Below, in pieces: positions 1 to 64,000 of a stretch of 64,000 bases of DNA. The notes under the pieces were generated by a model. It had not been told where the DNA came from and searched no databases. It saw only the letters and a list, made by a program, of their open reading frames with translations. The stretch is from Candidatus Obscuribacterales bacterium (GTDB taxonomy: Bacteria; Cyanobacteriota; Vampirovibrionia; Obscuribacterales; Obscuribacteraceae). A program made the translations under genes and the position numbers. Where the stretch lies: positions 1 to 64,000 of the forward strand of contig JAGVKB010000024.1 in NCBI GenBank assembly GCA_020050835.1, written 5' to 3'. The number at the start of each line of letters is the position of its first letter. The stretch's first letter is position 1.

Positions 1-131
1 GCCGACATGCCGATCCCGCCAATTCCAATAAAATGAACGGAGCCGACGATCTTGCTTAAGTCGATTTGGGCTGACCGAGACATGTCGCGACTATGCCCAG
101 CCTGCTCGAAGCCCGTTGTTTCCAATTCCAA
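1..131 (-). CDS. murC: UDP-N-acetylmuramate--L-alanine ligase, 5' end only
   Basis: Only the N-terminus lies in the window; the gene continues past base 1. Reading leftwards, the translation contains VHFIGIGGIGMS, the glycine-rich nucleotide-binding loop at the start of MurC, the cytoplasmic ligase that adds L-Ala to UDP-MurNAc in peptidoglycan synthesis. The start is uncertain. An ATG lies at 83-81 but has no visible ribosome site. A TTG at 131-129, 16 codons upstream and in frame, follows GGAG at 143-140 with 8 bases between, so I chose it. It lies downstream of rpsT on the same strand, with a stem-loop between them. Confidence 0.85.
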   Translation of the reverse strand, partial: MELETTGFEQAGHSRDMSRSAQIDLSKIVGSVHFIGIGGIGMS

Positions 132-167
132 TGGAGAGGCTCCTAATTCTAGAGTTGTCAGACCCGG

Positions 168-187
168 GTGGCGACGATAGTCGCCAC
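168..187 (-). terminator. Stem-loop between rpsT and murC
   Basis: An 8-base-pair perfect inverted repeat (GTGGCGAC / GTCGCCAC, loop 176-179) starts 6 bases past the rpsT stop. There is no T-tract after it on the minus strand, so it may be an attenuating or mRNA-stabilising hairpin rather than a strong terminator. Confidence 0.5.
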
Positions 188-193
188 TGACGC

Positions 194-469
194 TTACTTG
201 GACGAGGTGGACAACTTCAAGACCAGGTTGGCCAGCCTTGATTTCTTACGAGCAGCGCTGTTCTTGTGAATGATACCCTTAATGACAGCTTGATCGATCA
301 CTCGATAAAGGCGGCTAAGATTGGCACCAGCCTCTACCTTGTCAGCTGTATTGAGACTTTCTTCGACGGCATTGCGAGCCGTTCTCACCGCAGATTTCCA
401 TGACTTGTTGCGGGTGCGATTTCTTTCGGCAACCTCGACACGCTTAATAGCAGACTTAATTCTAGGCAC
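194..469 (-). CDS. rpsT: 30S ribosomal protein S20
   Basis: A 91-residue, very basic, helical protein beginning MPRIKSAIKR, with the RNxxxKSxxRTA pattern and the conserved segment around IDQAVIKGIIHKNSAARKKS near the C-terminus, all typical of bacterial S20, which binds 16S rRNA in the small subunit. The length fits the family (about 85-95). The start codon is GTG at 469-467, preceded by GGAAGG with 7 bases of spacing. It is divergent from the secreted protein gene at 649. Confidence 0.97.
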   Translation of the reverse strand: MPRIKSAIKRVEVAERNRTRNKSWKSAVRTARNAVEESLNTADKVEAGANLSRLYRVIDQAVIKGIIHKNSAARKKSRLANLVLKLSTSSK

Positions 470-575
470 GACTTACCTTCCGGATTTGGACGCTTAACGA
501 CGGAGGGTAATTCTATCACACAGCGCAAGCTGGCTTTCCGACGCCCGCACATTCGTTAATCATCAGCAAATTTGA

Positions 576-604
576 TTGACGAAAGAGAGCGTTGCACCTA
601 TACT
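576..604 (+). promoter_or_regulatory. Sigma-70-type promoter for the secreted protein at 649
   Basis: TTGACG at 576-581 and TATACT at 599-604 are separated by 17 bases, close to the consensus housekeeping promoter. Transcription would begin near 611, giving a leader of about 38 bases that contains the AAAGGAGG ribosome site at 636-643. This also argues against the longer open frame that begins at 592. Confidence 0.7.
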
Positions 605-648
605 TGACATTAGAAGAATTTAAGCATCTCCCGTCAAAGGAGGCATCT

Positions 649-1704
649 ATGCGTCTCAGCTCAGCTGCGATGCTGCTAGCTTTAGCGAGCAGCATCGCCA
701 CAGCATCTTTACTAAGCGCTCCGGCATTTGCCCATCATACGGCCGGTCACAATGGCGACGACGTACACGTGCCGATACCGGTACCGGTCGTCCCGCCGCC
801 GCCGGTGCAACCACCACCAGCACCGGTCACTCCAGCAGCGACAGCAGCACCGTTGCAGTTCAACTTTCAAGCGCCGCTCCTGCCATCCAACTCGCTTACC
901 CCTACCGACATGTCCGGAATCGGTGGAGCATTGGGCGCCAGTAAGGGTGTACTGCGAACGATTTTAGATGGATTGCGCCCACAAGCTCAACAGAAACAGG
1001 CAAATGTCGAAATCGCCCGCGACAAACGCTACAACTTCTCAGGCACCTGGTTACCGGTAGAACTGAATGAACTTTCCGAACCAGTGGAGGAGGCGGAGTT
1101 TGCCCAAGACACCGCTGCCCGTAAGGGGCGAGCGGTCTTTTACAGTAATGGCACCAGCCATGCCAAAGTGTCGCAATTCATGCCAACGCACCAGGCGCGT
1201 TATACGAGAGTAACGAACAACGAACTGGAAATCCGCGACGGGGCTGTCATCGTCAAACCAGGCGCAGAGCCGCTTTTTGTATCCACAACAACGAAAGGGA
1301 AGAAGGTATTGACCAAAGTCGACACCGGAGCGATGGCGCTGATATCCAATATCAATGACGAAGCGATGGTGATGAATCTGACCGATTGCCACTGCGGTTC
1401 TTGCATGATGTGCTGCTCTGATTCCGAGCAATCCGACCAGAAAGTGGTATCCGTACCGGTCGAGGTCGGCCAAATGGCAGCTGTTTGCGGCGCCGGCAGT
1501 AAGCATTCGGCCGAGCCGTATGTCGCCTCTAAAGTATTGTGCCGGCACAAAATCTCTGCCGGACTTTCAGTTTCGGTCTGCCAATGGCACTGCGTGAGCG
1601 CCTTAAGACGTTTCAATCTAGACAGGGCTTTGAACGGCAAAGACCTTCAAAGGGTGATAAAGACTGCGGCAGCCAGCCTCTATGCCCATCGAGGCCGTCA
1701 TTAG
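649..1704 (+). CDS. Secreted FecR-like protein with proline-rich linker and Cys-rich patch
   Basis: A 351-residue exported protein of unknown function. The ATG at 649 follows a perfect AAAGGAGG with 5 bases of spacing. Residues 1-28 form a signal peptide ending ...APAFA. A Pro/Ala-rich linker follows. The C-terminal half contains a beta-rich segment (LEIRDGAVIVKPG... then KVDTGAMALI) that looks like the FecR-type domain in the proteins at 29554 and 43174, and a similar final helix region. Unlike those two, it carries a cysteine cluster (CHCGSCMMCC) followed by further Cys/His residues, which could bind metal or form disulfides. The FecR relationship is my inference from sequence pattern. Confidence 0.75.
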   Translation: MRLSSAAMLLALASSIATASLLSAPAFAHHTAGHNGDDVHVPIPVPVVPPPPVQPPPAPVTPAATAAPLQFNFQAPLLPSNSLTPTDMSGIGGALGASKGVLRTILDGLRPQAQQKQANVEIARDKRYNFSGTWLPVELNELSEPVEEAEFAQDTAARKGRAVFYSNGTSHAKVSQFMPTHQARYTRVTNNELEIRDGAVIVKPGAEPLFVSTTTKGKKVLTKVDTGAMALISNINDEAMVMNLTDCHCGSCMMCCSDSEQSDQKVVSVPVEVGQMAAVCGAGSKHSAEPYVASKVLCRHKISAGLSVSVCQWHCVSALRRFNLDRALNGKDLQRVIKTAAASLYAHRGRH

Positions 1705-1738
1705 CTTTGTCACATCGCCAGGCTGAACCAGCACAAAC

Positions 1739-1772
1739 AAAAGCCCTTTCCCTGAAACGAGAAGGGGCTTTT
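1739..1772 (+). terminator. Bidirectional intrinsic terminator
   Basis: An inverted repeat AAAAGCCCTTTCCC (1739-1752) / GAAGGGGCTTTT (1761-1772) lies between two convergent genes (649-1704 plus, 1823-2263 minus). The A/T ends provide T-runs in both directions, so it can serve both genes. Confidence 0.8.
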
Positions 1773-1822
1773 AAATACTGTCCCGTACCGCGCGCTACAC
1801 ATTCAGGACCGCCGATCCTGGA

Positions 1823-2263
1823 CTAAGCAGTCTTTGTGGCATCAGTAATCGTAGACTTGATCTTGGCCAGCATCTGTTGCTGATGTTGCTTTTCTTGCTC
1901 ATTTGTAGGCGGCATCAAACCCTTAATCAGGGTCTGTTCGAAATGGGCAACGCCTTCGGATGCTTTCATCAGTCCGGCCATAAGCTCGGGATGAGTATTC
2001 ATCGCCTTTTCCAGTACGCTCAAGGATTTCATCAACCCTTCGGCGCTCTTTCTGGCAGCTTCGGCGATCTCTTTGATCCGATCGTCGACACTCGTATTGT
2101 CGGTGCTGTCTTTAGGCTGAGCATTGCCTTTGACTCTGTCGACCTTGGAGAACAAACTGTCGTCTTGCAACTTCGCCAGGTGCTGAGTGCTTTCCTTGGC
2201 GTTGAAGTTCTTATCTTCGCCAGCTTCATTGCCTTTGTTGTGGGATCCATCTCCACCAGCCAT
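1823..2263 (-). CDS. Hypothetical helical protein
   Basis: About 146 residues, unrecognised. It is hydrophilic and largely helical, with heptad-like stretches in the middle (DRIKEIAEAARKSAEGLMKSL, SVLEKAMNTHPEL) and a Gln-rich tail; no signal peptide or membrane segment. The ATG at 2263 has AAGGAG upstream at 2283-2278 but with a long 14-base gap; a TTG at 2356 would give 177 residues without a clear ribosome site. It ends against the shared terminator at 1739-1772. It may belong to the minus-strand run 6753-1823, though about 240 bases separate it from the YIP1-like gene. Confidence 0.6.
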   Translation of the reverse strand: MAGGDGSHNKGNEAGEDKNFNAKESTQHLAKLQDDSLFSKVDRVKGNAQPKDSTDNTSVDDRIKEIAEAARKSAEGLMKSLSVLEKAMNTHPELMAGLMKASEGVAHFEQTLIKGLMPPTNEQEKQHQQQMLAKIKSTITDATKTA

Positions 2264-2506
2264 AATATTCGTGGTTACTCCTTGAATTGCCAGACCGAAC
2301 TGGCTCTCTCCTATCCCTGTCTTTTGTCTGGTAGTAAACTGCGGCGCTGCCGACAATTTCCGATCTTTCGCCAGGGCTGCAATCGCCCTGTGACTACGAG
2401 ATTACGCCAGCGGAGAGAGACCGTCAATGTGGATTATACGTAGTCAAAAGAAGATTTCGCTCGAAGCTGCCCAAGCGCCCAATTTCTCGGGGATTCGAAA
2501 GGACTT

Positions 2507-3055
2507 TCACGGACCGGAAAAGACTCGCGAAAGTGAAGCCAAGAAAATGAACACAAAGCTCAAGAGCGCTCCCAGAACCCCGGCCACAACCACCGGCAAG
2601 GTAACTGCAGTTAAGGCCGCCCCACTGTTCATCTTGAAGCCGTAGGTAAGCCCTAACACGGTCCATAAGCCAGCGGCTACGACAGCCAGCGGCGCTCCCA
2701 CGTAAGGAATCCAGGCGATCGAGAAGACAAATGAAACGGGCGCGGCAATCTGCAACGTCTCCTTAAAGCTGCGCCTTTCGCCAAACGGTATAAGCACGTA
2801 TTTAAGCGCCACCATCCAGAAAGCAATCTCGCCATAAGCAGCCAAGCAGTAAAGCGGAAACAGATAAGGATTCTCCTTCTGAACACTCTCGGCAATAGCG
2901 TAGACCAACACCGGCGGCAAAGCGAAGGTTAGCCCGACCTTATAATCCGGTACCGGTCCCATCTCACCGAAGAAATCCTTAGGGTTGCTGACCAAACTTT
3001 TAAGGGAGCTCAAGTAATCGACAATTACTCCCTTTAAATGTTCGATCTCACTCAT
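2507..3055 (-). CDS. YIP1-family-like integral membrane protein
   Basis: A 182-residue protein with an N-terminal soluble helix region (LKSLVSNPKDFF, the opening often seen before YIP1-type domains) and four to five hydrophobic segments from about residue 40 to the end. It resembles bacterial YIP1 (PF04893)-type proteins, whose bacterial function is poorly defined. Its ATG at 3055 is only 3 bases past the end of the pseudo-caspase gene, so the two are very likely co-transcribed and translationally coupled. Confidence 0.7.
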   Translation of the reverse strand: MSEIEHLKGVIVDYLSSLKSLVSNPKDFFGEMGPVPDYKVGLTFALPPVLVYAIAESVQKENPYLFPLYCLAAYGEIAFWMVALKYVLIPFGERRSFKETLQIAAPVSFVFSIAWIPYVGAPLAVVAAGLWTVLGLTYGFKMNSGAALTAVTLPVVVAGVLGALLSFVFIFLASLSRVFSGP

Positions 3056-3058
3056 GTT

Positions 3059-4408
3059 TCAATTACTGCTGACTTTCCAGTCGAACTGATAACGGATTTG
3101 TACGGACTTCGGGGCTCCAAGGGGAAGCGGATCGAGCGGAGAAGCGTTTTTCAGGGCCTCGAGCGCCGCTTTATCAGCCGAGTCAACGCCACTGCTTTCT
3201 ATTATCTCCGGAGATACGATCTTTCCATCGCGCAGAATAGTAAATGTTGCCACGACGTGGCGATTTTCGAACCCTTTCGGCGGTTGCCATTTTTGCTTGA
3301 TGTCGTGCTTCATCTTGCTCATGTAGCGTCCGAAATCGACATTAGCCGGCGGCTGGTCGTCATCTTCCGAATCATCTTCCTCCACGGCGGACGGCTGAGC
3401 GGGCTGCGTTCTGGCCGCGTGCAGATCTGGGCGGTTGAGCATTAGATTGTCAACCGGATGGCCAATTACTATTTTTTTTGCCGGTACAGAACTCTTCACA
3501 GGCATCCCGGCCGCCAACTCTACTACCTCTTTATCCTCCGAAGGCGTCGCCAAAACCGGATTCTGCTCGCCCCGCGCCAGTTTGACTACCTGTTCGCCCA
3601 CTTGCAAGGCGACAAACTCTGATACCATCTGCAGCGGCATCATGCCGCCGGTCGACTGCAAAGCATCGCATAGCGCGCGCACGAACAATGATCCATCTGC
3701 CTGTGGTGATTCGAGCGATTGCCCACCCAAGGCGCCGGCGCTCAAAATGGAAACGTCTGATTCCTTACTGAGAGTCTGGACGTCAATAAACCGGCCCTTC
3801 TCTCCGGCTCGGCTGTAGGCGGATGTGTCGAGCAGACAGATAACGAACTTGGACTGCGTGCGCCGCTTGAGTTCAGATAGCAACTCCTTGAGAGCGATAC
3901 CGGAGTCTTCCAACTTTGTCGGCTGCGTGTCGAAAGCGCAGAGATAGACATCCTTACCATCGGACGACGCAATTACACGAGAGCAGAAATACAGAATCAG
4001 AAAATCATTAGGAAGGGCCTTCTTGATGAGCCAAGATTTTGATACCGCATCCTCAATCTTTTCCTTGGTAGCTTTGCTTCCTTTCAGAGTAATTACATGA
4101 TCCGGTGCGAATCTGCCGATGTTCTGGTCAATCAGTTGGCGAGAGAACTCTTCGGCGCTACGTTCGGCCAAACGCATCGGTGTCAGGTGTGGATCATCAA
4201 AGTCTTCAATGCCGACTACGACCGCCCACTTATCATGAACGAGCGAGGCTGGATTTGCCTGAGTCCGACTCGTCAGCTTGGCAGACATAGTCTTGAGCGG
4301 ACCAGCATTCAGTTCGGACGAACTCAAGAGAGCAAGCAATAAAGACAAAACTGAATACACGTACGGCTTGGACCGACCGAAATGATTGAAAGGATTGCTG
4401 AATCTCAA
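3059..4408 (-). CDS. Caspase-fold protein lacking the catalytic dyad, fused to TonB C-terminal domain
   Basis: 449 residues. Residues about 15-35 form a signal anchor or signal peptide. Residues about 60-300 follow the bacterial caspase (C14) fold: WAVVVGIEDF, LILYF and FVICLLD strands are in the expected order. At the catalytic positions the usual YFSGHG reads YFCSRV (Arg144 in place of His) and the usual DAC reads DTS (Ser196 in place of Cys), so protease activity is unlikely. An acidic linker (EEDDSEDDDQPP) leads to a C-terminal TonB-like domain (about 360-449: MSKMKHDIKQKW, DGKIVSPEIIESSGVDSADKAALEAL), usually periplasmic. It overlaps the methyltransferase stop by 4 bases (ATGA). Domain calls are from motif reading. 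Confidence 0.8.
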   Translation of the reverse strand: MRFSNPFNHFGRSKPYVYSVLSLLLALLSSSELNAGPLKTMSAKLTSRTQANPASLVHDKWAVVVGIEDFDDPHLTPMRLAERSAEEFSRQLIDQNIGRFAPDHVITLKGSKATKEKIEDAVSKSWLIKKALPNDFLILYFCSRVIASSDGKDVYLCAFDTQPTKLEDSGIALKELLSELKRRTQSKFVICLLDTSAYSRAGEKGRFIDVQTLSKESDVSILSAGALGGQSLESPQADGSLFVRALCDALQSTGGMMPLQMVSEFVALQVGEQVVKLARGEQNPVLATPSEDKEVVELAAGMPVKSSVPAKKIVIGHPVDNLMLNRPDLHAARTQPAQPSAVEEDDSEDDDQPPANVDFGRYMSKMKHDIKQKWQPPKGFENRHVVATFTILRDGKIVSPEIIESSGVDSADKAALEALKNASPLDPLPLGAPKSVQIRYQFDWKVSSN

Positions 4409-6753
4409 TTCTTCCCTCCGGCCTGCGCCGCCGGCGAAACGGTAGCAGAACCTTGAAGCGAGCCAACTAGAGCCTTAACTTTGTCGATATCCGGGAGGTC
4501 TCCGTTTAACGTCAGCGCGGTCATACACGTAGCTTCAATCCAGGAAACATGCGCTTCGCAAAGACCATACAAGTCGTACACGAGGCGATCAATCGACCTT
4601 TCGAGTAAGGATAGCAGACTTTCCCCGGGCGAGTCATTCACCTTTCTGACTGGCTTACGTTGGATCGCTCGGGCGGCACTTACCAGTACTGAGACAAGCT
4701 GACAAAATTCTGTTCGCAAGGCTGGAATCGGCATCGCTTCCAGCATCTCAATATCAATTTGAGCCAATGCCCTGCCGCCCTCCCGCGACTTGGACTGATA
4801 GAGATAGAGCCAGAAGTTGGAGTTGATCAAGCCGTCATAGAAGGTCAAGTCCACTTGAAAGTCTCTTGCTGCTCGTTTAGACGGGCAGAGACTATGAACG
4901 TTGTTTAAATGGTACAGACCCTGCTCATCGCAGCCGGCGATAATTCTGTCGGCTGTTTGCCGGACCATTAGCTTTGGTCTCTCTATTACCTGCGGATCAT
5001 AACCACCGCCGTACAGCAAGGAAGGCTCCACGTTCAACCAATCGCCGGCCCAACTGACAATGTGCCTGTTAACCGAGGAGCCCGAAGTAATCCCCATGCG
5101 CCAAGTCTGCCCGCGGTCGCGGTCGGACTTGATTGAGTTCTGACCAGCCAGAGCCCGGATACCGGTATGACCAGTTAGTACGCTACCGAGTCGGTCAAGC
5201 TTGTCCATCATCAGCCAGATGTCGCGATCGGCATCATTTAGAAGCAGTCGAAACCGGCTTTTCTCCGGTGATACCAGTACCTCGATCGGCAAGCTGTATC
5301 GGCGAAAGGCAATTGGACAAGGCGGTGCGGACTCGTCGACCGCCTGACGTAGACGCTCTGCGCTGAACGAGTTCAGCTCGACTTCATAAGCGGACCTAGC
5401 GAGCAGCCGGTTAACCCGATAACTGGCGACGCACCAACGTCCGACTGTAGCATCGCCGATCACTCCTTCCGGCAATTCTGTCAGGCTTTCTATCTCGACA
5501 GTTTTCAGGAGCATGCGTCTTAGTTTTTGATAGTAACTGCCGGTCAGAAAAGCATCAGGCAAGAAGAGCACCACTCGTCCATCGTCTGAGGCAAATCGAA
5601 TGGCGATATCTTGAAACAAGGAATGCAATCTAATCTTGTATTCCGCCGCCTCGGGATAGGAGCTCCTCAAGTAACGCGCAGCAGAAACCGACTGAGCCGG
5701 TTGATTGCGCGAGCCATAACTTATATAAGGAGGGTTTGTAGCAACCAGGTCAAACTTTCGGTTAAATGGATTAGCCTGTTCCAGCGAAGCGCTCATTACC
5801 GAATCGCCAACCCGTACATTCCTTTTGAGCGCATTTAGCAGATCATTGCACCTTTGGCTGGCAAATAGATCGCCGTGAATCTGTCGAATATGTTCGAACT
5901 CTCGCGCCAAGCTCAAGAGTAACCCGATGCGGCAGAGGCTTGCCGCCCGGCCGTCTACTTCTAAGCCATAGAAAGAATGTTCGACTGCAGATAAGAGTTG
6001 TTCGGCGGTAAGTCCATTGGCAGCCAACCAGTCCACCGCGCCTAGCAAGAAATTGCCGGTACCGCAAGCAGGATCCAGTATCGCAAAATCTTTGACCTGG
6101 TCGCCAACCTGAGCTGGTGCGTATTTTCTGACCGCTTTAAAAGTGCTAATGAAATTACTCAAGTCTTTGTTGAAAGCTTGGTCGAAACAGTATTTGACTA
6201 TCCAAGGCGGGGTATAGAACTGCCCAGACAGCTGTCTGTTTCTCTCCTTTTGCATATAAAGTTTACCGGTGCGATCAAATGTCAACGGCTCTTCAACTAT
6301 CTGCTCGTACAAACTGCCGAGCAGGTACAAACTGGGCTCGAGACTGGTTTCCAGCAGCTCAATAGCGATACCAGCCAATGATTTAGAGAGAGCAGACTGC
6401 AGGCAGTTTGCAAAAGGATACTCTCGCTCACAGGCCAAGATGAACGTTTGCCAGCGATCGAACGCTTGCTCCGTAGATCCAATAGCGCAAGCATATGCAC
6501 TGCAACCATATTTTGTGCTCAACCACCAGATAAACATCTGCAATGCATAGTCATCGCATAACTCGGCAAACTCGTGGCTGCTTTGTATATCGCTCTGTAG
6601 GAGCGATCTATAGCTCTCGTTACGAAGTATTACCCGCGCGATTTCAAGGCGGTACTTCCGCAACGTCTTTGCAATTGATTTACGTTCGCCCAATGGTGGC
6701 ATACCGGCAGTCTCCCGCGACATTATGTCATGAGAGCCGCTTAGAATCGACAT
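4405..6753 (-). CDS. Orphan N6-adenine DNA methyltransferase (Eco57I/type IIG-like)
   Basis: 782 residues. The SAM-binding motif DPACGTGNF is at 227-235 and the catalytic NPPY at 340-343, preceded by GQFYTPPWIV near 177-186, an order typical of Eco57I-like and type IIG/BREX-like adenine methylases. The C-terminal half probably holds the target-recognition domain. The first 170 residues are helical and show no recognisable nuclease motif; there is no restriction gene nearby, so it looks like a solitary methylase. The start may be the ATG at 6753 or at 6723; neither has a strong ribosome site. It is the first gene of the operon continuing into the pseudo-caspase and YIP1-like genes. Confidence 0.88.
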   Translation of the reverse strand: MSILSGSHDIMSRETAGMPPLGERKSIAKTLRKYRLEIARVILRNESYRSLLQSDIQSSHEFAELCDDYALQMFIWWLSTKYGCSAYACAIGSTEQAFDRWQTFILACEREYPFANCLQSALSKSLAGIAIELLETSLEPSLYLLGSLYEQIVEEPLTFDRTGKLYMQKERNRQLSGQFYTPPWIVKYCFDQAFNKDLSNFISTFKAVRKYAPAQVGDQVKDFAILDPACGTGNFLLGAVDWLAANGLTAEQLLSAVEHSFYGLEVDGRAASLCRIGLLLSLAREFEHIRQIHGDLFASQRCNDLLNALKRNVRVGDSVMSASLEQANPFNRKFDLVATNPPYISYGSRNQPAQSVSAARYLRSSYPEAAEYKIRLHSLFQDIAIRFASDDGRVVLFLPDAFLTGSYYQKLRRMLLKTVEIESLTELPEGVIGDATVGRWCVASYRVNRLLARSAYEVELNSFSAERLRQAVDESAPPCPIAFRRYSLPIEVLVSPEKSRFRLLLNDADRDIWLMMDKLDRLGSVLTGHTGIRALAGQNSIKSDRDRGQTWRMGITSGSSVNRHIVSWAGDWLNVEPSLLYGGGYDPQVIERPKLMVRQTADRIIAGCDEQGLYHLNNVHSLCPSKRAARDFQVDLTFYDGLINSNFWLYLYQSKSREGGRALAQIDIEMLEAMPIPALRTEFCQLVSVLVSAARAIQRKPVRKVNDSPGESLLSLLERSIDRLVYDLYGLCEAHVSWIEATCMTALTLNGDLPDIDKVKALVGSLQGSATVSPAAQAGGKN

Positions 6754-6863
6754 TCCAATGCAGTCACTCAGATTTCGAACGATTGAATTCCCCTGCCGAT
6801 TGGCGTGGAATAGATCTGTTCAAAAGAGCAAGATCTTCCTGCTAAACTCTGAAATTAAAATAT

Positions 6864-6875
6864 CTACAGCTGTAG
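6864..6875. promoter_or_regulatory. Perfect 12-bp palindrome, candidate operator
   Basis: CTACAGCTGTAG is fully self-complementary, and a half copy CTGTAG follows at 881-886 of the same kilobase (6881-6886). It lies in the 247-base divergent gap between the methyltransferase (minus) and rsmI (plus), in an A/T-rich stretch where a promoter would be expected. No regulator is encoded next to it. Confidence 0.4.
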
Positions 6876-7000
6876 AAAACCTGTAGAGAACTCCAACGAT
6901 TCAAGAAAGCGGCCAGCCCACAGCAAGTCGGCTCGGAGCCTGAAAGCCTTACCGTTAGGACCGAAACGAACATTACAGGAAACACTTCAGGAGGACTGCC

Positions 7001-7852
7001 TTGTCAGGAAGACTGTTCATAATTGCCACACCGATCGGCAACCTGAAAGATATCTCCTCGCGAACCAAAGAGGCATTGATCGAGAGCGATCTGCTGCTGG
7101 CAGAAGATACAAGAGTTACGATCAAACTGTTGAACCATTTACAGATTAAGAAGAAAATGCACAGCTGCCACGATTTCAACGAGTCGCAAAGGCTGTCACT
7201 TTTAGAAGAGATCGCCGCCACAAACGGCACGATTGCGCTCGTCTCAGACGCCGGCACTCCACTTGTTTCGGACCCTGGCCATGAGATACTCCGCAAGTCC
7301 ATCGAGCTGGGAATGCAGATAGTCGCTGTGTCAGGCCCAAGCGCATTCCTGGTTGCGCTGGTCGGTAGCGGATTGCCTTGCGATCGTTTTGTTTTCGAAG
7401 GATTTCTGCCTCAAAAGTCAGGCGAGCGCCGAAAGAGAATTGCTCACCTTCAAGGCGAAGAGAGAACGCTGGTGTTCTATGTCGCACCGCACGATCTCAG
7501 CGAGACTGTAAGCGAGCTGACTGAGTCATTTGGAGACCGCCCCGCCTGCCTAGCTCGCGAATTGACCAAGCTGCACGAAGAGTATGTAAGAAGCGGACTG
7601 CTCGCTCTCAAAGAGCACTTATCGACCAATCGTCCACGAGGAGAATGCGTGCTGGTGGTAGCAGGGGCCGATCCGAAACAGCAAGCAAAGCCAGACAAGG
7701 AGCTTGTGCTCAAAGAGCTCTGCTTATTGCTCGATCGCGGTGAAGGATTGAAATTAGCGGCCGTCACGGTTGCAGAGCAGACCGGCTGGTCCAAATCGGA
7801 CGTATATAGAATTGGCATCGAGTATTTGGAGAGCATGAAAAGCTCGGGCTAA
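7001..7852 (+). CDS. rsmI: 16S rRNA (cytidine(1402)-2'-O)-methyltransferase
   Basis: 283 residues. The N-terminus (LFIIATPIGNLKDIS) and AEDTR, ALVSDAGTPLVSDPG and VSGPSAFLVALVGSGLP motifs are the signature of RsmI, a SAM-dependent tetrapyrrole-methylase-fold enzyme that 2'-O-methylates C1402 in the decoding centre. The start is TTG at 7001, directly supported by AGGAGG at 6989-6994. A C-terminal helical region (ELCLLLDRGEGLKLAAVTVAEQTGWSKSDVYR, split by the family's usual linker) matches the RsmI tail domain. Transcribed alone or with the PilZ gene about 100 bases downstream. Confidence 0.96.
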   Translation: MSGRLFIIATPIGNLKDISSRTKEALIESDLLLAEDTRVTIKLLNHLQIKKKMHSCHDFNESQRLSLLEEIAATNGTIALVSDAGTPLVSDPGHEILRKSIELGMQIVAVSGPSAFLVALVGSGLPCDRFVFEGFLPQKSGERRKRIAHLQGEERTLVFYVAPHDLSETVSELTESFGDRPACLARELTKLHEEYVRSGLLALKEHLSTNRPRGECVLVVAGADPKQQAKPDKELVLKELCLLLDRGEGLKLAAVTVAEQTGWSKSDVYRIGIEYLESMKSSG

Positions 7853-7954
7853 TTTACTCGATTGGCTAAACAATACTTTTGCCTGTGGGAATTGGACAAG
7901 GCAATGAGATAATTGATATGGTCAAGCTTAAGTAGCAAAGTGCCCGGTTAGACG

Positions 7955-8725
7955 ATGTTGGAATCCGGCAAATCTTATAAAGTAAAAGTCGAGCTCGAGC
8001 CAGGCAAGATCGGATACGGCCGGGCAGCAGTAGTGGAAAAAAACGCTGGCAGAACTTACGTTCACCTGAAAACAAGCAAAGAGAATAATACTGTTCTGCC
8101 GACAGGAAGCCGGCTCTGGTTTGTTAGTGATTCGCCGACAGCTACTCTCAACGGGCTCTGGTCTTGCAATGTAGTCGGCACCAAAATCTTTAGCGGCAAG
8201 ACGGCAATGGAATGTGGTCCGCTCAAGTTCGAGCCGTTGACTCAACGACGGAAATCTCAACGAGTGCCATTAACCTGCCCGGTCAGATTGAACGGACCAC
8301 CGCTTAGTTATGGATTGCGGAGCCGCAACGTGTCGCGTTCCGGCATCGGACTCGAAGCATATTCACAGTATGTCGACGAATTTCCAGTCGGAGGCGATGT
8401 TGACATTGTAATGGGCACACCGGTCGGCGAAGTGCCAATCAAGTGCAAAGTAATTCGAACAGAATACAACTGGTTAAGCAATCTGACCGTTATCGGGTTG
8501 CAATATGTCAGCATGAGTCAAGAAGCAGTCGAGATACTCGAGCGATTGCGAAACGGCTCAGAACAGGGAGAACCGGTGGAAGGCGGCAGCTCGCTGAGCA
8601 CCTCTTTGTCCGGTTCGCTAAGAACGACCAGGGAGAACCTGCGGTTAACCAAGACCCGGATTGAGGGTCGTACTAATGTTGCTTCCGAAAATGACACTGT
8701 CGATGTTGATTCGGAAGATTTCTAG
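7955..8725 (+). CDS. PilZ domain protein, probable c-di-GMP receptor
   Basis: 256 residues. An N-terminal beta-rich module (1-95) precedes a PilZ domain with the two diagnostic elements: RxxxR (Arg99-Arg103 in RRKSQR) and NVSRSG (125-130, the D/NxSxxG motif). This YcgR-like order suggests a cytoplasmic c-di-GMP effector acting on motility or envelope processes. A Ser/Thr-rich acidic tail follows from about residue 195. No strong ribosome site precedes the ATG. It sits 23 bases upstream of uppP and probably shares its transcript. Confidence 0.85.
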   Translation: MLESGKSYKVKVELEPGKIGYGRAAVVEKNAGRTYVHLKTSKENNTVLPTGSRLWFVSDSPTATLNGLWSCNVVGTKIFSGKTAMECGPLKFEPLTQRRKSQRVPLTCPVRLNGPPLSYGLRSRNVSRSGIGLEAYSQYVDEFPVGGDVDIVMGTPVGEVPIKCKVIRTEYNWLSNLTVIGLQYVSMSQEAVEILERLRNGSEQGEPVEGGSSLSTSLSGSLRTTRENLRLTKTRIEGRTNVASENDTVDVDSEDF

Positions 8726-8748
8726 CCCCGGGAGACCGAAATTCTTAC

Positions 8749-9576
8749 ATGCAAATTGTTGAAGCAGTCGTACTTGGATTAGTGCAAGGACTGACAGAAT
8801 TCCTGCCGATCAGCAGCACGGCCCACCTGCGCGTCGTGCCGGCATTATTGGGCTGGCCAGATCCAGGAGCTGCTTATTCGGCAGCGATTCAGCTCGGTTC
8901 TGTCTGCGCCGTCATTACTTACTTCTGGAAAGACCTCTGGTCTTTATTGACTGGCGCACTTTCCGCCTTGAAGAGAAAGGACATGTCAGCTCAAGATGTC
9001 AGAATCCTAGGTGGAATTCTGCTTGGCACATTACCGATCTGCATACTCGGTCTTGCCTTGAAGAAATTGCTGGAGCAGGACGATGGACCATTTCGATCGT
9101 TTTATGTGATTGGGACAGCTTCAATCGTAATGGGGCTTCTCTTACTGGCTGCCGAGTTTGTCGGAAAGCGCAAGCGCGGGCTGGAAAACATTGGGGCCGT
9201 CGATGGGCTCCTGGTGGGACTGGGCCAAGCGCTCGCTCTGATACCGGGCTGCTCGAGAAGCGGCTCTACCTTGACGATTGCGCTCTTGCTCAATATGAAG
9301 CGTGAAGATGCCGCTCGTTTCAGCTTCTTGCTTGGATTGCCTGCGATTACACTGGCTGGATTGCTGGAATTGAAAGAGTTAATCGGCTCTGGATTGAACA
9401 GTCAAGATCTGATGCCGCTAGTGGTCGGATTGATCTTTTCGACTGCCGTCAGTTACGCGGCCATCGCCTGGCTGATCAAATTTCTTCAGACTCATTCAAC
9501 GACAGCGTTTATCTGCTATCGAGTGCTCTTCGGCATCGCAGTCATTGCGCTCTCAGCTAACCATTTGATCAAGTAG
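8749..9576 (+). CDS. uppP: Undecaprenyl-diphosphate phosphatase
   Basis: 275 residues, about eight membrane segments. EFLPISSTAHLRV near the N-terminus and PGCSRSGSTLTIA in the middle are the two BacA/UppP signature motifs, carrying the catalytic Glu, Ser/His and Arg. The enzyme recycles undecaprenyl pyrophosphate to the lipid carrier for peptidoglycan and other envelope polymers, linking it functionally with murC and the WecA-like gene in this window. Its stop overlaps the convergent oxidase gene by 8 bases. Confidence 0.97.
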   Translation: MQIVEAVVLGLVQGLTEFLPISSTAHLRVVPALLGWPDPGAAYSAAIQLGSVCAVITYFWKDLWSLLTGALSALKRKDMSAQDVRILGGILLGTLPICILGLALKKLLEQDDGPFRSFYVIGTASIVMGLLLLAAEFVGKRKRGLENIGAVDGLLVGLGQALALIPGCSRSGSTLTIALLLNMKREDAARFSFLLGLPAITLAGLLELKELIGSGLNSQDLMPLVVGLIFSTAVSYAAIAWLIKFLQTHSTTAFICYRVLFGIAVIALSANHLIK

Positions 9577-11017
9577 TCCGGCTTCGAGCCGGTGTTAACT
9601 GCGCTTTGTAGTGCCTGTACCAGTTGCTTTCAAATAGCTCGTCCGGGTCCTGACTCTGCTTGAGTTTCAAGAACTCGAGAAACTGCGGATAGCAAGCAAG
9701 AACTTGATCGATGGTTGCAAACTTGTGATAAGTCAGGTAGAAGGAGCCTCCCCGCTCAATAGCCAGACTGATTAGATGCCGAAACGCACGAGCCGATCTA
9801 GCTATCCCATCTTGCGTGTGAGCGGTATGCAGATTGAAAATTATGCAGGCGTAACTCTCCTTAGCCCAAGCTAGAAAGCTCTCCTGATCTTGCTCTATCA
9901 ATCTGACTGTGCCGTATATGACTTCCGGCCCGTTCTGCCGCAGGTAACTCGCCGCCGACAACAAGAAGTCAGCCAGGTGCTCACGTGGAATGTAGATTTC
10001 CGTAATTAGCTCAGTACCATGACGCATCTCCGGATTGGCTACATGCAACCGCTCGTGATAGCCGTCGAGATAAGTGCTTAATTGGTGAGTATCAGACCAA
10101 TAGACCTGTCGGTCGGTCGATAAATAATGGTTGCAGTACTCGTTGAAAGCCTGGCGGCGATTGCTGTGAGCGAGATGCACCAATCGATTCCACTGATCCA
10201 GCGAAAGCCTTTGTTGAGCCTTAGGGATCGGCGTCGATTCATGGACCGGGCTGTAAGTCGACAGGATTCCAGCGGTCAGGAAATCTTCCGCAGTCTCATC
10301 GATTGAAAACTGAAAATCGCCAAATAGACTGCCTGCTTGGCAATGCTGGTCCAACCTTTCAATGAGCTCGTCGACTGCAATCAGCTCGACCTTTCGCATC
10401 ACCTTCTGGCGTCGAGCCAGACGTAAGTTTACCGTAGCGATCACACCGAAAAGTCCATAGCCACCTATTGCTAGCCGAAACAGCTCTGCATTCTCGTGCC
10501 GGCTACAATTGACCGCCTGACCGAAAGCATTGACCAGCAGAAACGATTCCACATCAGCAATGAACGGTTTGAGTTTGAGGCCGCGCCCGTGAATGTTGGA
10601 CGAAAGCGCTCCGCCGATAGTTAGATTGTCTGCTCCTGTTTGTTTTTGAATGATACCCCAAGCTTGCCCTAATCCTTCCTTCCGGTCGACCAAGTATTCG
10701 ATTAGCTCGGTCCATTGAATACCAGCTTCAACCGTAATTACTCCTTGGCTCGAATCGAAGGCAAGCACGCGCTTGTATTCGGTCATGTCGAGCAGAACGG
10801 TCGCCGCTCCAAACTGCTGTCCGCCCATAGCATGCCGGCCACCAGCGATGCTTACTTTCTTGCCCTCTTGCCCAGCCCGCCTTACTGTCTCCTGAATCTG
10901 CTCCAGCGACCGAACCGTCACTACCTCTGACACCCAAGTCCGATTCAGCTGCGAATGAACATCATTAACGTTTGCGCCCAGAGAGAACTTAAGCGGACCG
11001 ATTTTAATGTACTGCAC
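9569..11017 (-). CDS. FAD-linked oxidoreductase (PCMH/VAO family)
   Basis: 482 residues. Residues about 30-200 form a PCMH-type FAD domain: a VRSLEQIQETVRRA start, AGGRHAMGGQ at about 58-67 (the His after GGR is a common covalent flavin site), LTIGGALSSNIHGRG, and the IGGYGLFGVIATVNLRL closing motif. The C-terminal half resembles DprE1-like or aldonolactone-type oxidases, but I cannot name the substrate. Start is GTG at 11017 with AGAGGT 7 bases upstream. It overlaps uppP tail to tail; a 6-bp hairpin (CCGGCT/AGCCGG, 9578-9592) falls in its last codons. Confidence 0.88.
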   Translation of the reverse strand: MQYIKIGPLKFSLGANVNDVHSQLNRTWVSEVVTVRSLEQIQETVRRAGQEGKKVSIAGGRHAMGGQQFGAATVLLDMTEYKRVLAFDSSQGVITVEAGIQWTELIEYLVDRKEGLGQAWGIIQKQTGADNLTIGGALSSNIHGRGLKLKPFIADVESFLLVNAFGQAVNCSRHENAELFRLAIGGYGLFGVIATVNLRLARRQKVMRKVELIAVDELIERLDQHCQAGSLFGDFQFSIDETAEDFLTAGILSTYSPVHESTPIPKAQQRLSLDQWNRLVHLAHSNRRQAFNEYCNHYLSTDRQVYWSDTHQLSTYLDGYHERLHVANPEMRHGTELITEIYIPREHLADFLLSAASYLRQNGPEVIYGTVRLIEQDQESFLAWAKESYACIIFNLHTAHTQDGIARSARAFRHLISLAIERGGSFYLTYHKFATIDQVLACYPQFLEFLKLKQSQDPDELFESNWYRHYKAQLTPARSRTT

Positions 11018-11179
11018 GATGGTACCTCTTACTTAGAGCGGGAAACTACCCTCGACCGTCCCTTTTGTTTGCCGGACTAGACCCTGCCCCTACGGCCTGG
11101 CTGTCAGCTCCATTGCTCTACAGCCTAAGCTAGTCACCGGCAGCTGGTCGCCACACATGTACACTCCTTCAACTGTTGC

Positions 11180-11208
11180 TTGACACATTCTTGAAACAGA
11201 ACTGCAAT
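11180..11208 (+). promoter_or_regulatory. Candidate promoter of an intergenic RNA
   Basis: TTGACA at 11180-11185 and TGCAAT at 11203-11208 with a 17-base spacer. The -35 is perfect; the -10 matches 4 of 6. Confidence 0.35.
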
Positions 11209-11214
11209 CGGACT

Positions 11215-11351
11215 GAAATCAGGTGAGCTCAACCGTTTGATAGGCGAGATCGCCCCGCTGGTGGCAAAAACAACCCCGCTGGCGCTGGTGATTATCGAGC
11301 AGTCAGCCAGGCAAGGTCAGAGCTCGAACGAGCCTGATCTTTGCCTTTCTT
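11215..11351 (+). ncRNA. Candidate small RNA ending in an intrinsic terminator
   Basis: From the expected start downstream of the promoter at 11180-11208 to the T-rich tail at 11347-11351. Its end is an imperfect inverted repeat of about 17 bases per arm (11309-11325 and 11330-11346, AGGCAAGGTCAGAGCTC against GAGCCTGATCTTTGCCT) with a 4-base loop, followed by TTCTT. It does not match tmRNA, SRP, RNase P or 6S signatures that I know. It could instead be the leader and attenuator of the gene at 11456. Confidence 0.3.
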
Positions 11352-11455
11352 AGCAAATTCAAGGAATTTTCTACAATTACTCAATGTCCGTTATACAAAT
11401 AGTCTTTAATCTATCGACTATCTCGTCCGAGATTAGTAGGTAAGGAATTCTACAA

Positions 11456-12013
11456 ATGACCGGTGCGCTCAACTTAACAATTAGCTTTTCCAATTGGACG
11501 CTTGATCTGTCCTCCGCCGACGAGTTCAAACGACAAGCCAATTTAGCATTAGTCAAAGCGGACTTCGCAACCAGAATCGGCTTGCGGACCGACTTGACAG
11601 ATTGTGACCGGTACACTGTTCTTAGCCTAGGGAACGCTATTCTCGATTCAAACTTCGCCAAACTCCAGGCAATGGTGATTAGTTACCGGCATTATGCCGA
11701 GCAATTCGCACGGATCGCTTACATCTTGGCCAGCGAGCTTCGTTGCCAGGAGGTGAGCGTCTTGAAGGTCAACGTAATGAGATGGAGCGCCGGCAGTTTG
11801 GACACCGAGCATAAGATCTGTGTGATGACGCTCAAATTGGACGGTGGTCAGCGTTTTATCGATATCGCCACCGATGCTAATTATGGCGTTCACGTCTTCG
11901 CCGCGAGCGGACAGGGCATCTCCACGAAACTGGCCAAGCTCAATGAAGATCCCACCGCAGTCCTCAAGAAAATCGGCACAGCCGAGCCGGCAGCCCCGTT
12001 TTCGGCAGCATAG
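11456..12013 (+). CDS. Hypothetical protein
   Basis: 185 residues, unrecognised. The ATG has AAGGAA nine bases upstream. It begins with a beta-rich stretch, has a central helical part (SYRHYAEQFARIAYILASEL) and a further beta segment around 125-150, and ends in an Ala/Pro-rich tail. No signal peptide, membrane segment or known motif. It lies upstream of a decayed response-regulator gene and recO. Confidence 0.6.
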   Translation: MTGALNLTISFSNWTLDLSSADEFKRQANLALVKADFATRIGLRTDLTDCDRYTVLSLGNAILDSNFAKLQAMVISYRHYAEQFARIAYILASELRCQEVSVLKVNVMRWSAGSLDTEHKICVMTLKLDGGQRFIDIATDANYGVHVFAASGQGISTKLAKLNEDPTAVLKKIGTAEPAAPFSAA

Positions 12014-12138
12014 AAAGCGATCTGAGATTGCCAGTGGACTCTTGTCCGGTTTGAAATTCAGATTGAAGTGCGGCTTGCGATGCCTCAGAATAAGCAAAGT
12101 CATTGCTCGAATCGAAATCCGCAAATGGAGCATATACA

Positions 12139-12340
12139 TTGGCAAAGATTTTCTTTGTTGAGGATGAAAAGGCGATTCCGGATGTGGTATTAGATTGTTT
12201 GCAATCGCAGCGCCGATGCCGAAGCCTCTTCAAATACAATTCGCACCGAAGTCAATCGCCTTCACAACAAGATCGACTGTCCGAATACGCCTTAGCTGAT
12301 CAGCACCATCGATGGTGTCTGGTCCCGGTTGGATCAATGA
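12139..12340 (+). pseudogene. OmpR-type response regulator, internally deleted remnant
   Basis: A TTG start at 12139 with GGAG 8 bases upstream opens with LAKIFFVEDEKAIPDVVLD, the first strand and acidic pair of a receiver domain. After about 24 codons the phosphoacceptor half of the receiver and most of the DNA-binding domain are missing. From 12212, in the +1 frame, comes the end of an OmpR winged helix (SSNTIRTEVNRLHNKID, then LISTIDGV), interrupted by TAG at 12293-12295 and ending TGA at 12338. An intact gene would be about 700 bases. The intact ribosome site suggests recent decay. Confidence 0.75.
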
Positions 12341-12356
12341 AGACAGGCTAGATTAG

Positions 12357-13184
12357 ATGGCAACTTATTCCGCTACCGGTATCAATGTTGGATCATTCAA
12401 TCTGGGAGAGTCAGACAAAATAGTCACAATTTTCACGGCAGAACGTGGATTGGTTCGCGCCGTTGCGAAAGGGGCACGCAAACCGGGTTCAAAAATTGCC
12501 GGACGGGCAGAGCCGCTCAACGTAAACAAGCTGCTCTTGTCCACCGGTCGTTCGCTGGACATCATCAGTCAAGCCGAAGGAATTGAAACCTTTCCTAAAT
12601 TGAGGAGCGATCTCGTCCGACTTTCTTACGCGCTTTACTACGCCGAGCTCACTCAACATTTCGGTCCGGGACTCGCCGAAGAAAATGAGGTGTACTTCGA
12701 TTTCCTGCGCGACGCTCTCCGCCGGCAAGCCGAACAGGATGCCGACCCAGCTTGGTTAGGGCTTCGATTCGAATTCGGGCTACTTGATTTGCTCGGTTAC
12801 AGACCGGAGCTTACATATTGCATCATCTGCCGAAAGCCGTTGATGGATGCCAGCCTGGGAGCTTTTCATCAAGATTGGGGAGGGATTGTTTGCAAAGTCT
12901 GCATGAACAATGGCCAAAACGACCTGGCTCAATCTGGCGACAACCATTCGCCGAGCGGATTCACAATTAGAACGGCTCGCGAAATCACACCGCTTGTCTG
13001 GCGACATCTCATTTTGGCGGCAGACGAGAAAATTCCAGGCAACCACTTGTCAGGCAAGACCGCCAAACCGTCGATCAAGCAATCGCTGACCGCCGCCAGA
13101 CGAATATTGCAAGGATACATCGAACACCGAGCCGGCAAGCACATGAAATCACTTGATTTGGTAGCCGATTTTGAAGATTTGTAG
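12357..13184 (+). CDS. recO: DNA repair protein RecO
   Basis: 275 residues. The N-terminal OB-fold (GINVGSFNLGESDKIVTIFTAERGLVRAVAKGARKPGSK) is the RecO hallmark, and a zinc finger with Cys155/Cys158 and Cys179/Cys182 follows in the helical C-terminal domain. RecO binds single-stranded DNA and SSB and helps load RecA in the RecFOR pathway. Start at ATG 12357, 16 bases past the pseudogene stop; no strong ribosome site. Next gene is glyA, 230 bases on. Confidence 0.95.
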   Translation: MATYSATGINVGSFNLGESDKIVTIFTAERGLVRAVAKGARKPGSKIAGRAEPLNVNKLLLSTGRSLDIISQAEGIETFPKLRSDLVRLSYALYYAELTQHFGPGLAEENEVYFDFLRDALRRQAEQDADPAWLGLRFEFGLLDLLGYRPELTYCIICRKPLMDASLGAFHQDWGGIVCKVCMNNGQNDLAQSGDNHSPSGFTIRTAREITPLVWRHLILAADEKIPGNHLSGKTAKPSIKQSLTAARRILQGYIEHRAGKHMKSLDLVADFEDL

Positions 13185-13414
13185 TCCGGTTCTCCGGAGC
13201 AATCGGCCAAATAACATTTTCGACATCTAACATTTAATGATGGAGACAGCAGTCCTGGTTCATTCTCCAGCCTCAGTCCGGACTTCCCGCCTGGGAAACA
13301 GCGTCCAGTCCAATCCGAACAGGCATGATGTGAGACATTTAGCGATATAAAACAGTAAAATATCAAAGGCTCTAGATAGCCTGAAAGATTGGGCATCCTA
13401 ACAGGAGTAGCGAA

Positions 13415-14671
13415 GTGTCAAGCCTCAAAGAGATCGACCCGGAAGTATTTGAGTCTATTAAACGCGAATTGGAGCGGCAGCAAAACGGACTGGAACTGAT
13501 CGCCAGCGAAAACTTCGTAAGCGAAGCAGTGCTGGAAGCACAAGGCTCAGTCCTGACCAACAAATACGCCGAAGGCTTGCCTGGCAAGAGATATTACGGC
13601 GGCTGCGACTGTGTTGATGAAGTTGAACGATTGGCTATTGAACGATTGAAGCGACTGTTCAACGCTCCTCATGCCAATGTACAGCCACACAGCGGCGCGC
13701 AGGCAAACATGTCGGTGCTCTTCGCGATGCTCAATCCCGGCGACACTATCCTCGGCATGGCGCTCGATCAGGGTGGTCACCTTACTCACGGTTCACCGGT
13801 TAACTTCTCGGGCAAATGGTTCAAAGTCGCTGCATACGGAGTCGACCCTCTGTCTGGAAGAATTGATTACGACAATGTCGCCAAGATTGCCGCCGAACAC
13901 AAGCCGCGGCTAATCATTTGCGGGGCAAGCAATTACCCGCGCATCATTGATTTCGCCAAATTCAGACAGGTAGCCGACAGCGTCGGAGCATACTTGATGG
14001 CGGATGTCGCTCATATCGCCGGACCGATTGTGGCCGGGTTGCATCCCAATCCGTTTCCGCACGCTCATTTCGTCACCAGCACCACCCACAAGACTTTGAG
14101 AGGTCCAAGAGGCGGCGTCGTGATGTGCCAGGAAGAGTTCGGGCAAGCAGTCGACAAGGCGGTTTTTCCGGGATTGCAGGGCGGGCCACTCATGCACGTG
14201 ATCGCCGCTAAAGCGGTATCGTTCCAAGAAGCGCTCCAACCGGAATTTAAGTCATACCAAAAAGGAATTCTGGACAATGCCAAGCGACTGGCTGAAACGC
14301 TGATCGCTCAGGGGTTGGACATCGTCTCCGGCGGTACCGACAATCACCTGATGACAGTCGATCTGCGATCGATCAATGCAACCGGCAAGCAAGCCCAAGC
14401 TTTGCTCGAGTCGGTACATATCACCACCAACAAAAACACCATACCTAACGATCCTCAAAAACCGCATATCTCATCCGGAATCAGGATCGGCACACCAGCT
14501 GTCACCAGCCGCGGCATGTCGGTAAAGGAGATGGAGACTATCGCCAAGTGCATAGCCGACAAATTGAAAAATCCGGAAGACCAGGCGATTCACGCCGCAG
14601 TTCTAAAAGAAGTTGCTGCTCTATGCGAGCGATTTCCCTTGTACAAAGATCGCCTAGTCCCTGCCAGGTAA
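13415..14671 (+). CDS. glyA: Serine hydroxymethyltransferase
   Basis: 418 residues, the usual bacterial length. It has the GlyA hallmarks: LIASENFVS near residue 28, the [15 protein letters not shown] segment, and [13 protein letters not shown] with the PLP-binding lysine. The enzyme interconverts serine and glycine with tetrahydrofolate, feeding one-carbon metabolism. Start is GTG at 13415 with AGGAG at 13403-13407. The gap upstream contains no recognisable glycine or THF riboswitch. Twelve bases separate it from the WecA-like gene. Confidence 0.98.
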
Positions 14672-14683
14672 GCACCATCTGCG

Positions 14684-15973
14684 ATGGCCATCAGAGCGCT
14701 ACAGCTTCTCCTATTTTCGCTTGGTATCGTCTGGGCATGGGTTTTGTCCGTTACACACCCTGAACAGACTCAAGTTCCCGGGTTTTTGATCGCCCTTTCG
14801 ATTAGCTGGTGGCTGACTCCGGAGATACGTTCACGCGCGCTACGCCTCGGTCTGGTCGACAAGCCGGACGAAGAACGACGAATCCACAAAGTTCCCGTCC
14901 CGAGGCTGGGCGGAGTGGCAATCTACATCAGCTTCGTGCTTACCATCACGATCATGATTGCCATCACCGGAATGTTTCCCAAGCAAGACGGATTAGCCGG
15001 TATCGCCGTTGGTGGCACACTAATTTTCGTGCTCGGTTTGCTCGACGATCTCGAATCGCTTCCGGCCAAGGTAAAGCTGCTGGTGCAGGTCCTGGCTGGC
15101 TGCGCGGCCTATTCGCTGGGAGTGAGAATCAAGCAGATTCCCATTCCGGCCACAATGAATTTCGACCTGGGGTTCTTGCACATACATGGCGGCGAGCCGA
15201 TCCAACTCGGCATCTGGAGTTTGCCGCTGACGGTGTTCTGGTTGGTCGGCATCTCGAACGCCGTCAATTTGATCGACGGCATGGACGGCTTGGCCGCTGG
15301 AGTTTCGGCTATCTCGGCCTTGACCATCTGGGCTGTAGCGTTGGCAGATAGCATCGGCCGTCCTTACGCAGCGCTGTTTGCGGCAGTACTGGCCGGAGCG
15401 CTCATGGGCTTCCTTCGCTGGAATTTCAATCCAGCTCGAATTTTCTTAGGTGATTCCGGCGCCTATTTGACCGGCTTCATTTTAGGCGCGGTCTCAATCA
15501 CAGGAGTGCTGAAGGGCGCGACAGCTGTGACATTGATCGTGCCGACCTTCATTATCGTTCTGCTCATTCTGTTTTTCCCGCTGCTTGACACAACCTGGGC
15601 GATCATCCGCCGGGTGTCGAGAGGGAAGTCTATCTTCCAACCGGATGCCGAGCATATTCATCATCGATTATTGCAAGCCGGTCTGACGCAGAAAACTGCC
15701 GCCTACATCATCTACGGCATTTCGGCGGCGCTTGGACTGGTGGCTGCTCATCTGGTCAAGCAGGACAGTTACTTCTTGATCCTGAGCGTCTCTGTACTGG
15801 CCATGGCAGTCTTTTTCGCCGAAGTAGTTAACCGGCACCGGCAAAGAAAGCAACGCCGCAAACCCGAGGAAGCGGCGACCACTCAGGCTGTCGACGGTAG
15901 CCCGCAAACCAATCCGCCCGCCGGCGACTCACCAGCGGACAGAGGGCTGGGGACGACAGCCGGCGAACGTTAA
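14684..15973 (+). CDS. WecA/TagO-type undecaprenyl-phosphate sugar-1-phosphate transferase
   Basis: 429 residues with about ten to eleven membrane segments. It carries the polyprenyl-phosphate HexNAc-1-P transferase motifs in order: PRLGGVAIY, LGLLDDLESLPAKVKLLVQ (the Asp-Asp site), NAVNLIDGMDGLAAG, FLGDSGAYLTGF and the HIHHRLLQAG loop. The His-rich last motif places it with WecA/TagO rather than MraY, so it likely starts an envelope polymer (O-antigen, teichoic-acid-like or enterobacterial-type) on undecaprenyl phosphate. A Pro/Gly/Thr-rich cytoplasmic tail follows after about residue 385. Confidence 0.92.
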   Translation: MAIRALQLLLFSLGIVWAWVLSVTHPEQTQVPGFLIALSISWWLTPEIRSRALRLGLVDKPDEERRIHKVPVPRLGGVAIYISFVLTITIMIAITGMFPKQDGLAGIAVGGTLIFVLGLLDDLESLPAKVKLLVQVLAGCAAYSLGVRIKQIPIPATMNFDLGFLHIHGGEPIQLGIWSLPLTVFWLVGISNAVNLIDGMDGLAAGVSAISALTIWAVALADSIGRPYAALFAAVLAGALMGFLRWNFNPARIFLGDSGAYLTGFILGAVSITGVLKGATAVTLIVPTFIIVLLILFFPLLDTTWAIIRRVSRGKSIFQPDAEHIHHRLLQAGLTQKTAAYIIYGISAALGLVAAHLVKQDSYFLILSVSVLAMAVFFAEVVNRHRQRKQRRKPEEAATTQAVDGSPQTNPPAGDSPADRGLGTTAGER

Positions 15974-16068
15974 GACCAGCCCACTTGAGGGAACATTCTG
16001 CATAGCATTGCCACAGGTGACTGCTAACGACACTGGCGCATCGTACTGTCTAAGAAGGAGAGAGCTTG

Positions 16069-16962
16069 ATGAGGTTAGGGCGACTGATTTCAATTACTTT
16101 TGCCGTATGTATGCTCTTACCTGCTCTCGGGCAGAGCGCCTGCGCACAGGGCTGGGCGTTGACGCAGTTTACGCCCTATGGTGGCCAGCATTTCCTCTAC
16201 TTCAGTCATGACGGAATGAGATTGGCTCAAAAGAAAATGGGCATCACAATCGTCGCTAAGTCTCCTGACTGGAAGCTGACCATGTACAACGACAAGGCCA
16301 AAACTTTTTATCAGACGACCTACGAAGAGCTCAAACAGCGCAGCGCAAAAGGACAGGGCTTGATGTCCTCCTTCCAACGAACGAATAAGCTGCGCGGCGT
16401 GGCTCCGCGCAAGGGCGCTACCAGTAACATCGCCGGCATGGTAGCTACCGAGTATTTTTTAGGACCGCAAGGTCAGCCCGGTTCGATGATCTGTTGGGTA
16501 TCGACCGACATTACAGTGCCGCCTCAGCTAACAACCATTTTGACCAGTCAATTCAATCTGCCCCAGCTCAAAGGCGTACCACTTAAGGTCGAGCGGATAG
16601 ACGATCATGGACGCAAGGTGACGGACCTCAATACTCAAGCCAGTCAGCTTCAAAACCTCGCCGCTACTAACTTTACCTATCCACCCAATTACCGGCGAGT
16701 ACAGGAAGACATTGAGGTGCTGGTGCCAGATGACACTTCGCAAACAGCAGCGGACTTGCTCAATGATTTATCAGCCGATCCGACCACTCAAAAACAGCTC
16801 AACCAGCTTCTGAACTCCAGCCCCGGCAAGGGCGCATCGCCAAGACCAGCGGCTGCCAGCCGCCCAGCCTATACTGCACCGGCAGCAGCCAAACCCGCCC
16901 AAAGCCGCTCTTCAGGCGGCGATATCAACTCGCTGATCGACTCATTCCTCAAAGGGAAGTAA
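16069..16962 (+). CDS. Secreted protein, possibly DUF4412/LolA-like
   Basis: 297 residues. The ATG at 16069 has AAGGAG 8 bases upstream, better than the TTG just before it. A signal peptide ends near ...QSACA. The body (about 30-225) is beta-rich with a pattern resembling DUF4412 or LolA-like folds (GMVATEYFLGPQGQPG, then VPLKVERIDDHGRKVTDLN); I hold this loosely. A Pro/Ala/Ser linker precedes a short helical end (GDINSLIDSFLKG). It lies 33 bases before the kinase-TPR gene and is probably co-transcribed. Confidence 0.7.
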   Translation: MRLGRLISITFAVCMLLPALGQSACAQGWALTQFTPYGGQHFLYFSHDGMRLAQKKMGITIVAKSPDWKLTMYNDKAKTFYQTTYEELKQRSAKGQGLMSSFQRTNKLRGVAPRKGATSNIAGMVATEYFLGPQGQPGSMICWVSTDITVPPQLTTILTSQFNLPQLKGVPLKVERIDDHGRKVTDLNTQASQLQNLAATNFTYPPNYRRVQEDIEVLVPDDTSQTAADLLNDLSADPTTQKQLNQLLNSSPGKGASPRPAAASRPAYTAPAAAKPAQSRSSGGDINSLIDSFLKGK

Positions 16963-16995
16963 GGCTCGGAGGAAGCTTCTCAGGAGCATTCATCA

Positions 16996-19032
16996 TTGTC
17001 GACGAATCAAGCCGATTCCGTACCACCCAGAGTTCTCACGAAGTCTTGCCTGACGTGCGGAACTGGTTATGCCGGCGACGTTTCAGTCTGCCCTGAAGAC
17101 GGAACTGTGCTTACTCCAGTCAGCCAGGATGTCCTGATTGGTACAACCATAGCCGGGCGCTATCAAGTGCTGTCCTTCATCGGTCGCGGCGGCATGAGCG
17201 TCGTTTATAAAGCTCGCCACAATTACATGGAGAGAATTGCGGCGATTAAGATGCTGCACGCTCACCTTGTGTCCAACCAGCAAAGCCTCAAGCGATTTCA
17301 GCAAGAAGCGCAGGCCGCCAGTTGCTTAGCCCATCCGAACGTAATGGGAGTGCACGACTTCGGTATCACACCGCAAGGACAGCCTTACCTGGTAATGGAC
17401 TACCTGCAGGGGTTGAGTCTTTCCGAGTTGATTGAAAAGGAAGGTCAGCTCAGCCCTGAACGCACTTACTCCATCTTCATTCAAGCCTGCGACGCGCTCT
17501 CCCATGCCCATCAAAAGGGCGTTATTCACAGGGACCTCAAGCCAAGCAATATCATGCTCCTGGACGGAGAAGATCACCCTGATTTCGTCAAGATCGTGGA
17601 CTTCGGCATCGCAAAGCTACTCAGCCAATCGGAGAAGCAAGGACAACATCTCACTCAAACCGGCGAAGTCTTTGGCAGCCCTCTTTATATGAGCCCAGAA
17701 CAATGCCTGGCCGACCAACTCGATGCCCGCTCAGACATCTACTCGCTTGGTTGCGTCATTTACGAAACGCTGACCGGAAAGTCTCCCTTGAGCGGCGCCA
17801 GCATGCTCGAGACGATGTATATGCATCTAAACGAGCCGCCGCTGCCATTCCGCAAGGTCCGCCCCGATCTCAATCTGTCCGAAGAGCTGGAAACAGTCGT
17901 GTTTCGAGCGATGGAGAAGTCCCCCAAAGACAGGCAGCAGTCGATGGCTGAGCTCCGAGACGAGCTCGAGGCAGTGCGCAGCGCAGGCAAAACCAAACGC
18001 TCTTTCCTGGGCTTAGGGCATGCGCCGATCCGGCGCAAAAGAGACAGCCGCAAACAGGTAAAACTGAGCCAGCGAAACATGATCATAATTTCCGCTTTGG
18101 CAGTTTTTACTGGAGCTTTCGCCACCTGGACGCTCTTGGGTTCGGGCAATGCGCCGGTTGGCTCTTCGGCCTATGGTCCAGACTCGATTTGGGTCAGCTA
18201 TACAGAAGGGCAACCGGAAAGACTGGACAAGGAAACCGAGCAGAAAAACGAAAAAATATTCAAGCTGTTCAAGATGCTCAGAGAAAAAACCGGTGGCTCC
18301 AACTCGCCAGAATTGGTAGGCATTTACGCGCGACTGGCCGGACTATACCGCCGTCAGGGTCGCGTCACGGACGCCGAAGAGTACTACAAGAAGACCTACG
18401 ACGGCTTGAAGCAAGGCGTCAGCGTTGACAATCTAGATTTCACCGAAGTAGCCAAGCAGCTCGCTGAAGTCTATTGCCTGAACGGAAAGTATCCCGAGGC
18501 CGAGCAGGTTGCCCTCGACGGGCTGCAGACAAGTCCACCGGTCTGGCCTGGGCATCCGGTGTTCCTCCTAATCCTGTCTGATTGTTACTACCATCAAGGC
18601 AAACTGGCTGAAGCGGAAAAACTGCTCAAGGAAGCAGTCGATGCCTGGACTACGACCGTGCTCAAAGACGGTCCAAGTGCTGCTTTGGCTAATATTGATT
18701 TGGCGGAGGTCTACCGCATGCAAAAGAATTATAAGGCAGCGGCAGAGGCCTACAAGACAGCAGAACAATTGAAGGAGGACGAGCTCGGGCAGTACAACCA
18801 GGAATTGCCTAGATATCTGCTCAATCTGGCCTGGTTGTACGAGAAGTCTGGAGACTTCGCAGAAGCGGAGCCGCTGTACAAAAAGGCCTGGTCCATCTCA
18901 GAGAAAGCGCGCGGCCCGAAGAACCCCGAAATATCAATTATCTTGAACCGCTATTCCGACCTGCTATGGCGAACAAATCGCTGGTTGGAATCCATTATTT
19001 TCAAAATCAGAGCGCTGGTGATGAGAGGTTAG
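16996..19032 (+). CDS. Membrane Ser/Thr kinase with zinc ribbon and periplasmic TPRs
   Basis: 678 residues. An N-terminal CxxC-x9-CxxDG ribbon (Cys19, Cys22, Cys32) precedes a Hanks-type kinase: GRGGMSVV loop at 63-70, catalytic Lys85, HRD at 178-180, DFG at 202-204, SPEQ after it. A single membrane helix follows at about 360-382, then five to six TPR-like repeats (LAGLYRRQGRVTDAEEYYKKT and others) to the end. I infer a cytoplasmic kinase regulated through an extracytoplasmic TPR domain. Start TTG at 16996 with GGAG 9 bases upstream. It overlaps the convergent small gene by 4 bases. Confidence 0.93.
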   Translation: MSTNQADSVPPRVLTKSCLTCGTGYAGDVSVCPEDGTVLTPVSQDVLIGTTIAGRYQVLSFIGRGGMSVVYKARHNYMERIAAIKMLHAHLVSNQQSLKRFQQEAQAASCLAHPNVMGVHDFGITPQGQPYLVMDYLQGLSLSELIEKEGQLSPERTYSIFIQACDALSHAHQKGVIHRDLKPSNIMLLDGEDHPDFVKIVDFGIAKLLSQSEKQGQHLTQTGEVFGSPLYMSPEQCLADQLDARSDIYSLGCVIYETLTGKSPLSGASMLETMYMHLNEPPLPFRKVRPDLNLSEELETVVFRAMEKSPKDRQQSMAELRDELEAVRSAGKTKRSFLGLGHAPIRRKRDSRKQVKLSQRNMIIISALAVFTGAFATWTLLGSGNAPVGSSAYGPDSIWVSYTEGQPERLDKETEQKNEKIFKLFKMLREKTGGSNSPELVGIYARLAGLYRRQGRVTDAEEYYKKTYDGLKQGVSVDNLDFTEVAKQLAEVYCLNGKYPEAEQVALDGLQTSPPVWPGHPVFLLILSDCYYHQGKLAEAEKLLKEAVDAWTTTVLKDGPSAALANIDLAEVYRMQKNYKAAAEAYKTAEQLKEDELGQYNQELPRYLLNLAWLYEKSGDFAEAEPLYKKAWSISEKARGPKNPEISIILNRYSDLLWRTNRWLESIIFKIRALVMRG

Positions 19033-19283
19033 ACATCCAGACTTTCAGTAGTTTCAGGCTTTTCACCGGATTCAACGCTTTGACGTTCCTGCTCGGCCTT
19101 GCGCTCGAGCGCCTTTTGCTCGAACTGCTTGCGCGCCATCTGCTGCTTCATGAAGCGGTCTAGCTCCTCTCGGCGCCTTCGGCGCAATTCGTCGTCCCGC
19201 GCCCGTTTTTGCTGGTAATCGTCTTCCCGGCGCTGATCTGATCGCTCTTCGCGGCGTTTTCGGACTTTGTCCCACCAGCCCAT
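19029..19283 (-). CDS. Small charged coiled-coil protein
   Basis: 84 residues, extremely rich in Arg, Lys, Glu and Gln, probably one long helix (QKRARDDELRRRRREELDRF...), with a short hydrophobic start MGWWDKV. The ATG is preceded by GGAGG with 9 bases of spacing, which supports a real gene despite the simple composition. Unrecognised; it ends within the last codon of the kinase-TPR gene. Confidence 0.65.
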   Translation of the reverse strand: MGWWDKVRKRREERSDQRREDDYQQKRARDDELRRRRREELDRFMKQQMARKQFEQKALERKAEQERQSVESGEKPETTESLDV

Positions 19284-19629
19284 CTGACCAAACCTCCAAA
19301 GGAATCAGCAGTACCTTCTCTAGCGCTACACTGATGCCGGCGACTTAAACTTACTGGCTTGTCATCAAGCATAACCGGTTCACCAGCATATTATTCCCTG
19401 AATTTATTCAGCCACGTCACTTTTCATGTAATCGCCAGGCCCTGCAGGCCAAAGCCAATCGAGATTCGAACCGGTCAAAGCTCGATTTGATTGCCCAAAC
19501 CAACTCTGTGCGCCGATTCGACCTCGCCCGGTGCGCGCCGGCTTACGTCGACAACTATTGGCAGTCAGACGCGCAGCCGGCGGTGGATTCAGCGCCGAGA
19601 GGCTAGACAGTCAATTCAGAATGCCTCAT
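19284..19629. other. 346-base gap without a gene
   Basis: Lies between the small charged protein (minus) and the malic enzyme end (minus). It must contain the promoter of the small gene and the malic enzyme 3' end. A tRNA-like GGTTCGAATC on the minus strand at 19472-19463 has no matching stems. I see nothing else. Confidence 0.6.
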
Positions 19630-21105
19630 TTAGATCAGGCTGTCGATTTTTTTCTGCTTTCTAGCCACGCCGGTTTTATGAGCGGCCTTTGCCACCGCCT
19701 GCGCCACCGACTCAGCGACCTTCGGATTGAAGACACCAGGAATGATGTACTCCTCATTCAGCTCATTAGGAGCGATCACGTCAGCCAGTGCATGCGCCGC
19801 AGCGAGCTTCATCTCTTCGTTGATATCGACGGCACGACTGTCGAGCGCACCACGAAAGATACCTGGGAAGCAAAGCACGTTGTTAATCTGATTTGGATAA
19901 TCAGAGCGGCCAGTCGCCATAATCCGCACGTACGGAGCAGCTTCCTCCGGCATTATCTCCGGCGTGGGATTAGCCATCGCAAAAACGATCGGATCTCGTG
20001 CCATGCAAGAAAGGTCGCTGGCCTCGACTGTGCCCGGTCCGGAAAGTCCCAAATAAAGATCGGCGCTGTGCAAAGCTTCCCGGATACTACCTTTGAATCC
20101 CAAAGGGTTGGTATTTTCAGAGAACCAATCCTTCATATAGTTCATGTGCTCCGTTCGCCCCTTGTAAAGAGCGCCGAGGCGATCAAACCCGATAATATTC
20201 TTGACTCCTGCCGCCATCAGGATCTTGGAACAGGCAACTCCGGCCGCTCCGACTCCGCTTACCACTACCTTCAAGTCCATCATCTGCTTTTTGACGATCT
20301 TCAAGGCGTTGATCAGTGCAGCCAGGACCACAACCGCAGTCCCATGTTGATCGTCGTGAAAGACCGGGATATTTAGTTCTTCTTTCAAGCGCGCCTCGAT
20401 TTCGAAACAGCGCGGTGCTGAAATATCCTCGAGATTGATGCCACCAAATACGGGGGCAATCAGTTTGACTGCCTTGATAATCTCTTCGGTGTCCTTTGTT
20501 GCCAGGCAGATCGGGAATGCATCGATCTTTCCGAACTCCTTGAAAAGCATCGCTTTGCCCTCCATTACAGGCAAAGCCGCCTCAGGACCGATATCACCCA
20601 GACCGAGCACAGCGGTTCCATCTGTCACCACCGCCACCGAGTTGCTCTTGATAGTAAGGTTGTAGACGTTTTCAGGTTCTTTCTGGATTGCCAGGCAGAT
20701 GCGCGCCACGCCAGGAGTATAGGCCATGGACAGATCGTCGCGAGTGCTCAAGGCAACCTTGTTGGTAACACGTATTTTGCCACCCAAGTGCATTAAGAAT
20801 GTGCGGTCGGAGACATGCACGACCCGGCACCCTTCCAGGCCTTTCAATCGCTTCACGAGCACCTCCCCGTGCTCGGTATCGCGGACCGCGACAGTCAGGT
20901 CGCGAATGATGCTGTCCTTTTCGAAACCGGCGATGTCAATTGCCCCGATATCTCCACCCAATTCTCCAATCAAGGAAGTTACCTTTCCCAGCATTCCGGG
21001 CGTTGTACGAATCTCCAGCCTGACGGTCAGGCTATAGCTTGCGCTCGGCTTACCTTGGGTGTGACCGCCGGACTTTTCATTGACAGACGACTTGGTAGTT
21101 TCCAT
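19630..21105 (-). CDS. NAD(P)-dependent malic enzyme with N-terminal ACT domain
   Basis: About 491 residues from the ATG at 21105 (AGGA 9 bases upstream); a TTG at 21171 would add 22 residues without a ribosome site. An N-terminal ACT domain (SYSLTVRLEIRTTPGMLGKV) is followed by a bacterial malic enzyme: AYTPGVARIC, the TDGTAVLGLGDIGPEAALPVMEGKA segment (read in two parts), FHDDQHGTAVV, a GVGAAG dinucleotide motif and the ANPTPE loop. It decarboxylates malate to pyruvate; the ACT domain suggests allosteric control by an amino acid or similar ligand. Confidence 0.93.
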   Translation of the reverse strand: METTKSSVNEKSGGHTQGKPSASYSLTVRLEIRTTPGMLGKVTSLIGELGGDIGAIDIAGFEKDSIIRDLTVAVRDTEHGEVLVKRLKGLEGCRVVHVSDRTFLMHLGGKIRVTNKVALSTRDDLSMAYTPGVARICLAIQKEPENVYNLTIKSNSVAVVTDGTAVLGLGDIGPEAALPVMEGKAMLFKEFGKIDAFPICLATKDTEEIIKAVKLIAPVFGGINLEDISAPRCFEIEARLKEELNIPVFHDDQHGTAVVVLAALINALKIVKKQMMDLKVVVSGVGAAGVACSKILMAAGVKNIIGFDRLGALYKGRTEHMNYMKDWFSENTNPLGFKGSIREALHSADLYLGLSGPGTVEASDLSCMARDPIVFAMANPTPEIMPEEAAPYVRIMATGRSDYPNQINNVLCFPGIFRGALDSRAVDINEEMKLAAAHALADVIAPNELNEEYIIPGVFNPKVAESVAQAVAKAAHKTGVARKQKKIDSLI

Positions 21106-21190
21106 TCTTGTTATCCTGACTTTGTCTACTGAATTAGCGGTGACTGCCGGCTGCCTGCTGGACAGTTTCAAATTATTAAGGGAGCATTCC

Positions 21191-21203
21191 GTTAATGATT
21201 AAC
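21191..21203. promoter_or_regulatory. 13-bp palindrome between malic enzyme and sod
   Basis: GTTAATGATTAAC is perfectly symmetric about its central base and lies in the divergent gap between the malic enzyme and superoxide dismutase genes. It has the form of a dimeric repressor site; no regulator is identified. Confidence 0.3.
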
Positions 21204-21336
21204 TCCTGAACCCGAGATCACCGACTGGCAAACAATCAAATTGCTCTAGTTCAATAAATACCCGGTCCGGCCATTTTTAATGATAAATCGATACGGTCAA
21301 CTATCCTTATTTGTTCTTAGCCAACAGGAGAAAGAG

Positions 21337-22131
21337 ATGTCAGCCAAAGACTGTGAAACAATCGGTAACTTCGAAGTTATAGGCGACGAAGTAGTCACCA
21401 GGCGCGAGGTCCTCTTGATGGGCGCCATCGCCGCCGGCGGCCTTGTTGCCATCGCTCCCGTCAAAGCGGGAGAAAGCCCCACTGTTGCTACCGCCAGCCC
21501 ACCAGCAGGCGATCTGTATACGGTCAAAGACTTCAGTCAGCTTGCAAGCAAGAATATGGCTGGTTTGTCCGGTAATCAGATCGAGCAGCACTTGAAGCTG
21601 TATAAAGGCTACGTCGGCAAATGCAATGACATTGCCACGAAGTTGAAGGACGCTGAACTAGCCGGAGCCAATGCGACCTACTCTCCATTTAGAGAGCTGC
21701 TGGTGGAGCAAAGCTATGCCTTGAACGGAGCGGTCTATCACGAGTTCTATTTCGGAAATCTCGGCGGGAAAGGTGGCGAGCCGACCGGCGATCTGCTTTC
21801 AGCGATCGACCACACCTGGGGCAGCTACGGCAAGTTCGCCGACTATATCAAAGCCGCCGGGAAATGCATGCGCGGTTGGGTGATTGTCGGCTTCAATACG
21901 CGAGATGGACGCCTCGAGTGCTTCGGATTGGACCTTCACAACATGTTCGTACCGGCCAATGTGATACCAGTGATGGTTCTAGACGTTTACGAGCACGCTT
22001 ACATGATTGACTATGGAATCGACCGCGCTAAGTACCTCGACGCTTTCTTCAACAATTTGGATTGGGATGTGGTGGCAAAACGTTTCGCTAAAACTCAGAA
22101 GCATCCAACCGGATTGGATTCGACTGTCTAA
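21337..22131 (+). CDS. Fe/Mn superoxide dismutase with Tat signal
   Basis: 264 residues from the ATG at 21337 (GGAGA upstream). Residues 21-43 read as a twin-arginine signal (TRREVLLMGAI with Arg22-Arg23, then a hydrophobic stretch to VKAGE), predicting export of the folded metalloenzyme. The body is an iron/manganese superoxide dismutase with the metal ligands His85, His135, Asp216 and His220 (DVYEHAY). The HHxxYV and NHTFYW segments are altered to HLKLYKGYV and YHEFYF, so it is a divergent member. It would remove superoxide outside the cytoplasm. Confidence 0.9.
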   Translation: MSAKDCETIGNFEVIGDEVVTRREVLLMGAIAAGGLVAIAPVKAGESPTVATASPPAGDLYTVKDFSQLASKNMAGLSGNQIEQHLKLYKGYVGKCNDIATKLKDAELAGANATYSPFRELLVEQSYALNGAVYHEFYFGNLGGKGGEPTGDLLSAIDHTWGSYGKFADYIKAAGKCMRGWVIVGFNTRDGRLECFGLDLHNMFVPANVIPVMVLDVYEHAYMIDYGIDRAKYLDAFFNNLDWDVVAKRFAKTQKHPTGLDSTV

Positions 22132-22188
22132 GCGCAAGCGAGCCTGAGAGCCGGACTCCGCGCTCTTGCGAGGTTTGGCATAATGGCA

Positions 22189-22224
22189 AAAACGAGGTCC
22201 CGAGCGTTTACAGCTCGGGACCTC
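22189..22224 (-). terminator. Strong intrinsic terminator
   Basis: A perfect 12-bp inverted repeat (GAGGTCCCGAGC 22194-22205 / GCTCGGGACCTC 22213-22224) with a 7-base loop. On the minus strand it is followed by GTTTTTG, so it ends transcription of the DUF4384 gene; it may also help stop sod from the other side. Confidence 0.9.
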
Positions 22225-22247
22225 TTAGCTTCTACCGTTCCCTTCGA

Positions 22248-23216
22248 TTACGGTTGAACTTGAAAGGTCAATTCCAATTTGTTTGGAGCATTGCCGGAAG
22301 TATCCGAAACCGGCTTAAAACCAGACTTCGGCACAACCTTCACTTCACGAGAGAAGAAGATCTTCGACTTGTTCACCAACTCGCGGTACTTATCCAGCGT
22401 CATTTCAGCAGACCGAAATGGTGAATGAGCTGCCGGCAACATTGCAACGGTAAGAGGGCTGGCCGAATTGTTTGAAGGATACGCATAAACGAAAATTCGC
22501 TCCTGCCCGCCGCTGCCACCGACTTGATAATCGAATGGGCTGTCTGGCCCGCCGATTATAATCGTTTCGCCAGCTTTCACTACGCCGTTAGGCTGATACT
22601 CATTAGGGAAGATCTGCTTGAGGCTGTTGGTACCATCGAAATCAAAAACCATCAGATTGCAGTCCTCAGAAGCTGCAACGTTGATAGTCATCTTCTCGCC
22701 TACTTTGTAAGTCGGCTTGCTTCCCGATTTATTCAGCCATGCTTTGACCACCATCGGACCGGCAGTTGTTTCATGAGAGACTGTCGCGACATTTGGATTG
22801 CTGCTGGAAGCTTGCGCTTGCACTGCTGTCGATACCGGCTTGACCTTTTCTGAATGAATCGGCGATTTTACGTGCTTCGAACTGGTTGATGCAGTAACTG
22901 TCCGCGGCTGCTTGTGCTTGGGCAAAACCTGCTTTACGCCCGGCGTCGCGTCGGTAATCGGCTTGACTACCGGAGTGGTTCTAATCAGCGGAGCTGCCGG
23001 TGATGGCGCGGTCGCACCCGCTCCGACACCGGTATTTACCGTATTGAAAATCAAACCACGCTCCCCTGATTTCTTCAGATCGTCCGCTGTAGGCTCTGCT
23101 TGAGGGGCCTGCGCCGGTTTCGACTGGCTGCCCTCGCCGGCATACGCCGACTGTACCGCCAGCGACAACGCAAGGGCGAGCCCGCCCACTACTAGATTCA
23201 ACCGAGAAGCTTTCAT
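22248..23216 (-). CDS. Secreted DUF4384 domain protein
   Basis: 322 residues with a signal peptide ending ...QSAYA. A long Pro/Ser/Thr/Lys linker (about 30-165) leads to a DUF4384 domain: YKVGEKMTINVAASEDCNLMVFD followed by LKQIFPN and a KAGETIIIGG turn. DUF4384 is found in extracytoplasmic parts of signalling and secreted proteins and is beta-rich. It starts 12 bases after the membrane protease gene, which has the same domain at its C-terminus; the two form an operon ending at the terminator at 22189-22224. Confidence 0.85.
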   Translation of the reverse strand: MKASRLNLVVGGLALALSLAVQSAYAGEGSQSKPAQAPQAEPTADDLKKSGERGLIFNTVNTGVGAGATAPSPAAPLIRTTPVVKPITDATPGVKQVLPKHKQPRTVTASTSSKHVKSPIHSEKVKPVSTAVQAQASSSNPNVATVSHETTAGPMVVKAWLNKSGSKPTYKVGEKMTINVAASEDCNLMVFDFDGTNSLKQIFPNEYQPNGVVKAGETIIIGGPDSPFDYQVGGSGGQERIFVYAYPSNNSASPLTVAMLPAAHSPFRSAEMTLDKYRELVNKSKIFFSREVKVVPKSGFKPVSDTSGNAPNKLELTFQVQP

Positions 23217-23228
23217 CGTTCAATTTCC

Positions 23229-24482
23229 TCACAGTGCCCTGGGGGCATCCAACTCTATATGTAATACATTTTCCGGTTCCAATCTTTCAAAGTCTGCGAT
23301 CCGCGCCTTGAGCGCTTCGGCATTGATGGTTAACGGTGACCCTGCTGGATTGACTTTCTGCCAGTCCGATTCCTTTACGATTGGGTCGTTGGAAATTAGG
23401 GCGACCAAATGAAGTTTTTCTTTGGAAACTCCCGCCGTCAGGAAAGTGTTGCCGAATTGACTAATCGACCTCTTCTGTAGAGCTTTGACCAGCGGAGCAA
23501 ATCCTGGGGGTGGGTAGACACAATAGACATGATTTTGTCCGTCGTCGTCAAACAGATACAAGTGACAGTCGTTTCGCGGAACAAGCTCGATCGTAACTCG
23601 CTCGTTAGCTTTGTAACCAAGCACCGGCTCATTGAATCGGACGTCAATCGGCATGACGGTGGGCTGCTCAATCGTCCACCCCTTACCGGTAAGCGTAAAC
23701 AGAACCAGCATAGTTACAAGAAAACCGGTCAACAAGGACGGCATAAAAGCGAGCACTGCTAGCACCAGCGGTCGATTGCGACTGCGATACATCGGAGCAG
23801 CGCTCTCCGGTAGCCCCAAATCTCTCAAGGCATCGACCCAAAGAGCGAGCCTGATGGCGGTGGTGGGAAGATTCAAGCCCGGTAAGGTGGCGGTATCGCC
23901 GCAGTGAATCGCCACCACCCGATTGCCGTCGAAAAGCGCAGTCCCGGAATCGCCAGGAGCCAGACCGAGATCATGCAACCAGTGGAACTGATCTTGCTTG
24001 TGCAGATGTCCGAGCAGCTTACCGCCCTGTACTATCGGCTCGGGCGAGTCGGTCAATGCGCCCAGATGCACCGGGAATCGAATCGCCACTAGCATTTGAT
24101 CTTTCCGAAACGCACACTCATAGGCAAACGAAAGCGGCGGCACCGAAACTTCCGGCTGAGCCAAAGTCACCGACAATGTCGCCACGTCAAATTTGACCAG
24201 TCGATCTGGCTGCCTGGCAAAACCGGGGTGAAGCTTTATCTTGCGGACTGCATACTGATTGCCTGAGGCCAGAAACTTCACGCTCAGAGCGCCGGGATCA
24301 GTCACAAACTGATCCACCACATGGCCGCAGGTAACAAGCGTGCCGCGAGCAGCCAGCCAGGCCTGCCCCAGTACCACTTCCTCACCCTCATTAATGAAGA
24401 TGACATGGGCCAAAGAGCGACCGATCTGCTCGAACTGACCGGGGGAAATATTTGTTGCCCCAACTGCTCCAGTCCGCGCCAC
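23229..24482 (-). CDS. Membrane trypsin-like protease fused to DUF4384
   Basis: 417 residues. No signal peptide. Residues about 20-215 form an S1 protease with a readable triad: His54 (TCGHVV), Asp99 (FDVATL) and Ser179 (PGDSGTAL). A basic stretch (YRSRNRP, 232-238) precedes a single membrane helix at about 239-265. The C-terminal domain (about 280-400) follows DUF4384 (YKANERVTIELVPRNDCHLYLFD). The positive-inside rule puts the protease domain in the cytoplasm and DUF4384 outside, an arrangement like the receptor kinases. GTG start at 24482 with AGAGGGTG close upstream. Confidence 0.82.
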   Translation of the reverse strand: MARTGAVGATNISPGQFEQIGRSLAHVIFINEGEEVVLGQAWLAARGTLVTCGHVVDQFVTDPGALSVKFLASGNQYAVRKIKLHPGFARQPDRLVKFDVATLSVTLAQPEVSVPPLSFAYECAFRKDQMLVAIRFPVHLGALTDSPEPIVQGGKLLGHLHKQDQFHWLHDLGLAPGDSGTALFDGNRVVAIHCGDTATLPGLNLPTTAIRLALWVDALRDLGLPESAAPMYRSRNRPLVLAVLAFMPSLLTGFLVTMLVLFTLTGKGWTIEQPTVMPIDVRFNEPVLGYKANERVTIELVPRNDCHLYLFDDDGQNHVYCVYPPPGFAPLVKALQKRSISQFGNTFLTAGVSKEKLHLVALISNDPIVKESDWQKVNPAGSPLTINAEALKARIADFERLEPENVLHIELDAPRAL

Positions 24483-24704
24483 TACTCACCCTCTTGCCGG
24501 AATCACAAATCGAACATTTAGTCTGCCAATTACAGTGTAGCAACCGTCCGACCATTGATTCTCGGGACAAGTGTTCGAACATATCTTTTGTATTTCTATA
24601 ATGAGGGATAAACAGAGCGACTGGAAGCGGATATTATTGGAGCTGCAGCGAACTGTTTCGGACAGACGCCTTTCTTGTCGAGCATCTTGTCATCAGGGTA
24701 AGAA

Positions 24705-26144
24705 GTGCTTTCCACCCCCACCGAGCTTCAAGAGATACTGCAATTGGCCCCGGAATGGGAGCCGGTCTTTCGCAGTTTGGCGGCCGAAGGTCCGGTTAAG
24801 CTGATTGATTTCTGCAATCGCTTGGGAGCTAAATCGCTCTATCTCAAAGCGCTGGACCTGGGTGAGGAACGAGGCCGCTTTCTGGTGCTGGCTAGAGACG
24901 GCTACTTTCAACCACACCTGTCCAAGATGTTGCAATCCAATCAAAATCTTCGCCGATTCTGGGCCCAGCGCCGGCTCGCCGCTGACGAGCAACGCCAGCA
25001 AGTGATCTCCTTCTCCAGCGAATTGGCCCATAAGATGGAAGGCGTGTTGATTAAACAGCTGAACCAAAACGCCGAAGATGGATTCAAAGTTCTACTGCCC
25101 GCCTATCTTCAACGTGCAGTCCAAAATGCCGTAGTTGATTACATCCGCCAAGAATGGGGCTGGGAAAAGCAGACCCTGCAAGATTCATATTTCGACGCCG
25201 AGCAGGACGACCCCCGCCAAAATGTCGCCGATGATATCGGTCAAGCTCCTGAAAACGTTGCTTTGTCCCACGAGCAGGTCACTCAGTTAAATCAACTTCG
25301 CACAGAGCTCAAGGCGATGCTGGCCGAGCCATCCGGTGCGAAAGACGCCTTCTATGTAATAGATTGCCTGTTCGGAATGGGCTTGACAGAGCATTCCAAG
25401 CCTGGTGCCGAGATGACGATGCGAGAATGCTGCGACAAACTCAAGATCGCCGGCGAGACTCAAGCACGAAAGATCGCACGCTGCCAGGTTCTGCTAGACA
25501 AAGGGCTGGATCTGATCCGGCAGCGAATCAGAGAAAAGCTGCCCACAATCGTCGAGTCCTGGCAAGGTGAGCTCAACGTCAATTGCGGCTCGAGAAGAGA
25601 GCTCAGCCAGCAACTCGGGCTGACCGAAGGAGAAGTCGAAAGACTAATCAAAGGCCGCCAGTATCATGCGCTTCAGGACCTGGTCGACGCCGAGGTAGTG
25701 AAGGCAAAACGCTTGCCTGAGATCGCCGAGAAAGGCGCGGTGGCGGCCTTCATTCCGGTCGATCTCAATTCGGCTACCGTCCGCGACTTGATGGATATTC
25801 TGGGCTCATCGAAGCAGACTGCCCAACGACTGGCTTCCGAAAGGCCTTTTGGCACATTGGCAGAGCTGGTCAGTCGCGGTCTGTCCGACCAGTCTTCCCT
25901 CGATTTGCTCGTAAAGCGCGGTGCAGTGCTGCGTACAAAAGTCGCCGACAGTAAACGCATTGATTTAAATCGAGCCGATCTGGCCGAATTCACTACGGCC
26001 GGCGTGGTCGACGCCACGGCCAAACTCCTTCTTCGGGGTAGACCGTTCTTGACATGGTCTGAGCTAGAGGATTTCCTGGGCTGCGAACCAGCCACCTGGA
26101 CTGTTTTGCGGCAAAAGTTTTGTTTGGGGTTAACTCCTGCCTAA
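24705..26144 (+). CDS. Sigma-like protein with C-terminal helix-hairpin-helix repeats
   Basis: 479 residues, not confidently assigned. The middle (about 125-270) resembles a sigma-70-type protein: LPAYLQRAVQNAVVDYIRQE recalls region 2, and a later helical segment (TMRECCDKLKIAGETQARKIAR) recalls the helix-turn-helix of region 4. The C-terminal part has two ComEA-like helix-hairpin-helix units (DLNSATVRDLMDILGSS and DLNRADLAEF...). These point to DNA binding in the cytoplasm. GTG start with AGGG 6 bases upstream. It leads a four-gene run with gaps of 82, 27 and 93 bases. Confidence 0.6.
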   Translation: MLSTPTELQEILQLAPEWEPVFRSLAAEGPVKLIDFCNRLGAKSLYLKALDLGEERGRFLVLARDGYFQPHLSKMLQSNQNLRRFWAQRRLAADEQRQQVISFSSELAHKMEGVLIKQLNQNAEDGFKVLLPAYLQRAVQNAVVDYIRQEWGWEKQTLQDSYFDAEQDDPRQNVADDIGQAPENVALSHEQVTQLNQLRTELKAMLAEPSGAKDAFYVIDCLFGMGLTEHSKPGAEMTMRECCDKLKIAGETQARKIARCQVLLDKGLDLIRQRIREKLPTIVESWQGELNVNCGSRRELSQQLGLTEGEVERLIKGRQYHALQDLVDAEVVKAKRLPEIAEKGAVAAFIPVDLNSATVRDLMDILGSSKQTAQRLASERPFGTLAELVSRGLSDQSSLDLLVKRGAVLRTKVADSKRIDLNRADLAEFTTAGVVDATAKLLLRGRPFLTWSELEDFLGCEPATWTVLRQKFCLGLTPA

Positions 26145-26226
26145 TTTCCGATTTGGGTGCGTTGAGTACCCAGACGGAGGTCTGAGACGAATTAATCGAA
26201 TCAGCCAAAATGGCGAGGGAAAGAAG

Positions 26227-27435
26227 ATGATGAGCCAATTCGAAATCGAAGCAGAATTAGTCAGACTGGCTCAATGCCGGACGAAAACAACCGGCTCGCT
26301 GCTGCGTGACGAACTTTCCAGAATGGTTGTCGAAGAGGCGATCGTAAGGCTCAATCCAGAGCTAGGCTGGCTGGTTGAATCCGACCAGAATTTAAGTGAT
26401 TCTGACCGCCTGGTCTCTGCCTTAAAGGTTAATGACATCGTCGTTAACGGGCTGCGAATTGATGTGAGATCTATAGACGCCAACGGCGAAGTAACTATTG
26501 ATCGTTCTTTAATCGGCACAAGTTACCTCAATCATGGCAGCCTGGTTGTCGAGATGACTACTCAACACAGCGGTAAAATCGCCGGCTATATCACGGCGGC
26601 AACCTGGATGTCCGCCGACCGGCAAGCCCAGGATTCCACTCATGCAAAGGTGAAGAGTGCCAGCCTGAGCCCGGTCGATCTGCCGGAGCTCCTTAAGGAG
26701 GTAGCCAACCAACCACCAAGCGGGAAGGCACGCAGCGCCTCAGAGCCGGATCTGGTCGAACTGAACAAGTTTGTCTCCAATCGGCAGCAGATAAGCCTTC
26801 CCAGACAGCGCCAAATAGTTGAAAGCTTGTTGGGCGAAAGTAGGCTCAGACAAAAGCTCGAACAAGTAGCCGGCTTATGGTCCGACGGTACATTGAGCCG
26901 AATACTTTCAGCCGAGTCGGTCTGGAACAATCGCATCGAGACAATGACAGATAAGATCGCCGCTAAGTTCAAACGACTCAATCGCGACCAGATCAGGCGT
27001 CAATTGATGCGGACAGGCGAACAATTCGGCGGACAGCCGGAGTCGCCGCAATTCAAGAAAGCGCTGCTTTCAACGCTGGCACGAGAGGAAGTCTTGAGCA
27101 GGTTTCAGGGCATCGATCTGGCCAAAGTAGGTCAAGCAGTCGACCGCGTCCTTTCTGGACGGCCAGTGGTTGATGCGGTCAAAGATCTGGTAAAGAACAA
27201 GCACACAGTCGACCTGGCGATCGCCATCAAGAACAAGCGGCAGAATCTCCAGGACTTCATGACTGCAACGGCCGACGAGATCGGTATGGCTTTCGGGCAG
27301 CTCGCTCTTAAGCCAGCCTATGCAACCCATAGCGCTGAAAACGAGTCGGGCGTGGACTCCGTCAACGAGGCGCTGGCGATGTTGCAAGCAGGTGAATTGG
27401 CCGAAGAGCTGACCAAGCTGGCCGATACTCTTTAG
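26227..27435 (+). CDS. Hypothetical protein in the sigma-like cluster
   Basis: 402 residues, unrecognised, no signal peptide or membrane helix. The first 140 residues are mixed (AELVRLAQ, then beta strands NGLRIDVRSIDANGEVTID), the linker at 140-180 is Ser/Pro-rich, and the rest is helical and charged, with an acidic helical end (AGELAEELTKLADTL). Two adjacent ATG codons open the gene behind AGGGA. Position suggests a partner of the sigma-like protein. Confidence 0.7.
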   Translation: MMSQFEIEAELVRLAQCRTKTTGSLLRDELSRMVVEEAIVRLNPELGWLVESDQNLSDSDRLVSALKVNDIVVNGLRIDVRSIDANGEVTIDRSLIGTSYLNHGSLVVEMTTQHSGKIAGYITAATWMSADRQAQDSTHAKVKSASLSPVDLPELLKEVANQPPSGKARSASEPDLVELNKFVSNRQQISLPRQRQIVESLLGESRLRQKLEQVAGLWSDGTLSRILSAESVWNNRIETMTDKIAAKFKRLNRDQIRRQLMRTGEQFGGQPESPQFKKALLSTLAREEVLSRFQGIDLAKVGQAVDRVLSGRPVVDAVKDLVKNKHTVDLAIAIKNKRQNLQDFMTATADEIGMAFGQLALKPAYATHSAENESGVDSVNEALAMLQAGELAEELTKLADTL

Positions 27436-27462
27436 GCTCGACATATAAGCTATGATTCCAGC

Positions 27463-28137
27463 ATGGGTCAGACTCAATCTAGTACTGTAGGCGGTTGTCC
27501 CGGCTGTGGCGAGATGAACGAGCCGGGAATGGCATTTTGCATCAACTGCGGCCAAGCATTAGGTTCGGTCGCAAGCTCCTCCGACCAGCAAAGCGGCACG
27601 GTCTGTCCATCCTGCGGAGTTCTAGACGAGATGAACCACACCTTTTGTGTGGAATGTGGAGCATCGATGACATCACAGATGCCAAAGATGTCAACGTTTC
27701 CCACCGGCTCGGTAACGGCCGGCGCTTCTCAGCAAGCGTGGACAATGTCGCCGGCAATTGCAAAGCCTCAACCTAATTTCACCTTTGTGTCCGCCGCAGC
27801 CGGCATCGCTGCCGGGGTAGCGCTTGCTTTCATAGCCCGCAATGCGGGGCTGCTGAATCTGCTCACTCATTCCGGGTTGCCCAGACACGGACTGGTCATC
27901 TTTGCCCAACCGCCGGAAGCCACTGTAATGATCCAGGAGCGGTCCGGCCGCGCTTTCACAGTCGGACGAACCGGTAAGACCGGCTCACTGTCGCTGCCAG
28001 ATCTACCGCCAGGATATTACCGGCTGACGCTCACTGCCAGCGGACGGATTCCAGTCGTCAAGGATGTTCAAGTCGAAGACGACAAACCGGCCATCCTTGG
28101 CTTCCCAGCAAGGATTGAACTTGCTCCGGAACGGTAG
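27463..28137 (+). CDS. Double zinc-ribbon membrane protein with PEGA-like domain
   Basis: 224 residues. Two zinc ribbons are seen at about 12-30 (CPGCGEMNEPGMAFCINCG) and 48-66 (CPSCGVLDEMNHTFCVECG). A membrane helix follows at about 106-126, then an extracytoplasmic beta domain with a PEGA-like pattern (APPEATVMIQ in approximate form, LPPGYYRLTLTASG). No ribosome site is visible, and TATGAT at 27451-27456 lies so close that the message may be leaderless. It precedes the zinc-ribbon kinase. Confidence 0.78.
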   Translation: MGQTQSSTVGGCPGCGEMNEPGMAFCINCGQALGSVASSSDQQSGTVCPSCGVLDEMNHTFCVECGASMTSQMPKMSTFPTGSVTAGASQQAWTMSPAIAKPQPNFTFVSAAAGIAAGVALAFIARNAGLLNLLTHSGLPRHGLVIFAQPPEATVMIQERSGRAFTVGRTGKTGSLSLPDLPPGYYRLTLTASGRIPVVKDVQVEDDKPAILGFPARIELAPER

Positions 28138-28230
28138 CCCGGCTGGGCACCATGCGAATCCAGACGATTTAAGTTATAGTTTGCAGGGAATGAAATCCTT
28201 GGTCTTCTTTCCGGGCGGAGACGGTTTGGA

Positions 28231-29448
28231 ATGTCCTCAAATGAACCTGGCTCTTCTGGTCAACAACCTGCCTGCCCGAAATGCGGGCGGCCGGCCCCTA
28301 GAGGCGCGAAGTTTTGCGGCTTCGACGGCACCGCTATTGGTGGCAATAACCGAACCAGCGAAGTAGCCAAACCAGATACCAAGTCCAAGACAGTCGGAAA
28401 GGTATGCCCTACCTGTCAGGCAAGTTATCCCGAATATGCACAGTTCTGCCCGCGCGACTCAGCCAAATTGGTTTATGTCGAGGCCAATCAGCTGCGCAGA
28501 ACTGCAGCCGATCAACCGGTCAGCCAAGCCCCTGCCAAAGAAGATCTGGCAGCACAGCTGGTCAGCACGCCATTCACTCGCTTGACCGGTGAAACAATCG
28601 AAGGGAAGTATCGGCTCGAGCGCGTCATCGGCGAAGGCGGCATGGCAATCGTTTACAAAGCCACTCAAATAAACATAGATCGGCTAGTGGTGCTCAAGAT
28701 CATGCAGTGGCAGTTAAGGGGAAATGAGCGAGCGACTAAACGATTCGAGCAAGAAGCCAGATTTACCGCAAAGGTCAGCCATCCAAACGTCGTCTCTGTC
28801 TTCGACGTCGGATTTCTCGGTGGCGGGCAACCCTACCTGGTAATGGAATACATTAAGGGAGAGTCGCTTAGAGACCGGCTGGAGCGCATCGGGAAGCTAC
28901 CTTTATCGGCCGCTGCAGCAATCATGGTCCAGTTGTGCCGCGGTTTGCAGGAGGCACACAAGTCAGGACTCATTCACAGAGATCTCAAACCGGAGAACAT
29001 CCTTCTCCAGGAAGATGTTGACAGACCGGACTGGGTGAAGATTGTCGATTTCGGCATCGCGCACCTGGTGGTCGGCTACGAGCGGCTCACAAGAACAGGT
29101 AATATCACAGGAACGATCGCTTACATGGCCCCGGAGCAACTTCGCAACGTTCCGGTTGACACTCGCGCTGACTTGTATGCGCTCGGAATTGTTTTGTTTG
29201 AGATGCTGACCGGAACCATTCCGTTCGACGGGGAGAGCACCGAACAGATTTTGCTAAAGCAGCTGATGGAGCCGCCGCAACCACCTTCGAAGTTACGCCC
29301 GGAGATTGAGCCGGGCTCACCGTTCGATCTGGTCGTCATGAAGGCGCTGGAGAAAGATCCGGACAAGCGCTATCAGACAGCTACGGAGATGCGACTACAT
29401 CTTGAGCATATTGCGCAGCAGTTGAGCGTCCGCAGAACCAGGATGTAG
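28231..29448 (+). CDS. Cytoplasmic Ser/Thr kinase with two N-terminal zinc ribbons
   Basis: 405 residues. Two ribbons of the CxxC-x10-CxxD form (Cys15/18/29 and Cys59/62/73) precede a complete Hanks kinase: GEGGMAIV loop at 134-141, Lys156, HRD at 249-251, DFG at 273-275 and APEQ. No membrane helix follows, unlike the kinase at 16996, so it is probably soluble. The same ribbon style recurs in all three kinases of the window. It closes the run that begins with the sigma-like gene, so they may act together in one signalling route. Confidence 0.93.
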   Translation: MSSNEPGSSGQQPACPKCGRPAPRGAKFCGFDGTAIGGNNRTSEVAKPDTKSKTVGKVCPTCQASYPEYAQFCPRDSAKLVYVEANQLRRTAADQPVSQAPAKEDLAAQLVSTPFTRLTGETIEGKYRLERVIGEGGMAIVYKATQINIDRLVVLKIMQWQLRGNERATKRFEQEARFTAKVSHPNVVSVFDVGFLGGGQPYLVMEYIKGESLRDRLERIGKLPLSAAAAIMVQLCRGLQEAHKSGLIHRDLKPENILLQEDVDRPDWVKIVDFGIAHLVVGYERLTRTGNITGTIAYMAPEQLRNVPVDTRADLYALGIVLFEMLTGTIPFDGESTEQILLKQLMEPPQPPSKLRPEIEPGSPFDLVVMKALEKDPDKRYQTATEMRLHLEHIAQQLSVRRTRM

Positions 29449-29553
29449 GACACGGCGTCTTCCTAATGTTGTTCATTTTCTTGTTAATCTCTACATAGCG
29501 CAGACCGCAGTCAACCGCGTCTCATGTTGGTTCGGTCATGGAGATAGTTTCAG

Positions 29554-30492
29554 ATGAAATTAGAAAACAACTTTGTCTCCATCTCAGCAGCTTTTGTGCT
29601 TGCCTGGCTTGGCTGTCCGCCAGCGCCGGCCCAGTTTGGCCCAACCATTAGCGCGCCTGCTTCGGCGCTGCCGGCAACCCAAACGATTGCAGACTTTCAT
29701 TTCGAAGCGCCGAGGCCCGAGCCGCCTTTAGGCGGGACGCCACCAATTCTGGTGCCATCAGACGTGACGAATCCTGGATTCACAGGCATCCGCGATCCTG
29801 GCTCTCGTGCTGCCGATGGACTAACCGGCGGGCTGGGAATATTGACACCGCTTTCTGGCATCCGGCAGCTTCCCGACGATAAGTTTGTCGGACTTTCAGC
29901 TCACTCTCCAGAAGACGGCGTGTATATTCGGGCCGGTAAAGATGCCAGATTCGACCAGATGAATCCGGACATGGTCAAGCTGCATACCGGACAGATCCTG
30001 ATCGCTGTCAGTCATCCCAGTAAGTCAGCACTGGTTCAGACCTACCTGGGAGACATCTCGGTTCAAGCCGAAGGACAGGTGCTCGTCTCGTTCGACAACG
30101 GGCTTTTGCGAGTGAAGAATTTGATCGGGCAAGGAAATCGAGTCACTATCAGGCTCGACAAGGGACCATTCGCCGGTCCGGCAGACCCTGTCTACGCCAT
30201 CAGCACCGGCTACGAGCTGACGGCCGGCAACCGCAAGGTTACGCTAGCCGATCTCCATCCAGCGGACGGCATCGGCAGACGAGGCATCCATCTGCTTGCC
30301 AAAGGTTATTTAGCTATAAGCCAGATCTCCCTGACCAGCGTACTTAGCGCCAGCGACCTTCTGGTAGATATGGCTCAGCAGACAACCGGAGCCAAGGAGA
30401 GACGACTGCTGTCAGATCTATCAAAAATGGCAGCCGTACTCAATTACGTTAATGGAACAACCGGCTACGTAGCTCAGCGCAAAACCCCGTAG
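29554..30492 (+). CDS. Secreted FecR-like protein, left flank of the GT-C array
   Basis: 312 residues with a signal peptide ending ...PPAPA. A short Pro-rich linker carries GTPPILVPSDVTN, nearly the same as in the protein at 43174. The FecR-type beta domain (about 125-235) includes VKLHTGQILIAVSHPSK, a FDNGLLRVKNL turn and IRLDKGPFAGPADPVYAIS. A helical end (LLSDLSKMAAVLNYVNG) is also shared with the 43174 protein. The gene ends 46 bases before the first membrane paralog. Function unknown; likely periplasmic or cell-surface. Confidence 0.8.
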   Translation: MKLENNFVSISAAFVLAWLGCPPAPAQFGPTISAPASALPATQTIADFHFEAPRPEPPLGGTPPILVPSDVTNPGFTGIRDPGSRAADGLTGGLGILTPLSGIRQLPDDKFVGLSAHSPEDGVYIRAGKDARFDQMNPDMVKLHTGQILIAVSHPSKSALVQTYLGDISVQAEGQVLVSFDNGLLRVKNLIGQGNRVTIRLDKGPFAGPADPVYAISTGYELTAGNRKVTLADLHPADGIGRRGIHLLAKGYLAISQISLTSVLSASDLLVDMAQQTTGAKERRLLSDLSKMAAVLNYVNGTTGYVAQRKTP

Positions 30493-30537
30493 TATCATGG
30501 GCTGGTCATATGCCCGGTATGAGCGCCCACTTAAGAG

Positions 30538-33075
30538 ATGTTGGAGCAGATCTCCAATTCCGTATACAAAGAGCTACCTGAGCAACCGCAAACCAACGTC
30601 ATTGTTCGATTGCTCGGTAACGACTGGACGGCTGTCGCGCTGATCGGTCTATTTTGCTTCCTGGCCTTTGGCAGCGCTCTATTCGGCAATTTCTCGTCTG
30701 ATGACATTTTGCACACTTATTATGCTCACAAGATCTTCCACGGCAGGCCAGACCTTTTGCTCAAGGAGCTGATCGCTGCATGGCCGGACCGCAGCTTTCA
30801 TCTACATTATCGACCAGGAGTCGAGCTTTCGTATGCAGGGGATTATCTGCTCTGGCAAGGCAATCCGTTCGGATATCACTTGAGCAACCTGCTCTTTCAT
30901 TGTGTTTCGACTGCCTTCTTGTTTCTGACCACCAGACTTGTATTAGCCGGAAATGGTCGACTTGATGCTCACTTCATCGCCTTAACCGCTGCTCTGCTCT
31001 TTGCTGTCTTTCCAACGCACGCAGAGCCTGTCTGTTGGATTGCCGGCCGCGTAGACTGCTTGTGCGGAGCGTTCTTCTTTATCGCCCTCTGGAGTTTTGT
31101 CAAACATTCCAAAAGTAACCGGGTCCGATTGAAGACGCTGAGCCTGGCGACATTTGCCGCCTGTCTTGCCACTAAGGAGATGGGAGCATGTCTGCCCTTT
31201 GTAATATCGCTTTGGAGCTGGTTTTTCGACAGTTCGCAAGCCAGCTCCTTTGGAGCACGGCTTAGATATGTAAGTATCAAAACCTTGGACTATTGGGCAG
31301 TGCTCGCGGCATTCTTGCTCGGACGGAGCTTGGTGCTTGGAAATCCGCTCGGAGGCTACTCCGGTGCCGGCGCCGACCTGGTCTGGCGAGATCTCCTACC
31401 CAATTTGCTTCATCCTCACTGGCTCACAACTCTTGCCTATCCACTCAGACGGCTTGCAGCCGACGGTCCGGATAGTCTCGCCCAGAATCTTCAGACGATT
31501 TACATTTTGGTCGGCTCGACCATCATTTGGAAACTCTTGCGAGTCGCGCCCGGCCGGTCTGACCGGCGAATAATCTTCTTCTTTGCCTGGATGGTCCTCC
31601 TATCGTTCTTGCCTGTGTTGCCTGTGTTCTACATCTCACCACTTTTACAGGGAGGCCGATTCTTCTATTTGCCCTGTGCTTCGCTTATGGTGCTGTTTAC
31701 CTTCGCCTTGTTGGGACCCGGCAGCTCGACCAAAGACAGGCATTGCCAGCGTATTGTAGGACTGTTGCTTTCGGGCGGGCTTCTCTTCTGTTTCATTGCG
31801 GCCTCACAGCGCAACAGCTCAACCTGGATTGATTCAGGATTGCAGCTACATACGCTCAAATCAGAGATTGCGGCGGAGATAGAGCACTTACCGAAAGAAA
31901 AGCAACTGGTCATTGTCAATTTGCCCAATTCATTCAACGGCACTCATATGTTTTATTTGTTTGAAATGCTGCAGCGTTTCGTCAGCCCGCCTTTTTGTCT
32001 CGCTAAGCTTTCCGACCGAATCGCAGCGCTGGAGCCAGTATCGTTCGGACAAAAGGTATTGTTGAACAAGGCACGATTGAAAGAGATGATCTCTGCGGAT
32101 TCCTTTCGATTTTGTCTTTGGGATATGAAGCGAAGGCGACTGCAAACTCTAAGCCAGCAGCAACTCGCATCTCTTTCAACTCAGCCAAGCAATTGGCAGG
32201 TGGGTGCAAAACCAGCCCAGGACTTGAAATTGAGCATTCGAGAGATCGAATTCAAAGGGTCTGGCAAGTCCTTCCTCCGGCAATGTCGATACGAGACGAG
32301 CCTGCCGATTCAACCAGGCCACTACGACTTACTGCTATTGGTGGCAACAGCAAAGCCTGCTGTGAACTCCAAGCCTTTCGACGCTTCGCTCGAAGTATCC
32401 TGGGTGCCCAGTCATCAGTGCTATTTCGGTCATCATGATCCGTTCAAGCTGGCACTGACCGCTGATGGAAAGAGTCACACATATATTGTGCCGCTCGGTG
32501 AGCAGAAGAGCTGGAGTCTATCAGAACAAATAGATGGCTTGCAAAGCCGAGTCAAAGGTCGAAACGTTTCAGTCGAGATTCAATCAGCACGTTTGCTTAG
32601 CGGTAAACAGTACATTCCAAGCCTGTCTGCAAATCCCAGTCGATTTGCAACGTTGAGCAACGGGCTGCACCGATTGAAAGAAGGTCAGGCCCGATTCGAC
32701 TTCGATGCAAGCGATCTGCCTGATGCAAAAGGAGTAATAGTCGAGCTATCTAAACCTTTTGGTCACTTCGCCTCCTTTACGAACACTTTGAGAGACGAGA
32801 AGTCCTCTGCTCTTGCCAGCGCGCATATGGAGCTGAACTTCACGAAGGGCTCCTTCGAGCTCCCGGCCCGTTGGTTAGAAACACCGGCCTGGTATCAAGT
32901 CAGGCTGGCCGCAATCTCTGAGACGAGGGCAATTATTGGATACTTCTCAGATCCGGTCTATTTGCAAACTCCAGACTACTCAGGCGGTTCTCAGCCGGAT
33001 GAAACGTCTGAGCAAACTGAAAGTAACTCGATTTCAAGAGCGGATGAGCCGGCGCATAGTATTATTAGCAAGTAA
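30538..33075 (+). CDS. TMTC-like GT-C membrane glycosyltransferase, paralog 1
   Basis: 845 residues. Ten or more membrane helices fill residues 30-430. After the first helix comes SSDD (Asp55-Asp56), the loop position of the catalytic acidic pair in GT-C enzymes; then HYRPG, GNPFGYHLSNLLFH, THAEPVCWIAGRVD and TKEMG, an order close to TMTC-type O-mannosyltransferases, but no TPRs follow. A conserved alpha/beta block (about 455-545) and two beta-rich C-terminal segments, ending in YQVRLAAIS and FSDPV, complete it. I infer lipid-linked sugar transfer to exported protein or polymer; substrate unknown. It has ATGTTGGAG at its start, as do paralogs 2 and 3 in similar form. Confidence 0.8.
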   Translation: MLEQISNSVYKELPEQPQTNVIVRLLGNDWTAVALIGLFCFLAFGSALFGNFSSDDILHTYYAHKIFHGRPDLLLKELIAAWPDRSFHLHYRPGVELSYAGDYLLWQGNPFGYHLSNLLFHCVSTAFLFLTTRLVLAGNGRLDAHFIALTAALLFAVFPTHAEPVCWIAGRVDCLCGAFFFIALWSFVKHSKSNRVRLKTLSLATFAACLATKEMGACLPFVISLWSWFFDSSQASSFGARLRYVSIKTLDYWAVLAAFLLGRSLVLGNPLGGYSGAGADLVWRDLLPNLLHPHWLTTLAYPLRRLAADGPDSLAQNLQTIYILVGSTIIWKLLRVAPGRSDRRIIFFFAWMVLLSFLPVLPVFYISPLLQGGRFFYLPCASLMVLFTFALLGPGSSTKDRHCQRIVGLLLSGGLLFCFIAASQRNSSTWIDSGLQLHTLKSEIAAEIEHLPKEKQLVIVNLPNSFNGTHMFYLFEMLQRFVSPPFCLAKLSDRIAALEPVSFGQKVLLNKARLKEMISADSFRFCLWDMKRRRLQTLSQQQLASLSTQPSNWQVGAKPAQDLKLSIREIEFKGSGKSFLRQCRYETSLPIQPGHYDLLLLVATAKPAVNSKPFDASLEVSWVPSHQCYFGHHDPFKLALTADGKSHTYIVPLGEQKSWSLSEQIDGLQSRVKGRNVSVEIQSARLLSGKQYIPSLSANPSRFATLSNGLHRLKEGQARFDFDASDLPDAKGVIVELSKPFGHFASFTNTLRDEKSSALASAHMELNFTKGSFELPARWLETPAWYQVRLAAISETRAIIGYFSDPVYLQTPDYSGGSQPDETSEQTESNSISRADEPAHSIISK

Positions 33076-33104
33076 TTACACCAACATTAGCGTCTACACA
33101 TATC

Positions 33105-35594
33105 ATGTTGGGACTAGCTTCGCGCTCCCTTGAGTCCACCGGGAAAGCAGGTTCGTCGGCTGGGCGATTCAAGTCGTTCTCAGTTGATTGGATCGCATTC
33201 CTTTCAATTTTCGTCATCTGCATTCTCTGTTTTGCAAAATCTTTGTTCGGTTACTTTCAATCGGACGATTTCACCTTCATTCATCACGCCAGCCAGATCT
33301 GGACCGGACATCCCGAGCTTTTCTGGCGAACACTGCTTTCTGCCTGGGCAGAATCGCCGTACCATCTGCAGTATAGGCCGGCTTACATGCTCTCGTATGC
33401 GCTGGAGTATCCTCTCTGGCAAGGCAATCCTTTTGGCTATCACCTGACCAATTTCTGCCTGCATTTAAGCTCGGCTTTGCTGTGCTATCTAGTGACAAAG
33501 CGCACTTTAGAAGGCACGGCGCAGAGTAACCTGATAGCGCTGAGTACCGGATTACTGTTTGCAGCCCATCCGCTGCATTCAGAAGTGGTTTCCTGGATAA
33601 GCGGGCGGGTCGATGCCATTTGCGCGACCTTTTATCTGCTTTCATTCTGGTTATTTTTAAAGTCGTGCGACTCTCAAAGCAACAAAGCCAGGTCGGTAAG
33701 TTTGGTTTGCTTCGCCGCCGCTCTGCTTGCAAAGGAGATGGCTGCCAGCCTACCGGCAGCAATTTTCGCCTGGATCTTGTTTGTTAGTACGTCTCAAGTT
33801 CCAGCCACTAAAAACAAGATCCGGGATGCTTACACAAAAACAGCACATTATTGGTTCTTGCTGTTCGCATACATCGGGATAAGAGCGCTCATCCTGGGCA
33901 GCGTTGTCGGCGGATATGCCGGATACACCGGGCAGGTTTTCTGGGCGATCGCCTGGCAAAGATGGTTCGGCTCCGGTAGCTTGCAACGCCTTTTCTATCC
34001 ATTGAGCGAAACGTTCTTCAGTGCACAGCATCCGCTGTCTCAAGCGATGCACCTGCTCTATCTGCTTTGTGGACTAGCTTTAGCATTGCGATTGGTGACG
34101 GCACCGTGGAGCCGCGACTACTTGAACAAGCTCGCCTTCTGTTTGGCATGGCTGATCATTTCCTTCATCCCGGTAATTCCAGTCTGGTTTCTCCAGGCTA
34201 ATCTGCAAGGCAGCCGATACGATTACATCCCCTCAATTGCGCTGTGTGCGTTGCTGTCATTACTGCTCTGGACACCGGCGGAAGCCAGCAAGCGATTGAG
34301 TCCGTTGTGGTTGCGTCTCTACCAGAGCATAAGTATCATACTCCTAAGCTCATTTCTCTTATCCTTCATCATCGCGACAAACGGAAATTCGGAAGCTTGG
34401 CTACGTGCCGCAAGGCAGTCGAGGGCAATACAGTCACAATTGGTCAACGCAATTAAGGCGCTGCCGGACGACAAGAAGGCTGTGGTTCTCAATCTGCCTA
34501 AAGATTTCGAAGGAACTTACATGTTTTATCGCTTGGATGAGCTGCGCAGCTTTCTGAAGCCGCCATTTCTTCCAGACGATCTTTCGGCAAGGGTGGCCAG
34601 TCTGGAGCCGGAGTTCTTTGGTTCCGCTGACTTACTAAACCGGCAACGCTTAGCCGAGATGGTCGAGTCAGGCAGATATGAGTTTTTCCTCTGGGACAGC
34701 GGGCGACTCGTACTGCAATCAACAGATCTTCCGCAAGCGTTACCATCTCTGCCACCACCGCCAGCGATGCCACTAGCCGACCGGCAAGCTCGACTCCAGA
34801 CAGATAGCGCCTCTGCCAACAAAGTCGTAGTAACCCTACCGGTCGATTCGGCGCCTGCGCGCTGCGACTGGCTTGAAATCTTAGCGATATCGACACCTAA
34901 GTCGGGAGAGCGCTTCAGGTCCGGGTATGGCAATCTCTACATCTCATGGGAGAAAGAAGGCCCGGAAGCTTTCGCGGATTCGCAGTTGATTCGCACTACC
35001 GTTACCGCCGATGGAAAGCCTCATACCTACTTGATTCCGCTTGGAGAGCACAAAAGCTGGGTGCTGCCTGAACGGATTGACAGAATCAATATCTGTACAA
35101 CAGATACAGCAGCCAGCACACGAGTGCTAGCCACCCGCTTGCGTTCCGGAGAGCAGCTTGTCCCTGTCATTACTTTGAACGGACGGACCTGGAGGGAGCA
35201 GGGAAATGGAGTACATCAGCTAGTTATGGAGCCCGCGACGATTGATTTCAAAGCAGCGCTTTCCGCCGGAATTGAGAGCGTGCTGGTCGAAGTCTCCGAG
35301 CAAAACAGTCAGTTCGCTCAATTGAGTGGAACCTTTCGAGACTTTAAACCTTGCAAGCAAGCGCTGCTGACGTTCAGGCTGAATCGCTCGGCGGGAAGCT
35401 TTCGCCTGCCGGTAGAGAGACTGCCTAAAGCCGGTTGGTATCAAGTGAGAATCGCAGCCATAGATACCGGCAAAGAGATAGCCGGGTACTTCAGTGATCC
35501 GGTTTTTGTCTCGATCAGCGCCTCTCAAATAGCTAGCCAGCGCAGACTTCATGCAATCTGCCCCCCGATTTTCAGCAAAGCGAGTGAGCACTAA
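33105..35594 (+). CDS. TMTC-like GT-C membrane glycosyltransferase, paralog 2
   Basis: 829 residues with the same plan as the preceding copy. SDD (Asp54-Asp55), QYRPA, GNPFGYHLTN, SEVVSWISGRVD and AKEMA are all present, so all presumed active-site elements are retained. The extracytoplasmic block reads VVLNLPKDFEGTYMFY and ...LEPEFFG. The C-terminal half has TADGKPHTYLIPLGEHKSW and YQVRIAAIDTG. Starts 29 bases after paralog 1. The stop codon sits in a TAATTACAC sequence also found at the stop of paralog 1, a trace of the duplication unit. Confidence 0.8.
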   Translation: MLGLASRSLESTGKAGSSAGRFKSFSVDWIAFLSIFVICILCFAKSLFGYFQSDDFTFIHHASQIWTGHPELFWRTLLSAWAESPYHLQYRPAYMLSYALEYPLWQGNPFGYHLTNFCLHLSSALLCYLVTKRTLEGTAQSNLIALSTGLLFAAHPLHSEVVSWISGRVDAICATFYLLSFWLFLKSCDSQSNKARSVSLVCFAAALLAKEMAASLPAAIFAWILFVSTSQVPATKNKIRDAYTKTAHYWFLLFAYIGIRALILGSVVGGYAGYTGQVFWAIAWQRWFGSGSLQRLFYPLSETFFSAQHPLSQAMHLLYLLCGLALALRLVTAPWSRDYLNKLAFCLAWLIISFIPVIPVWFLQANLQGSRYDYIPSIALCALLSLLLWTPAEASKRLSPLWLRLYQSISIILLSSFLLSFIIATNGNSEAWLRAARQSRAIQSQLVNAIKALPDDKKAVVLNLPKDFEGTYMFYRLDELRSFLKPPFLPDDLSARVASLEPEFFGSADLLNRQRLAEMVESGRYEFFLWDSGRLVLQSTDLPQALPSLPPPPAMPLADRQARLQTDSASANKVVVTLPVDSAPARCDWLEILAISTPKSGERFRSGYGNLYISWEKEGPEAFADSQLIRTTVTADGKPHTYLIPLGEHKSWVLPERIDRINICTTDTAASTRVLATRLRSGEQLVPVITLNGRTWREQGNGVHQLVMEPATIDFKAALSAGIESVLVEVSEQNSQFAQLSGTFRDFKPCKQALLTFRLNRSAGSFRLPVERLPKAGWYQVRIAAIDTGKEIAGYFSDPVFVSISASQIASQRRLHAICPPIFSKASEH

Positions 35595-35602
35595 TTACAC
35601 TA

Positions 35603-38104
35603 ATGTTGGACCTGCATCTACAAAACAGGACGCTTGCGCAGCCGACCGGGAAGGCGACGGAGAAGCTGTACCGCCGACAGACTGGCATCGCTGCTTGCGT
35701 GCTATTAGTCATCGTCTTTGCTTGTTACAGCAACGCCTTAAACGCCAATTTCAATTGTGATGATTTTTCACGAATTCACTACGCTTACAAGATCTTTCAC
35801 GGTCAGCCAGAGCTGCTGATTCGTGAGTTAACATCAGCCTGGCCCGATGGCAGCTTCCAACTGCAATACCGCCCGCTCTTCGAGCTCTCCTTCGTGCTTG
35901 ATTATCTACTGTGGAAAGCGAACGCATTTGGTTATCATCTTTCCAACTTGCTGCTGCACTGCGCGGCGACCTTTTTACTTTTTCTCACCGCCCGCAGCAT
36001 GCTTGCGGTTCGCCAACAGAGAGGCTCGTTCCTGCCAGCACTTGTAGCGGCTGCGCTTTATGCCTCATATCCGCTTAGTTGCGAAGTCGTCGCTTGGGTG
36101 GGTTGCCGTGTGGACAGCATCTGTGCCATCTTCTATTTTGCTTCCTTCTGGCTTTTTCTCAGCTCATTACAAAACAAGCAAAAGCTCATAAGACCGCTTA
36201 GCCTTTTCTGCTTTTGTTTAAGCTTACTTTCGAAAGAGATGGGAGCCAGCCTCCCAATGGTGCTACTGGCCTGGATGCTCACTGCTCAATGGACAGAAAG
36301 AAAGACACTATTTTCAGTATTGAGAAAGTCTCTTTGGGAAACTCGCGCTTATTGGTCGGTGCTCGTACTCTACATAGTTGTAAGAGGGGTAATCCTGGGC
36401 AACCTGATTGGCGGTTATGTCGGGTCGACCGGCGATTCAATCGCTGAAAGTAGCTTGAATCGATGGGTGAATTCCGGTTGTCTCTATTACTTGGCTTACC
36501 CACTCAACACCGCGTTTTTCTCTAGCCATTCCTTTGTCGCAGAGGTGTTGCACCTGCTCTGCTTAGCCGGTGGACTGCTCATAATTTGGCGCATCCGGTC
36601 GTTCGGCTGGGCCGAAGATCGGATGCGGATAGTCATGTTTTCTGCACTCTGGTTCGTTCTTTCTTTGTTACCCATTTCGACCGTCTTCTACATCTCGCCC
36701 TTTCTGCAGGGCGGCCGGTACATCTACATCCCCGCTGCTGCTCTTTGCCTGTTAGTCACCACTCTTTTGTACCGTCCAGAGTCATTTGAAACAACGGCAA
36801 GTCGACAGCTCGCCGCTTTCAAATCGGTCTCTTTTCTGGTTCTAGTTGCTTTATTGTGCTGCTTTGTCTCTGCTTGCCGCGGAAATACGCAATGCTGGAC
36901 GGACTCAGCGATGCAAACCATCGCCTTGCAGTCAGAGCTGGTCAACAAAATCAAACATCTTCAACACGAGCAAACACTTGTAGTGCTCAATCCACCAAAG
37001 GACATCGAGGGAGCGTACATGTTTTTCACATTTGAATTGCTCCAGAAGCTCCTAATGCCGCCATTCTTTCCATCCGATCTCTCAAACCGAATCGCTGCGC
37101 TCGAACCAAGATTCTTCGGGGAATGCCATTTGCTCAACCGATCGCAACTGAAAGAGCTAACAGAGCACCGGCTTTACCAATTCGCGCTCTGGGATCGAGA
37201 GAAACTAAAGCTAAATCTGGTTGCTCGCTCATTCTGGTCGCCATTTCTTTCGTCTCACCGGTCAAACGAATCGACCGTCTCCTTTGCTCAGGAAAGACTG
37301 TTCAGGTCCAAAGGTAAAGATCGGCGCATCCTTACCTATAGAATTGAGCCCCCGGCAGCGCCGCTCAAATCGCAATTTATCGGGATTACACTGATTAACG
37401 ACAACTCGGCTCAAAACACGGCTGATGCGACTGGCGATGTGATTGCAATCGGCTGGTCTCCAGAGCACCGTGAACTCTTCGGTGAAGCACCATGGATAAG
37501 CCAGCCGCTTTACCGGCATGCCGATGCTCGAGAGTACCTATTCGCCACCGGTCAGTTCGAGAACTGGTCCTTAAGTGAAGCGATCGACAAGGTTGACATA
37601 CATCTTCCGGCCGCTAGCAACGCTTCCATTGTTAACGTACGACTACTTTCCGGCGACCAGCAGCTACCGGTGCTCAAACTTGATTCACAGCGCTGGAGGC
37701 AACAGTTGGATGGGCTGCACATACCATGTGATCAGAACGCCACTATGACGTACGACGTCTCCAGCGTGCCAAACGCGAATGGAGCAGTAATCGAGATCTC
37801 CCAGCGCTACTCACAATTCCAGCAATACACGAACACCTTGAGAGACTTTAAGTTCTCCCCGCACGCAGCCGGCTCGATTAGATTTGCCAAAAGGTCTGGT
37901 CGCTTCAGTCTGCCGGCCAGTACATTCCGTCAGCCAGGATGGTACCAGATTAGAGCTGCCGCGATCGCAAAGACAGGGGAGCTGATCGGATACTTTGGTG
38001 ATCCTATCTACATAAGCATCTCCGCTTTAGAGTCGAGACGAGTCAAGCAATCATCAGCCTTTCAGAATTCCGGATCAATCACTCGAGACCTCGGTCATGA
38101 CTAG
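35603..38104 (+). CDS. TMTC-like GT-C membrane glycosyltransferase, paralog 3
   Basis: 833 residues. CDD (Asp53-Asp54), QYRPL, ANAFGYHLSNLLLH, SCEVVAWVGCRVD (Cys in the usual GRVD position -4 region) and SKEMG follow the family order. The periplasmic block carries VVLNPPKDIEGAYMFF and LEPRFFG. The C-terminal part keeps NWSLSEAIDKVD, SGDQQLPVL and YQIRAAAIAKTGELIGYFGDP. Begins 8 bases after paralog 2 and overlaps paralog 4 by 8 bases, which suggests translational coupling. Differences from the neighbours in the lumenal C-terminal domain may set acceptor choice; that is inference. Confidence 0.8.
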   Translation: MLDLHLQNRTLAQPTGKATEKLYRRQTGIAACVLLVIVFACYSNALNANFNCDDFSRIHYAYKIFHGQPELLIRELTSAWPDGSFQLQYRPLFELSFVLDYLLWKANAFGYHLSNLLLHCAATFLLFLTARSMLAVRQQRGSFLPALVAAALYASYPLSCEVVAWVGCRVDSICAIFYFASFWLFLSSLQNKQKLIRPLSLFCFCLSLLSKEMGASLPMVLLAWMLTAQWTERKTLFSVLRKSLWETRAYWSVLVLYIVVRGVILGNLIGGYVGSTGDSIAESSLNRWVNSGCLYYLAYPLNTAFFSSHSFVAEVLHLLCLAGGLLIIWRIRSFGWAEDRMRIVMFSALWFVLSLLPISTVFYISPFLQGGRYIYIPAAALCLLVTTLLYRPESFETTASRQLAAFKSVSFLVLVALLCCFVSACRGNTQCWTDSAMQTIALQSELVNKIKHLQHEQTLVVLNPPKDIEGAYMFFTFELLQKLLMPPFFPSDLSNRIAALEPRFFGECHLLNRSQLKELTEHRLYQFALWDREKLKLNLVARSFWSPFLSSHRSNESTVSFAQERLFRSKGKDRRILTYRIEPPAAPLKSQFIGITLINDNSAQNTADATGDVIAIGWSPEHRELFGEAPWISQPLYRHADAREYLFATGQFENWSLSEAIDKVDIHLPAASNASIVNVRLLSGDQQLPVLKLDSQRWRQQLDGLHIPCDQNATMTYDVSSVPNANGAVIEISQRYSQFQQYTNTLRDFKFSPHAAGSIRFAKRSGRFSLPASTFRQPGWYQIRAAAIAKTGELIGYFGDPIYISISALESRRVKQSSAFQNSGSITRDLGHD

Positions 38105-40658
38105 AACTCAGTTACTACTGTCTCGCAACGATCGGCCGGCTGGAATGAATCCGAGCGCCTCGGACAATGGCAATACATTCGATATGCTAGCGGCAATTCT
38201 AGTGATTGCAGCTATAAACCTGGTCTGCTATTGGAATTCATTGAGTGGATACTTCTATGCAGACGACATTGTCCATCTGTCGATGCTGCACTCGGCATTC
38301 AACGGTCATCCCGAGCACTTGTTGAGCTGCTTCTGGTCGCCCTGGCAGGATCGCACCTTCCAATTGTTCTACCGACCGGCCGTGGAGCTCAGCCTGGCAG
38401 TCGACTATTTGGTCTGGAAAGCCAACCCGTTCGGCTTCCACCTCACCAATCTGTTGCTCCAATTCGTGTCGTCTCTCTGCGTATTTGGAATCACAAAACG
38501 GCTTCTCCACGAGGTCAGCCGCAAGCAAGCCTATTTTGCCGCACTATTTAGCGGTGCGCTCTTTGCCTGCTACCCGTTGCACGGTGAAGTAGTCGACTGG
38601 GTAGTCGGCAGAGTGGACGGACTTTGTGTAGCATTTTACTTACTGAGCTTGTGGCTCTTCTTGAAGCGCGAGCAAGACGGAAGCGCTCGCTTATCCGCCG
38701 CCCTGTCAACCTTCGCGTTGAGCTTGCTCAGCAAGGAAATGGCGGTTACCTTGCCTCTCGTTGTCGCGCTCTATTCGTTCGTTTGGTCTACAGATCAGCC
38801 ATCATTATTCAAAAGAACAGCAGCGTCGATTCGGCGCACTTTCCCGTTCGCGCTTGTCTTGCTCGCCTTCCTGGCAATCCGGAGCTTGGTACTCGGTACG
38901 ACCATCGGTGGGCACACTTCCGCTCTCGCAAAACTCTTTGCTGATACGCTCACTATCAGGTTGTTCCATGTAGGTTCATTTTGGCAGCTCATTTTTCCGC
39001 TTAACCTGGAGCTAATTCCGCTGCACGGGAGACTCTCCACAGCGCTGCACATCACCTATCTATTGGCCGGTACGACTGTACTCTTGCGATGCCTCTTTCA
39101 GTCCAGCAGTCCGTCGGTGAGTAGACCGCTGTTCTTTCTTCTAGGATGGCTCTTAGTAGCGCCGCTGCCGGCCTTGCAAGTATGGTGCATAACCAGCGTA
39201 TTGACCGGAGGAAGATTCGCCTACCTGGCTTCAGCCGCACTATGCATTTTAATCACACTCATTGTCTATCCATTCGAGAACCAACCGCGCCCTAAAGTGG
39301 CGCTACTAGAGGAAAAACGCCTTGATTCAGTCGACGAACCTGTTTGCGAATCTGCCACCGCAGTAGCATCGGTGCTCCGCAACGAAACCGGCAGCGACAC
39401 ATCGCCGCTTAGCTTGATTCGGTCGATTGTAGCTCGCCTTTCGATCGCGATTCTGATTACACTGATAATCTGCTTCAGTCTCATCACGATTCGAAACAAC
39501 CAAGCCTGGCTGATCGCAGGCGATGAGACCAAAGCGCTGATGGCGGCGATTGAAAAGATCTCCAAGCGCGGAGATCCCCGTCGAATAGTGGTACTCAATT
39601 TGCCGAAGGATCGCTATGGCGCTCACATGTTCTACACTTTCGAGTTCCTGCAAAAATTGCTCAAACCACCGTTTCAAGAAAGCGACCTCTCCAATCTCGT
39701 TGGCTCTCTGGACTTGCGTTACTTCAAAGACGCCGACCTTCTGAACGCAAGCAGGCTAAAGGATATGGTGGCGACCGGCCAGTATCGTTTCTTTTACTGG
39801 CTGCCAGAAACCAGACAATTGCGAACAGCCGACCAGCAAATCGCCATGCTTCTTTCTGGCCAGTTCAGGACTGCCTGTCTGCCGGCACGTTTCGTAGGCG
39901 ATCGCATCATTACTGAAAAAGGTCGGATCAAACACCGTTGGATCTACTGCCTTGATTCGCCGATTGCTGCCAATCGATTCGGTTTTATCGATGTAATCGC
40001 TTCCTTTTCTGCCAGAAAGCTACTGTCAGGTTTCAAAAGCCTCCCGGCTGAAGTTTCAGTCGGCTGGAGTTCCGCTCACGAGCAGCGCGCAGAAAGATTT
40101 TTTGCGCCGGTCTGGCAGCTCCATGAGGATGGCAAAGAACACACTTATCGATTTTCAGTCGGCGATCGCCGGTGCTGGTCTTTGAGCGATCGTATCGGTG
40201 CGATTTACATTGATATGCCGGAGGCAGGAGGTGCTGTGCGCTCAGTCGCGCTGGTAGACGGAAGCGGTCTCATTCCAACGCTTGCACCGGGCTCCGGGAC
40301 GCTGCAACTGGACAATGACGGTACCTATAGTGCACTCGGGTCGAAAGTGACTTTACACTACGACGCTTCGCAACTGCCGAACGTTGCCGGTGTCGAACTG
40401 GAAGTTTCACCGCCATTCTACAGTTTCGATGAATACGAAGGAACATTGCGAGCGCTTGCACCTTCAAAGCGCTCCATACTTCGGCTGACGACCGAAAAGA
40501 CTAAAGGCAGATTTGATATAGATTGCAAGACTCTACCGTCAGCTGGGTGGTATCAGGTAAGAATTCACGGACTGGATCGATCGGGGCGGCAACTGGGCTA
40601 TTGTTCGGACCCGATCTCAATCAAAGTGGGGAAGCGCTTACAAGGAGCGCGAAATTAA
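38097..40658 (+). CDS. TMTC-like GT-C membrane glycosyltransferase, paralog 4
   Basis: 853 residues, the longest copy. ADD (Asp56-Asp57), FYRPA, ANPFGFHLTNLLLQ, HGEVVDWVVGRVD and SKEMA are conserved. It has an extra charged loop of about 45 residues between late membrane helices (about 400-445, rich in Glu, Arg and Ser) not seen in the other copies. The periplasmic block reads VVLNLPKDRYGAHMFY. The C-terminal region keeps HTYRFSVGDRRCWSLSDRI and YQVRIHGLDRSG. It starts inside the end of paralog 3. Confidence 0.8.
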   Translation: MTRTQLLLSRNDRPAGMNPSASDNGNTFDMLAAILVIAAINLVCYWNSLSGYFYADDIVHLSMLHSAFNGHPEHLLSCFWSPWQDRTFQLFYRPAVELSLAVDYLVWKANPFGFHLTNLLLQFVSSLCVFGITKRLLHEVSRKQAYFAALFSGALFACYPLHGEVVDWVVGRVDGLCVAFYLLSLWLFLKREQDGSARLSAALSTFALSLLSKEMAVTLPLVVALYSFVWSTDQPSLFKRTAASIRRTFPFALVLLAFLAIRSLVLGTTIGGHTSALAKLFADTLTIRLFHVGSFWQLIFPLNLELIPLHGRLSTALHITYLLAGTTVLLRCLFQSSSPSVSRPLFFLLGWLLVAPLPALQVWCITSVLTGGRFAYLASAALCILITLIVYPFENQPRPKVALLEEKRLDSVDEPVCESATAVASVLRNETGSDTSPLSLIRSIVARLSIAILITLIICFSLITIRNNQAWLIAGDETKALMAAIEKISKRGDPRRIVVLNLPKDRYGAHMFYTFEFLQKLLKPPFQESDLSNLVGSLDLRYFKDADLLNASRLKDMVATGQYRFFYWLPETRQLRTADQQIAMLLSGQFRTACLPARFVGDRIITEKGRIKHRWIYCLDSPIAANRFGFIDVIASFSARKLLSGFKSLPAEVSVGWSSAHEQRAERFFAPVWQLHEDGKEHTYRFSVGDRRCWSLSDRIGAIYIDMPEAGGAVRSVALVDGSGLIPTLAPGSGTLQLDNDGTYSALGSKVTLHYDASQLPNVAGVELEVSPPFYSFDEYEGTLRALAPSKRSILRLTTEKTKGRFDIDCKTLPSAGWYQVRIHGLDRSGRQLGYCSDPISIKVGKRLQGARN

Positions 40659-40667
40659 GGATTATCG

Positions 40668-43052
40668 GTGGAGATTTTGGGAAACGATAGCCTAGTTCGA
40701 TCCATAAAACTCAACAGCGTGGCGATCATCTTTCTTGCCATTCTCACTTACATTTGTTTCGGAAAGACAATCGGCGGATACTTTTACGCCGACGACTTCA
40801 GCTTTCTCGAGATGGCAAATGATGCTGTAAACGGGCATCCCGAAATCTTGCTGAAGCACCTCCACTCCTCTTTCCCAGACGGATCTTACACGCAGTTCTA
40901 TCGACCGCTGATTCCCTTGACGATTGGTCTGTACTACGTATTCTGGGGTGTAAACGCGTTTGGCTATCATGTCGCGAGCTTGTTTACGCAGTTTCTCTCG
41001 GCGATGTTCCTTTACCTGGTGTCACAGCGGCTTCTCAGCGGGTATCTGGATAAATCGTGTCGATTGGCAGCGCTCTTAACAGCTTGCCTTTATCTCGCCA
41101 ATCCACTTCATATCGAAGTAATTGCCTGGCCATCAGAACTAGGTGATGGAATCGGAACGGCGCTCTACTTGGCGTCAATCTGGCTGTTCTTGCGATCGCC
41201 TTGCCACAGGTCGTCCGGTCCAAGCTTGCTTACCTTTGCACTGAGCCTGCTCTACAAGGAGGTAGCAATTGGATTACCAGCAGTGTTGGTCCTGTCTGTT
41301 TACTTTCTTGAACCATCGGACGAACACTGGATTGCGCGCCTGAGACAGGGCGTGAAAGTGACAACCGGCTATTGGATCATTTTTGCGCTCTATTTGACGA
41401 TTCGATACTTTGCACTGGGAACGGTTGTCGGCGGCTATTTCGGCTCTGCAAGCATGGGCGGCATCAGCACAATCATCGAGCGTATCTTCCTGCACGACGG
41501 GCTTTCGAAGGTGTCCTATCCGATCACACCCAGCCCGAACGATTCGACGTTCTTGGCTGTTCACGCACTGCAGCTGGCCTATGTCGCGATCGGATTGCTG
41601 GTGGCTTTTCGCTCGCTAACCGGTCTCTGGTCTGACAGAGCACTGAGCTTGATGGCATTTGCCGTCTGGTGGCTGCTTCTTTCCGTCCTTCCGACCCTGC
41701 CGGCCTGGCACATCTCATCGGCACTGTCCGGCGGGCGCTATATGCATCTTGCTCTTGCGCCGCTCAGCTTGTTTGTCGCACTGGCAGCGATTCCGCTTTT
41801 GCCTGCACCGTCGGCGCTACGAACCAAATCGAAGCGGCTTTGCAGTATTGCCGCCCACATTCTGATTTGCGGTTTGATCGCCTGTTTTGTCAGTTTAGCC
41901 CAGAGGGAGTCCGGAAGATGGCTCGCCGCCGGCCATGAGCTGGGCCGACTCCAGGCGCAGCTTCTAAGTACAATTGTCAAACAACCAGATGCCACCAAGC
42001 TGGTTCTATTGAACCCGCCCGACGAAATAGAAGGCGTACCGGCATTTACTTCGTTCAGCATGTTGCAGAGCGTTGTTCGACCGCCATTTTCAAACACTGA
42101 CTTTTCGTCCAGGCTGGCCTCCTTAAGTGTTCTCTACTTCCCGAGAGATGTTTTGAACATCTCCCGCCTCAAGACAATGCTCTTATCGCAGAACTATGCA
42201 TTTTGTGTCTGGAACTCCAGCCAGAAATGCCTGACTGGCTATCGACCCGGACTGGCTAGTCCGCAAACATGTACGACGGTAGAGCTACCGATTGTGGCTT
42301 ACGGTCAAGTGGCCGAAGCTGGCGAACCGATAGAAAGATACATCTGCAAGATTCCGCCCGAAACCAATTTGTTGAATTACGACTTGATCGAGGTCACATC
42401 AGCCCCACAGCGACCTTCAAGTGGTCAGGTGCTATGCGACAAAGCCTGCCTCGCCTGGGCAGTGAAGCCCCATCTTTTCGATACAGGCATAAAGAAGCTC
42501 GAACTGAGAGCCGATAACTCCTCCCGATCGAGCCGACAATACCTATCTGTTTCTGACACCGTGAGCTGGCTGCTGGCAGACCGAACCGTTCCAATCTCAA
42601 TAGACTTGCCGGCGCGATGCCACCAGAAGATACTTTCGGTCAAACTGATTTCCGGACGGACGGCAGCGCCGACTCTTCGGCCGGACAACTGGCGCGCAGG
42701 ATACTGGCGCCAGAGCATTTATCCGCTGGACAGAGAGTTTGGCGCGTTCAGTTTTGACGCATCGAAAGTACCGGGGGCAGCAAGAGCGATACTTGAAATC
42801 TCCCCACCCGATATGCGATTCATAGATTTTTCCAGAACCTTCAGAGACCATACGCTCAGCGCTTACGCTTGGAAGAGAATCAAGCTAGATGGGTTGCAAG
42901 GCTCAGTCAAGCTTCCAGCCGCAATGTTTAAAAGCAATGCGGTGTATGAGTTACGGGTTGCCGCTCTTTCTGCAGACGACAAGTTAGTCGGTTTTCTTTC
43001 CGATCCGGTGGAAATTCAGTGCACAGGCTCGCACTTAAGTTCCACGCGCTAG
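40668..43052 (+). CDS. TMTC-like GT-C membrane glycosyltransferase, paralog 5 (divergent)
   Basis: 794 residues, the shortest and most divergent copy. ADD (Asp42-Asp43) and FYRPL with VNAFGYHV are kept, but the WxxGRVD motif of the others is replaced by WPSELGDG, and KEM by KEV. The periplasmic block reads VLLNPPDEIEGVPAF, with the HMFY/YMFY part lost. GTG start at 40668 with AAGGA 7 bases upstream. The altered loop suggests changed specificity or a regulatory, non-catalytic role. It is the last gene of the array, 121 bases before the second FecR-like gene. Confidence 0.78.
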   Translation: MEILGNDSLVRSIKLNSVAIIFLAILTYICFGKTIGGYFYADDFSFLEMANDAVNGHPEILLKHLHSSFPDGSYTQFYRPLIPLTIGLYYVFWGVNAFGYHVASLFTQFLSAMFLYLVSQRLLSGYLDKSCRLAALLTACLYLANPLHIEVIAWPSELGDGIGTALYLASIWLFLRSPCHRSSGPSLLTFALSLLYKEVAIGLPAVLVLSVYFLEPSDEHWIARLRQGVKVTTGYWIIFALYLTIRYFALGTVVGGYFGSASMGGISTIIERIFLHDGLSKVSYPITPSPNDSTFLAVHALQLAYVAIGLLVAFRSLTGLWSDRALSLMAFAVWWLLLSVLPTLPAWHISSALSGGRYMHLALAPLSLFVALAAIPLLPAPSALRTKSKRLCSIAAHILICGLIACFVSLAQRESGRWLAAGHELGRLQAQLLSTIVKQPDATKLVLLNPPDEIEGVPAFTSFSMLQSVVRPPFSNTDFSSRLASLSVLYFPRDVLNISRLKTMLLSQNYAFCVWNSSQKCLTGYRPGLASPQTCTTVELPIVAYGQVAEAGEPIERYICKIPPETNLLNYDLIEVTSAPQRPSSGQVLCDKACLAWAVKPHLFDTGIKKLELRADNSSRSSRQYLSVSDTVSWLLADRTVPISIDLPARCHQKILSVKLISGRTAAPTLRPDNWRAGYWRQSIYPLDREFGAFSFDASKVPGAARAILEISPPDMRFIDFSRTFRDHTLSAYAWKRIKLDGLQGSVKLPAAMFKSNAVYELRVAALSADDKLVGFLSDPVEIQCTGSHLSSTR

Positions 43053-43097
43053 AAACTTACAGTAAGCAAGCGCTTAATCGTTGCTTTATTTCATTAC

Positions 43098-43121
43098 CGG
43101 TTTAACCGCTTAAGTTATACT
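43098..43121 (+). promoter_or_regulatory. -10 element with overlapping palindrome upstream of 43174
   Basis: TATACT at 43116-43121 is a good -10. No matching -35 lies 17 bases upstream (43093-43098 reads ATTACC). An 11-base palindrome CGGTTTAACCG at 43098-43108 fills the spacer region, so an activator or repressor may act here. A similar AAGTTATA-type -10 precedes the kinase gene at 28231. Confidence 0.35.
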
Positions 43122-43173
43122 GTGCGCGGCACGCCGCAAGCGATACACTGACATCCGATTTGGAACGCACACA

Positions 43174-44127
43174 ATGTCAAGCAGACGACAAGATCAAATG
43201 GGCAAAATTTCAACCGCATTGATGATGCTGGTTGCCTTCGGATTCATTCTGCTCGCCACCACTTATGTAAACAACCCGGTTGCTGGGCAATATGAGCCAC
43301 CGTTCGATATCCCGCCGCCGCCTCCGCCTCCGCCTCCTCCTCCGATTATCGAAATCCCACCACCACCGCCACCACCGCCGATTATTCCGCCACCGCCGCT
43401 CGATGGCACGCCACCAATTTTGGTGCCAACTGACATAACGAATGCTAACTTGATGGGCTTGGTCAACCCAACAAATCTAGGAGCTGTAAGCGGGCCAATC
43501 GGCGCTACGTCTTTGAAAGCGCTCAAAGAAGACAAGTCCGGACCGACCGATGGTCTTTACTATCGGCCAAAGACCGGCACCGAATTCACACACCCAAACA
43601 ACTTTGAAATCGCGCTGACTTCTGGCGAAATACTCGTTTCGGTTCGCCACCCATCGCACAACATGGTAGTGACCAATCCGCTCGGTACCGTTTCCGGACT
43701 GGCCGACTCCGACGCGATCGTCTCATATAAGAACGGCGTTCTGCATGTTTTCAACTTGAACACCCAAAAAGGTGCCGTGCAGATCAAGCTGGACAAAGGG
43801 CATTTCGGCGGAGCAGCCGACCCTGTATTGCAATTGTCAGCCGGTTACGAGCTCGTCGCGGCCGATCGCAAACTCTCCCGCAGCGATGTCAGACCGCCTG
43901 ACGGCGTCGGGCGCAAGAATACGCGGTTGGTTGAAGATGGCTATGTGGCAATCAGTCAGTTTGCGCCGGAAAGCCTTCTCAACAATAGTGAGATTCTCGC
44001 TGACATGAATCAGCAGGCAGCTGGAACCAAGGAGAAGCGAATTATTAACGATCTCTCGAAGATGGCTGCAGTGCTTAACGTTGTGAATGGCTCCGGCGGA
44101 TTCGAAGCTACCAGTAAATCACGCTAA
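43174..44127 (+). CDS. Secreted FecR-like protein with polyproline linker, right flank of the array
   Basis: 317 residues. A hydrophobic segment at about 12-30 acts as signal peptide or anchor. Residues about 45-77 are almost pure proline, broken by short II/EI/DG breaks. GTPPILVPTDITN follows, then a FecR-like domain (FEIALTSGEILVSVRHPSHN, KNGVLHVFNL, IKLDKGHFGGAADPVLQLS) and the helical end INDLSKMAAVLNVVNG. It is clearly paralogous to the protein at 29554 on the other side of the five-gene array. Polyproline could span the periplasm or peptidoglycan. Function unknown. Confidence 0.82.
   Translation: MSSRRQDQMGKISTALMMLVAFGFILLATTYVNNPVAGQYEPPFDIPPPPPPPPPPPIIEIPPPPPPPPIIPPPPLDGTPPILVPTDITNANLMGLVNPTNLGAVSGPIGATSLKALKEDKSGPTDGLYYRPKTGTEFTHPNNFEIALTSGEILVSVRHPSHNMVVTNPLGTVSGLADSDAIVSYKNGVLHVFNLNTQKGAVQIKLDKGHFGGAADPVLQLSAGYELVAADRKLSRSDVRPPDGVGRKNTRLVEDGYVAISQFAPESLLNNSEILADMNQQAAGTKEKRIINDLSKMAAVLNVVNGSGGFEATSKSR
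43311..43400 (+). repeat. CCG/CCT/CCA triplet tract encoding polyproline
   Basis: Two stretches of CCN codons (43311-43344 and 43356-43400, mostly CCG, CCT, CCA). Such tracts can change length by slippage and need EF-P for translation. Confidence 0.8.
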
Positions 44128-44230
44128 TCATTAACTAGAGACTACAGCTGCGGGCAGATCTCAACCGGAACTGCTAAATTGTTCCAGCTGGGTTAGCATG
44201 TATGTTCGGGGCCAAGAATAACAACCGGTT

Positions 44231-47200
44231 ATGAGAAGAGTGGGTTCAATCGTCAAAAGCCTTGCGTTGGCTGCGCTGCTCGCCAACGCGCAATCTGGAC
44301 AGTCGGCAGCCCAGGTAACCGCTGCCACAACTTCGGCCCAGTCGGCTTCATCTTTTCCGCCGGAATTGGAGCACCTCAAGCACTCGCTGGAGCAAGCTCG
44401 CCACAGATCGAACCGTAACGCCGAAGCCGATGCTCTGTATGATCTCGCCAAGGCTTGTTTTGAAGCTCATGATGCAAAACTAGCCGAGAGTTTTATGCGG
44501 CAGTGTATTGAGGTGGAAGGCACACTCAAGCGGCCGGATTCAGAGATCAGAGCGCTGGTGGCACTAGCCAATATTCTCGTTTCAACGCATCGCAACGAGG
44601 ACGCCTTGAGAGAGTTCGGTCAAGCTCTGACTGTGGCCAATAACCACCGGAGGGAATCCCAGGCGGCATCGATTGTAGGCAATATGGGAGCGCTTGCGCT
44701 CGTCTCCGGACATTACGATGAGGCCCAGAAATTGTTCGAGGAAGCCCGCGGCACAGCGGCACGCAACAAAGATGCTTCCGGACAGGGCAATGCGTTGGTT
44801 AATCTGTCCGTGATTGCACGAGCTCGCCGAAATCCGGACGAAGCGGTAAAGCTCTTAACTGAAGCGATCAAAGTCTTAAAGGACGGCGGTGATGACCGCA
44901 GCCTGGGCGCGGCATACATGGAACTCGGTCGAACGCAATCGGACGGCGGCGAACCGAGCGAAGCGATCGCCAGCTATAGACAAGCGGTCGAGCTTCAAAA
45001 AGGCGAACTGGACAATGTTTCAGCAGCCAAATCGCTAGTAGCGATCGGACAGATCTTTCGCGCTCAGGATCGATTCAATGAAGCAGAATCGGTATTCAAG
45101 GAGTCCTCCGAGCTGCTGTCCGGAGAGACTGCCCCCGGATTGACGCTCGACGTGCTGATCGGACAAGGGGGTGTTGCAGCAGGCAAGGGCAATTTCGCGG
45201 AAGCTGAGCGCATCCACAAACATGCGCTCGCAATGGCTCGCAAACAGGCCGATCGCATTCGAGAACGAACCATCCTTTCTGAGTTAGGATACGACTATTT
45301 TGCCAGCGGCTCTCCTGAGCAAGCGATGAATCAGTACGTTGCTGCCTTCAGCCTGCTCTCCGAGCAAGAACCGAATAATCTCAAAGCGAAAGGTATTCTT
45401 CTTACCGACATCGCTATGTCCTGTAAGGCAGTGGGCCAGCTGCCGGCAGCAATCTCCAACTACGAACAAGCGGTTGAATGTTTTACAAAGGCAGGTGATT
45501 CCGCCAGCAAGGCTCAAGCGCTCAACAGCCTGGCAGTAGCATATCTGGACAACGGCATGCTGCCGAAATTCGACAAACACTACAATCAGGCTAAGGAGCT
45601 CTACGCAACTCTTCAAGACAGACGGGGAGCCGCGGTTCTGGACTACAACCTGGCCCAGTTCAATCTAGTACAGGGGCATCCGGCTGATGCCATTCCGCTT
45701 TACGAGCAGGCACTGGCCAACGCCCGCACCGCCGCCGATACCACTTTCGAAGGGCAGATACTGCGCGGGCTTGGTCTTGCCTACCTGTATCTCGGCAGAT
45801 CTGGCAAGTCGCTGGAGTGTTACAAGCAAGCGATGCCACTAGCTGACTCTTCGGGCAACATCGAGTCGCAATGGGAATGTGCTCTCGGACTTGGCAAATC
45901 ATATAAGGCGCTAGGTCAACTGGATGAAGCCATCAAATATCTGAGATCGGCTGCAGAGTTAGTAGAGAAAGAGCGCGGCAAACTCTCCCGTGACTCGTTT
46001 AAGACCTTTAATCTCGACATGCGGCAGGATTGTTTCCTCGAACTGGTGGATGTCCTGGTCAAGGCCCATCAGCCGGCCGAAGCACTCGAATACGCGGAGA
46101 AGGGCAGAGCGAGAGCCTTCCTGGACCTGCTGGAAGGGAGACGCTCTCGGCGTCCCAATGATGGACTGACCGGCGATTCGCGAGCCCCTGTGCCGACTTT
46201 CGACTTGGCATCGCTTCGACCGGCCGAAGCTGGAACACGGGGGATTGAGGTCGTAGCGCGCGCCACTACCTACGTCGAAGCTACTACCATTAGCCCGATC
46301 AACGCTCAGGCACCGACCCTGACGGAGATCAAATCGCTCGTCTCGAAGAGCGGGTCTACGTTCGTAGAGTATTTCGCGCTACCCGATAAGCTCCTGGTTT
46401 GGGTTATCCACCCAAATGGTCAAATCGAGATGCCACCGCCGATAGTGATTAGCAGGAAGGCTCTGACAGCAAAGATTACCGATACTTACAAGGCAGTAAT
46501 CGCTCATCCGAGATCGCCAGAGGAGCTGAAGCTAGCAAACGATACGAGAGACCTCAAATTGAGAGAGCTCTATTCACTTCTGTTCGAGCCGGTCATACCC
46601 TTCCTGCCCAAGTCAGCAAATGCCGACATTACTATCGTTCCGCATGGTCCGCTTTTCTCCGTGCCATTCGCTGCATTGACTGCTCCCAGCGGAAAATTCC
46701 TGGTGGAAGAGCGCACGCTCAGCTACATACCGGCGATAGGAGTACTGAGAGCGACCCAAAAGCTCAGTCAAGAATCAAAAACCGGCGACCAACAACTGCT
46801 TGCATTCGGCAATCCGATTACAAAGCAGATCTCATTCCTTGGCACATTGCCTTACTCAGAGAAGGAAGTTAAGCGCGTCGCTGAATTGTTCGGAGCCAAT
46901 CACTCATTATTGAAGATTGGCGGTGAGGCGACCAAGGCAGAATTTTTGAAAGATTCACCGGGTGCAACCGTAATCCATTTGGCCACGCATGGTCTGGTCA
47001 ATGAAGAACATCCGATGGAATCGGCTCTCGTGCTTGCACCATCGGGCAATGATGACGGGCTGCTGACAGTCAGGGACATACTGCAACTGCCCGCTTTAAA
47101 GTCACATCTGGTAGTACTTTCCGCCTGCCAAACAGCTAGAGGCAAGATCACCGGAGATGGGGTCGTCGGACTATCGCGATCTTTCATAATCGCCGGCACA

Positions 47201-47437
47201 CCATCCATCTTGGTCAGTCAATGGAATGTCGACGACGTCATCACGGAGTTTCAGATGGTGGCGTTCTATAAGTCATTCCTGGCCGGTGCAAACAAGAGCA
47301 AATCCTTGCGTGAGGCCCAACTGAAAACTATCGCTCTGCTCGAGAAACCAGCTCTGGGACAAAGCCCGGCAGAATTGAAATCACGCGCCAATCCCCGGTA
47401 CTGGGCAGCATTTCAGTTAATCGGCGAACTACAATAG
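44231..47437 (+). CDS. Secreted TPR-CHAT protease
   Basis: 1068 residues. A signal peptide covers about 1-27. Roughly ten or more TPR units run from about residue 45 to 600 (for example ADALYDLAKACFEAHDAKLA, LGLAYLYLGRSGKSLECYKQA). The C-terminal CHAT domain (about 720-1068) keeps the catalytic pair His920 (HLATHG) and Cys966 (LSACQTA), plus the YWAAFQLIG end typical of CHAT proteins. CHAT proteins are caspase/separase-like cysteine peptidases often switched by their TPRs. Location just after the GT-C/FecR array and its export suggest processing of envelope or secreted proteins. Confidence 0.9.
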   Translation: MRRVGSIVKSLALAALLANAQSGQSAAQVTAATTSAQSASSFPPELEHLKHSLEQARHRSNRNAEADALYDLAKACFEAHDAKLAESFMRQCIEVEGTLKRPDSEIRALVALANILVSTHRNEDALREFGQALTVANNHRRESQAASIVGNMGALALVSGHYDEAQKLFEEARGTAARNKDASGQGNALVNLSVIARARRNPDEAVKLLTEAIKVLKDGGDDRSLGAAYMELGRTQSDGGEPSEAIASYRQAVELQKGELDNVSAAKSLVAIGQIFRAQDRFNEAESVFKESSELLSGETAPGLTLDVLIGQGGVAAGKGNFAEAERIHKHALAMARKQADRIRERTILSELGYDYFASGSPEQAMNQYVAAFSLLSEQEPNNLKAKGILLTDIAMSCKAVGQLPAAISNYEQAVECFTKAGDSASKAQALNSLAVAYLDNGMLPKFDKHYNQAKELYATLQDRRGAAVLDYNLAQFNLVQGHPADAIPLYEQALANARTAADTTFEGQILRGLGLAYLYLGRSGKSLECYKQAMPLADSSGNIESQWECALGLGKSYKALGQLDEAIKYLRSAAELVEKERGKLSRDSFKTFNLDMRQDCFLELVDVLVKAHQPAEALEYAEKGRARAFLDLLEGRRSRRPNDGLTGDSRAPVPTFDLASLRPAEAGTRGIEVVARATTYVEATTISPINAQAPTLTEIKSLVSKSGSTFVEYFALPDKLLVWVIHPNGQIEMPPPIVISRKALTAKITDTYKAVIAHPRSPEELKLANDTRDLKLRELYSLLFEPVIPFLPKSANADITIVPHGPLFSVPFAALTAPSGKFLVEERTLSYIPAIGVLRATQKLSQESKTGDQQLLAFGNPITKQISFLGTLPYSEKEVKRVAELFGANHSLLKIGGEATKAEFLKDSPGATVIHLATHGLVNEEHPMESALVLAPSGNDDGLLTVRDILQLPALKSHLVVLSACQTARGKITGDGVVGLSRSFIIAGTPSILVSQWNVDDVITEFQMVAFYKSFLAGANKSKSLREAQLKTIALLEKPALGQSPAELKSRANPRYWAAFQLIGELQ

Positions 47438-47465
47438 TTGATGCAACAACTTGATCGGCAGGCGA

Positions 47466-48521
47466 TTACAAGCGAGCCAGTTTTGCCGGGAAGATAAGCG
47501 GCTTGCTGACGTCAATTCTCAAACCACCAAATATCCGGAAGTTGAATCCGGAAAATCCGAGTTGATTCGAGCCCATATTGAAGATTGGCTGAGCACGAAC
47601 GAATGCATAGACCGGCCAGCGTGGCTTGACACGGCGTGCCGCCTCGAGCGTCAAAATAAACATCTGATTATTCGGACCGGCTAAACGGCGCTTGCGAAAG
47701 TTGGTTATGAAAGTATTGTCCGACGACAGAATCCAGGGACCACGGCGATATACGCCGCCAATGCTGTAGAACTGATCGCCTTCCTGGAATCCTTGAAAGA
47801 CATTGAACCAACGCAACTGTCCGATCACACTGCCATAAACATATCCACGGTATCCGACCGGCCTGGCAATTGACAAACTCGGAAGCAGATCATTAAAAGA
47901 GCGGCTGTGTGAAACAAACAGCTCCCGCACCATAAATCCGGCGGTGGCAGTCGTTTTTTTAGTAATCGGAATATCTTGGTCGATGCGCATGCCGACCGAC
48001 TGAATATTGCGGCTGAGAAGAGAGTCACTTCTCGTGTATTGGTCGCGCAGGAAAAAGTAGTTGGCAGCAACCCTCGTCCGCCTGGTCAAGGCATAGCCGA
48101 GCGTCACGTTTGGAGCAGGACGATAAATCATATCGGCACGCTGACGCTTGCGAGTCTGCAGAATATTAGTTTCAAGTCTTAGAGAGTTCTCGACATTGGC
48201 GTTGAAAAACATGCGCCCGGGTAATCGATAGAGAATTCCGGTCTCAAACGAATTCAGCGTCTCTCCCGCGGATGGTCTTTCCGGCAGCTTGACTGGCGAA
48301 AGCTCAATCGGCCTTTCCGCCGCATCCTGCGTCGCCTGAGCAATCGAGGCATCGGCACCGGGGCTGGTCGAAAATGGCTCGTGAAATGTCACCGGCGATG
48401 GAGCGGAGGCCGGAACAGCAGCTGGTTCAGCCGGCGATTGAGCGAACGCCGGAAGGGCAACCACACAGCCGAGCGACACGAGCCAAGCGGCTAACAGCTT
48501 GTTTGCTAGTTTTCGACCCAT
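47466..48521 (-). CDS. Outer-membrane beta-barrel protein
   Basis: 351 residues from the ATG at 48521 (AGGA just upstream; a TTG precedes it). A signal peptide ends ...LPAFA; a Pro/Ala-rich stretch follows. From about residue 90 the protein shows alternating hydrophobic/polar strands with many aromatic residues (NVTLGYALTRRTRVAANYFFL, YRGYVYGSVIGQLRWF, YAFVRAQPIF) as in an outer-membrane barrel of about 10-12 strands. The very end is not the usual Phe-terminal signal but FPAKLARL. It is strong evidence that the host has an outer membrane. Converges on the TPR-CHAT gene. Confidence 0.75.
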   Translation of the reverse strand: MGRKLANKLLAAWLVSLGCVVALPAFAQSPAEPAAVPASAPSPVTFHEPFSTSPGADASIAQATQDAAERPIELSPVKLPERPSAGETLNSFETGILYRLPGRMFFNANVENSLRLETNILQTRKRQRADMIYRPAPNVTLGYALTRRTRVAANYFFLRDQYTRSDSLLSRNIQSVGMRIDQDIPITKKTTATAGFMVRELFVSHSRSFNDLLPSLSIARPVGYRGYVYGSVIGQLRWFNVFQGFQEGDQFYSIGGVYRRGPWILSSDNTFITNFRKRRLAGPNNQMFILTLEAARRVKPRWPVYAFVRAQPIFNMGSNQLGFSGFNFRIFGGLRIDVSKPLIFPAKLARL

Positions 48522-48751
48522 CAAAGTCCTGGCTTTCTATCTAAAAACCGGTTGCCAACAGAACCAATAGTAAGAGATTCCACCGCCTGATTATAGTCGA
48601 AGGTCAACTCCCTGAATAGAAGCATGCCTTCATGCAAGCGCGCTTGCCAAGAAGCCCGGAAGCACATGGGACATTGTATTCAGGTGCCACCGCAGCCGGT
48701 GATAAGATCTAGTTACTCTGTAAATCCCTATATTGCATACCAGGACTGAAA

Positions 48752-49141
48752 TTGAAGAAAGCAACAGAAAAACCGTCGATCGAACTGAAAGATCCTGCCG
48801 TCAGAGTCGTTTTGCTTCCCAGAGACACTAATCAGCACGGCACCATTTTTGGCGGAATCATCTTAAGCTACCTGGATATCGCCGGTGGTGTGGAAGCACA
48901 CAAACACACAGATCTACCAATCGTGACGGTAGCTATGAACAAAGTGGAGTTCAAGGAGCCGGTAAGAGTAGGCGAAGTAGTTAGCTTTTACTCACAGACT
49001 CTCAAAGTTGGCAAAACCTCTGTCACTGTTCACGTCGATGCCGAAGTCGACAGGCACGGTCAGCTCCTGCACGTGACATCAGCCGATCTGGTCTTCGTGG
49101 CAGTTGACTCGAACGGTCGCCCAACACCGATCAAGCCTTAG
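48752..49141 (+). CDS. Acyl-CoA thioesterase (YciA-like hotdog fold)
   Basis: 129 residues. The family pattern LPRDTNQHGTIFGGIILSYLD, with Asn-His-Gly and the long helix, then VTVAMNKVEFKEPVRVGEVV, is that of YciA/BFIT-type acyl-CoA thioesterases, which hydrolyse acyl-CoA in the cytoplasm. Start is TTG at 48752 with AGGA 6 bases upstream. It precedes the CobO-like gene by 41 bases and is probably co-transcribed. Confidence 0.9.
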   Translation: MKKATEKPSIELKDPAVRVVLLPRDTNQHGTIFGGIILSYLDIAGGVEAHKHTDLPIVTVAMNKVEFKEPVRVGEVVSFYSQTLKVGKTSVTVHVDAEVDRHGQLLHVTSADLVFVAVDSNGRPTPIKP

Positions 49142-49182
49142 GTCGCTCAAAACGGATATGATATGACCCGGAAAGTGCCTGC

Positions 49183-49785
49183 TTGTCAACAGAATCAATC
49201 ATGTCATCAAAAGTAGCTTCACAAACCCAGGAGCGCATTCGTCTCTATCTCGGCACCGGTTGCGGAAAGACAACGGCCACCTTCGGCATCGTTATGCGAG
49301 CCGTAAGCACCAGCAAGAATGTCACTCTTGTGTTCTTCGACAAGCTCGAACAGAACTCCAGCGAAGGTCGAGCGCTTAGAATCCTGGCCGACGAAACCGA
49401 GCCGGGACTGGGCAGATTAGAGGTTCATTACACCGGTGTCAACCGGCTGGGAGCCGGCCCGGGCGGCAGCTTCCGGCTATACAGTTCACCGAATGGCATC
49501 TTGCCTGAAGACACCGATGCAGCCAAAGAAGGGCTCAATTTTGTCCGACAAGCGCTCGAGCGAAAGGACGAAATAGTGATTTGCGACGAGCTGTTGGATA
49601 TCGGCAGGGTAGGCATCATCTCCTGGGACGAGATTAGACCAGTAATTGAGTCTCGTCAGGACCCAACAGTGCTGGTGATGACCGGCAGGCGAGCGCCGGA
49701 TTGGTTAATGGAGCAAGCAACCACTATCTCCAGCACGGTCCAACTCAGGCACCACGGTCGAGCAATCGAAGGTCTCGATTGTTAG
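49183..49785 (+). CDS. cobO: Cob(I)alamin adenosyltransferase (CobO/BtuR family)
   Basis: 200 residues. The P-loop is GTGCGKTT (24-31) where CobO normally has GNGKGKTT; the rest (TATFGIVMRAV, EIVICDELLDIGRVGI, VLVMTGRRAPDWLMEQATT) is typical. The enzyme adenosylates corrinoids to form adenosylcobalamin; no other cobalamin gene is in the window, so it may serve salvage. Start TTG 49183 or ATG 49201; neither has a strong ribosome site. It overlaps the convergent esterase by 4 bases. Confidence 0.88.
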   Translation: MSTESIMSSKVASQTQERIRLYLGTGCGKTTATFGIVMRAVSTSKNVTLVFFDKLEQNSSEGRALRILADETEPGLGRLEVHYTGVNRLGAGPGGSFRLYSSPNGILPEDTDAAKEGLNFVRQALERKDEIVICDELLDIGRVGIISWDEIRPVIESRQDPTVLVMTGRRAPDWLMEQATTISSTVQLRHHGRAIEGLDC

Positions 49786-50681
49786 TTGGCGATTCGGTGA
49801 TGTCGGAAAAATTTCCAGATCTCTTCACTGGCATCAAATGAGCGGCAGGTCTTGCCTATGAAGCGTTTCGAGTAGTACTGAAACCCACCCGGCCAAGTGT
49901 GTCCGCCACCTTCAATTTCGAAAACCATGACCGGACAGCCAGCTTGCTCTGATTCGTACAGCATTTGCTTGGCCGTCATGCCACCCTCAGGTTCAGATTG
50001 CCAGAGGAGCTTGGCCTCTGACCGGCAACGGTTGTGCTTGACCCAAAAGTCGATTGACTCTGCGGCCGAAAGTACCGAACCTTTCGGTCCGAATACACCA
50101 CCGACAGTGCCTCCCTGAAACGGTATCAGCGGATCTTCTGTTCCTAGAACCAATAAAATGGGAACAGGTTTGTTGCTATTACAAATCACTCTCAACTCAT
50201 CGGCCACTGAGGCAGCAACCGAAGCGACAGCAGCGATTGACTGCGGCAAAGTCAGAGCCAAGCGCTGAGCGAGAAATCCGCCATTAGATATGCCGGTTGC
50301 GTATACCCGAGAGCGATCAATCTCATATCGATCGCATAGCTGCTCGATCAGTACCCTCACGAATGAGACATCATCAACGCCATTTTCGGTCGCTCGTCGC
50401 CCATCGTTCCATTTATGATCGATGCCTTCGGGGCAGCAAACGATGAATTTATGGCGATCGGCAATTTCATTTAGATGAGTCAGAATGTTCATTCCTGACG
50501 CTTTACCACCACCGCCATGGAGAGCAATCACCAGCGGTGCAGCACCCTCCCCCCCTGCAGGAATATGCAAGTGGTACTTCCTGGTGGTGCCAGCGGCGAG
50601 CAGAGAACCATGCAAATCCGTTGCAGCAGTAGCTTTTGCTGAGGTGGGCTCACTCACGATTTGCACCAGAGGCAGCACCAA
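49782..50681 (-). CDS. PHB-depolymerase/feruloyl-esterase-like alpha/beta hydrolase
   Basis: 299 residues. The alpha/beta-hydrolase elements are clear: oxyanion ALHGGGG at 53-59, nucleophile elbow GISNGG with Ser132, Asp183 (GTEDPLIPF) and His261 (GGGHTWPGG). The pattern fits the LpqC/poly(3-hydroxybutyrate) depolymerase-type esterases. No convincing signal peptide, so it may be cytoplasmic; the substrate is unknown. The start is TTG 50681 or GTG 50678 without a strong ribosome site. Confidence 0.88.
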   Translation of the reverse strand: MVLPLVQIVSEPTSAKATAATDLHGSLLAAGTTRKYHLHIPAGGEGAAPLVIALHGGGGKASGMNILTHLNEIADRHKFIVCCPEGIDHKWNDGRRATENGVDDVSFVRVLIEQLCDRYEIDRSRVYATGISNGGFLAQRLALTLPQSIAAVASVAASVADELRVICNSNKPVPILLVLGTEDPLIPFQGGTVGGVFGPKGSVLSAAESIDFWVKHNRCRSEAKLLWQSEPEGGMTAKQMLYESEQAGCPVMVFEIEGGGHTWPGGFQYYSKRFIGKTCRSFDASEEIWKFFRHHRIAN

Positions 50682-50710
50682 AAATTTACTTTAGCGAAGC
50701 GGTCTTGAAG

Positions 50711-52057
50711 CTAGTTCTTAGTTGCATTAGCAGTGGCAGCTTCGGTCCCTTTGGATGAACTAATTATCTGCTGCTTGATTACCTCTTCCGCCTTTAAAAG
50801 CTGAAGATCCTTGCCGTCGGCCGGCGAACGTTTGAAATCCTTAAAGGATGGATCGAACCACCAGGGACCCTTGCCGGCCTTGAACTCGTCGTCCTTCAAC
50901 TTCAGCTCGAAGTCTGGCACGATGCCGGTCTTGTGAATATCGGTGTCGTTGGGGGTGAGATACTTGGCGATCGTTACGTTGATGCCGGAACCATCATCTA
51001 GTTTATTGATTGCCTGCACTAACCCCTTGCCGAATGATTTCTCTCCCACCAACTTCGCGCGTCCATTATCACGCAATGCACCGCTGAGAATTTCGCTGGC
51101 CGAAGCCGAACCGCCGTTAATCATGACAACGAGCGGTAAGCGCGAGATCGGATGATGAGTAGATACCTGTGACGTCTTGTAGCCGTCGGCGTCGATCGTG
51201 CTTACGATGATGCCGTGGTCGAGAAACATATTGGCTATTTCAATCGCGTTCGAGAGCAAGCCACCCGGATTGTTGCGCAAATCAAGAATGATGCCGCTGG
51301 TGCCAGAGAGATCTTTCAGAGCCTTGCGCATCTCTTCATTGGCTTTCGAAGAGATGAAACTGTCGAGTCGAATGTAGCCCAGATTTCCGGGCAGAGTCGT
51401 CTGATTGGCAACTGCTCGGATGGGAATCTCCGCTCTCATCAGAGTGAACTTTTTATGCTCGGAACCGCGCAGAATAGTGAGCGACACTCTGGTGTTAATC
51501 GGTCCACGGATCGCCTTAACAACCTGATCAAGCGACTGCCCTTTCACCGGTTTGGCATCGACCTCGGTTATTTCGTCGCCGGGATGCAATCCGGCGGTGT
51601 ACGCCGGCGTATTTTCAATCGGAGCGATTACAACTACTTTGTGGTCTTTGTTCATGCCCAGCTGCATTCCGACGCCGAACAAACGCGCCTCAATCTGGGA
51701 CTTCTCTTCGTCAAATGCATCGCGGTTCAAAAAACGCGTGTAGGGATCGCCCAGTGAAGCCAGCATCGACTCAATCGCTTTATGAGAGTCATCCGGCGTC
51801 TTTAATTTGCCGTCATAGCGGTGCTCCCAGCGATGCCAGTCCTGGCCGCCGAACTTCTGGTCGTAGTATTGCTCCTTGATCATGCGCCAGGCGCGCTGGT
51901 AGAGCATCTGCGGCGTAGTGGACAGATGGGGGAGTTGAGCATTGGCGGCAGAGCCCGGGCTCGAGCCGGACTGTGGCATGATGCAGCCAAGCCACAGAGC
52001 CATGAGACTGGTCAGGGAAGCTACTAACACCCGCGTCAGCGTTCTTTTGCCAGACAA
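50711..52057 (-). CDS. C-terminal processing peptidase (S41, CtpA-like)
   Basis: 448 residues. An N-terminal hydrophobic segment with a Cys at 25 (WLGC, a poor lipobox) directs export. The S41 N-terminal helical part (SLGDPYTRF) is followed by a PDZ domain (about 125-200: GVGMQLG, HPGDEITEVDAKPV) and the protease core with Ser in NGGSASASE (314-322) and Lys344 in SFGKG. It degrades or processes proteins at their C-termini in the periplasm. Its tail beyond residue 385 is family-variable. A 365-base gap separates it from the next gene. Confidence 0.95.
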   Translation of the reverse strand: MSGKRTLTRVLVASLTSLMALWLGCIMPQSGSSPGSAANAQLPHLSTTPQMLYQRAWRMIKEQYYDQKFGGQDWHRWEHRYDGKLKTPDDSHKAIESMLASLGDPYTRFLNRDAFDEEKSQIEARLFGVGMQLGMNKDHKVVVIAPIENTPAYTAGLHPGDEITEVDAKPVKGQSLDQVVKAIRGPINTRVSLTILRGSEHKKFTLMRAEIPIRAVANQTTLPGNLGYIRLDSFISSKANEEMRKALKDLSGTSGIILDLRNNPGGLLSNAIEIANMFLDHGIIVSTIDADGYKTSQVSTHHPISRLPLVVMINGGSASASEILSGALRDNGRAKLVGEKSFGKGLVQAINKLDDGSGINVTIAKYLTPNDTDIHKTGIVPDFELKLKDDEFKAGKGPWWFDPSFKDFKRSPADGKDLQLLKAEEVIKQQIISSSKGTEAATANATKN

Positions 52058-52422
52058 CTTATGTGTCTCCTTTTTGAGTCAGCGCAAACTATTACCGGTG
52101 CCATCAAGGTCGTAGCGAGATAGAAGCCGCCGGCTCGCCTCCGTCTTATTTAAAGTATCTCCTAGACATCATATTAACCTTTTAGTGTTGAGATTCAAAA
52201 CATTTAATTGTGGAGATTCCACCCGGCAACTGGTGGGGCATTCAGGCGTCAACCAGCCACTGGCGCGGTCTGACCTAAATTTTTTCCCGTGTCCGGAGCT
52301 GTTTCCGTAATTTAACATGGACTCTAGCTTCTCGGCAGCCCGGCTCAGTCCCCAAAGCTCGGGATCCACGCCGAGTTCTCGGGCATACTTCTTTATAGTC
52401 TGATTCCTCATGGAGTGAAACT
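52058..52422. other. 365-base divergent gap
   Basis: Between the S41 protease (minus) and the LPG-synthase-like gene (plus). It must hold promoters for both. It also contains an 80-codon open frame on the minus strand (52411-52169) that I list as a doubtful gene. No strong promoter or hairpin stands out. Confidence 0.6.
52169..52411 (-). CDS. Possible small helical protein
   Basis: 80 residues from an ATG at 52411. The first half reads as an amphipathic helix pair (NQTIKKYARELGVDPELWGL, AEKLESML) that looks protein-like, the rest is not distinctive. No ribosome site precedes it, and its start is only 12 bases from the divergent GTG at 52423. It could be a chance open frame or a remnant. Confidence 0.3.
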   Translation of the reverse strand: MRNQTIKKYARELGVDPELWGLSRAAEKLESMLNYGNSSGHGKKFRSDRASGWLTPECPTSCRVESPQLNVLNLNTKRLI

Positions 52423-53526
52423 GTGGCGCCAAGCAAGGGAATGATGGTGGATCTAATCGAAAGCGAGCAGTCGCTCGAAATTCCTGTTGCAATCTCAGGC
52501 GAACCAAGAGTCAGAATAAGTGCAGAATCGCAGGCAGCATCGAAACCAGGCGAAGGAATGTCCAAAACCACGAAAGTCTGGCTGAAGCTACTGATTAGTG
52601 CGGGCATGTTCGCCAGCCTGTTTCTCTTCGGAAAGGTCGATCTTTCCAAGTCCTGGGAAGCGGCGATTCACGCTAATCGCTGGTATCTTGGCAGCGCCGT
52701 TTTGATCTTTCTTGCTTCCGTTTTCCTCAACTCACACCGCTGGCAGCTGCTCACCTCCGCTGTCGGCTTTAGACGACCGCTGAAAGATCTCGTTCAGTAC
52801 TACTATGTCGGTCTGTTTTTCAATCTTTTCCTTCCTTCGACAGTCGGCGGCGATTTCAGCCGCTGCTATTACCTTTCCAAGGGAACGGGAAAGCACGCGG
52901 AGGCTTTCTATTCGGTTCTCGCTGACCGGGCTCTGGGCATCGCCGTTCTGTTCATGATGGCGTCGCTCGGGCTGCTGTTCGGGCCCGGTGGCAGCGGTCT
53001 TCCCTGGCAGCTGAAGTTGCCCATTTTCGCCGGCACAATCGTAGTTTTCGGAGTACTGCCGTTCGTTCCCCAGTTGTCACGCGCGGTTTTGGGCGAACAC
53101 AATTGGGTGAGCAAGCAGTTCAATAACTCGTCAGCTGCAGTTTACTGGCAAGACAAAAAACTGATGGCGGTATGCCTGGTCTGGTCGATCGTTCTTCAGT
53201 TGATCATGGTCGGCATTCACATCGCAATCGGTCTGGCGCTTGGTCTAACCAACATTCCACTCTGGTATTACCTGGTGTTCTATCCGTCAGTGGCGGTGCT
53301 CGGCTTCATCACACCCAGTTTCAACGGCATCGGCATCCGCGAATGGGCATACACCTACTTCCTGACGATGATGGGAGTCGACCGCTCGCAAGCGCTCACC
53401 TATGCTTTGATCTGGCTGGGATTGACAACACTCATGAGCCTGATGGGCGGCATTGTGTATCTGCTTGGGCACTTTAAGATTTCAGCTGAAGAAGTCGAAA
53501 AATTCCAGCACCAACCGCTTACTTAG
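52423..53526 (+). CDS. LPG-synthase-type flippase-like membrane protein (YbhN/UPF0104)
   Basis: 367 residues with about eight membrane helices after a cytoplasmic N-terminus of 50 residues. Motifs of the lysylphosphatidylglycerol synthase transmembrane family (PF03706) are clear: NLFLPSTVGGDFSR with the following YYL, SVLADRALG, and GFITPSFNGIGIREWAYTYF. It lacks the soluble aminoacyl-transferase domain, so it is more likely a lipid or polyprenol transporter. GTG start supported by GGAG at 52411-52414, 7 bases upstream (reading of the region TGGAGTGAAACT). The cca gene follows by 13 bases. Confidence 0.88.
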   Translation: MAPSKGMMVDLIESEQSLEIPVAISGEPRVRISAESQAASKPGEGMSKTTKVWLKLLISAGMFASLFLFGKVDLSKSWEAAIHANRWYLGSAVLIFLASVFLNSHRWQLLTSAVGFRRPLKDLVQYYYVGLFFNLFLPSTVGGDFSRCYYLSKGTGKHAEAFYSVLADRALGIAVLFMMASLGLLFGPGGSGLPWQLKLPIFAGTIVVFGVLPFVPQLSRAVLGEHNWVSKQFNNSSAAVYWQDKKLMAVCLVWSIVLQLIMVGIHIAIGLALGLTNIPLWYYLVFYPSVAVLGFITPSFNGIGIREWAYTYFLTMMGVDRSQALTYALIWLGLTTLMSLMGGIVYLLGHFKISAEEVEKFQHQPLT

Positions 53527-53539
53527 AAAGCCGGTATCA

Positions 53540-54985
53540 ATGAGCGCCTTTCCCGCCGGTTATCATCCACTGGAACAAGGGCTGATTCGCCGAGTTCTCG
53601 AGGATTCAAGCTCGACCGGATTACAGTTGTATCTGGTTGGCGGCTACATTCGCGATGCTCTCCTGGGAAAGTACGGGCCGGGGAAACAGCCGCTTGATTT
53701 CGATTTCGCCGTCTGCGGCGGCGCGGCGATCGCCTTGGCCAGAACACTTTCAGACAAACTGTCCGGACACTTTGTCTTGCTGGATCAAGCGCTCGACACG
53801 GCGCGAGTAGTGCTCGATTCCGGGGAGATGCTCGACTTTGCCGGCTGCGTGGGCGGCAGCATTGAGACGGATGTTACTAGGCGCGACTTTACTTTGAATG
53901 CCCTGGTCTGGAATCCGAAAGAGCCTGAGCAGATACTAGACCTGATCGGGGGGATGGCCGACCTTAAGGAACTGAAAATTCGCGCAATCGCCGAAAAAAA
54001 CTTCGTAGACGACCCACTGCGTATGCTCAGGGCATTTCGCTTTAGCACCACTCTTGATGGCACAATCGAACCGTTAACGCGCTCAATGATCCGTCAAAAC
54101 GCTGCTTTACTTACACAGTCGGCGCCGGAGCGAATCAATTACGAACTGTTTGCAATCCTCAACTCGAAGAATGCCACCGGCGTTTTAAGAGAGATGGGCG
54201 AACTGGCAATCCTGGAAGAGATCTTTCCAGAACTGATTGAGACAAGACGAGTTACGCCCAACGCATATCACCACCTCGGACTCTGGGATCATTCGCTTGA
54301 AGCGGTCGCACAAGCGGAGATGCATCTTACTGACCTGCCGACCTGGGTACATGAAGATCTAAGCGTCGAACTCTCGGCGGGAATCACCAGATTGCAAGCG
54401 ATGAAGTTAGCATGCCTGCTTCATGACATCGGCAAACCTGGCACCTGGCAGATCACTGCCGAGGGCCGGCACAGCTTTTACGGGCATGACCGATTGGGCG
54501 CTGAGATGTGCGAAGTAGTAGCCGAGCGACAGCGGTGGTCCCGCCCGGTCTCACGCTTCATCGTCAACCTGATCCGCTGGCATTTGCGTCCCGGTCAGCT
54601 TTTCCACCAAGGCCGACCAACCGACCGAGCGGTCCTGCGCTTTTACAGAACTATCTCTGCGGACACGCCGGCATTGATGGTGCTGGCCTTTGGAGATTTC
54701 GGCGCGACCCGTGGACCCGGTCTCGAAGGTCCGAAAAGAGATGCACTTGAAAAGGATTTGCATGAACTTCTAGCCGGATTTTCCGTCTTTGTTAAAGGAC
54801 AGAGCGCAATGCAAAGGCTGATCGATGGTAACGACATCATGCAATTACTTGGCATCCATCCTGGTCCAATTCTGGGCGAGATTCTTGAGGCCGTCGCTGA
54901 AGCACAAGGTCTCAAAGAGATACGAAATCGAGAACAGGCTGAACAATTCGTCTGCGAGTACTACCGCAATAAAGGCGATAGTTGA
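53540..54985 (+). CDS. cca: CCA tRNA nucleotidyltransferase / poly(A) polymerase family, with HD domain
   Basis: About 481 residues from the ATG at 53540; the open frame extends further up inside the preceding gene. Class II nucleotidyltransferase motifs are present: LVGGYIRDALLG, DFDFAV, RRDFTLNALVW, then VDDPLRMLRAFRFS. A C-terminal HD domain follows (CLLHDIGKPGTW at about 295-306, HSFYGHDRLG). The enzyme restores CCA at tRNA 3' ends; the HD part may give 2',3'-cyclic phosphodiesterase or phosphatase activity. It lies 13 bases after the LPG-synthase-like gene and is likely co-transcribed. Confidence 0.92.
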   Translation: MSAFPAGYHPLEQGLIRRVLEDSSSTGLQLYLVGGYIRDALLGKYGPGKQPLDFDFAVCGGAAIALARTLSDKLSGHFVLLDQALDTARVVLDSGEMLDFAGCVGGSIETDVTRRDFTLNALVWNPKEPEQILDLIGGMADLKELKIRAIAEKNFVDDPLRMLRAFRFSTTLDGTIEPLTRSMIRQNAALLTQSAPERINYELFAILNSKNATGVLREMGELAILEEIFPELIETRRVTPNAYHHLGLWDHSLEAVAQAEMHLTDLPTWVHEDLSVELSAGITRLQAMKLACLLHDIGKPGTWQITAEGRHSFYGHDRLGAEMCEVVAERQRWSRPVSRFIVNLIRWHLRPGQLFHQGRPTDRAVLRFYRTISADTPALMVLAFGDFGATRGPGLEGPKRDALEKDLHELLAGFSVFVKGQSAMQRLIDGNDIMQLLGIHPGPILGEILEAVAEAQGLKEIRNREQAEQFVCEYYRNKGDS

Positions 54986-55167
54986 GCAATTAATCACTTG
55001 GAAACCGAATTTAAGGCATAAATACTTCCAGTCCGGGAATAAGAACAGCAGACGGGAAGACCCGATCTGGGCACCCGAAATCAAGAGCGGGAGAGCTTTT
55101 CAAGCGCTTAGCTGAGGAAACTTCATCCAGGCACAATCGTCAACTAATTGCGGGGGCAAGAACTCTC

Positions 55168-55446
55168 ATGGACAAAGGTAACCCAATGAATAACACAAAA
55201 GGCGACAAGCTCCGCAATTACACAGTAATCGCTCGATTGGATGATGCAATACCGCTAAACACCGATGAGTGGCTGGCGGTAGAGCAACTGCTCAATCAGA
55301 TCAGCGAGTTTGTTCCAATCTCACTACTCAATACACTTACCGAGTCGATCATCAATTATGCCGACGACCAAGCCCGACGAGGCTACTTGCTCGGACAAGA
55401 AGATCTGGTTGCGGAACTCCGAAAGAAAGCCGCTCGCATCGCTTAG
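55168..55446 (+). CDS. Small hypothetical protein
   Basis: 92 residues, unrecognised, soluble and mostly helical (DEWLAVEQLLNQISEFVP, LLNTLTESIINYADDQARRGYL, EDLVAELRKKAARIA). The ATG at 55168 or the one at 55186, which has AAAGG 7 bases upstream and is slightly better, may be used. It precedes the histidine kinase gene by 163 bases. It could be a regulator of the kinase, but nothing in the sequence shows this. Confidence 0.6.
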   Translation: MDKGNPMNNTKGDKLRNYTVIARLDDAIPLNTDEWLAVEQLLNQISEFVPISLLNTLTESIINYADDQARRGYLLGQEDLVAELRKKAARIA

Positions 55447-55609
55447 GCTCAGTTTTTCACAGCTGAACCGGCCGGAATTAGAATGCGAACGGTCACCACT
55501 TTCGGTGATTAGGACTCAAGAAACTATTGAGTTTGGCCCAATCGGCGATTCGCAAATGATCGCAATTGGTACAAATTCAAATAGTGATTCTAATCTCCTG
55601 ATTTAACCG

Positions 55610-57070
55610 ATGAAAGCTCCCGATCTAAAACTCTCGCACAAAATCATCATCCTGGTTAGTGTTCCGATCGTCTTCATGCTGGTCTTCGTGTCGGTGTTGA
55701 CCGTCCTGCAAAAGAAAGCGGAAGATGAAATCTGGCGCGAGCGCCATTCGAAAGCAGTGATTGCCGAATGCAACACGCTCATGCGCAATTTTATGGACGC
55801 CGGAATGTTCCTTTACTTGTTCGAGCAAACACATCAGCTCAATCTGTTGAAACGATATCAAGGATTGTCGGAACAGATACCGGTGCAATTGAACTCCTTG
55901 AGAATGATGATGCGGGAAAGCCCGCACAAAGAAGCTGTGCTGGAAGAACTCAATCGAGCCGGCAACGCCGTAGTTGGATTGCAACGCAGCGCCGACGAAA
56001 TGATCGAGCGCAAGTCGACCGGCGGTCATTCCGAAATCGCTTCTCATGCCGAGTTTTTGGCCACCTCAAGTCAGATGCTTTCCTGCTTGCGACAACTCAT
56101 CAAAGAGCAACAGGAAGTAGAACGAACCAATCCACAGAAAGAAGCGTTTCTCCGCTCGATGATCGTCTATTGCATGGCTGCCGGAATCGCAGCAAGTATT
56201 GTATTGGCGATCACGCTTGCCGTGTATTTCAATAGAGCATTGACCAGCCGGCTGCTCGTATTGGTCGATAACACCAATCGGCTGGCATCAGGTAAGGCTC
56301 TCAATCAACAGCTCGCAGGCACCGACGAGATCGCGCATCTTGATGCAGTCTTTCACGACATGACGGAAAAACTTGCCGATGCAGCCAGGCGCAAACAAGA
56401 GCTGATTCAAATGGTTACGCATGATCTAAGAACACCGCTGACTGCAATTGATGCTTCACTACTTATTTTGACATCGGGCAGAGCCGGGAATCTAAGCGAG
56501 ATAGCCATGAAGCGTGTACAGTCAGCCAAGCGCAGTTCAGAACGCTTACTGAACCTAATCAACGATCTGCTCGATATCGAAAGGCTCGAGACCGGTAATT
56601 TCCCGCTCGACAAGAAGAAGGTCATGGTTCAGCAACTCCTGGAAAATGCTACCGATTCGGTCAGAGCATTTGCGGCCGATCGCGGAGTAACCTTGCAAAC
56701 CAAGGAGACAGATGCCACCGTTTTCGCAGATGCTGCGCGGCTTGAGCAGATATTGATCAACTTAATTTCAAACGCAGTCAAGTTCTCACCTGAAGGCGCC
56801 TCGGTTGAGCTTACGATCGACACTGCCGGCGATCAGACTGAATTTCAAGTAATCGACCACGGGCGAGGCGTTCCTAAGGAGTATCAAACTGTCATATTCG
56901 AACGTTTCGGTCAGGTTAAACAGGAAGATTCCGCCCGCGGTAAAGGAACAGGGCTTGGTCTGCCGATTTGCAAAGCGCTGGTGGAAGCTCACAAAGGCTC
57001 GATCGGCGTGCGTAGCGAGGAAGGAGCCGGCAGCATCTTCTGGTTTCGCATTCCCCAATCGCAGGAGTAG
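55610..57070 (+). CDS. Membrane sensor histidine kinase
   Basis: 486 residues. Membrane helices at about 11-33 and 184-206 bracket a helical extracytoplasmic sensor domain (about 34-183, CHASE3/four-helix-like). A HAMP linker (207-260) is followed by HisKA with the phosphorylated His271 (MVTHDLRTPLTA), the N box NLISNAVKFSPEG, DHGRG and GKGTGLGLP. Autophosphorylation likely feeds the receiver domain of the protein at 58833, two genes on. It lies 14 bases before the TPR lipoprotein gene. Confidence 0.96.
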   Translation: MKAPDLKLSHKIIILVSVPIVFMLVFVSVLTVLQKKAEDEIWRERHSKAVIAECNTLMRNFMDAGMFLYLFEQTHQLNLLKRYQGLSEQIPVQLNSLRMMMRESPHKEAVLEELNRAGNAVVGLQRSADEMIERKSTGGHSEIASHAEFLATSSQMLSCLRQLIKEQQEVERTNPQKEAFLRSMIVYCMAAGIAASIVLAITLAVYFNRALTSRLLVLVDNTNRLASGKALNQQLAGTDEIAHLDAVFHDMTEKLADAARRKQELIQMVTHDLRTPLTAIDASLLILTSGRAGNLSEIAMKRVQSAKRSSERLLNLINDLLDIERLETGNFPLDKKKVMVQQLLENATDSVRAFAADRGVTLQTKETDATVFADAARLEQILINLISNAVKFSPEGASVELTIDTAGDQTEFQVIDHGRGVPKEYQTVIFERFGQVKQEDSARGKGTGLGLPICKALVEAHKGSIGVRSEEGAGSIFWFRIPQSQE

Positions 57071-57084
57071 AGAGGTGCATTCCC

Positions 57085-58806
57085 GTGCAAGGGATGAGAG
57101 CAATTTTTCTTTCATCAGCGCTGTTACTATCCTGCCAATTGCTGACATCATGCGGTAGCGGAGCTTCCTGGGATCGCTCGTACAATTTGAGACAGTGGGA
57201 GAAGCTGAGAATTACAGCTGAGTCAGCTTTCTTGGCCGGCGATTATGAACATGCCCAGGAGCTAATGCAAGGCGCAGTAGACTTCGCGGCCAATATCGGT
57301 GGCACGGACTTCCGGCTCGGTAATACACTTTCGCTGCTCGGCGACGCAGCGAACCGAAACGGAAAGAAAAAGGAAGCGCTGGCATACTACGAGCGCGCGC
57401 TCTCTCAGTTAGATGCGAGTATGGTGCGCGAAAACAATCGATTTGACAGACGCTTGCTGCAAGAGGATATTGCATCAGTTGCTCTAAAAGTCGGAGATTT
57501 GGCTCTTCAAAAAGGCGACCTCGCTGCAGCGGAGAGTTCTTACGGTCAAGCTCTCAATCTCTACAAACAATGGATCGGCAGCCAGCCTGGACAGCTCATT
57601 TGTGAGGGCTACGGTCGCTCTCTCTTTGGTCTAGCAGTATTGGATAGCAAACGAGGCAAGCTGGACAGAGCGGCCAAAACCTTCCATTTAGCATTGAATT
57701 CTCCCGCGACCGATCAATACTCAGGCAGGCTTAGAGACCAGCTCGAACAGCTTTATCAAGCCACGACTCGCAGCGGCGCAACAACAGCGAGCGTCGAGGC
57801 CGTTCAACCGGGCGATCAATTCAAGGAACTCATGCTGGCTGCCAAAGCCGGAATCGAGTCAAAGGATTTCCTTACAAGCAGGCAAAAATACGCAGAAGCA
57901 GTTGCAGTTGGTGAGAAATCAGGAGTGGACAAAGAGAAGCTGGCCAGCGCATATCACGGGCTAGCAAAGAGCTTCGACTGGCTCAAACAGAAAGACGCAG
58001 CTGAACAATACTATCTTAAGGAACTCGCACTGAGAGAGACTCTGGTCGGTCAAGAAGATCATTACGATTTCATTTTGGCCAAGCTCGCCAGGCTGTGCCA
58101 TTCTCGCCATGACGAAAAGAGCGCCTTCAATTATTTGTCTCGCCTGATCAAACTGCGCAAAAGCATGACCGGCCAAGATAGCACCGACATGGGTGAAGCC
58201 TTGACTCAACTCACCGCGGTGAATCTAGCAATGGGGCAGAAATCGGAAGCGCTCAAGAATGCACTGAAAGGGTTAACCTTACTCAGTCAAACCGATAAAC
58301 TCCGCGGCGACACGCTCACCTGTATCGACGAAATGTCCAGTTTATTGCTCGCACTTGGTCAATACAAAGAAGCTTCTGCAGCTAATGACAGAATCATTGA
58401 GACGTGCAGACGCAAGAAGAGCCGTTCTACGAGATGTCAGTTCGCAACGCTGCGCACGGCAGCGATTGCCGCGCAGCAATCGAGCCTGTTGCGCGACAGC
58501 CAGCCTTCAGTAGCAGCACTGATCGCAGGGTTAGAATTTGCCGGTGAGGAAAGTCGATATGACTTAATCCATCGCTTGAATTCTGAAGCTTTCGACTTTG
58601 TCGAGCCAGGACAGCTCTATGCCGCTGCTCTTCTCGCTCAGGCTTCTTTAACTCTCAATGAGCAGGGTCAGGCCAATCACTTCTTCGTCAAGGCCAAGCT
58701 TCATTCACTTTCAATTCTTTCAACGGTAGAGAACAAACTGGGGAATAAAGAAAAGAAAGCGCGATTGGACGCCGAGATTGCTCAACTTCACGCGCGCACG
58801 CCTTGA
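57085..58806 (+). CDS. TPR lipoprotein
   Basis: 573 residues from GTG 57085, or 570 from ATG 57094. A lipoprotein signal ends LLTSC (Cys23), so it is probably anchored in the membrane outside the cytoplasm. The rest is made of TPR-like helical pairs (LGDAANRNGKKKEALAYYERA, AAESSYGQALNLY, AYHGLAKSFDWLKQKDAAEQYYLK). It sits between the histidine kinase and the receiver-kinase genes with gaps of 14 and 26 bases, so it may sense or scaffold for the kinase sensor domain. Confidence 0.85.
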   Translation: MQGMRAIFLSSALLLSCQLLTSCGSGASWDRSYNLRQWEKLRITAESAFLAGDYEHAQELMQGAVDFAANIGGTDFRLGNTLSLLGDAANRNGKKKEALAYYERALSQLDASMVRENNRFDRRLLQEDIASVALKVGDLALQKGDLAAAESSYGQALNLYKQWIGSQPGQLICEGYGRSLFGLAVLDSKRGKLDRAAKTFHLALNSPATDQYSGRLRDQLEQLYQATTRSGATTASVEAVQPGDQFKELMLAAKAGIESKDFLTSRQKYAEAVAVGEKSGVDKEKLASAYHGLAKSFDWLKQKDAAEQYYLKELALRETLVGQEDHYDFILAKLARLCHSRHDEKSAFNYLSRLIKLRKSMTGQDSTDMGEALTQLTAVNLAMGQKSEALKNALKGLTLLSQTDKLRGDTLTCIDEMSSLLLALGQYKEASAANDRIIETCRRKKSRSTRCQFATLRTAAIAAQQSSLLRDSQPSVAALIAGLEFAGEESRYDLIHRLNSEAFDFVEPGQLYAAALLAQASLTLNEQGQANHFFVKAKLHSLSILSTVENKLGNKEKKARLDAEIAQLHARTP

Positions 58807-58832
58807 GATTTGAGTTGCAGGTAAGGTAGCTA

Positions 58833-60188
58833 ATGGCAAGAATTCTAGTCGTAGAAGACAATACTGAGCTCCGCGAAGATCTCGAGTTCTGGCTGACCGG
58901 AGACGAGCATGAAGTAGATGCATTCTGCGACGGCAACGACGCAGCTAAGCGACTGACCGAAGCTGACTACGATCTATTGATCTTGGATTGGGATCTGCCG
59001 GGCAAACATGGCATCGAGATCTGCCGTGAGTACAGAGATCAAGGCGGACTGTCGGCGGTGCTGATGTTGACTGGCAGAGGCACCGGCACAGAAAAGGAGC
59101 AAGGACTGGACGCCGGAGCAGACGACTACCTCACCAAGCCGTTTGACTTGCAGGAGCTGTCGGCACGAGTGCGTGCGCTATTGAGACGGGTAGAGCGCAG
59201 CGGCAAGCTAGCAGCGAAGAAGGCGCCGCCCAAGCTAGTGGAGATGATGGTTTGCCCCCGCTGCGGAACATCATTTTCCAAGGATGCAACCATCTGTGAT
59301 ACTTGCAATGTAGATCTAAAATTACGCATATTGGATGAGAACATTGGCACTACTATCGGTGGCAGATATGAGATCATGTCCGTGATTGCGCGAGGAGGAG
59401 GAGGGTCTGTCTATCTCGGGCGCCAGAAACTAATGAAACGCACCATAGCCATAAAACTACTCCTTGAAGGCGCCGGCGGAAAAGAGCTGCTGCGCAAGCG
59501 GTTCGAGCGCGAAGCCGAAGCATCAGGCCGGCTGGATCATCCCAACATCGCCACAGTCCATGACTTCGGAGTAACGGATGACGATCGCCCGTTCTTGATC
59601 ATGAGCTACATCGACGGCTACAGCCTCCACGAAGTGATGGAAGCAGAAGTAATTTTGGAGTGGCGGCGGGCCGTGAATCTATTTAAGCAAGTGTGCGCCG
59701 CTCACGATCACGCCCACAAGCACGGAGTCGTGCACCGCGATCTCAAGCCAGCTAATATTATGGTCGAAAGAGTCGGCACCGCTGACGAATTCGTCAAACT
59801 AGTCGATTTCGGCATCGCCAAGCTCAAGCCGATTCACCAGGAAGAGATGGACAAGCTGACGCGCGACGGCGACATCTTCGGTACTTTCGAGTACATGAGC
59901 CCGGAACAGTGCCTTGGCAAAGAGCCGGATCACCGCTCGGACATTTACTCGCTGGGATGTGTGATGTATGAGGTGATTACCGGAATGCCGGCCATTCACG
60001 GCAGTAATCCGCTCGATACAATTCAAGAGCATCTCGATACGATTCCAACACCATGCCGTCAGACCAGACCTGAATTAGAATTGCCAGAAGCGCTGGATCG
60101 GATTGTGTGCCGCTGTTTAGCGAAAGATCCAGCCGAACGGTTTCAATCAGCAGCAGAGTTAGCTTCGGCTCTTAACCAACTGGCTTAG
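58833..60188 (+). CDS. Composite receiver / zinc ribbon / Ser-Thr kinase
   Basis: 451 residues joining two signalling types. Residues 1-120 are a full receiver domain with Asp9, phosphoacceptor Asp52 (LDWDLPG) and Lys102. A zinc ribbon follows with Cys141, Cys144, Cys155 and Cys158. Then a Hanks kinase: Gly-rich loop ARGGGGSV near 186-193, Lys208, HRD at 301-303, DFG at 325-327 and SPEQ. No membrane helix. I infer that phosphorylation of Asp52, by the histidine kinase two genes upstream, controls the Ser/Thr kinase. AAGG precedes the ATG. Confidence 0.95.
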   Translation: MARILVVEDNTELREDLEFWLTGDEHEVDAFCDGNDAAKRLTEADYDLLILDWDLPGKHGIEICREYRDQGGLSAVLMLTGRGTGTEKEQGLDAGADDYLTKPFDLQELSARVRALLRRVERSGKLAAKKAPPKLVEMMVCPRCGTSFSKDATICDTCNVDLKLRILDENIGTTIGGRYEIMSVIARGGGGSVYLGRQKLMKRTIAIKLLLEGAGGKELLRKRFEREAEASGRLDHPNIATVHDFGVTDDDRPFLIMSYIDGYSLHEVMEAEVILEWRRAVNLFKQVCAAHDHAHKHGVVHRDLKPANIMVERVGTADEFVKLVDFGIAKLKPIHQEEMDKLTRDGDIFGTFEYMSPEQCLGKEPDHRSDIYSLGCVMYEVITGMPAIHGSNPLDTIQEHLDTIPTPCRQTRPELELPEALDRIVCRCLAKDPAERFQSAAELASALNQLA

Positions 60189-60248
60189 CTAGATCGGATA
60201 AACTTGAAGTTTGGCTCGGAGTCGTAAATTCCCAGGGGAGGTCGCAAC

Positions 60249-60701
60249 ATGGTTGCTGCTCTAAGCACAAATGAGAGGTTGGAGAGGGCTATCCAGATTG
60301 CAGTGGAAGCTCACAAGGGACAACTAGACAAGTCAGGCAAGCCCTATATACTCCATCCGTTGCGAGTAATGCTACGGATGAGCACGCCGGAACAGATGAT
60401 GGCTGCTGTGCTTCACGACGTCGTCGAAGATACACCTTGGACACTCGATCAACTAAGGGACGAGGGACTTCCCGAAAACGTGCTAGAGGCTGTCGACTGC
60501 TTGAGCCACAGGGAAGGAGAATCATACGATCAGTTCGTCGAACGCCTACTTCCTCATCCAATTGCGCGTAAGGTGAAGCTTGCCGACCTGGAGGACAATA
60601 TGGATATCCGCAGATTGTCCGGCACGCTTTCCGCCAAAGATATAGAAAGGATCAACAAGTACCTCAAGTATTGGAACATTGTAATGCAGGCACAAGAGTA
60701 G
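60249..60701 (+). CDS. HD-domain hydrolase, MESH1/SpoT-hydrolase-like
   Basis: 150 residues, single domain. The hydrolase motifs of RelA/SpoT and MESH1 are in order: AHKGQLDKSGKPYILHPLRV, AAVLHDVVEDT with the HD pair, and KLADLEDNMD. A free-standing domain of this size resembles small alarmone hydrolases that break (p)ppGpp, though other nucleotide substrates are possible. Good ribosome site GGGGAGG. Sixty bases after the receiver-kinase gene, so possibly in the same transcript. Confidence 0.82.
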   Translation: MVAALSTNERLERAIQIAVEAHKGQLDKSGKPYILHPLRVMLRMSTPEQMMAAVLHDVVEDTPWTLDQLRDEGLPENVLEAVDCLSHREGESYDQFVERLLPHPIARKVKLADLEDNMDIRRLSGTLSAKDIERINKYLKYWNIVMQAQE

Positions 60702-60791
60702 GAAGTAGGCTGTTTTGACTCTCCACGGATGTAAATTGCCCGTGCGCTTTTCACTCAGTTGTCAAATCGAACAAACGCTCTAAGATGTCAG

Positions 60792-61700
60792 CTAATTACC
60801 GTACTGTTCTTCGAGTTGTTTTTGCAAGTCCACGGCACTGCTATTGGTGGCACCTGAGCTTTGAGATTGAGCAGGGAAGCCACCAAACTGACCATTTCTC
60901 ACTCCCGACATCATCCTAGCCTTCTGCAACAAGTTAGGACTTGAGGGCGACGGCAAGCGATTGCCACCAAAGCTCGATTGAGAACCGTTCGCCATCCCGG
61001 AATTCATTCCTGGCATTGATTGAGCGAATTTCTGCATGAGCGGTGACATGGTGCCACCAGCCTGACTTTGGCCAGTTTGTGCTTGCATACCTTGTTGCAA
61101 CATCTGCCCGAACTGAGGCGGAGCACCACCGCCACCCTGCATCTGTTGCTGTAACATCTGCATCATAGGTGGTTGTCCAGGTCCGCCTTGCCGCATGGAC
61201 TGAATCTTCTGCGCCAGATTATTTAACATCAGTCGGCTGCTGTTTCCGGCCGGCACCGGGTGCATGGCAGGCGAGCGCATGCCGGAACCGAAGCCGCCTC
61301 TCATGCCTGAAAATCCTTGTCGACTCAGCATCCCTTGCGAATACCCACCAGCCGGTGGCGAGCTTCTGGCGTTAGGAACCTGGCTTGCGGCATGGCTCAA
61401 CGGCGGGCTTTTCTCCAGATCATCCAACATCTGCATCATCTGTTCCGGAGACTTCGGTCTGGGGGCAGGAGAACTATTGCCCTTGGTCTTTACCTTTGAC
61501 TGGGCAGAGCTATGAATATGCGTTGCTTGATACGTAGAGGAGTTTGCAGCCTGGCGCCCAGTCTTGCTCGAATAGTTAGCAGCGCTGCCGACGGGCGTTA
61601 GCAGCATTACCGCAGAGATTGACAAGCACAGCCCGAACACACCTCTGAGGCACAAGTGAGCCAGGCAGTTGTTTGCCCCTGGAATTACCGTCGATTTCAT
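60792..61700 (-). CDS. Secreted low-complexity Met/Gln/Gly-rich protein
   Basis: 302 residues. A hydrophobic N-terminal stretch (about 18-40, ending PVGSA) acts as signal peptide. The mature part is low-complexity, rich in Gln, Met, Gly, Pro and Ser (for example MMQMLQQQMQGGGGAPPQFG), with repeated MMQML/QMLQQ/LMQKFAQ-like motifs. No enzyme motif; possibly a structural or matrix component. Convergent with the HD hydrolase gene. Confidence 0.65.
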   Translation of the reverse strand: MKSTVIPGANNCLAHLCLRGVFGLCLSISAVMLLTPVGSAANYSSKTGRQAANSSTYQATHIHSSAQSKVKTKGNSSPAPRPKSPEQMMQMLDDLEKSPPLSHAASQVPNARSSPPAGGYSQGMLSRQGFSGMRGGFGSGMRSPAMHPVPAGNSSRLMLNNLAQKIQSMRQGGPGQPPMMQMLQQQMQGGGGAPPQFGQMLQQGMQAQTGQSQAGGTMSPLMQKFAQSMPGMNSGMANGSQSSFGGNRLPSPSSPNLLQKARMMSGVRNGQFGGFPAQSQSSGATNSSAVDLQKQLEEQYGN

Positions 61701-62189
61701 CTGCTGCCCTTGGTATATTGATTGCTATCGTCAACATAGCAGAGCGCGGAGCATTGTCAAGACAGCTTTAATCGTGAGTTTTACGCCATTTCTGGCTCGG
61801 TGTAAAGGACTGACCAACGCTACACCGTCCCGTGGAAGAGACTCTAAGAGCACTCGAAGGTATTCACACCACACGAGCAATAATCCGGGAATTACCTTTG
61901 AGATGACTCCAGAGCAGCTTTCAGACACGCATAATCTAGTCCTGATTGGACTGGTTATCACACTTCCAAAGCAAAAGGTCCTTTCCGCTACCTAAACGGC
62001 TTGAGTACGACGAAACCACCGCGATGCTCTAGTCCAATTCGTACACCAGGCTGGAAAAGGAACTTACAGTTTAACTGGCTCGCATTTTGGGTAAATTGCC
62101 AGTGGGATACTTTTTGGCGACTCATTGCAGAGACAGCAATTGACTTCGACATAAAAGACATAGGGCGACGATGACCAAGGGGGGGTCTG
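61701..62189. other. 489-base gap before the adhesin gene
   Basis: No convincing gene. An open frame running through 61669-61995 on the plus strand looks like chance. TTGACT at 62140-62145 might be part of an adhesin promoter but has no good -10. The ribosome site AAGGGGG near 62178-62184 belongs to the following gene. Confidence 0.5.
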
Positions 62190-64000
62190 GTGCGATCTAT
62201 CTGGTGTCTGCTGTTAACTGCAATGCTTGTTGTCCCTAGCTGGTGTCAGGTTGCGTTCGCGCAAGAAGCTAATGGCACGGGTCCATCCACGGAATCCAGC
62301 ACGGCTCCGAGCATAGATCACAGTGCGCCACCTGCAAGCCCAATCCAGCTACCAAGCAATCTCGACCTGACTTCAGCCACCCAAGCGGCCATTTCCACCA
62401 GTAGCCAGTTCGGCTCTATCGTTATCGTGGTAGGCGGGCAGTCGAGAACAATCACCCACGAAAGTCTCGCTACCCCAGCCGAACAGCTGGCAGTATCGCA
62501 AATTTTGAACGGCGGACAGCAGCATATTCAGTTAAGCGCTCTCGGTGTTGCGTCCGGTGGTACATTCGTGATCGACCAAAGTGCCGCCGCCAGTCTTTCA
62601 GCTCTGATAGTTCCGTCCGGAGTATCGGTCTTACATGACTTCAGCGCCAACCTGCCGCTCAATCTAGCTGGCAATCTAGTCAACGCCGGTACTATCTATG
62701 GAGTTTCCAGCACATCGACTGCGAGCGCAGCCTTTCAAGCAGCCAACATTCAGAACTTGAGTGGTGGACTGCTTACTACCGTTTTGCCTGCTGGCGGTCT
62801 AACCGGCTTTGGTCCTCTCACTAGTACTCAATGGTCGAACACATTAAACCTGATTCTTAATGCTAGCAATTCAATTACCAACCAGGGCGCCATCACGAGC
62901 TCAGGCAATCTCAGCATAACGACTCCCAATCTAATCAATCAAGGCAGCATTGCCAGCCTGGGCAGCATGAACCTCAATATAAGCAATCAACTCCAGAATC
63001 TGGCTGGTGCACAGATTTCGGCAATACAGGGATTGAATATGACAGCGGCGAGCCTGGTAAATTCCGGGACCATACAGTCGGTGATGTCCAATCTATTGAT
63101 TCAGAACATCGCCAACTCAAGCCAAACGCTTTCCATTTTCAATCAGGGAGGAATCCTGCAGGCATTGCAGGGAAATCTGACCTTGTCTTCGCTCTCCGGA
63201 CTCAATGTCTTGGATGGAACTTTGACCGGACGAACAATCAACTTGCTTACTCCCTATGCGACCCAGAATGTGAGCGTAGATTACTTAAATGGACCAGTGA
63301 CTATTGAGGCAGGATGGGTCAGCACGATTGTAAACGTTGGTGGACTAAATATCGCTTCAATGAATGTGACGGACGATCCGCTGTTCGCCTCAAACATTGA
63401 TCTAGTCCTGGGTCCTTTCCAGCTTGGCCCGACGAATGGACGCTCGTTCACAGCAGTGGCCCGGGGAAGCATTTTCTTTGCTCCTGGTTCCACGATTGAC
63501 ACTAGCGCTTTAATAACTGACGCCGGGGATATCACCCTAATGGCGGGTGTTACCTCTCTAAGAGATATTCTCGGTGGTAAAACAGGCAGCTACAACGGAC
63601 TTGGCACTCAGTTTTCCGATGGAACTTTCAGCATCGCCAATAACGGAACACTTACGTTGGTCGAGCCGAATCCGATTGCTCAACCACCGCTCTTTGAGGT
63701 CAGGAGCGGTGGGAGCATATTCGGAGCTCCGAACCTTCGTGCATCCGTAGGGCAAGTTGGCGTTGACAATGGTGGGAAAGTAAATGTTTTTTCGAACGGT
63801 ACTGGCGTTGTAATTCTTGGGAATGTGGACGTTAGCGCCGGTCAAGGGATGGCTGGTGAAGTGAATGTTATAGCGCCAGGCGGACTTTCAATTGGCACTG
63901 TGGTCGCCACTAGCAATAACCTACAGTCAGGGAAGATCAATCTAAATACGCTGACTCAGCCTTCAGGCGTTTTCAATGTATTTACAGATCAAAGACCTGT
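62190..64000 (+). CDS. Large beta-helix adhesin/exoprotein, 5' part
   Basis: Open from GTG 62190 to the edge of the window without a stop (603 codons and counting). AAGGGGG lies 5 bases upstream of the GTG. A signal peptide (LLLTAMLVVPSWCQVAFA) precedes a Ser/Pro-rich stretch. From about residue 150 the protein is made of short beta repeats rich in Asn, Gly, Ser and Thr (LVNAGTIYG, ITNQGAITSSGNLSIT, LINQGSIASLGSMNLN), the pattern of filamentous-haemagglutinin-like beta-helix proteins. It is probably a cell-surface or secreted adhesin; secretion partner unseen. Confidence 0.85.
   Translation, partial: MRSIWCLLLTAMLVVPSWCQVAFAQEANGTGPSTESSTAPSIDHSAPPASPIQLPSNLDLTSATQAAISTSSQFGSIVIVVGGQSRTITHESLATPAEQLAVSQILNGGQQHIQLSALGVASGGTFVIDQSAAASLSALIVPSGVSVLHDFSANLPLNLAGNLVNAGTIYGVSSTSTASAAFQAANIQNLSGGLLTTVLPAGGLTGFGPLTSTQWSNTLNLILNASNSITNQGAITSSGNLSITTPNLINQGSIASLGSMNLNISNQLQNLAGAQISAIQGLNMTAASLVNSGTIQSVMSNLLIQNIANSSQTLSIFNQGGILQALQGNLTLSSLSGLNVLDGTLTGRTINLLTPYATQNVSVDYLNGPVTIEAGWVSTIVNVGGLNIASMNVTDDPLFASNIDLVLGPFQLGPTNGRSFTAVARGSIFFAPGSTIDTSALITDAGDITLMAGVTSLRDILGGKTGSYNGLGTQFSDGTFSIANNGTLTLVEPNPIAQPPLFEVRSGGSIFGAPNLRASVGQVGVDNGGKVNVFSNGTGVVILGNVDVSAGQGMAGEVNVIAPGGLSIGTVVATSNNLQSGKINLNTLTQPSGVFNVFTDQRP

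Follow-up and report, generated by a model that had tools for sequence, protein, structure and literature searches.

A tandem array of five diverged, TMTC-like GT-C membrane proteins and a linked FecR-like exported protein in an Obscuribacterales genome

Five long membrane proteins are encoded end to end in the 64,000-nucleotide stretch of Candidatus Obscuribacterales DNA analysed here (hereafter the window), raising the questions of what kind of enzymes they are, whether they are copies of one enzyme or several different ones, and what they might act upon. An earlier note on this DNA had read them as near-copies with a motif order matching that of GT-C/TMTC O-mannosyltransferases. To our knowledge, the surface chemistry of the non-photosynthetic relatives of cyanobacteria is almost unstudied. 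These organisms are predicted to be diderm (PMC4040986).

The five-gene array and the predicted fold of its products

All five ORFs of the array are full-length and lie on the + strand. Copy 1 (30538..33075; 845 aa) consists of a membrane domain with the motifs DD, YRP, GRVD and KE, an alpha/beta block and a beta-sandwich C terminus. It is followed by copy 2 (33105..35594; 829 aa; PMT_2 score of 25-29 bits), the copy that was modelled, copy 3 (35603..38104; 833 aa), copy 4 (38097..40658; 853 aa), which overlaps copy 3 by 8 bases, and copy 5 (40668..43052; 794 aa), which has a GTG start and is the most diverged. The spacings between successive ORFs (29, 8, -8 and 9 bases) and the lengths of 794-853 residues are those given in the earlier note. 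Copies 1 and 2 belong to one family (E 5.6e-152), and homology between copies is long and far above chance (E down to 2.8e-169), the five sequences being alignable from end to end. Promoter and terminator scans of the array gave results at chance level only, so it is the short gaps and the common strand that suggest co-transcription. An assembly artefact is ruled out by the 30-36% identity of the copies and the synteny of the locus in other genomes. The source genome also contains four further paralogues that had previously been missed, a pair on contig C97 and single genes on C56 and C20.

Sequence profiles place these proteins near the PMT_2 family (PF13231; curated cut-off 26.1 bits). In hmmscan searches, copy 2 fell just under the cut-off (E 2.2e-5, 25.1 bits), copy 3 gave a weak match (E 0.0017) and copy 4 none; the search of the whole genome disagreed, placing copies 2 and 4 above the cut-off, at 29.4 and 34.3 bits, respectively. 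PMT_2 was matched by 18 of 43 family members (best E 8.3e-10), and relatives of the array proteins reached 38.6-39.5 bits, above the cut-off. A search of PDB sequences with copy 2 returned nothing useful, the profile of the 43 members had no match among PDB sequences at E≤1, hhalign comparison of this profile with E. coli ArnT alone was not significant, and NCBIfam searches with the GT-C copies produced chance-level matches only.

The structural comparison proposed in the earlier note was performed on copy 2, with an AlphaFold model built from an alignment of seven sequences. This multidomain model has medium confidence (mean pLDDT 71.7, pTM 0.64), with helices until about residue 452 and mostly strands thereafter. 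In a Foldseek search against the PDB (E<1e-3), the top matches were GT-C enzymes: EmbB (2.2e-6), AglB (5.5e-6), STT3 (3.3e-5), PglB (8.7e-5), ArnT (1.6e-4), DPY19 (2.1e-4) and Pmt4 (3.6e-4). The TM-scores of the copy 2 model were low throughout (0.2-0.44), and the claim is therefore one of fold class and not of close relationship. At this level, the assignment of the transmembrane domain of the array proteins to the GT-C fold holds for the model. The remaining matches, too short for the membrane part, were to beta-sandwich domains found in glycosidases and in FN3 proteins.

The alpha/beta block and beta-rich C terminus previously described as shared by the copies are seen in all five of them in the alignment, and in the model of copy 2, in which the alpha/beta block covers residues 455-545 or thereabouts. 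When modelled alone, the C-terminal part gave a weaker prediction (pLDDT 64.1, pTM 0.51) with the last 100 or so residues confident, and the resulting model matched mostly tandem beta-sandwich proteins of the FN3 type. The additional C-terminal module is, in these models, a pair of beta-sandwiches, the last of which is FN3-like. It has nine matches in the source genome, all within the GT-C gene family.

Conserved residues and the TMTC motifs

Among 76 members of the family, R91, P92, E160, K210, E211, P217, R260, P299 and R371 (copy 2 numbering) are invariant, and D54 (74/76), D55 (75/76), R168 (74/76) and D170 (75/76) are nearly so. The acidic pair D54/D55 lies in the first periplasmic loop, where it constitutes a hallmark of GT-C enzymes. 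Candidate catalytic residues in copy 2 are D54/D55, R91, R168/D170, K210/E211, R260 and R371. The motifs had been described as identical in the five copies, which is true of DD, YRP and KE. The other two vary: copy 4 has FGFHL and copy 5 has FGYHV for FGYHL, and in place of GRVD copy 3 has CRVD and copy 5 has ELGD. Copy 5 has thus lost the arginine of the otherwise almost fixed RxD motif, and its specificity may have changed.

Seven motifs have been defined for TMTC proteins: DD, SHKSYRP, RxD, KE(T/Q)xxT, DW, PxxP and ERxxY (PMC7801869). Five of these are present in the array family (M1 as DD, M2 as YRP, M3 as RxD, M4 as KE and M7 as RxxY/F) and a sixth in part. The TMTC-type motif order reported in the earlier note was borne out, with M1-M4 and M7 in the published sequence. 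The glutamate of M7 is not kept, the family having mostly S/G-R-x-x-Y/F at this site. The first proline of M6 (PxxP, in TM9) is conserved in 74 of the 76 members and the second in seven, with glutamine mostly found in its place. Alignment of copies 1-5 showed no conserved DW (M5, in EL4) in the loop concerned. Searches with hmmscan of the copies and family members gave no match to DUF1736 (PF08409) or to TPRs. Genome searches for DUF1736 were also empty, but so were their controls, and in the lack of a working positive control they are weak as negatives and do not prove absence. The proposal that another C-terminal module replaces the TPRs of TMTCs agrees with these results, beta-sandwiches standing where TPRs would be.

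Given that DUF1736, TPRs and DW were not found, we do not file the array family as TMTC, and O-mannosylation in particular, as put forward in the earlier note, is not supported. True TMTC/GT105 O-mannosyltransferases that have lost their TPRs would have the observed order of motifs and residues, and TPRs do follow a GT-C domain in distant relatives from another family of the same class. We nevertheless regard this explanation as very improbable, because DUF1736 (with the weak genome-search negatives mentioned above), the DW motif and TPRs are all missing from the matches, and the TPR-bearing relatives themselves are without the RP, RxD and K residues. "TMTC-like GT-C" is a fair label for these proteins, but "TMTC/GT105 O-mannosyltransferase" is not. 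Sequence and model together suggest that they work like GT-C enzymes of the ArnT/PMT/TMTC type.

Divergence, distribution and gene neighbourhood

The copies are not near-copies, because identity to copy 2 is just 35% for copy 1, 36% for copy 3, 33% for copy 4 and 30% for copy 5, and their positions in the family tree are scattered. In a tree of the 76 members, inferred by a quick method and with several forks unresolved, copies 1-3 formed one supported clade (support 100), copy 4 clustered with the single copies of genomes G005 and G028, and copy 5 was placed apart from copies 1-4. The array therefore does not consist of five near-copies implying five related acceptors, as previously argued, but of old, diverged paralogues of a family-wide gene family with several old lineages, and it lies within a lineage-specific expansion. 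Related but distinct specificities would follow from this divergence. Partial decay, with one or two working copies and the others as relics of duplication, would account for the long branches and for ELGD and FGYHV in place of GRVD and FGYHL in copy 5. We consider it improbable, because the array has five intact ORFs of about 800 codons in which DD, YRP, E160, KE, R260 and R371 are fixed at 30-36% identity, and drift would not keep them.

A profile of the five copies had 4-24 matching pieces in every one of the 50 genomes examined from the same bacterial family, whereas the gene family was not detected in any of three genomes from a sister family. Among the 289 genomes of the class that were searched, matches outside that bacterial family were weak only. 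The phylum sample yielded membrane-domain homologues of 543-584 aa (loci L093-L095) in a single genus outside the class, in three of its genomes, and the hosts are presumably photosynthetic cyanobacteria, judging from phylum and kinship. A single collection scan, the one search to reach past the phylum, returned two loci.

In the tree, lineages A and B were separated from a lineage that takes in the window copies, and the C56 and C20 paralogues fell into a further, small group. Lineages A and B form a tandem pair in many genomes, with a GH1 glycosidase adjoining the pair in 24 loci and a DsbD-like gene in 23; in the source genome (G000), the pair is that of contig C97 (L015:4404-11177). Divergently oriented from the glycosidase and DsbD-like gene in about 24 loci, the A-B pair makes up a unit that is better conserved than the array of the window. 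The contexts of the other paralogues, named by eye, include epimerases and an ABC-2 type exporter for C56, and a DegT-like aminotransferase and a hexapeptide acyltransferase for C20. In three loci (among them L016:3221-5965 and L021:12246-14975), a family member is adjoined by another GT-C-like protein, about 910 aa long, the L021 copy of which matches PMT_2 with E 4.3e-8.

The number of GT-C genes at the locus syntenic to the array differed between genomes: one in L020, two in L061 and L068, three in L054 and five in the window, the longest array observed. The array thus appears to mark the upper end of a copy-number range (1, 2, 2, 3, 5) at one syntenic locus. On one side, genes for 479 aa, 402 aa and zinc-ribbon proteins and a kinase are conserved in L020, L061 and L068; on the other, FecR-like, TPR-CHAT and 352 aa genes are conserved, and L054 shows this side only. 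In the window, the zinc-ribbon Ser/Thr kinase (28231..29448, +; 405 aa; Pkinase 2.7e-52) belongs to this synteny. The TPR-CHAT exported protein (44231..47437, +; 1068 aa; Pfam CHAT 4e-70) is kept beside the GT-C locus in L020, L054, L061 and L068. Convergent to its gene is that of a 352 aa protein (47466..48524, -), conserved in five syntenic loci, with a signal-like N terminus and, by eye, a sequence resembling an outer-membrane barrel, for which no Pfam match was obtained. Elsewhere, the window encodes a malic-enzyme-like protein with an N-terminal ACT domain (19630-21171, -) and an Eco57I-type restriction-modification methylase with a TaqI-like specificity domain (4405-6753, -).

Two flanking genes that had previously gone unmentioned encode FecR-like exported proteins. 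One, directly upstream of the array (29554..30492, +; 312 aa), has a proline-rich N-terminal stretch; the other, on the downstream flank (43174..44127, +; 317 aa), has a polyproline stretch. The two share 43% identity, and the downstream protein shares 70% with the protein encoded beside the lone GT-C gene of L020. With E 0.051, this L020 protein falls short of the Pfam FecR threshold, so "FecR-like" is our own reading. Strong FecR-like matches numbered 65, in 53 genomes; at least 25 of these lie within 5 kb of a GT-C gene (in at least 19 genomes) and at least 20 within 150 bp (in at least 17 genomes), these counts being lower bounds. By a rough estimate, one or two of the 65 would be expected within 5 kb by chance. 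The GT-C lineage of the window is strongly linked to a FecR-like exported protein. FecR-like domains also occur within very long open frames of up to about 12,500 aa (G051:C2:5198-5878 and G027:C10:108838-109323), which possibly encode giant surface proteins.

Proposed function and likeness to known systems

We consider it probable that the array encodes five GT-C glycosyltransferases transferring sugars from polyprenyl phosphates to an envelope glycan or exported glycoprotein in the periplasm. The N-terminal 450 or so residues would span the inner membrane with the active site facing the periplasm, where D54/D55 of the first loop would bind a metal or activate the acceptor, and the sugar and phosphate would be bound by YRP, RxD, KE, R260 and R371. 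As donors, GT2 enzymes of the ArnC/GtrB-like type would make undecaprenyl-phosphate sugars, which a flippase would turn over, after which the GT-C enzyme would transfer the sugar on the periplasmic side. Such multi-component schemes, consisting of a GT2 enzyme, a flippase and a GT-C enzyme, have been reviewed (PMC8035078). The genome contains 19 ArnC-like matches (best 39% identity, E 1.3e-61). A search of the genome found no GtrA flippase, so another type of flippase must serve. AftD, and perhaps YfhO, have extracellular carbohydrate-binding domains for acceptor binding (PMC8035078), and the periplasmic C-terminal pair of beta-sandwiches may likewise recognize the acceptor, as is proposed for the extra domains of AftD. 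The linked FecR-like protein would be a partner or candidate acceptor.

Two kinds of acceptor can be weighed. The array proteins may decorate a surface glycan, adding side sugars to O-antigen, capsule or lipid A in the manner of ArnT, GtrII, YfhO or AftD, with the FecR-like protein as an accessory or scaffold. We give this a little less than an even chance. The location of paralogues within clusters of the sugar-nucleotide and polysaccharide-export type, the resemblance of the C-terminal sandwiches to the domains by which AftD, and possibly YfhO, bind acceptors (PMC8035078), and EmbB as the top structural match all point to a glycan, and serotype-like glycan variation would fit expansion with divergence; against it, no polysaccharide genes were found beside the array within the window, and the search for GtrA was negative.

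Alternatively, the array may encode protein O-glycosyltransferases of the PMT or TMTC style, acting on exported proteins and firstly on the adjoining FecR-like proteins. In Caldicellulosiruptor bescii, a GT39 gene near cellulase genes is needed to glycosylate those secreted enzymes (PMC6151902). This precedent (PMC6151902), PMT_2 as the closest family match, the presence of TMTC motifs M1-M4 and M7, and direct gene linkage with a single family of exported proteins in at least 17 genomes are consistent with protein acceptors. However, the proline-rich linkers of the FecR-like proteins are mostly poor in Ser/Thr (2-28%, with six of 11 below 10%), which weakens these proteins as O-glycosylation acceptors, though not to the point of excluding them. 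Furthermore, the core pair A and B and the C56 and C20 paralogues do not adjoin FecR-like genes, and the C-terminal module resembles sandwich/FN3 domains rather than MIR or TPR domains. We view protein O-glycosylation as rather unlikely.

Returning to periplasmic sugar transfer by GT-C enzymes in general, we tentatively suggest that the Obscuribacterales might have an undescribed family-wide glycosylation system in the periplasm, in which paired core GT-C enzymes are joined by an expandable array that acts on, or together with, a dedicated FecR-like exported protein, and the length of the array (one to five genes) tunes a variable surface glycan or glycoprotein. The findings offer a concrete handle on the surface of these non-photosynthetic relatives of cyanobacteria: all sampled genomes of one bacterial family encode these GT-C proteins, which have a C-terminal module of their own, fall into several old lineages, occur in arrays of as many as five genes and are linked to an exported partner. 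Such diverged natural sets of enzymes could show how the acceptor or donor of a GT-C protein comes to change.

Within the known GT-C kind, the family is distinctive in its C-terminal module, lineage-specific expansion and linked exported partner. It has the GT-C fold and first-loop acidic pair in common with bacterial PMT_2 (PF13231) transferases, including GT39/GT83-like enzymes and ArnT, but adds an alpha/beta and beta-sandwich C terminus of about 350 residues. DD, YRP, RxD, KE and RxxY are shared with TMTC1-4 (GT105), and a conserved proline stands for PxxP, whereas DUF1736, DW and TPRs are without counterpart in the array family. The TPR-bearing proteins of L097 and L100, from another family of the same class, match the membrane domain weakly (1e-18 to 1e-20); they keep ERxxY as well as the Pro and Glu of HPxxxE, but RP, RxD and the K of KE are not conserved. 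In these proteins, a diverged GT-C domain is followed by TPRs where the array family has beta-sandwiches. The cyanobacterial homologues of L093-L095 are 26% identical to copy 2 over the membrane domain, with the same DD, RP, RxD and KE and an alpha/beta block that starts alike, but they are without the long beta-sandwich module and keep the canonical ERxxY. The arabinosyltransferases EmbA/B/C and AftD, from another clade of organisms, share a likeness of fold only, with no sequence similarity detected among PDB entries at E≤1; like the array proteins, they are GT-C enzymes with additional beta-rich extracytoplasmic domains, and EmbB is the best Foldseek match.
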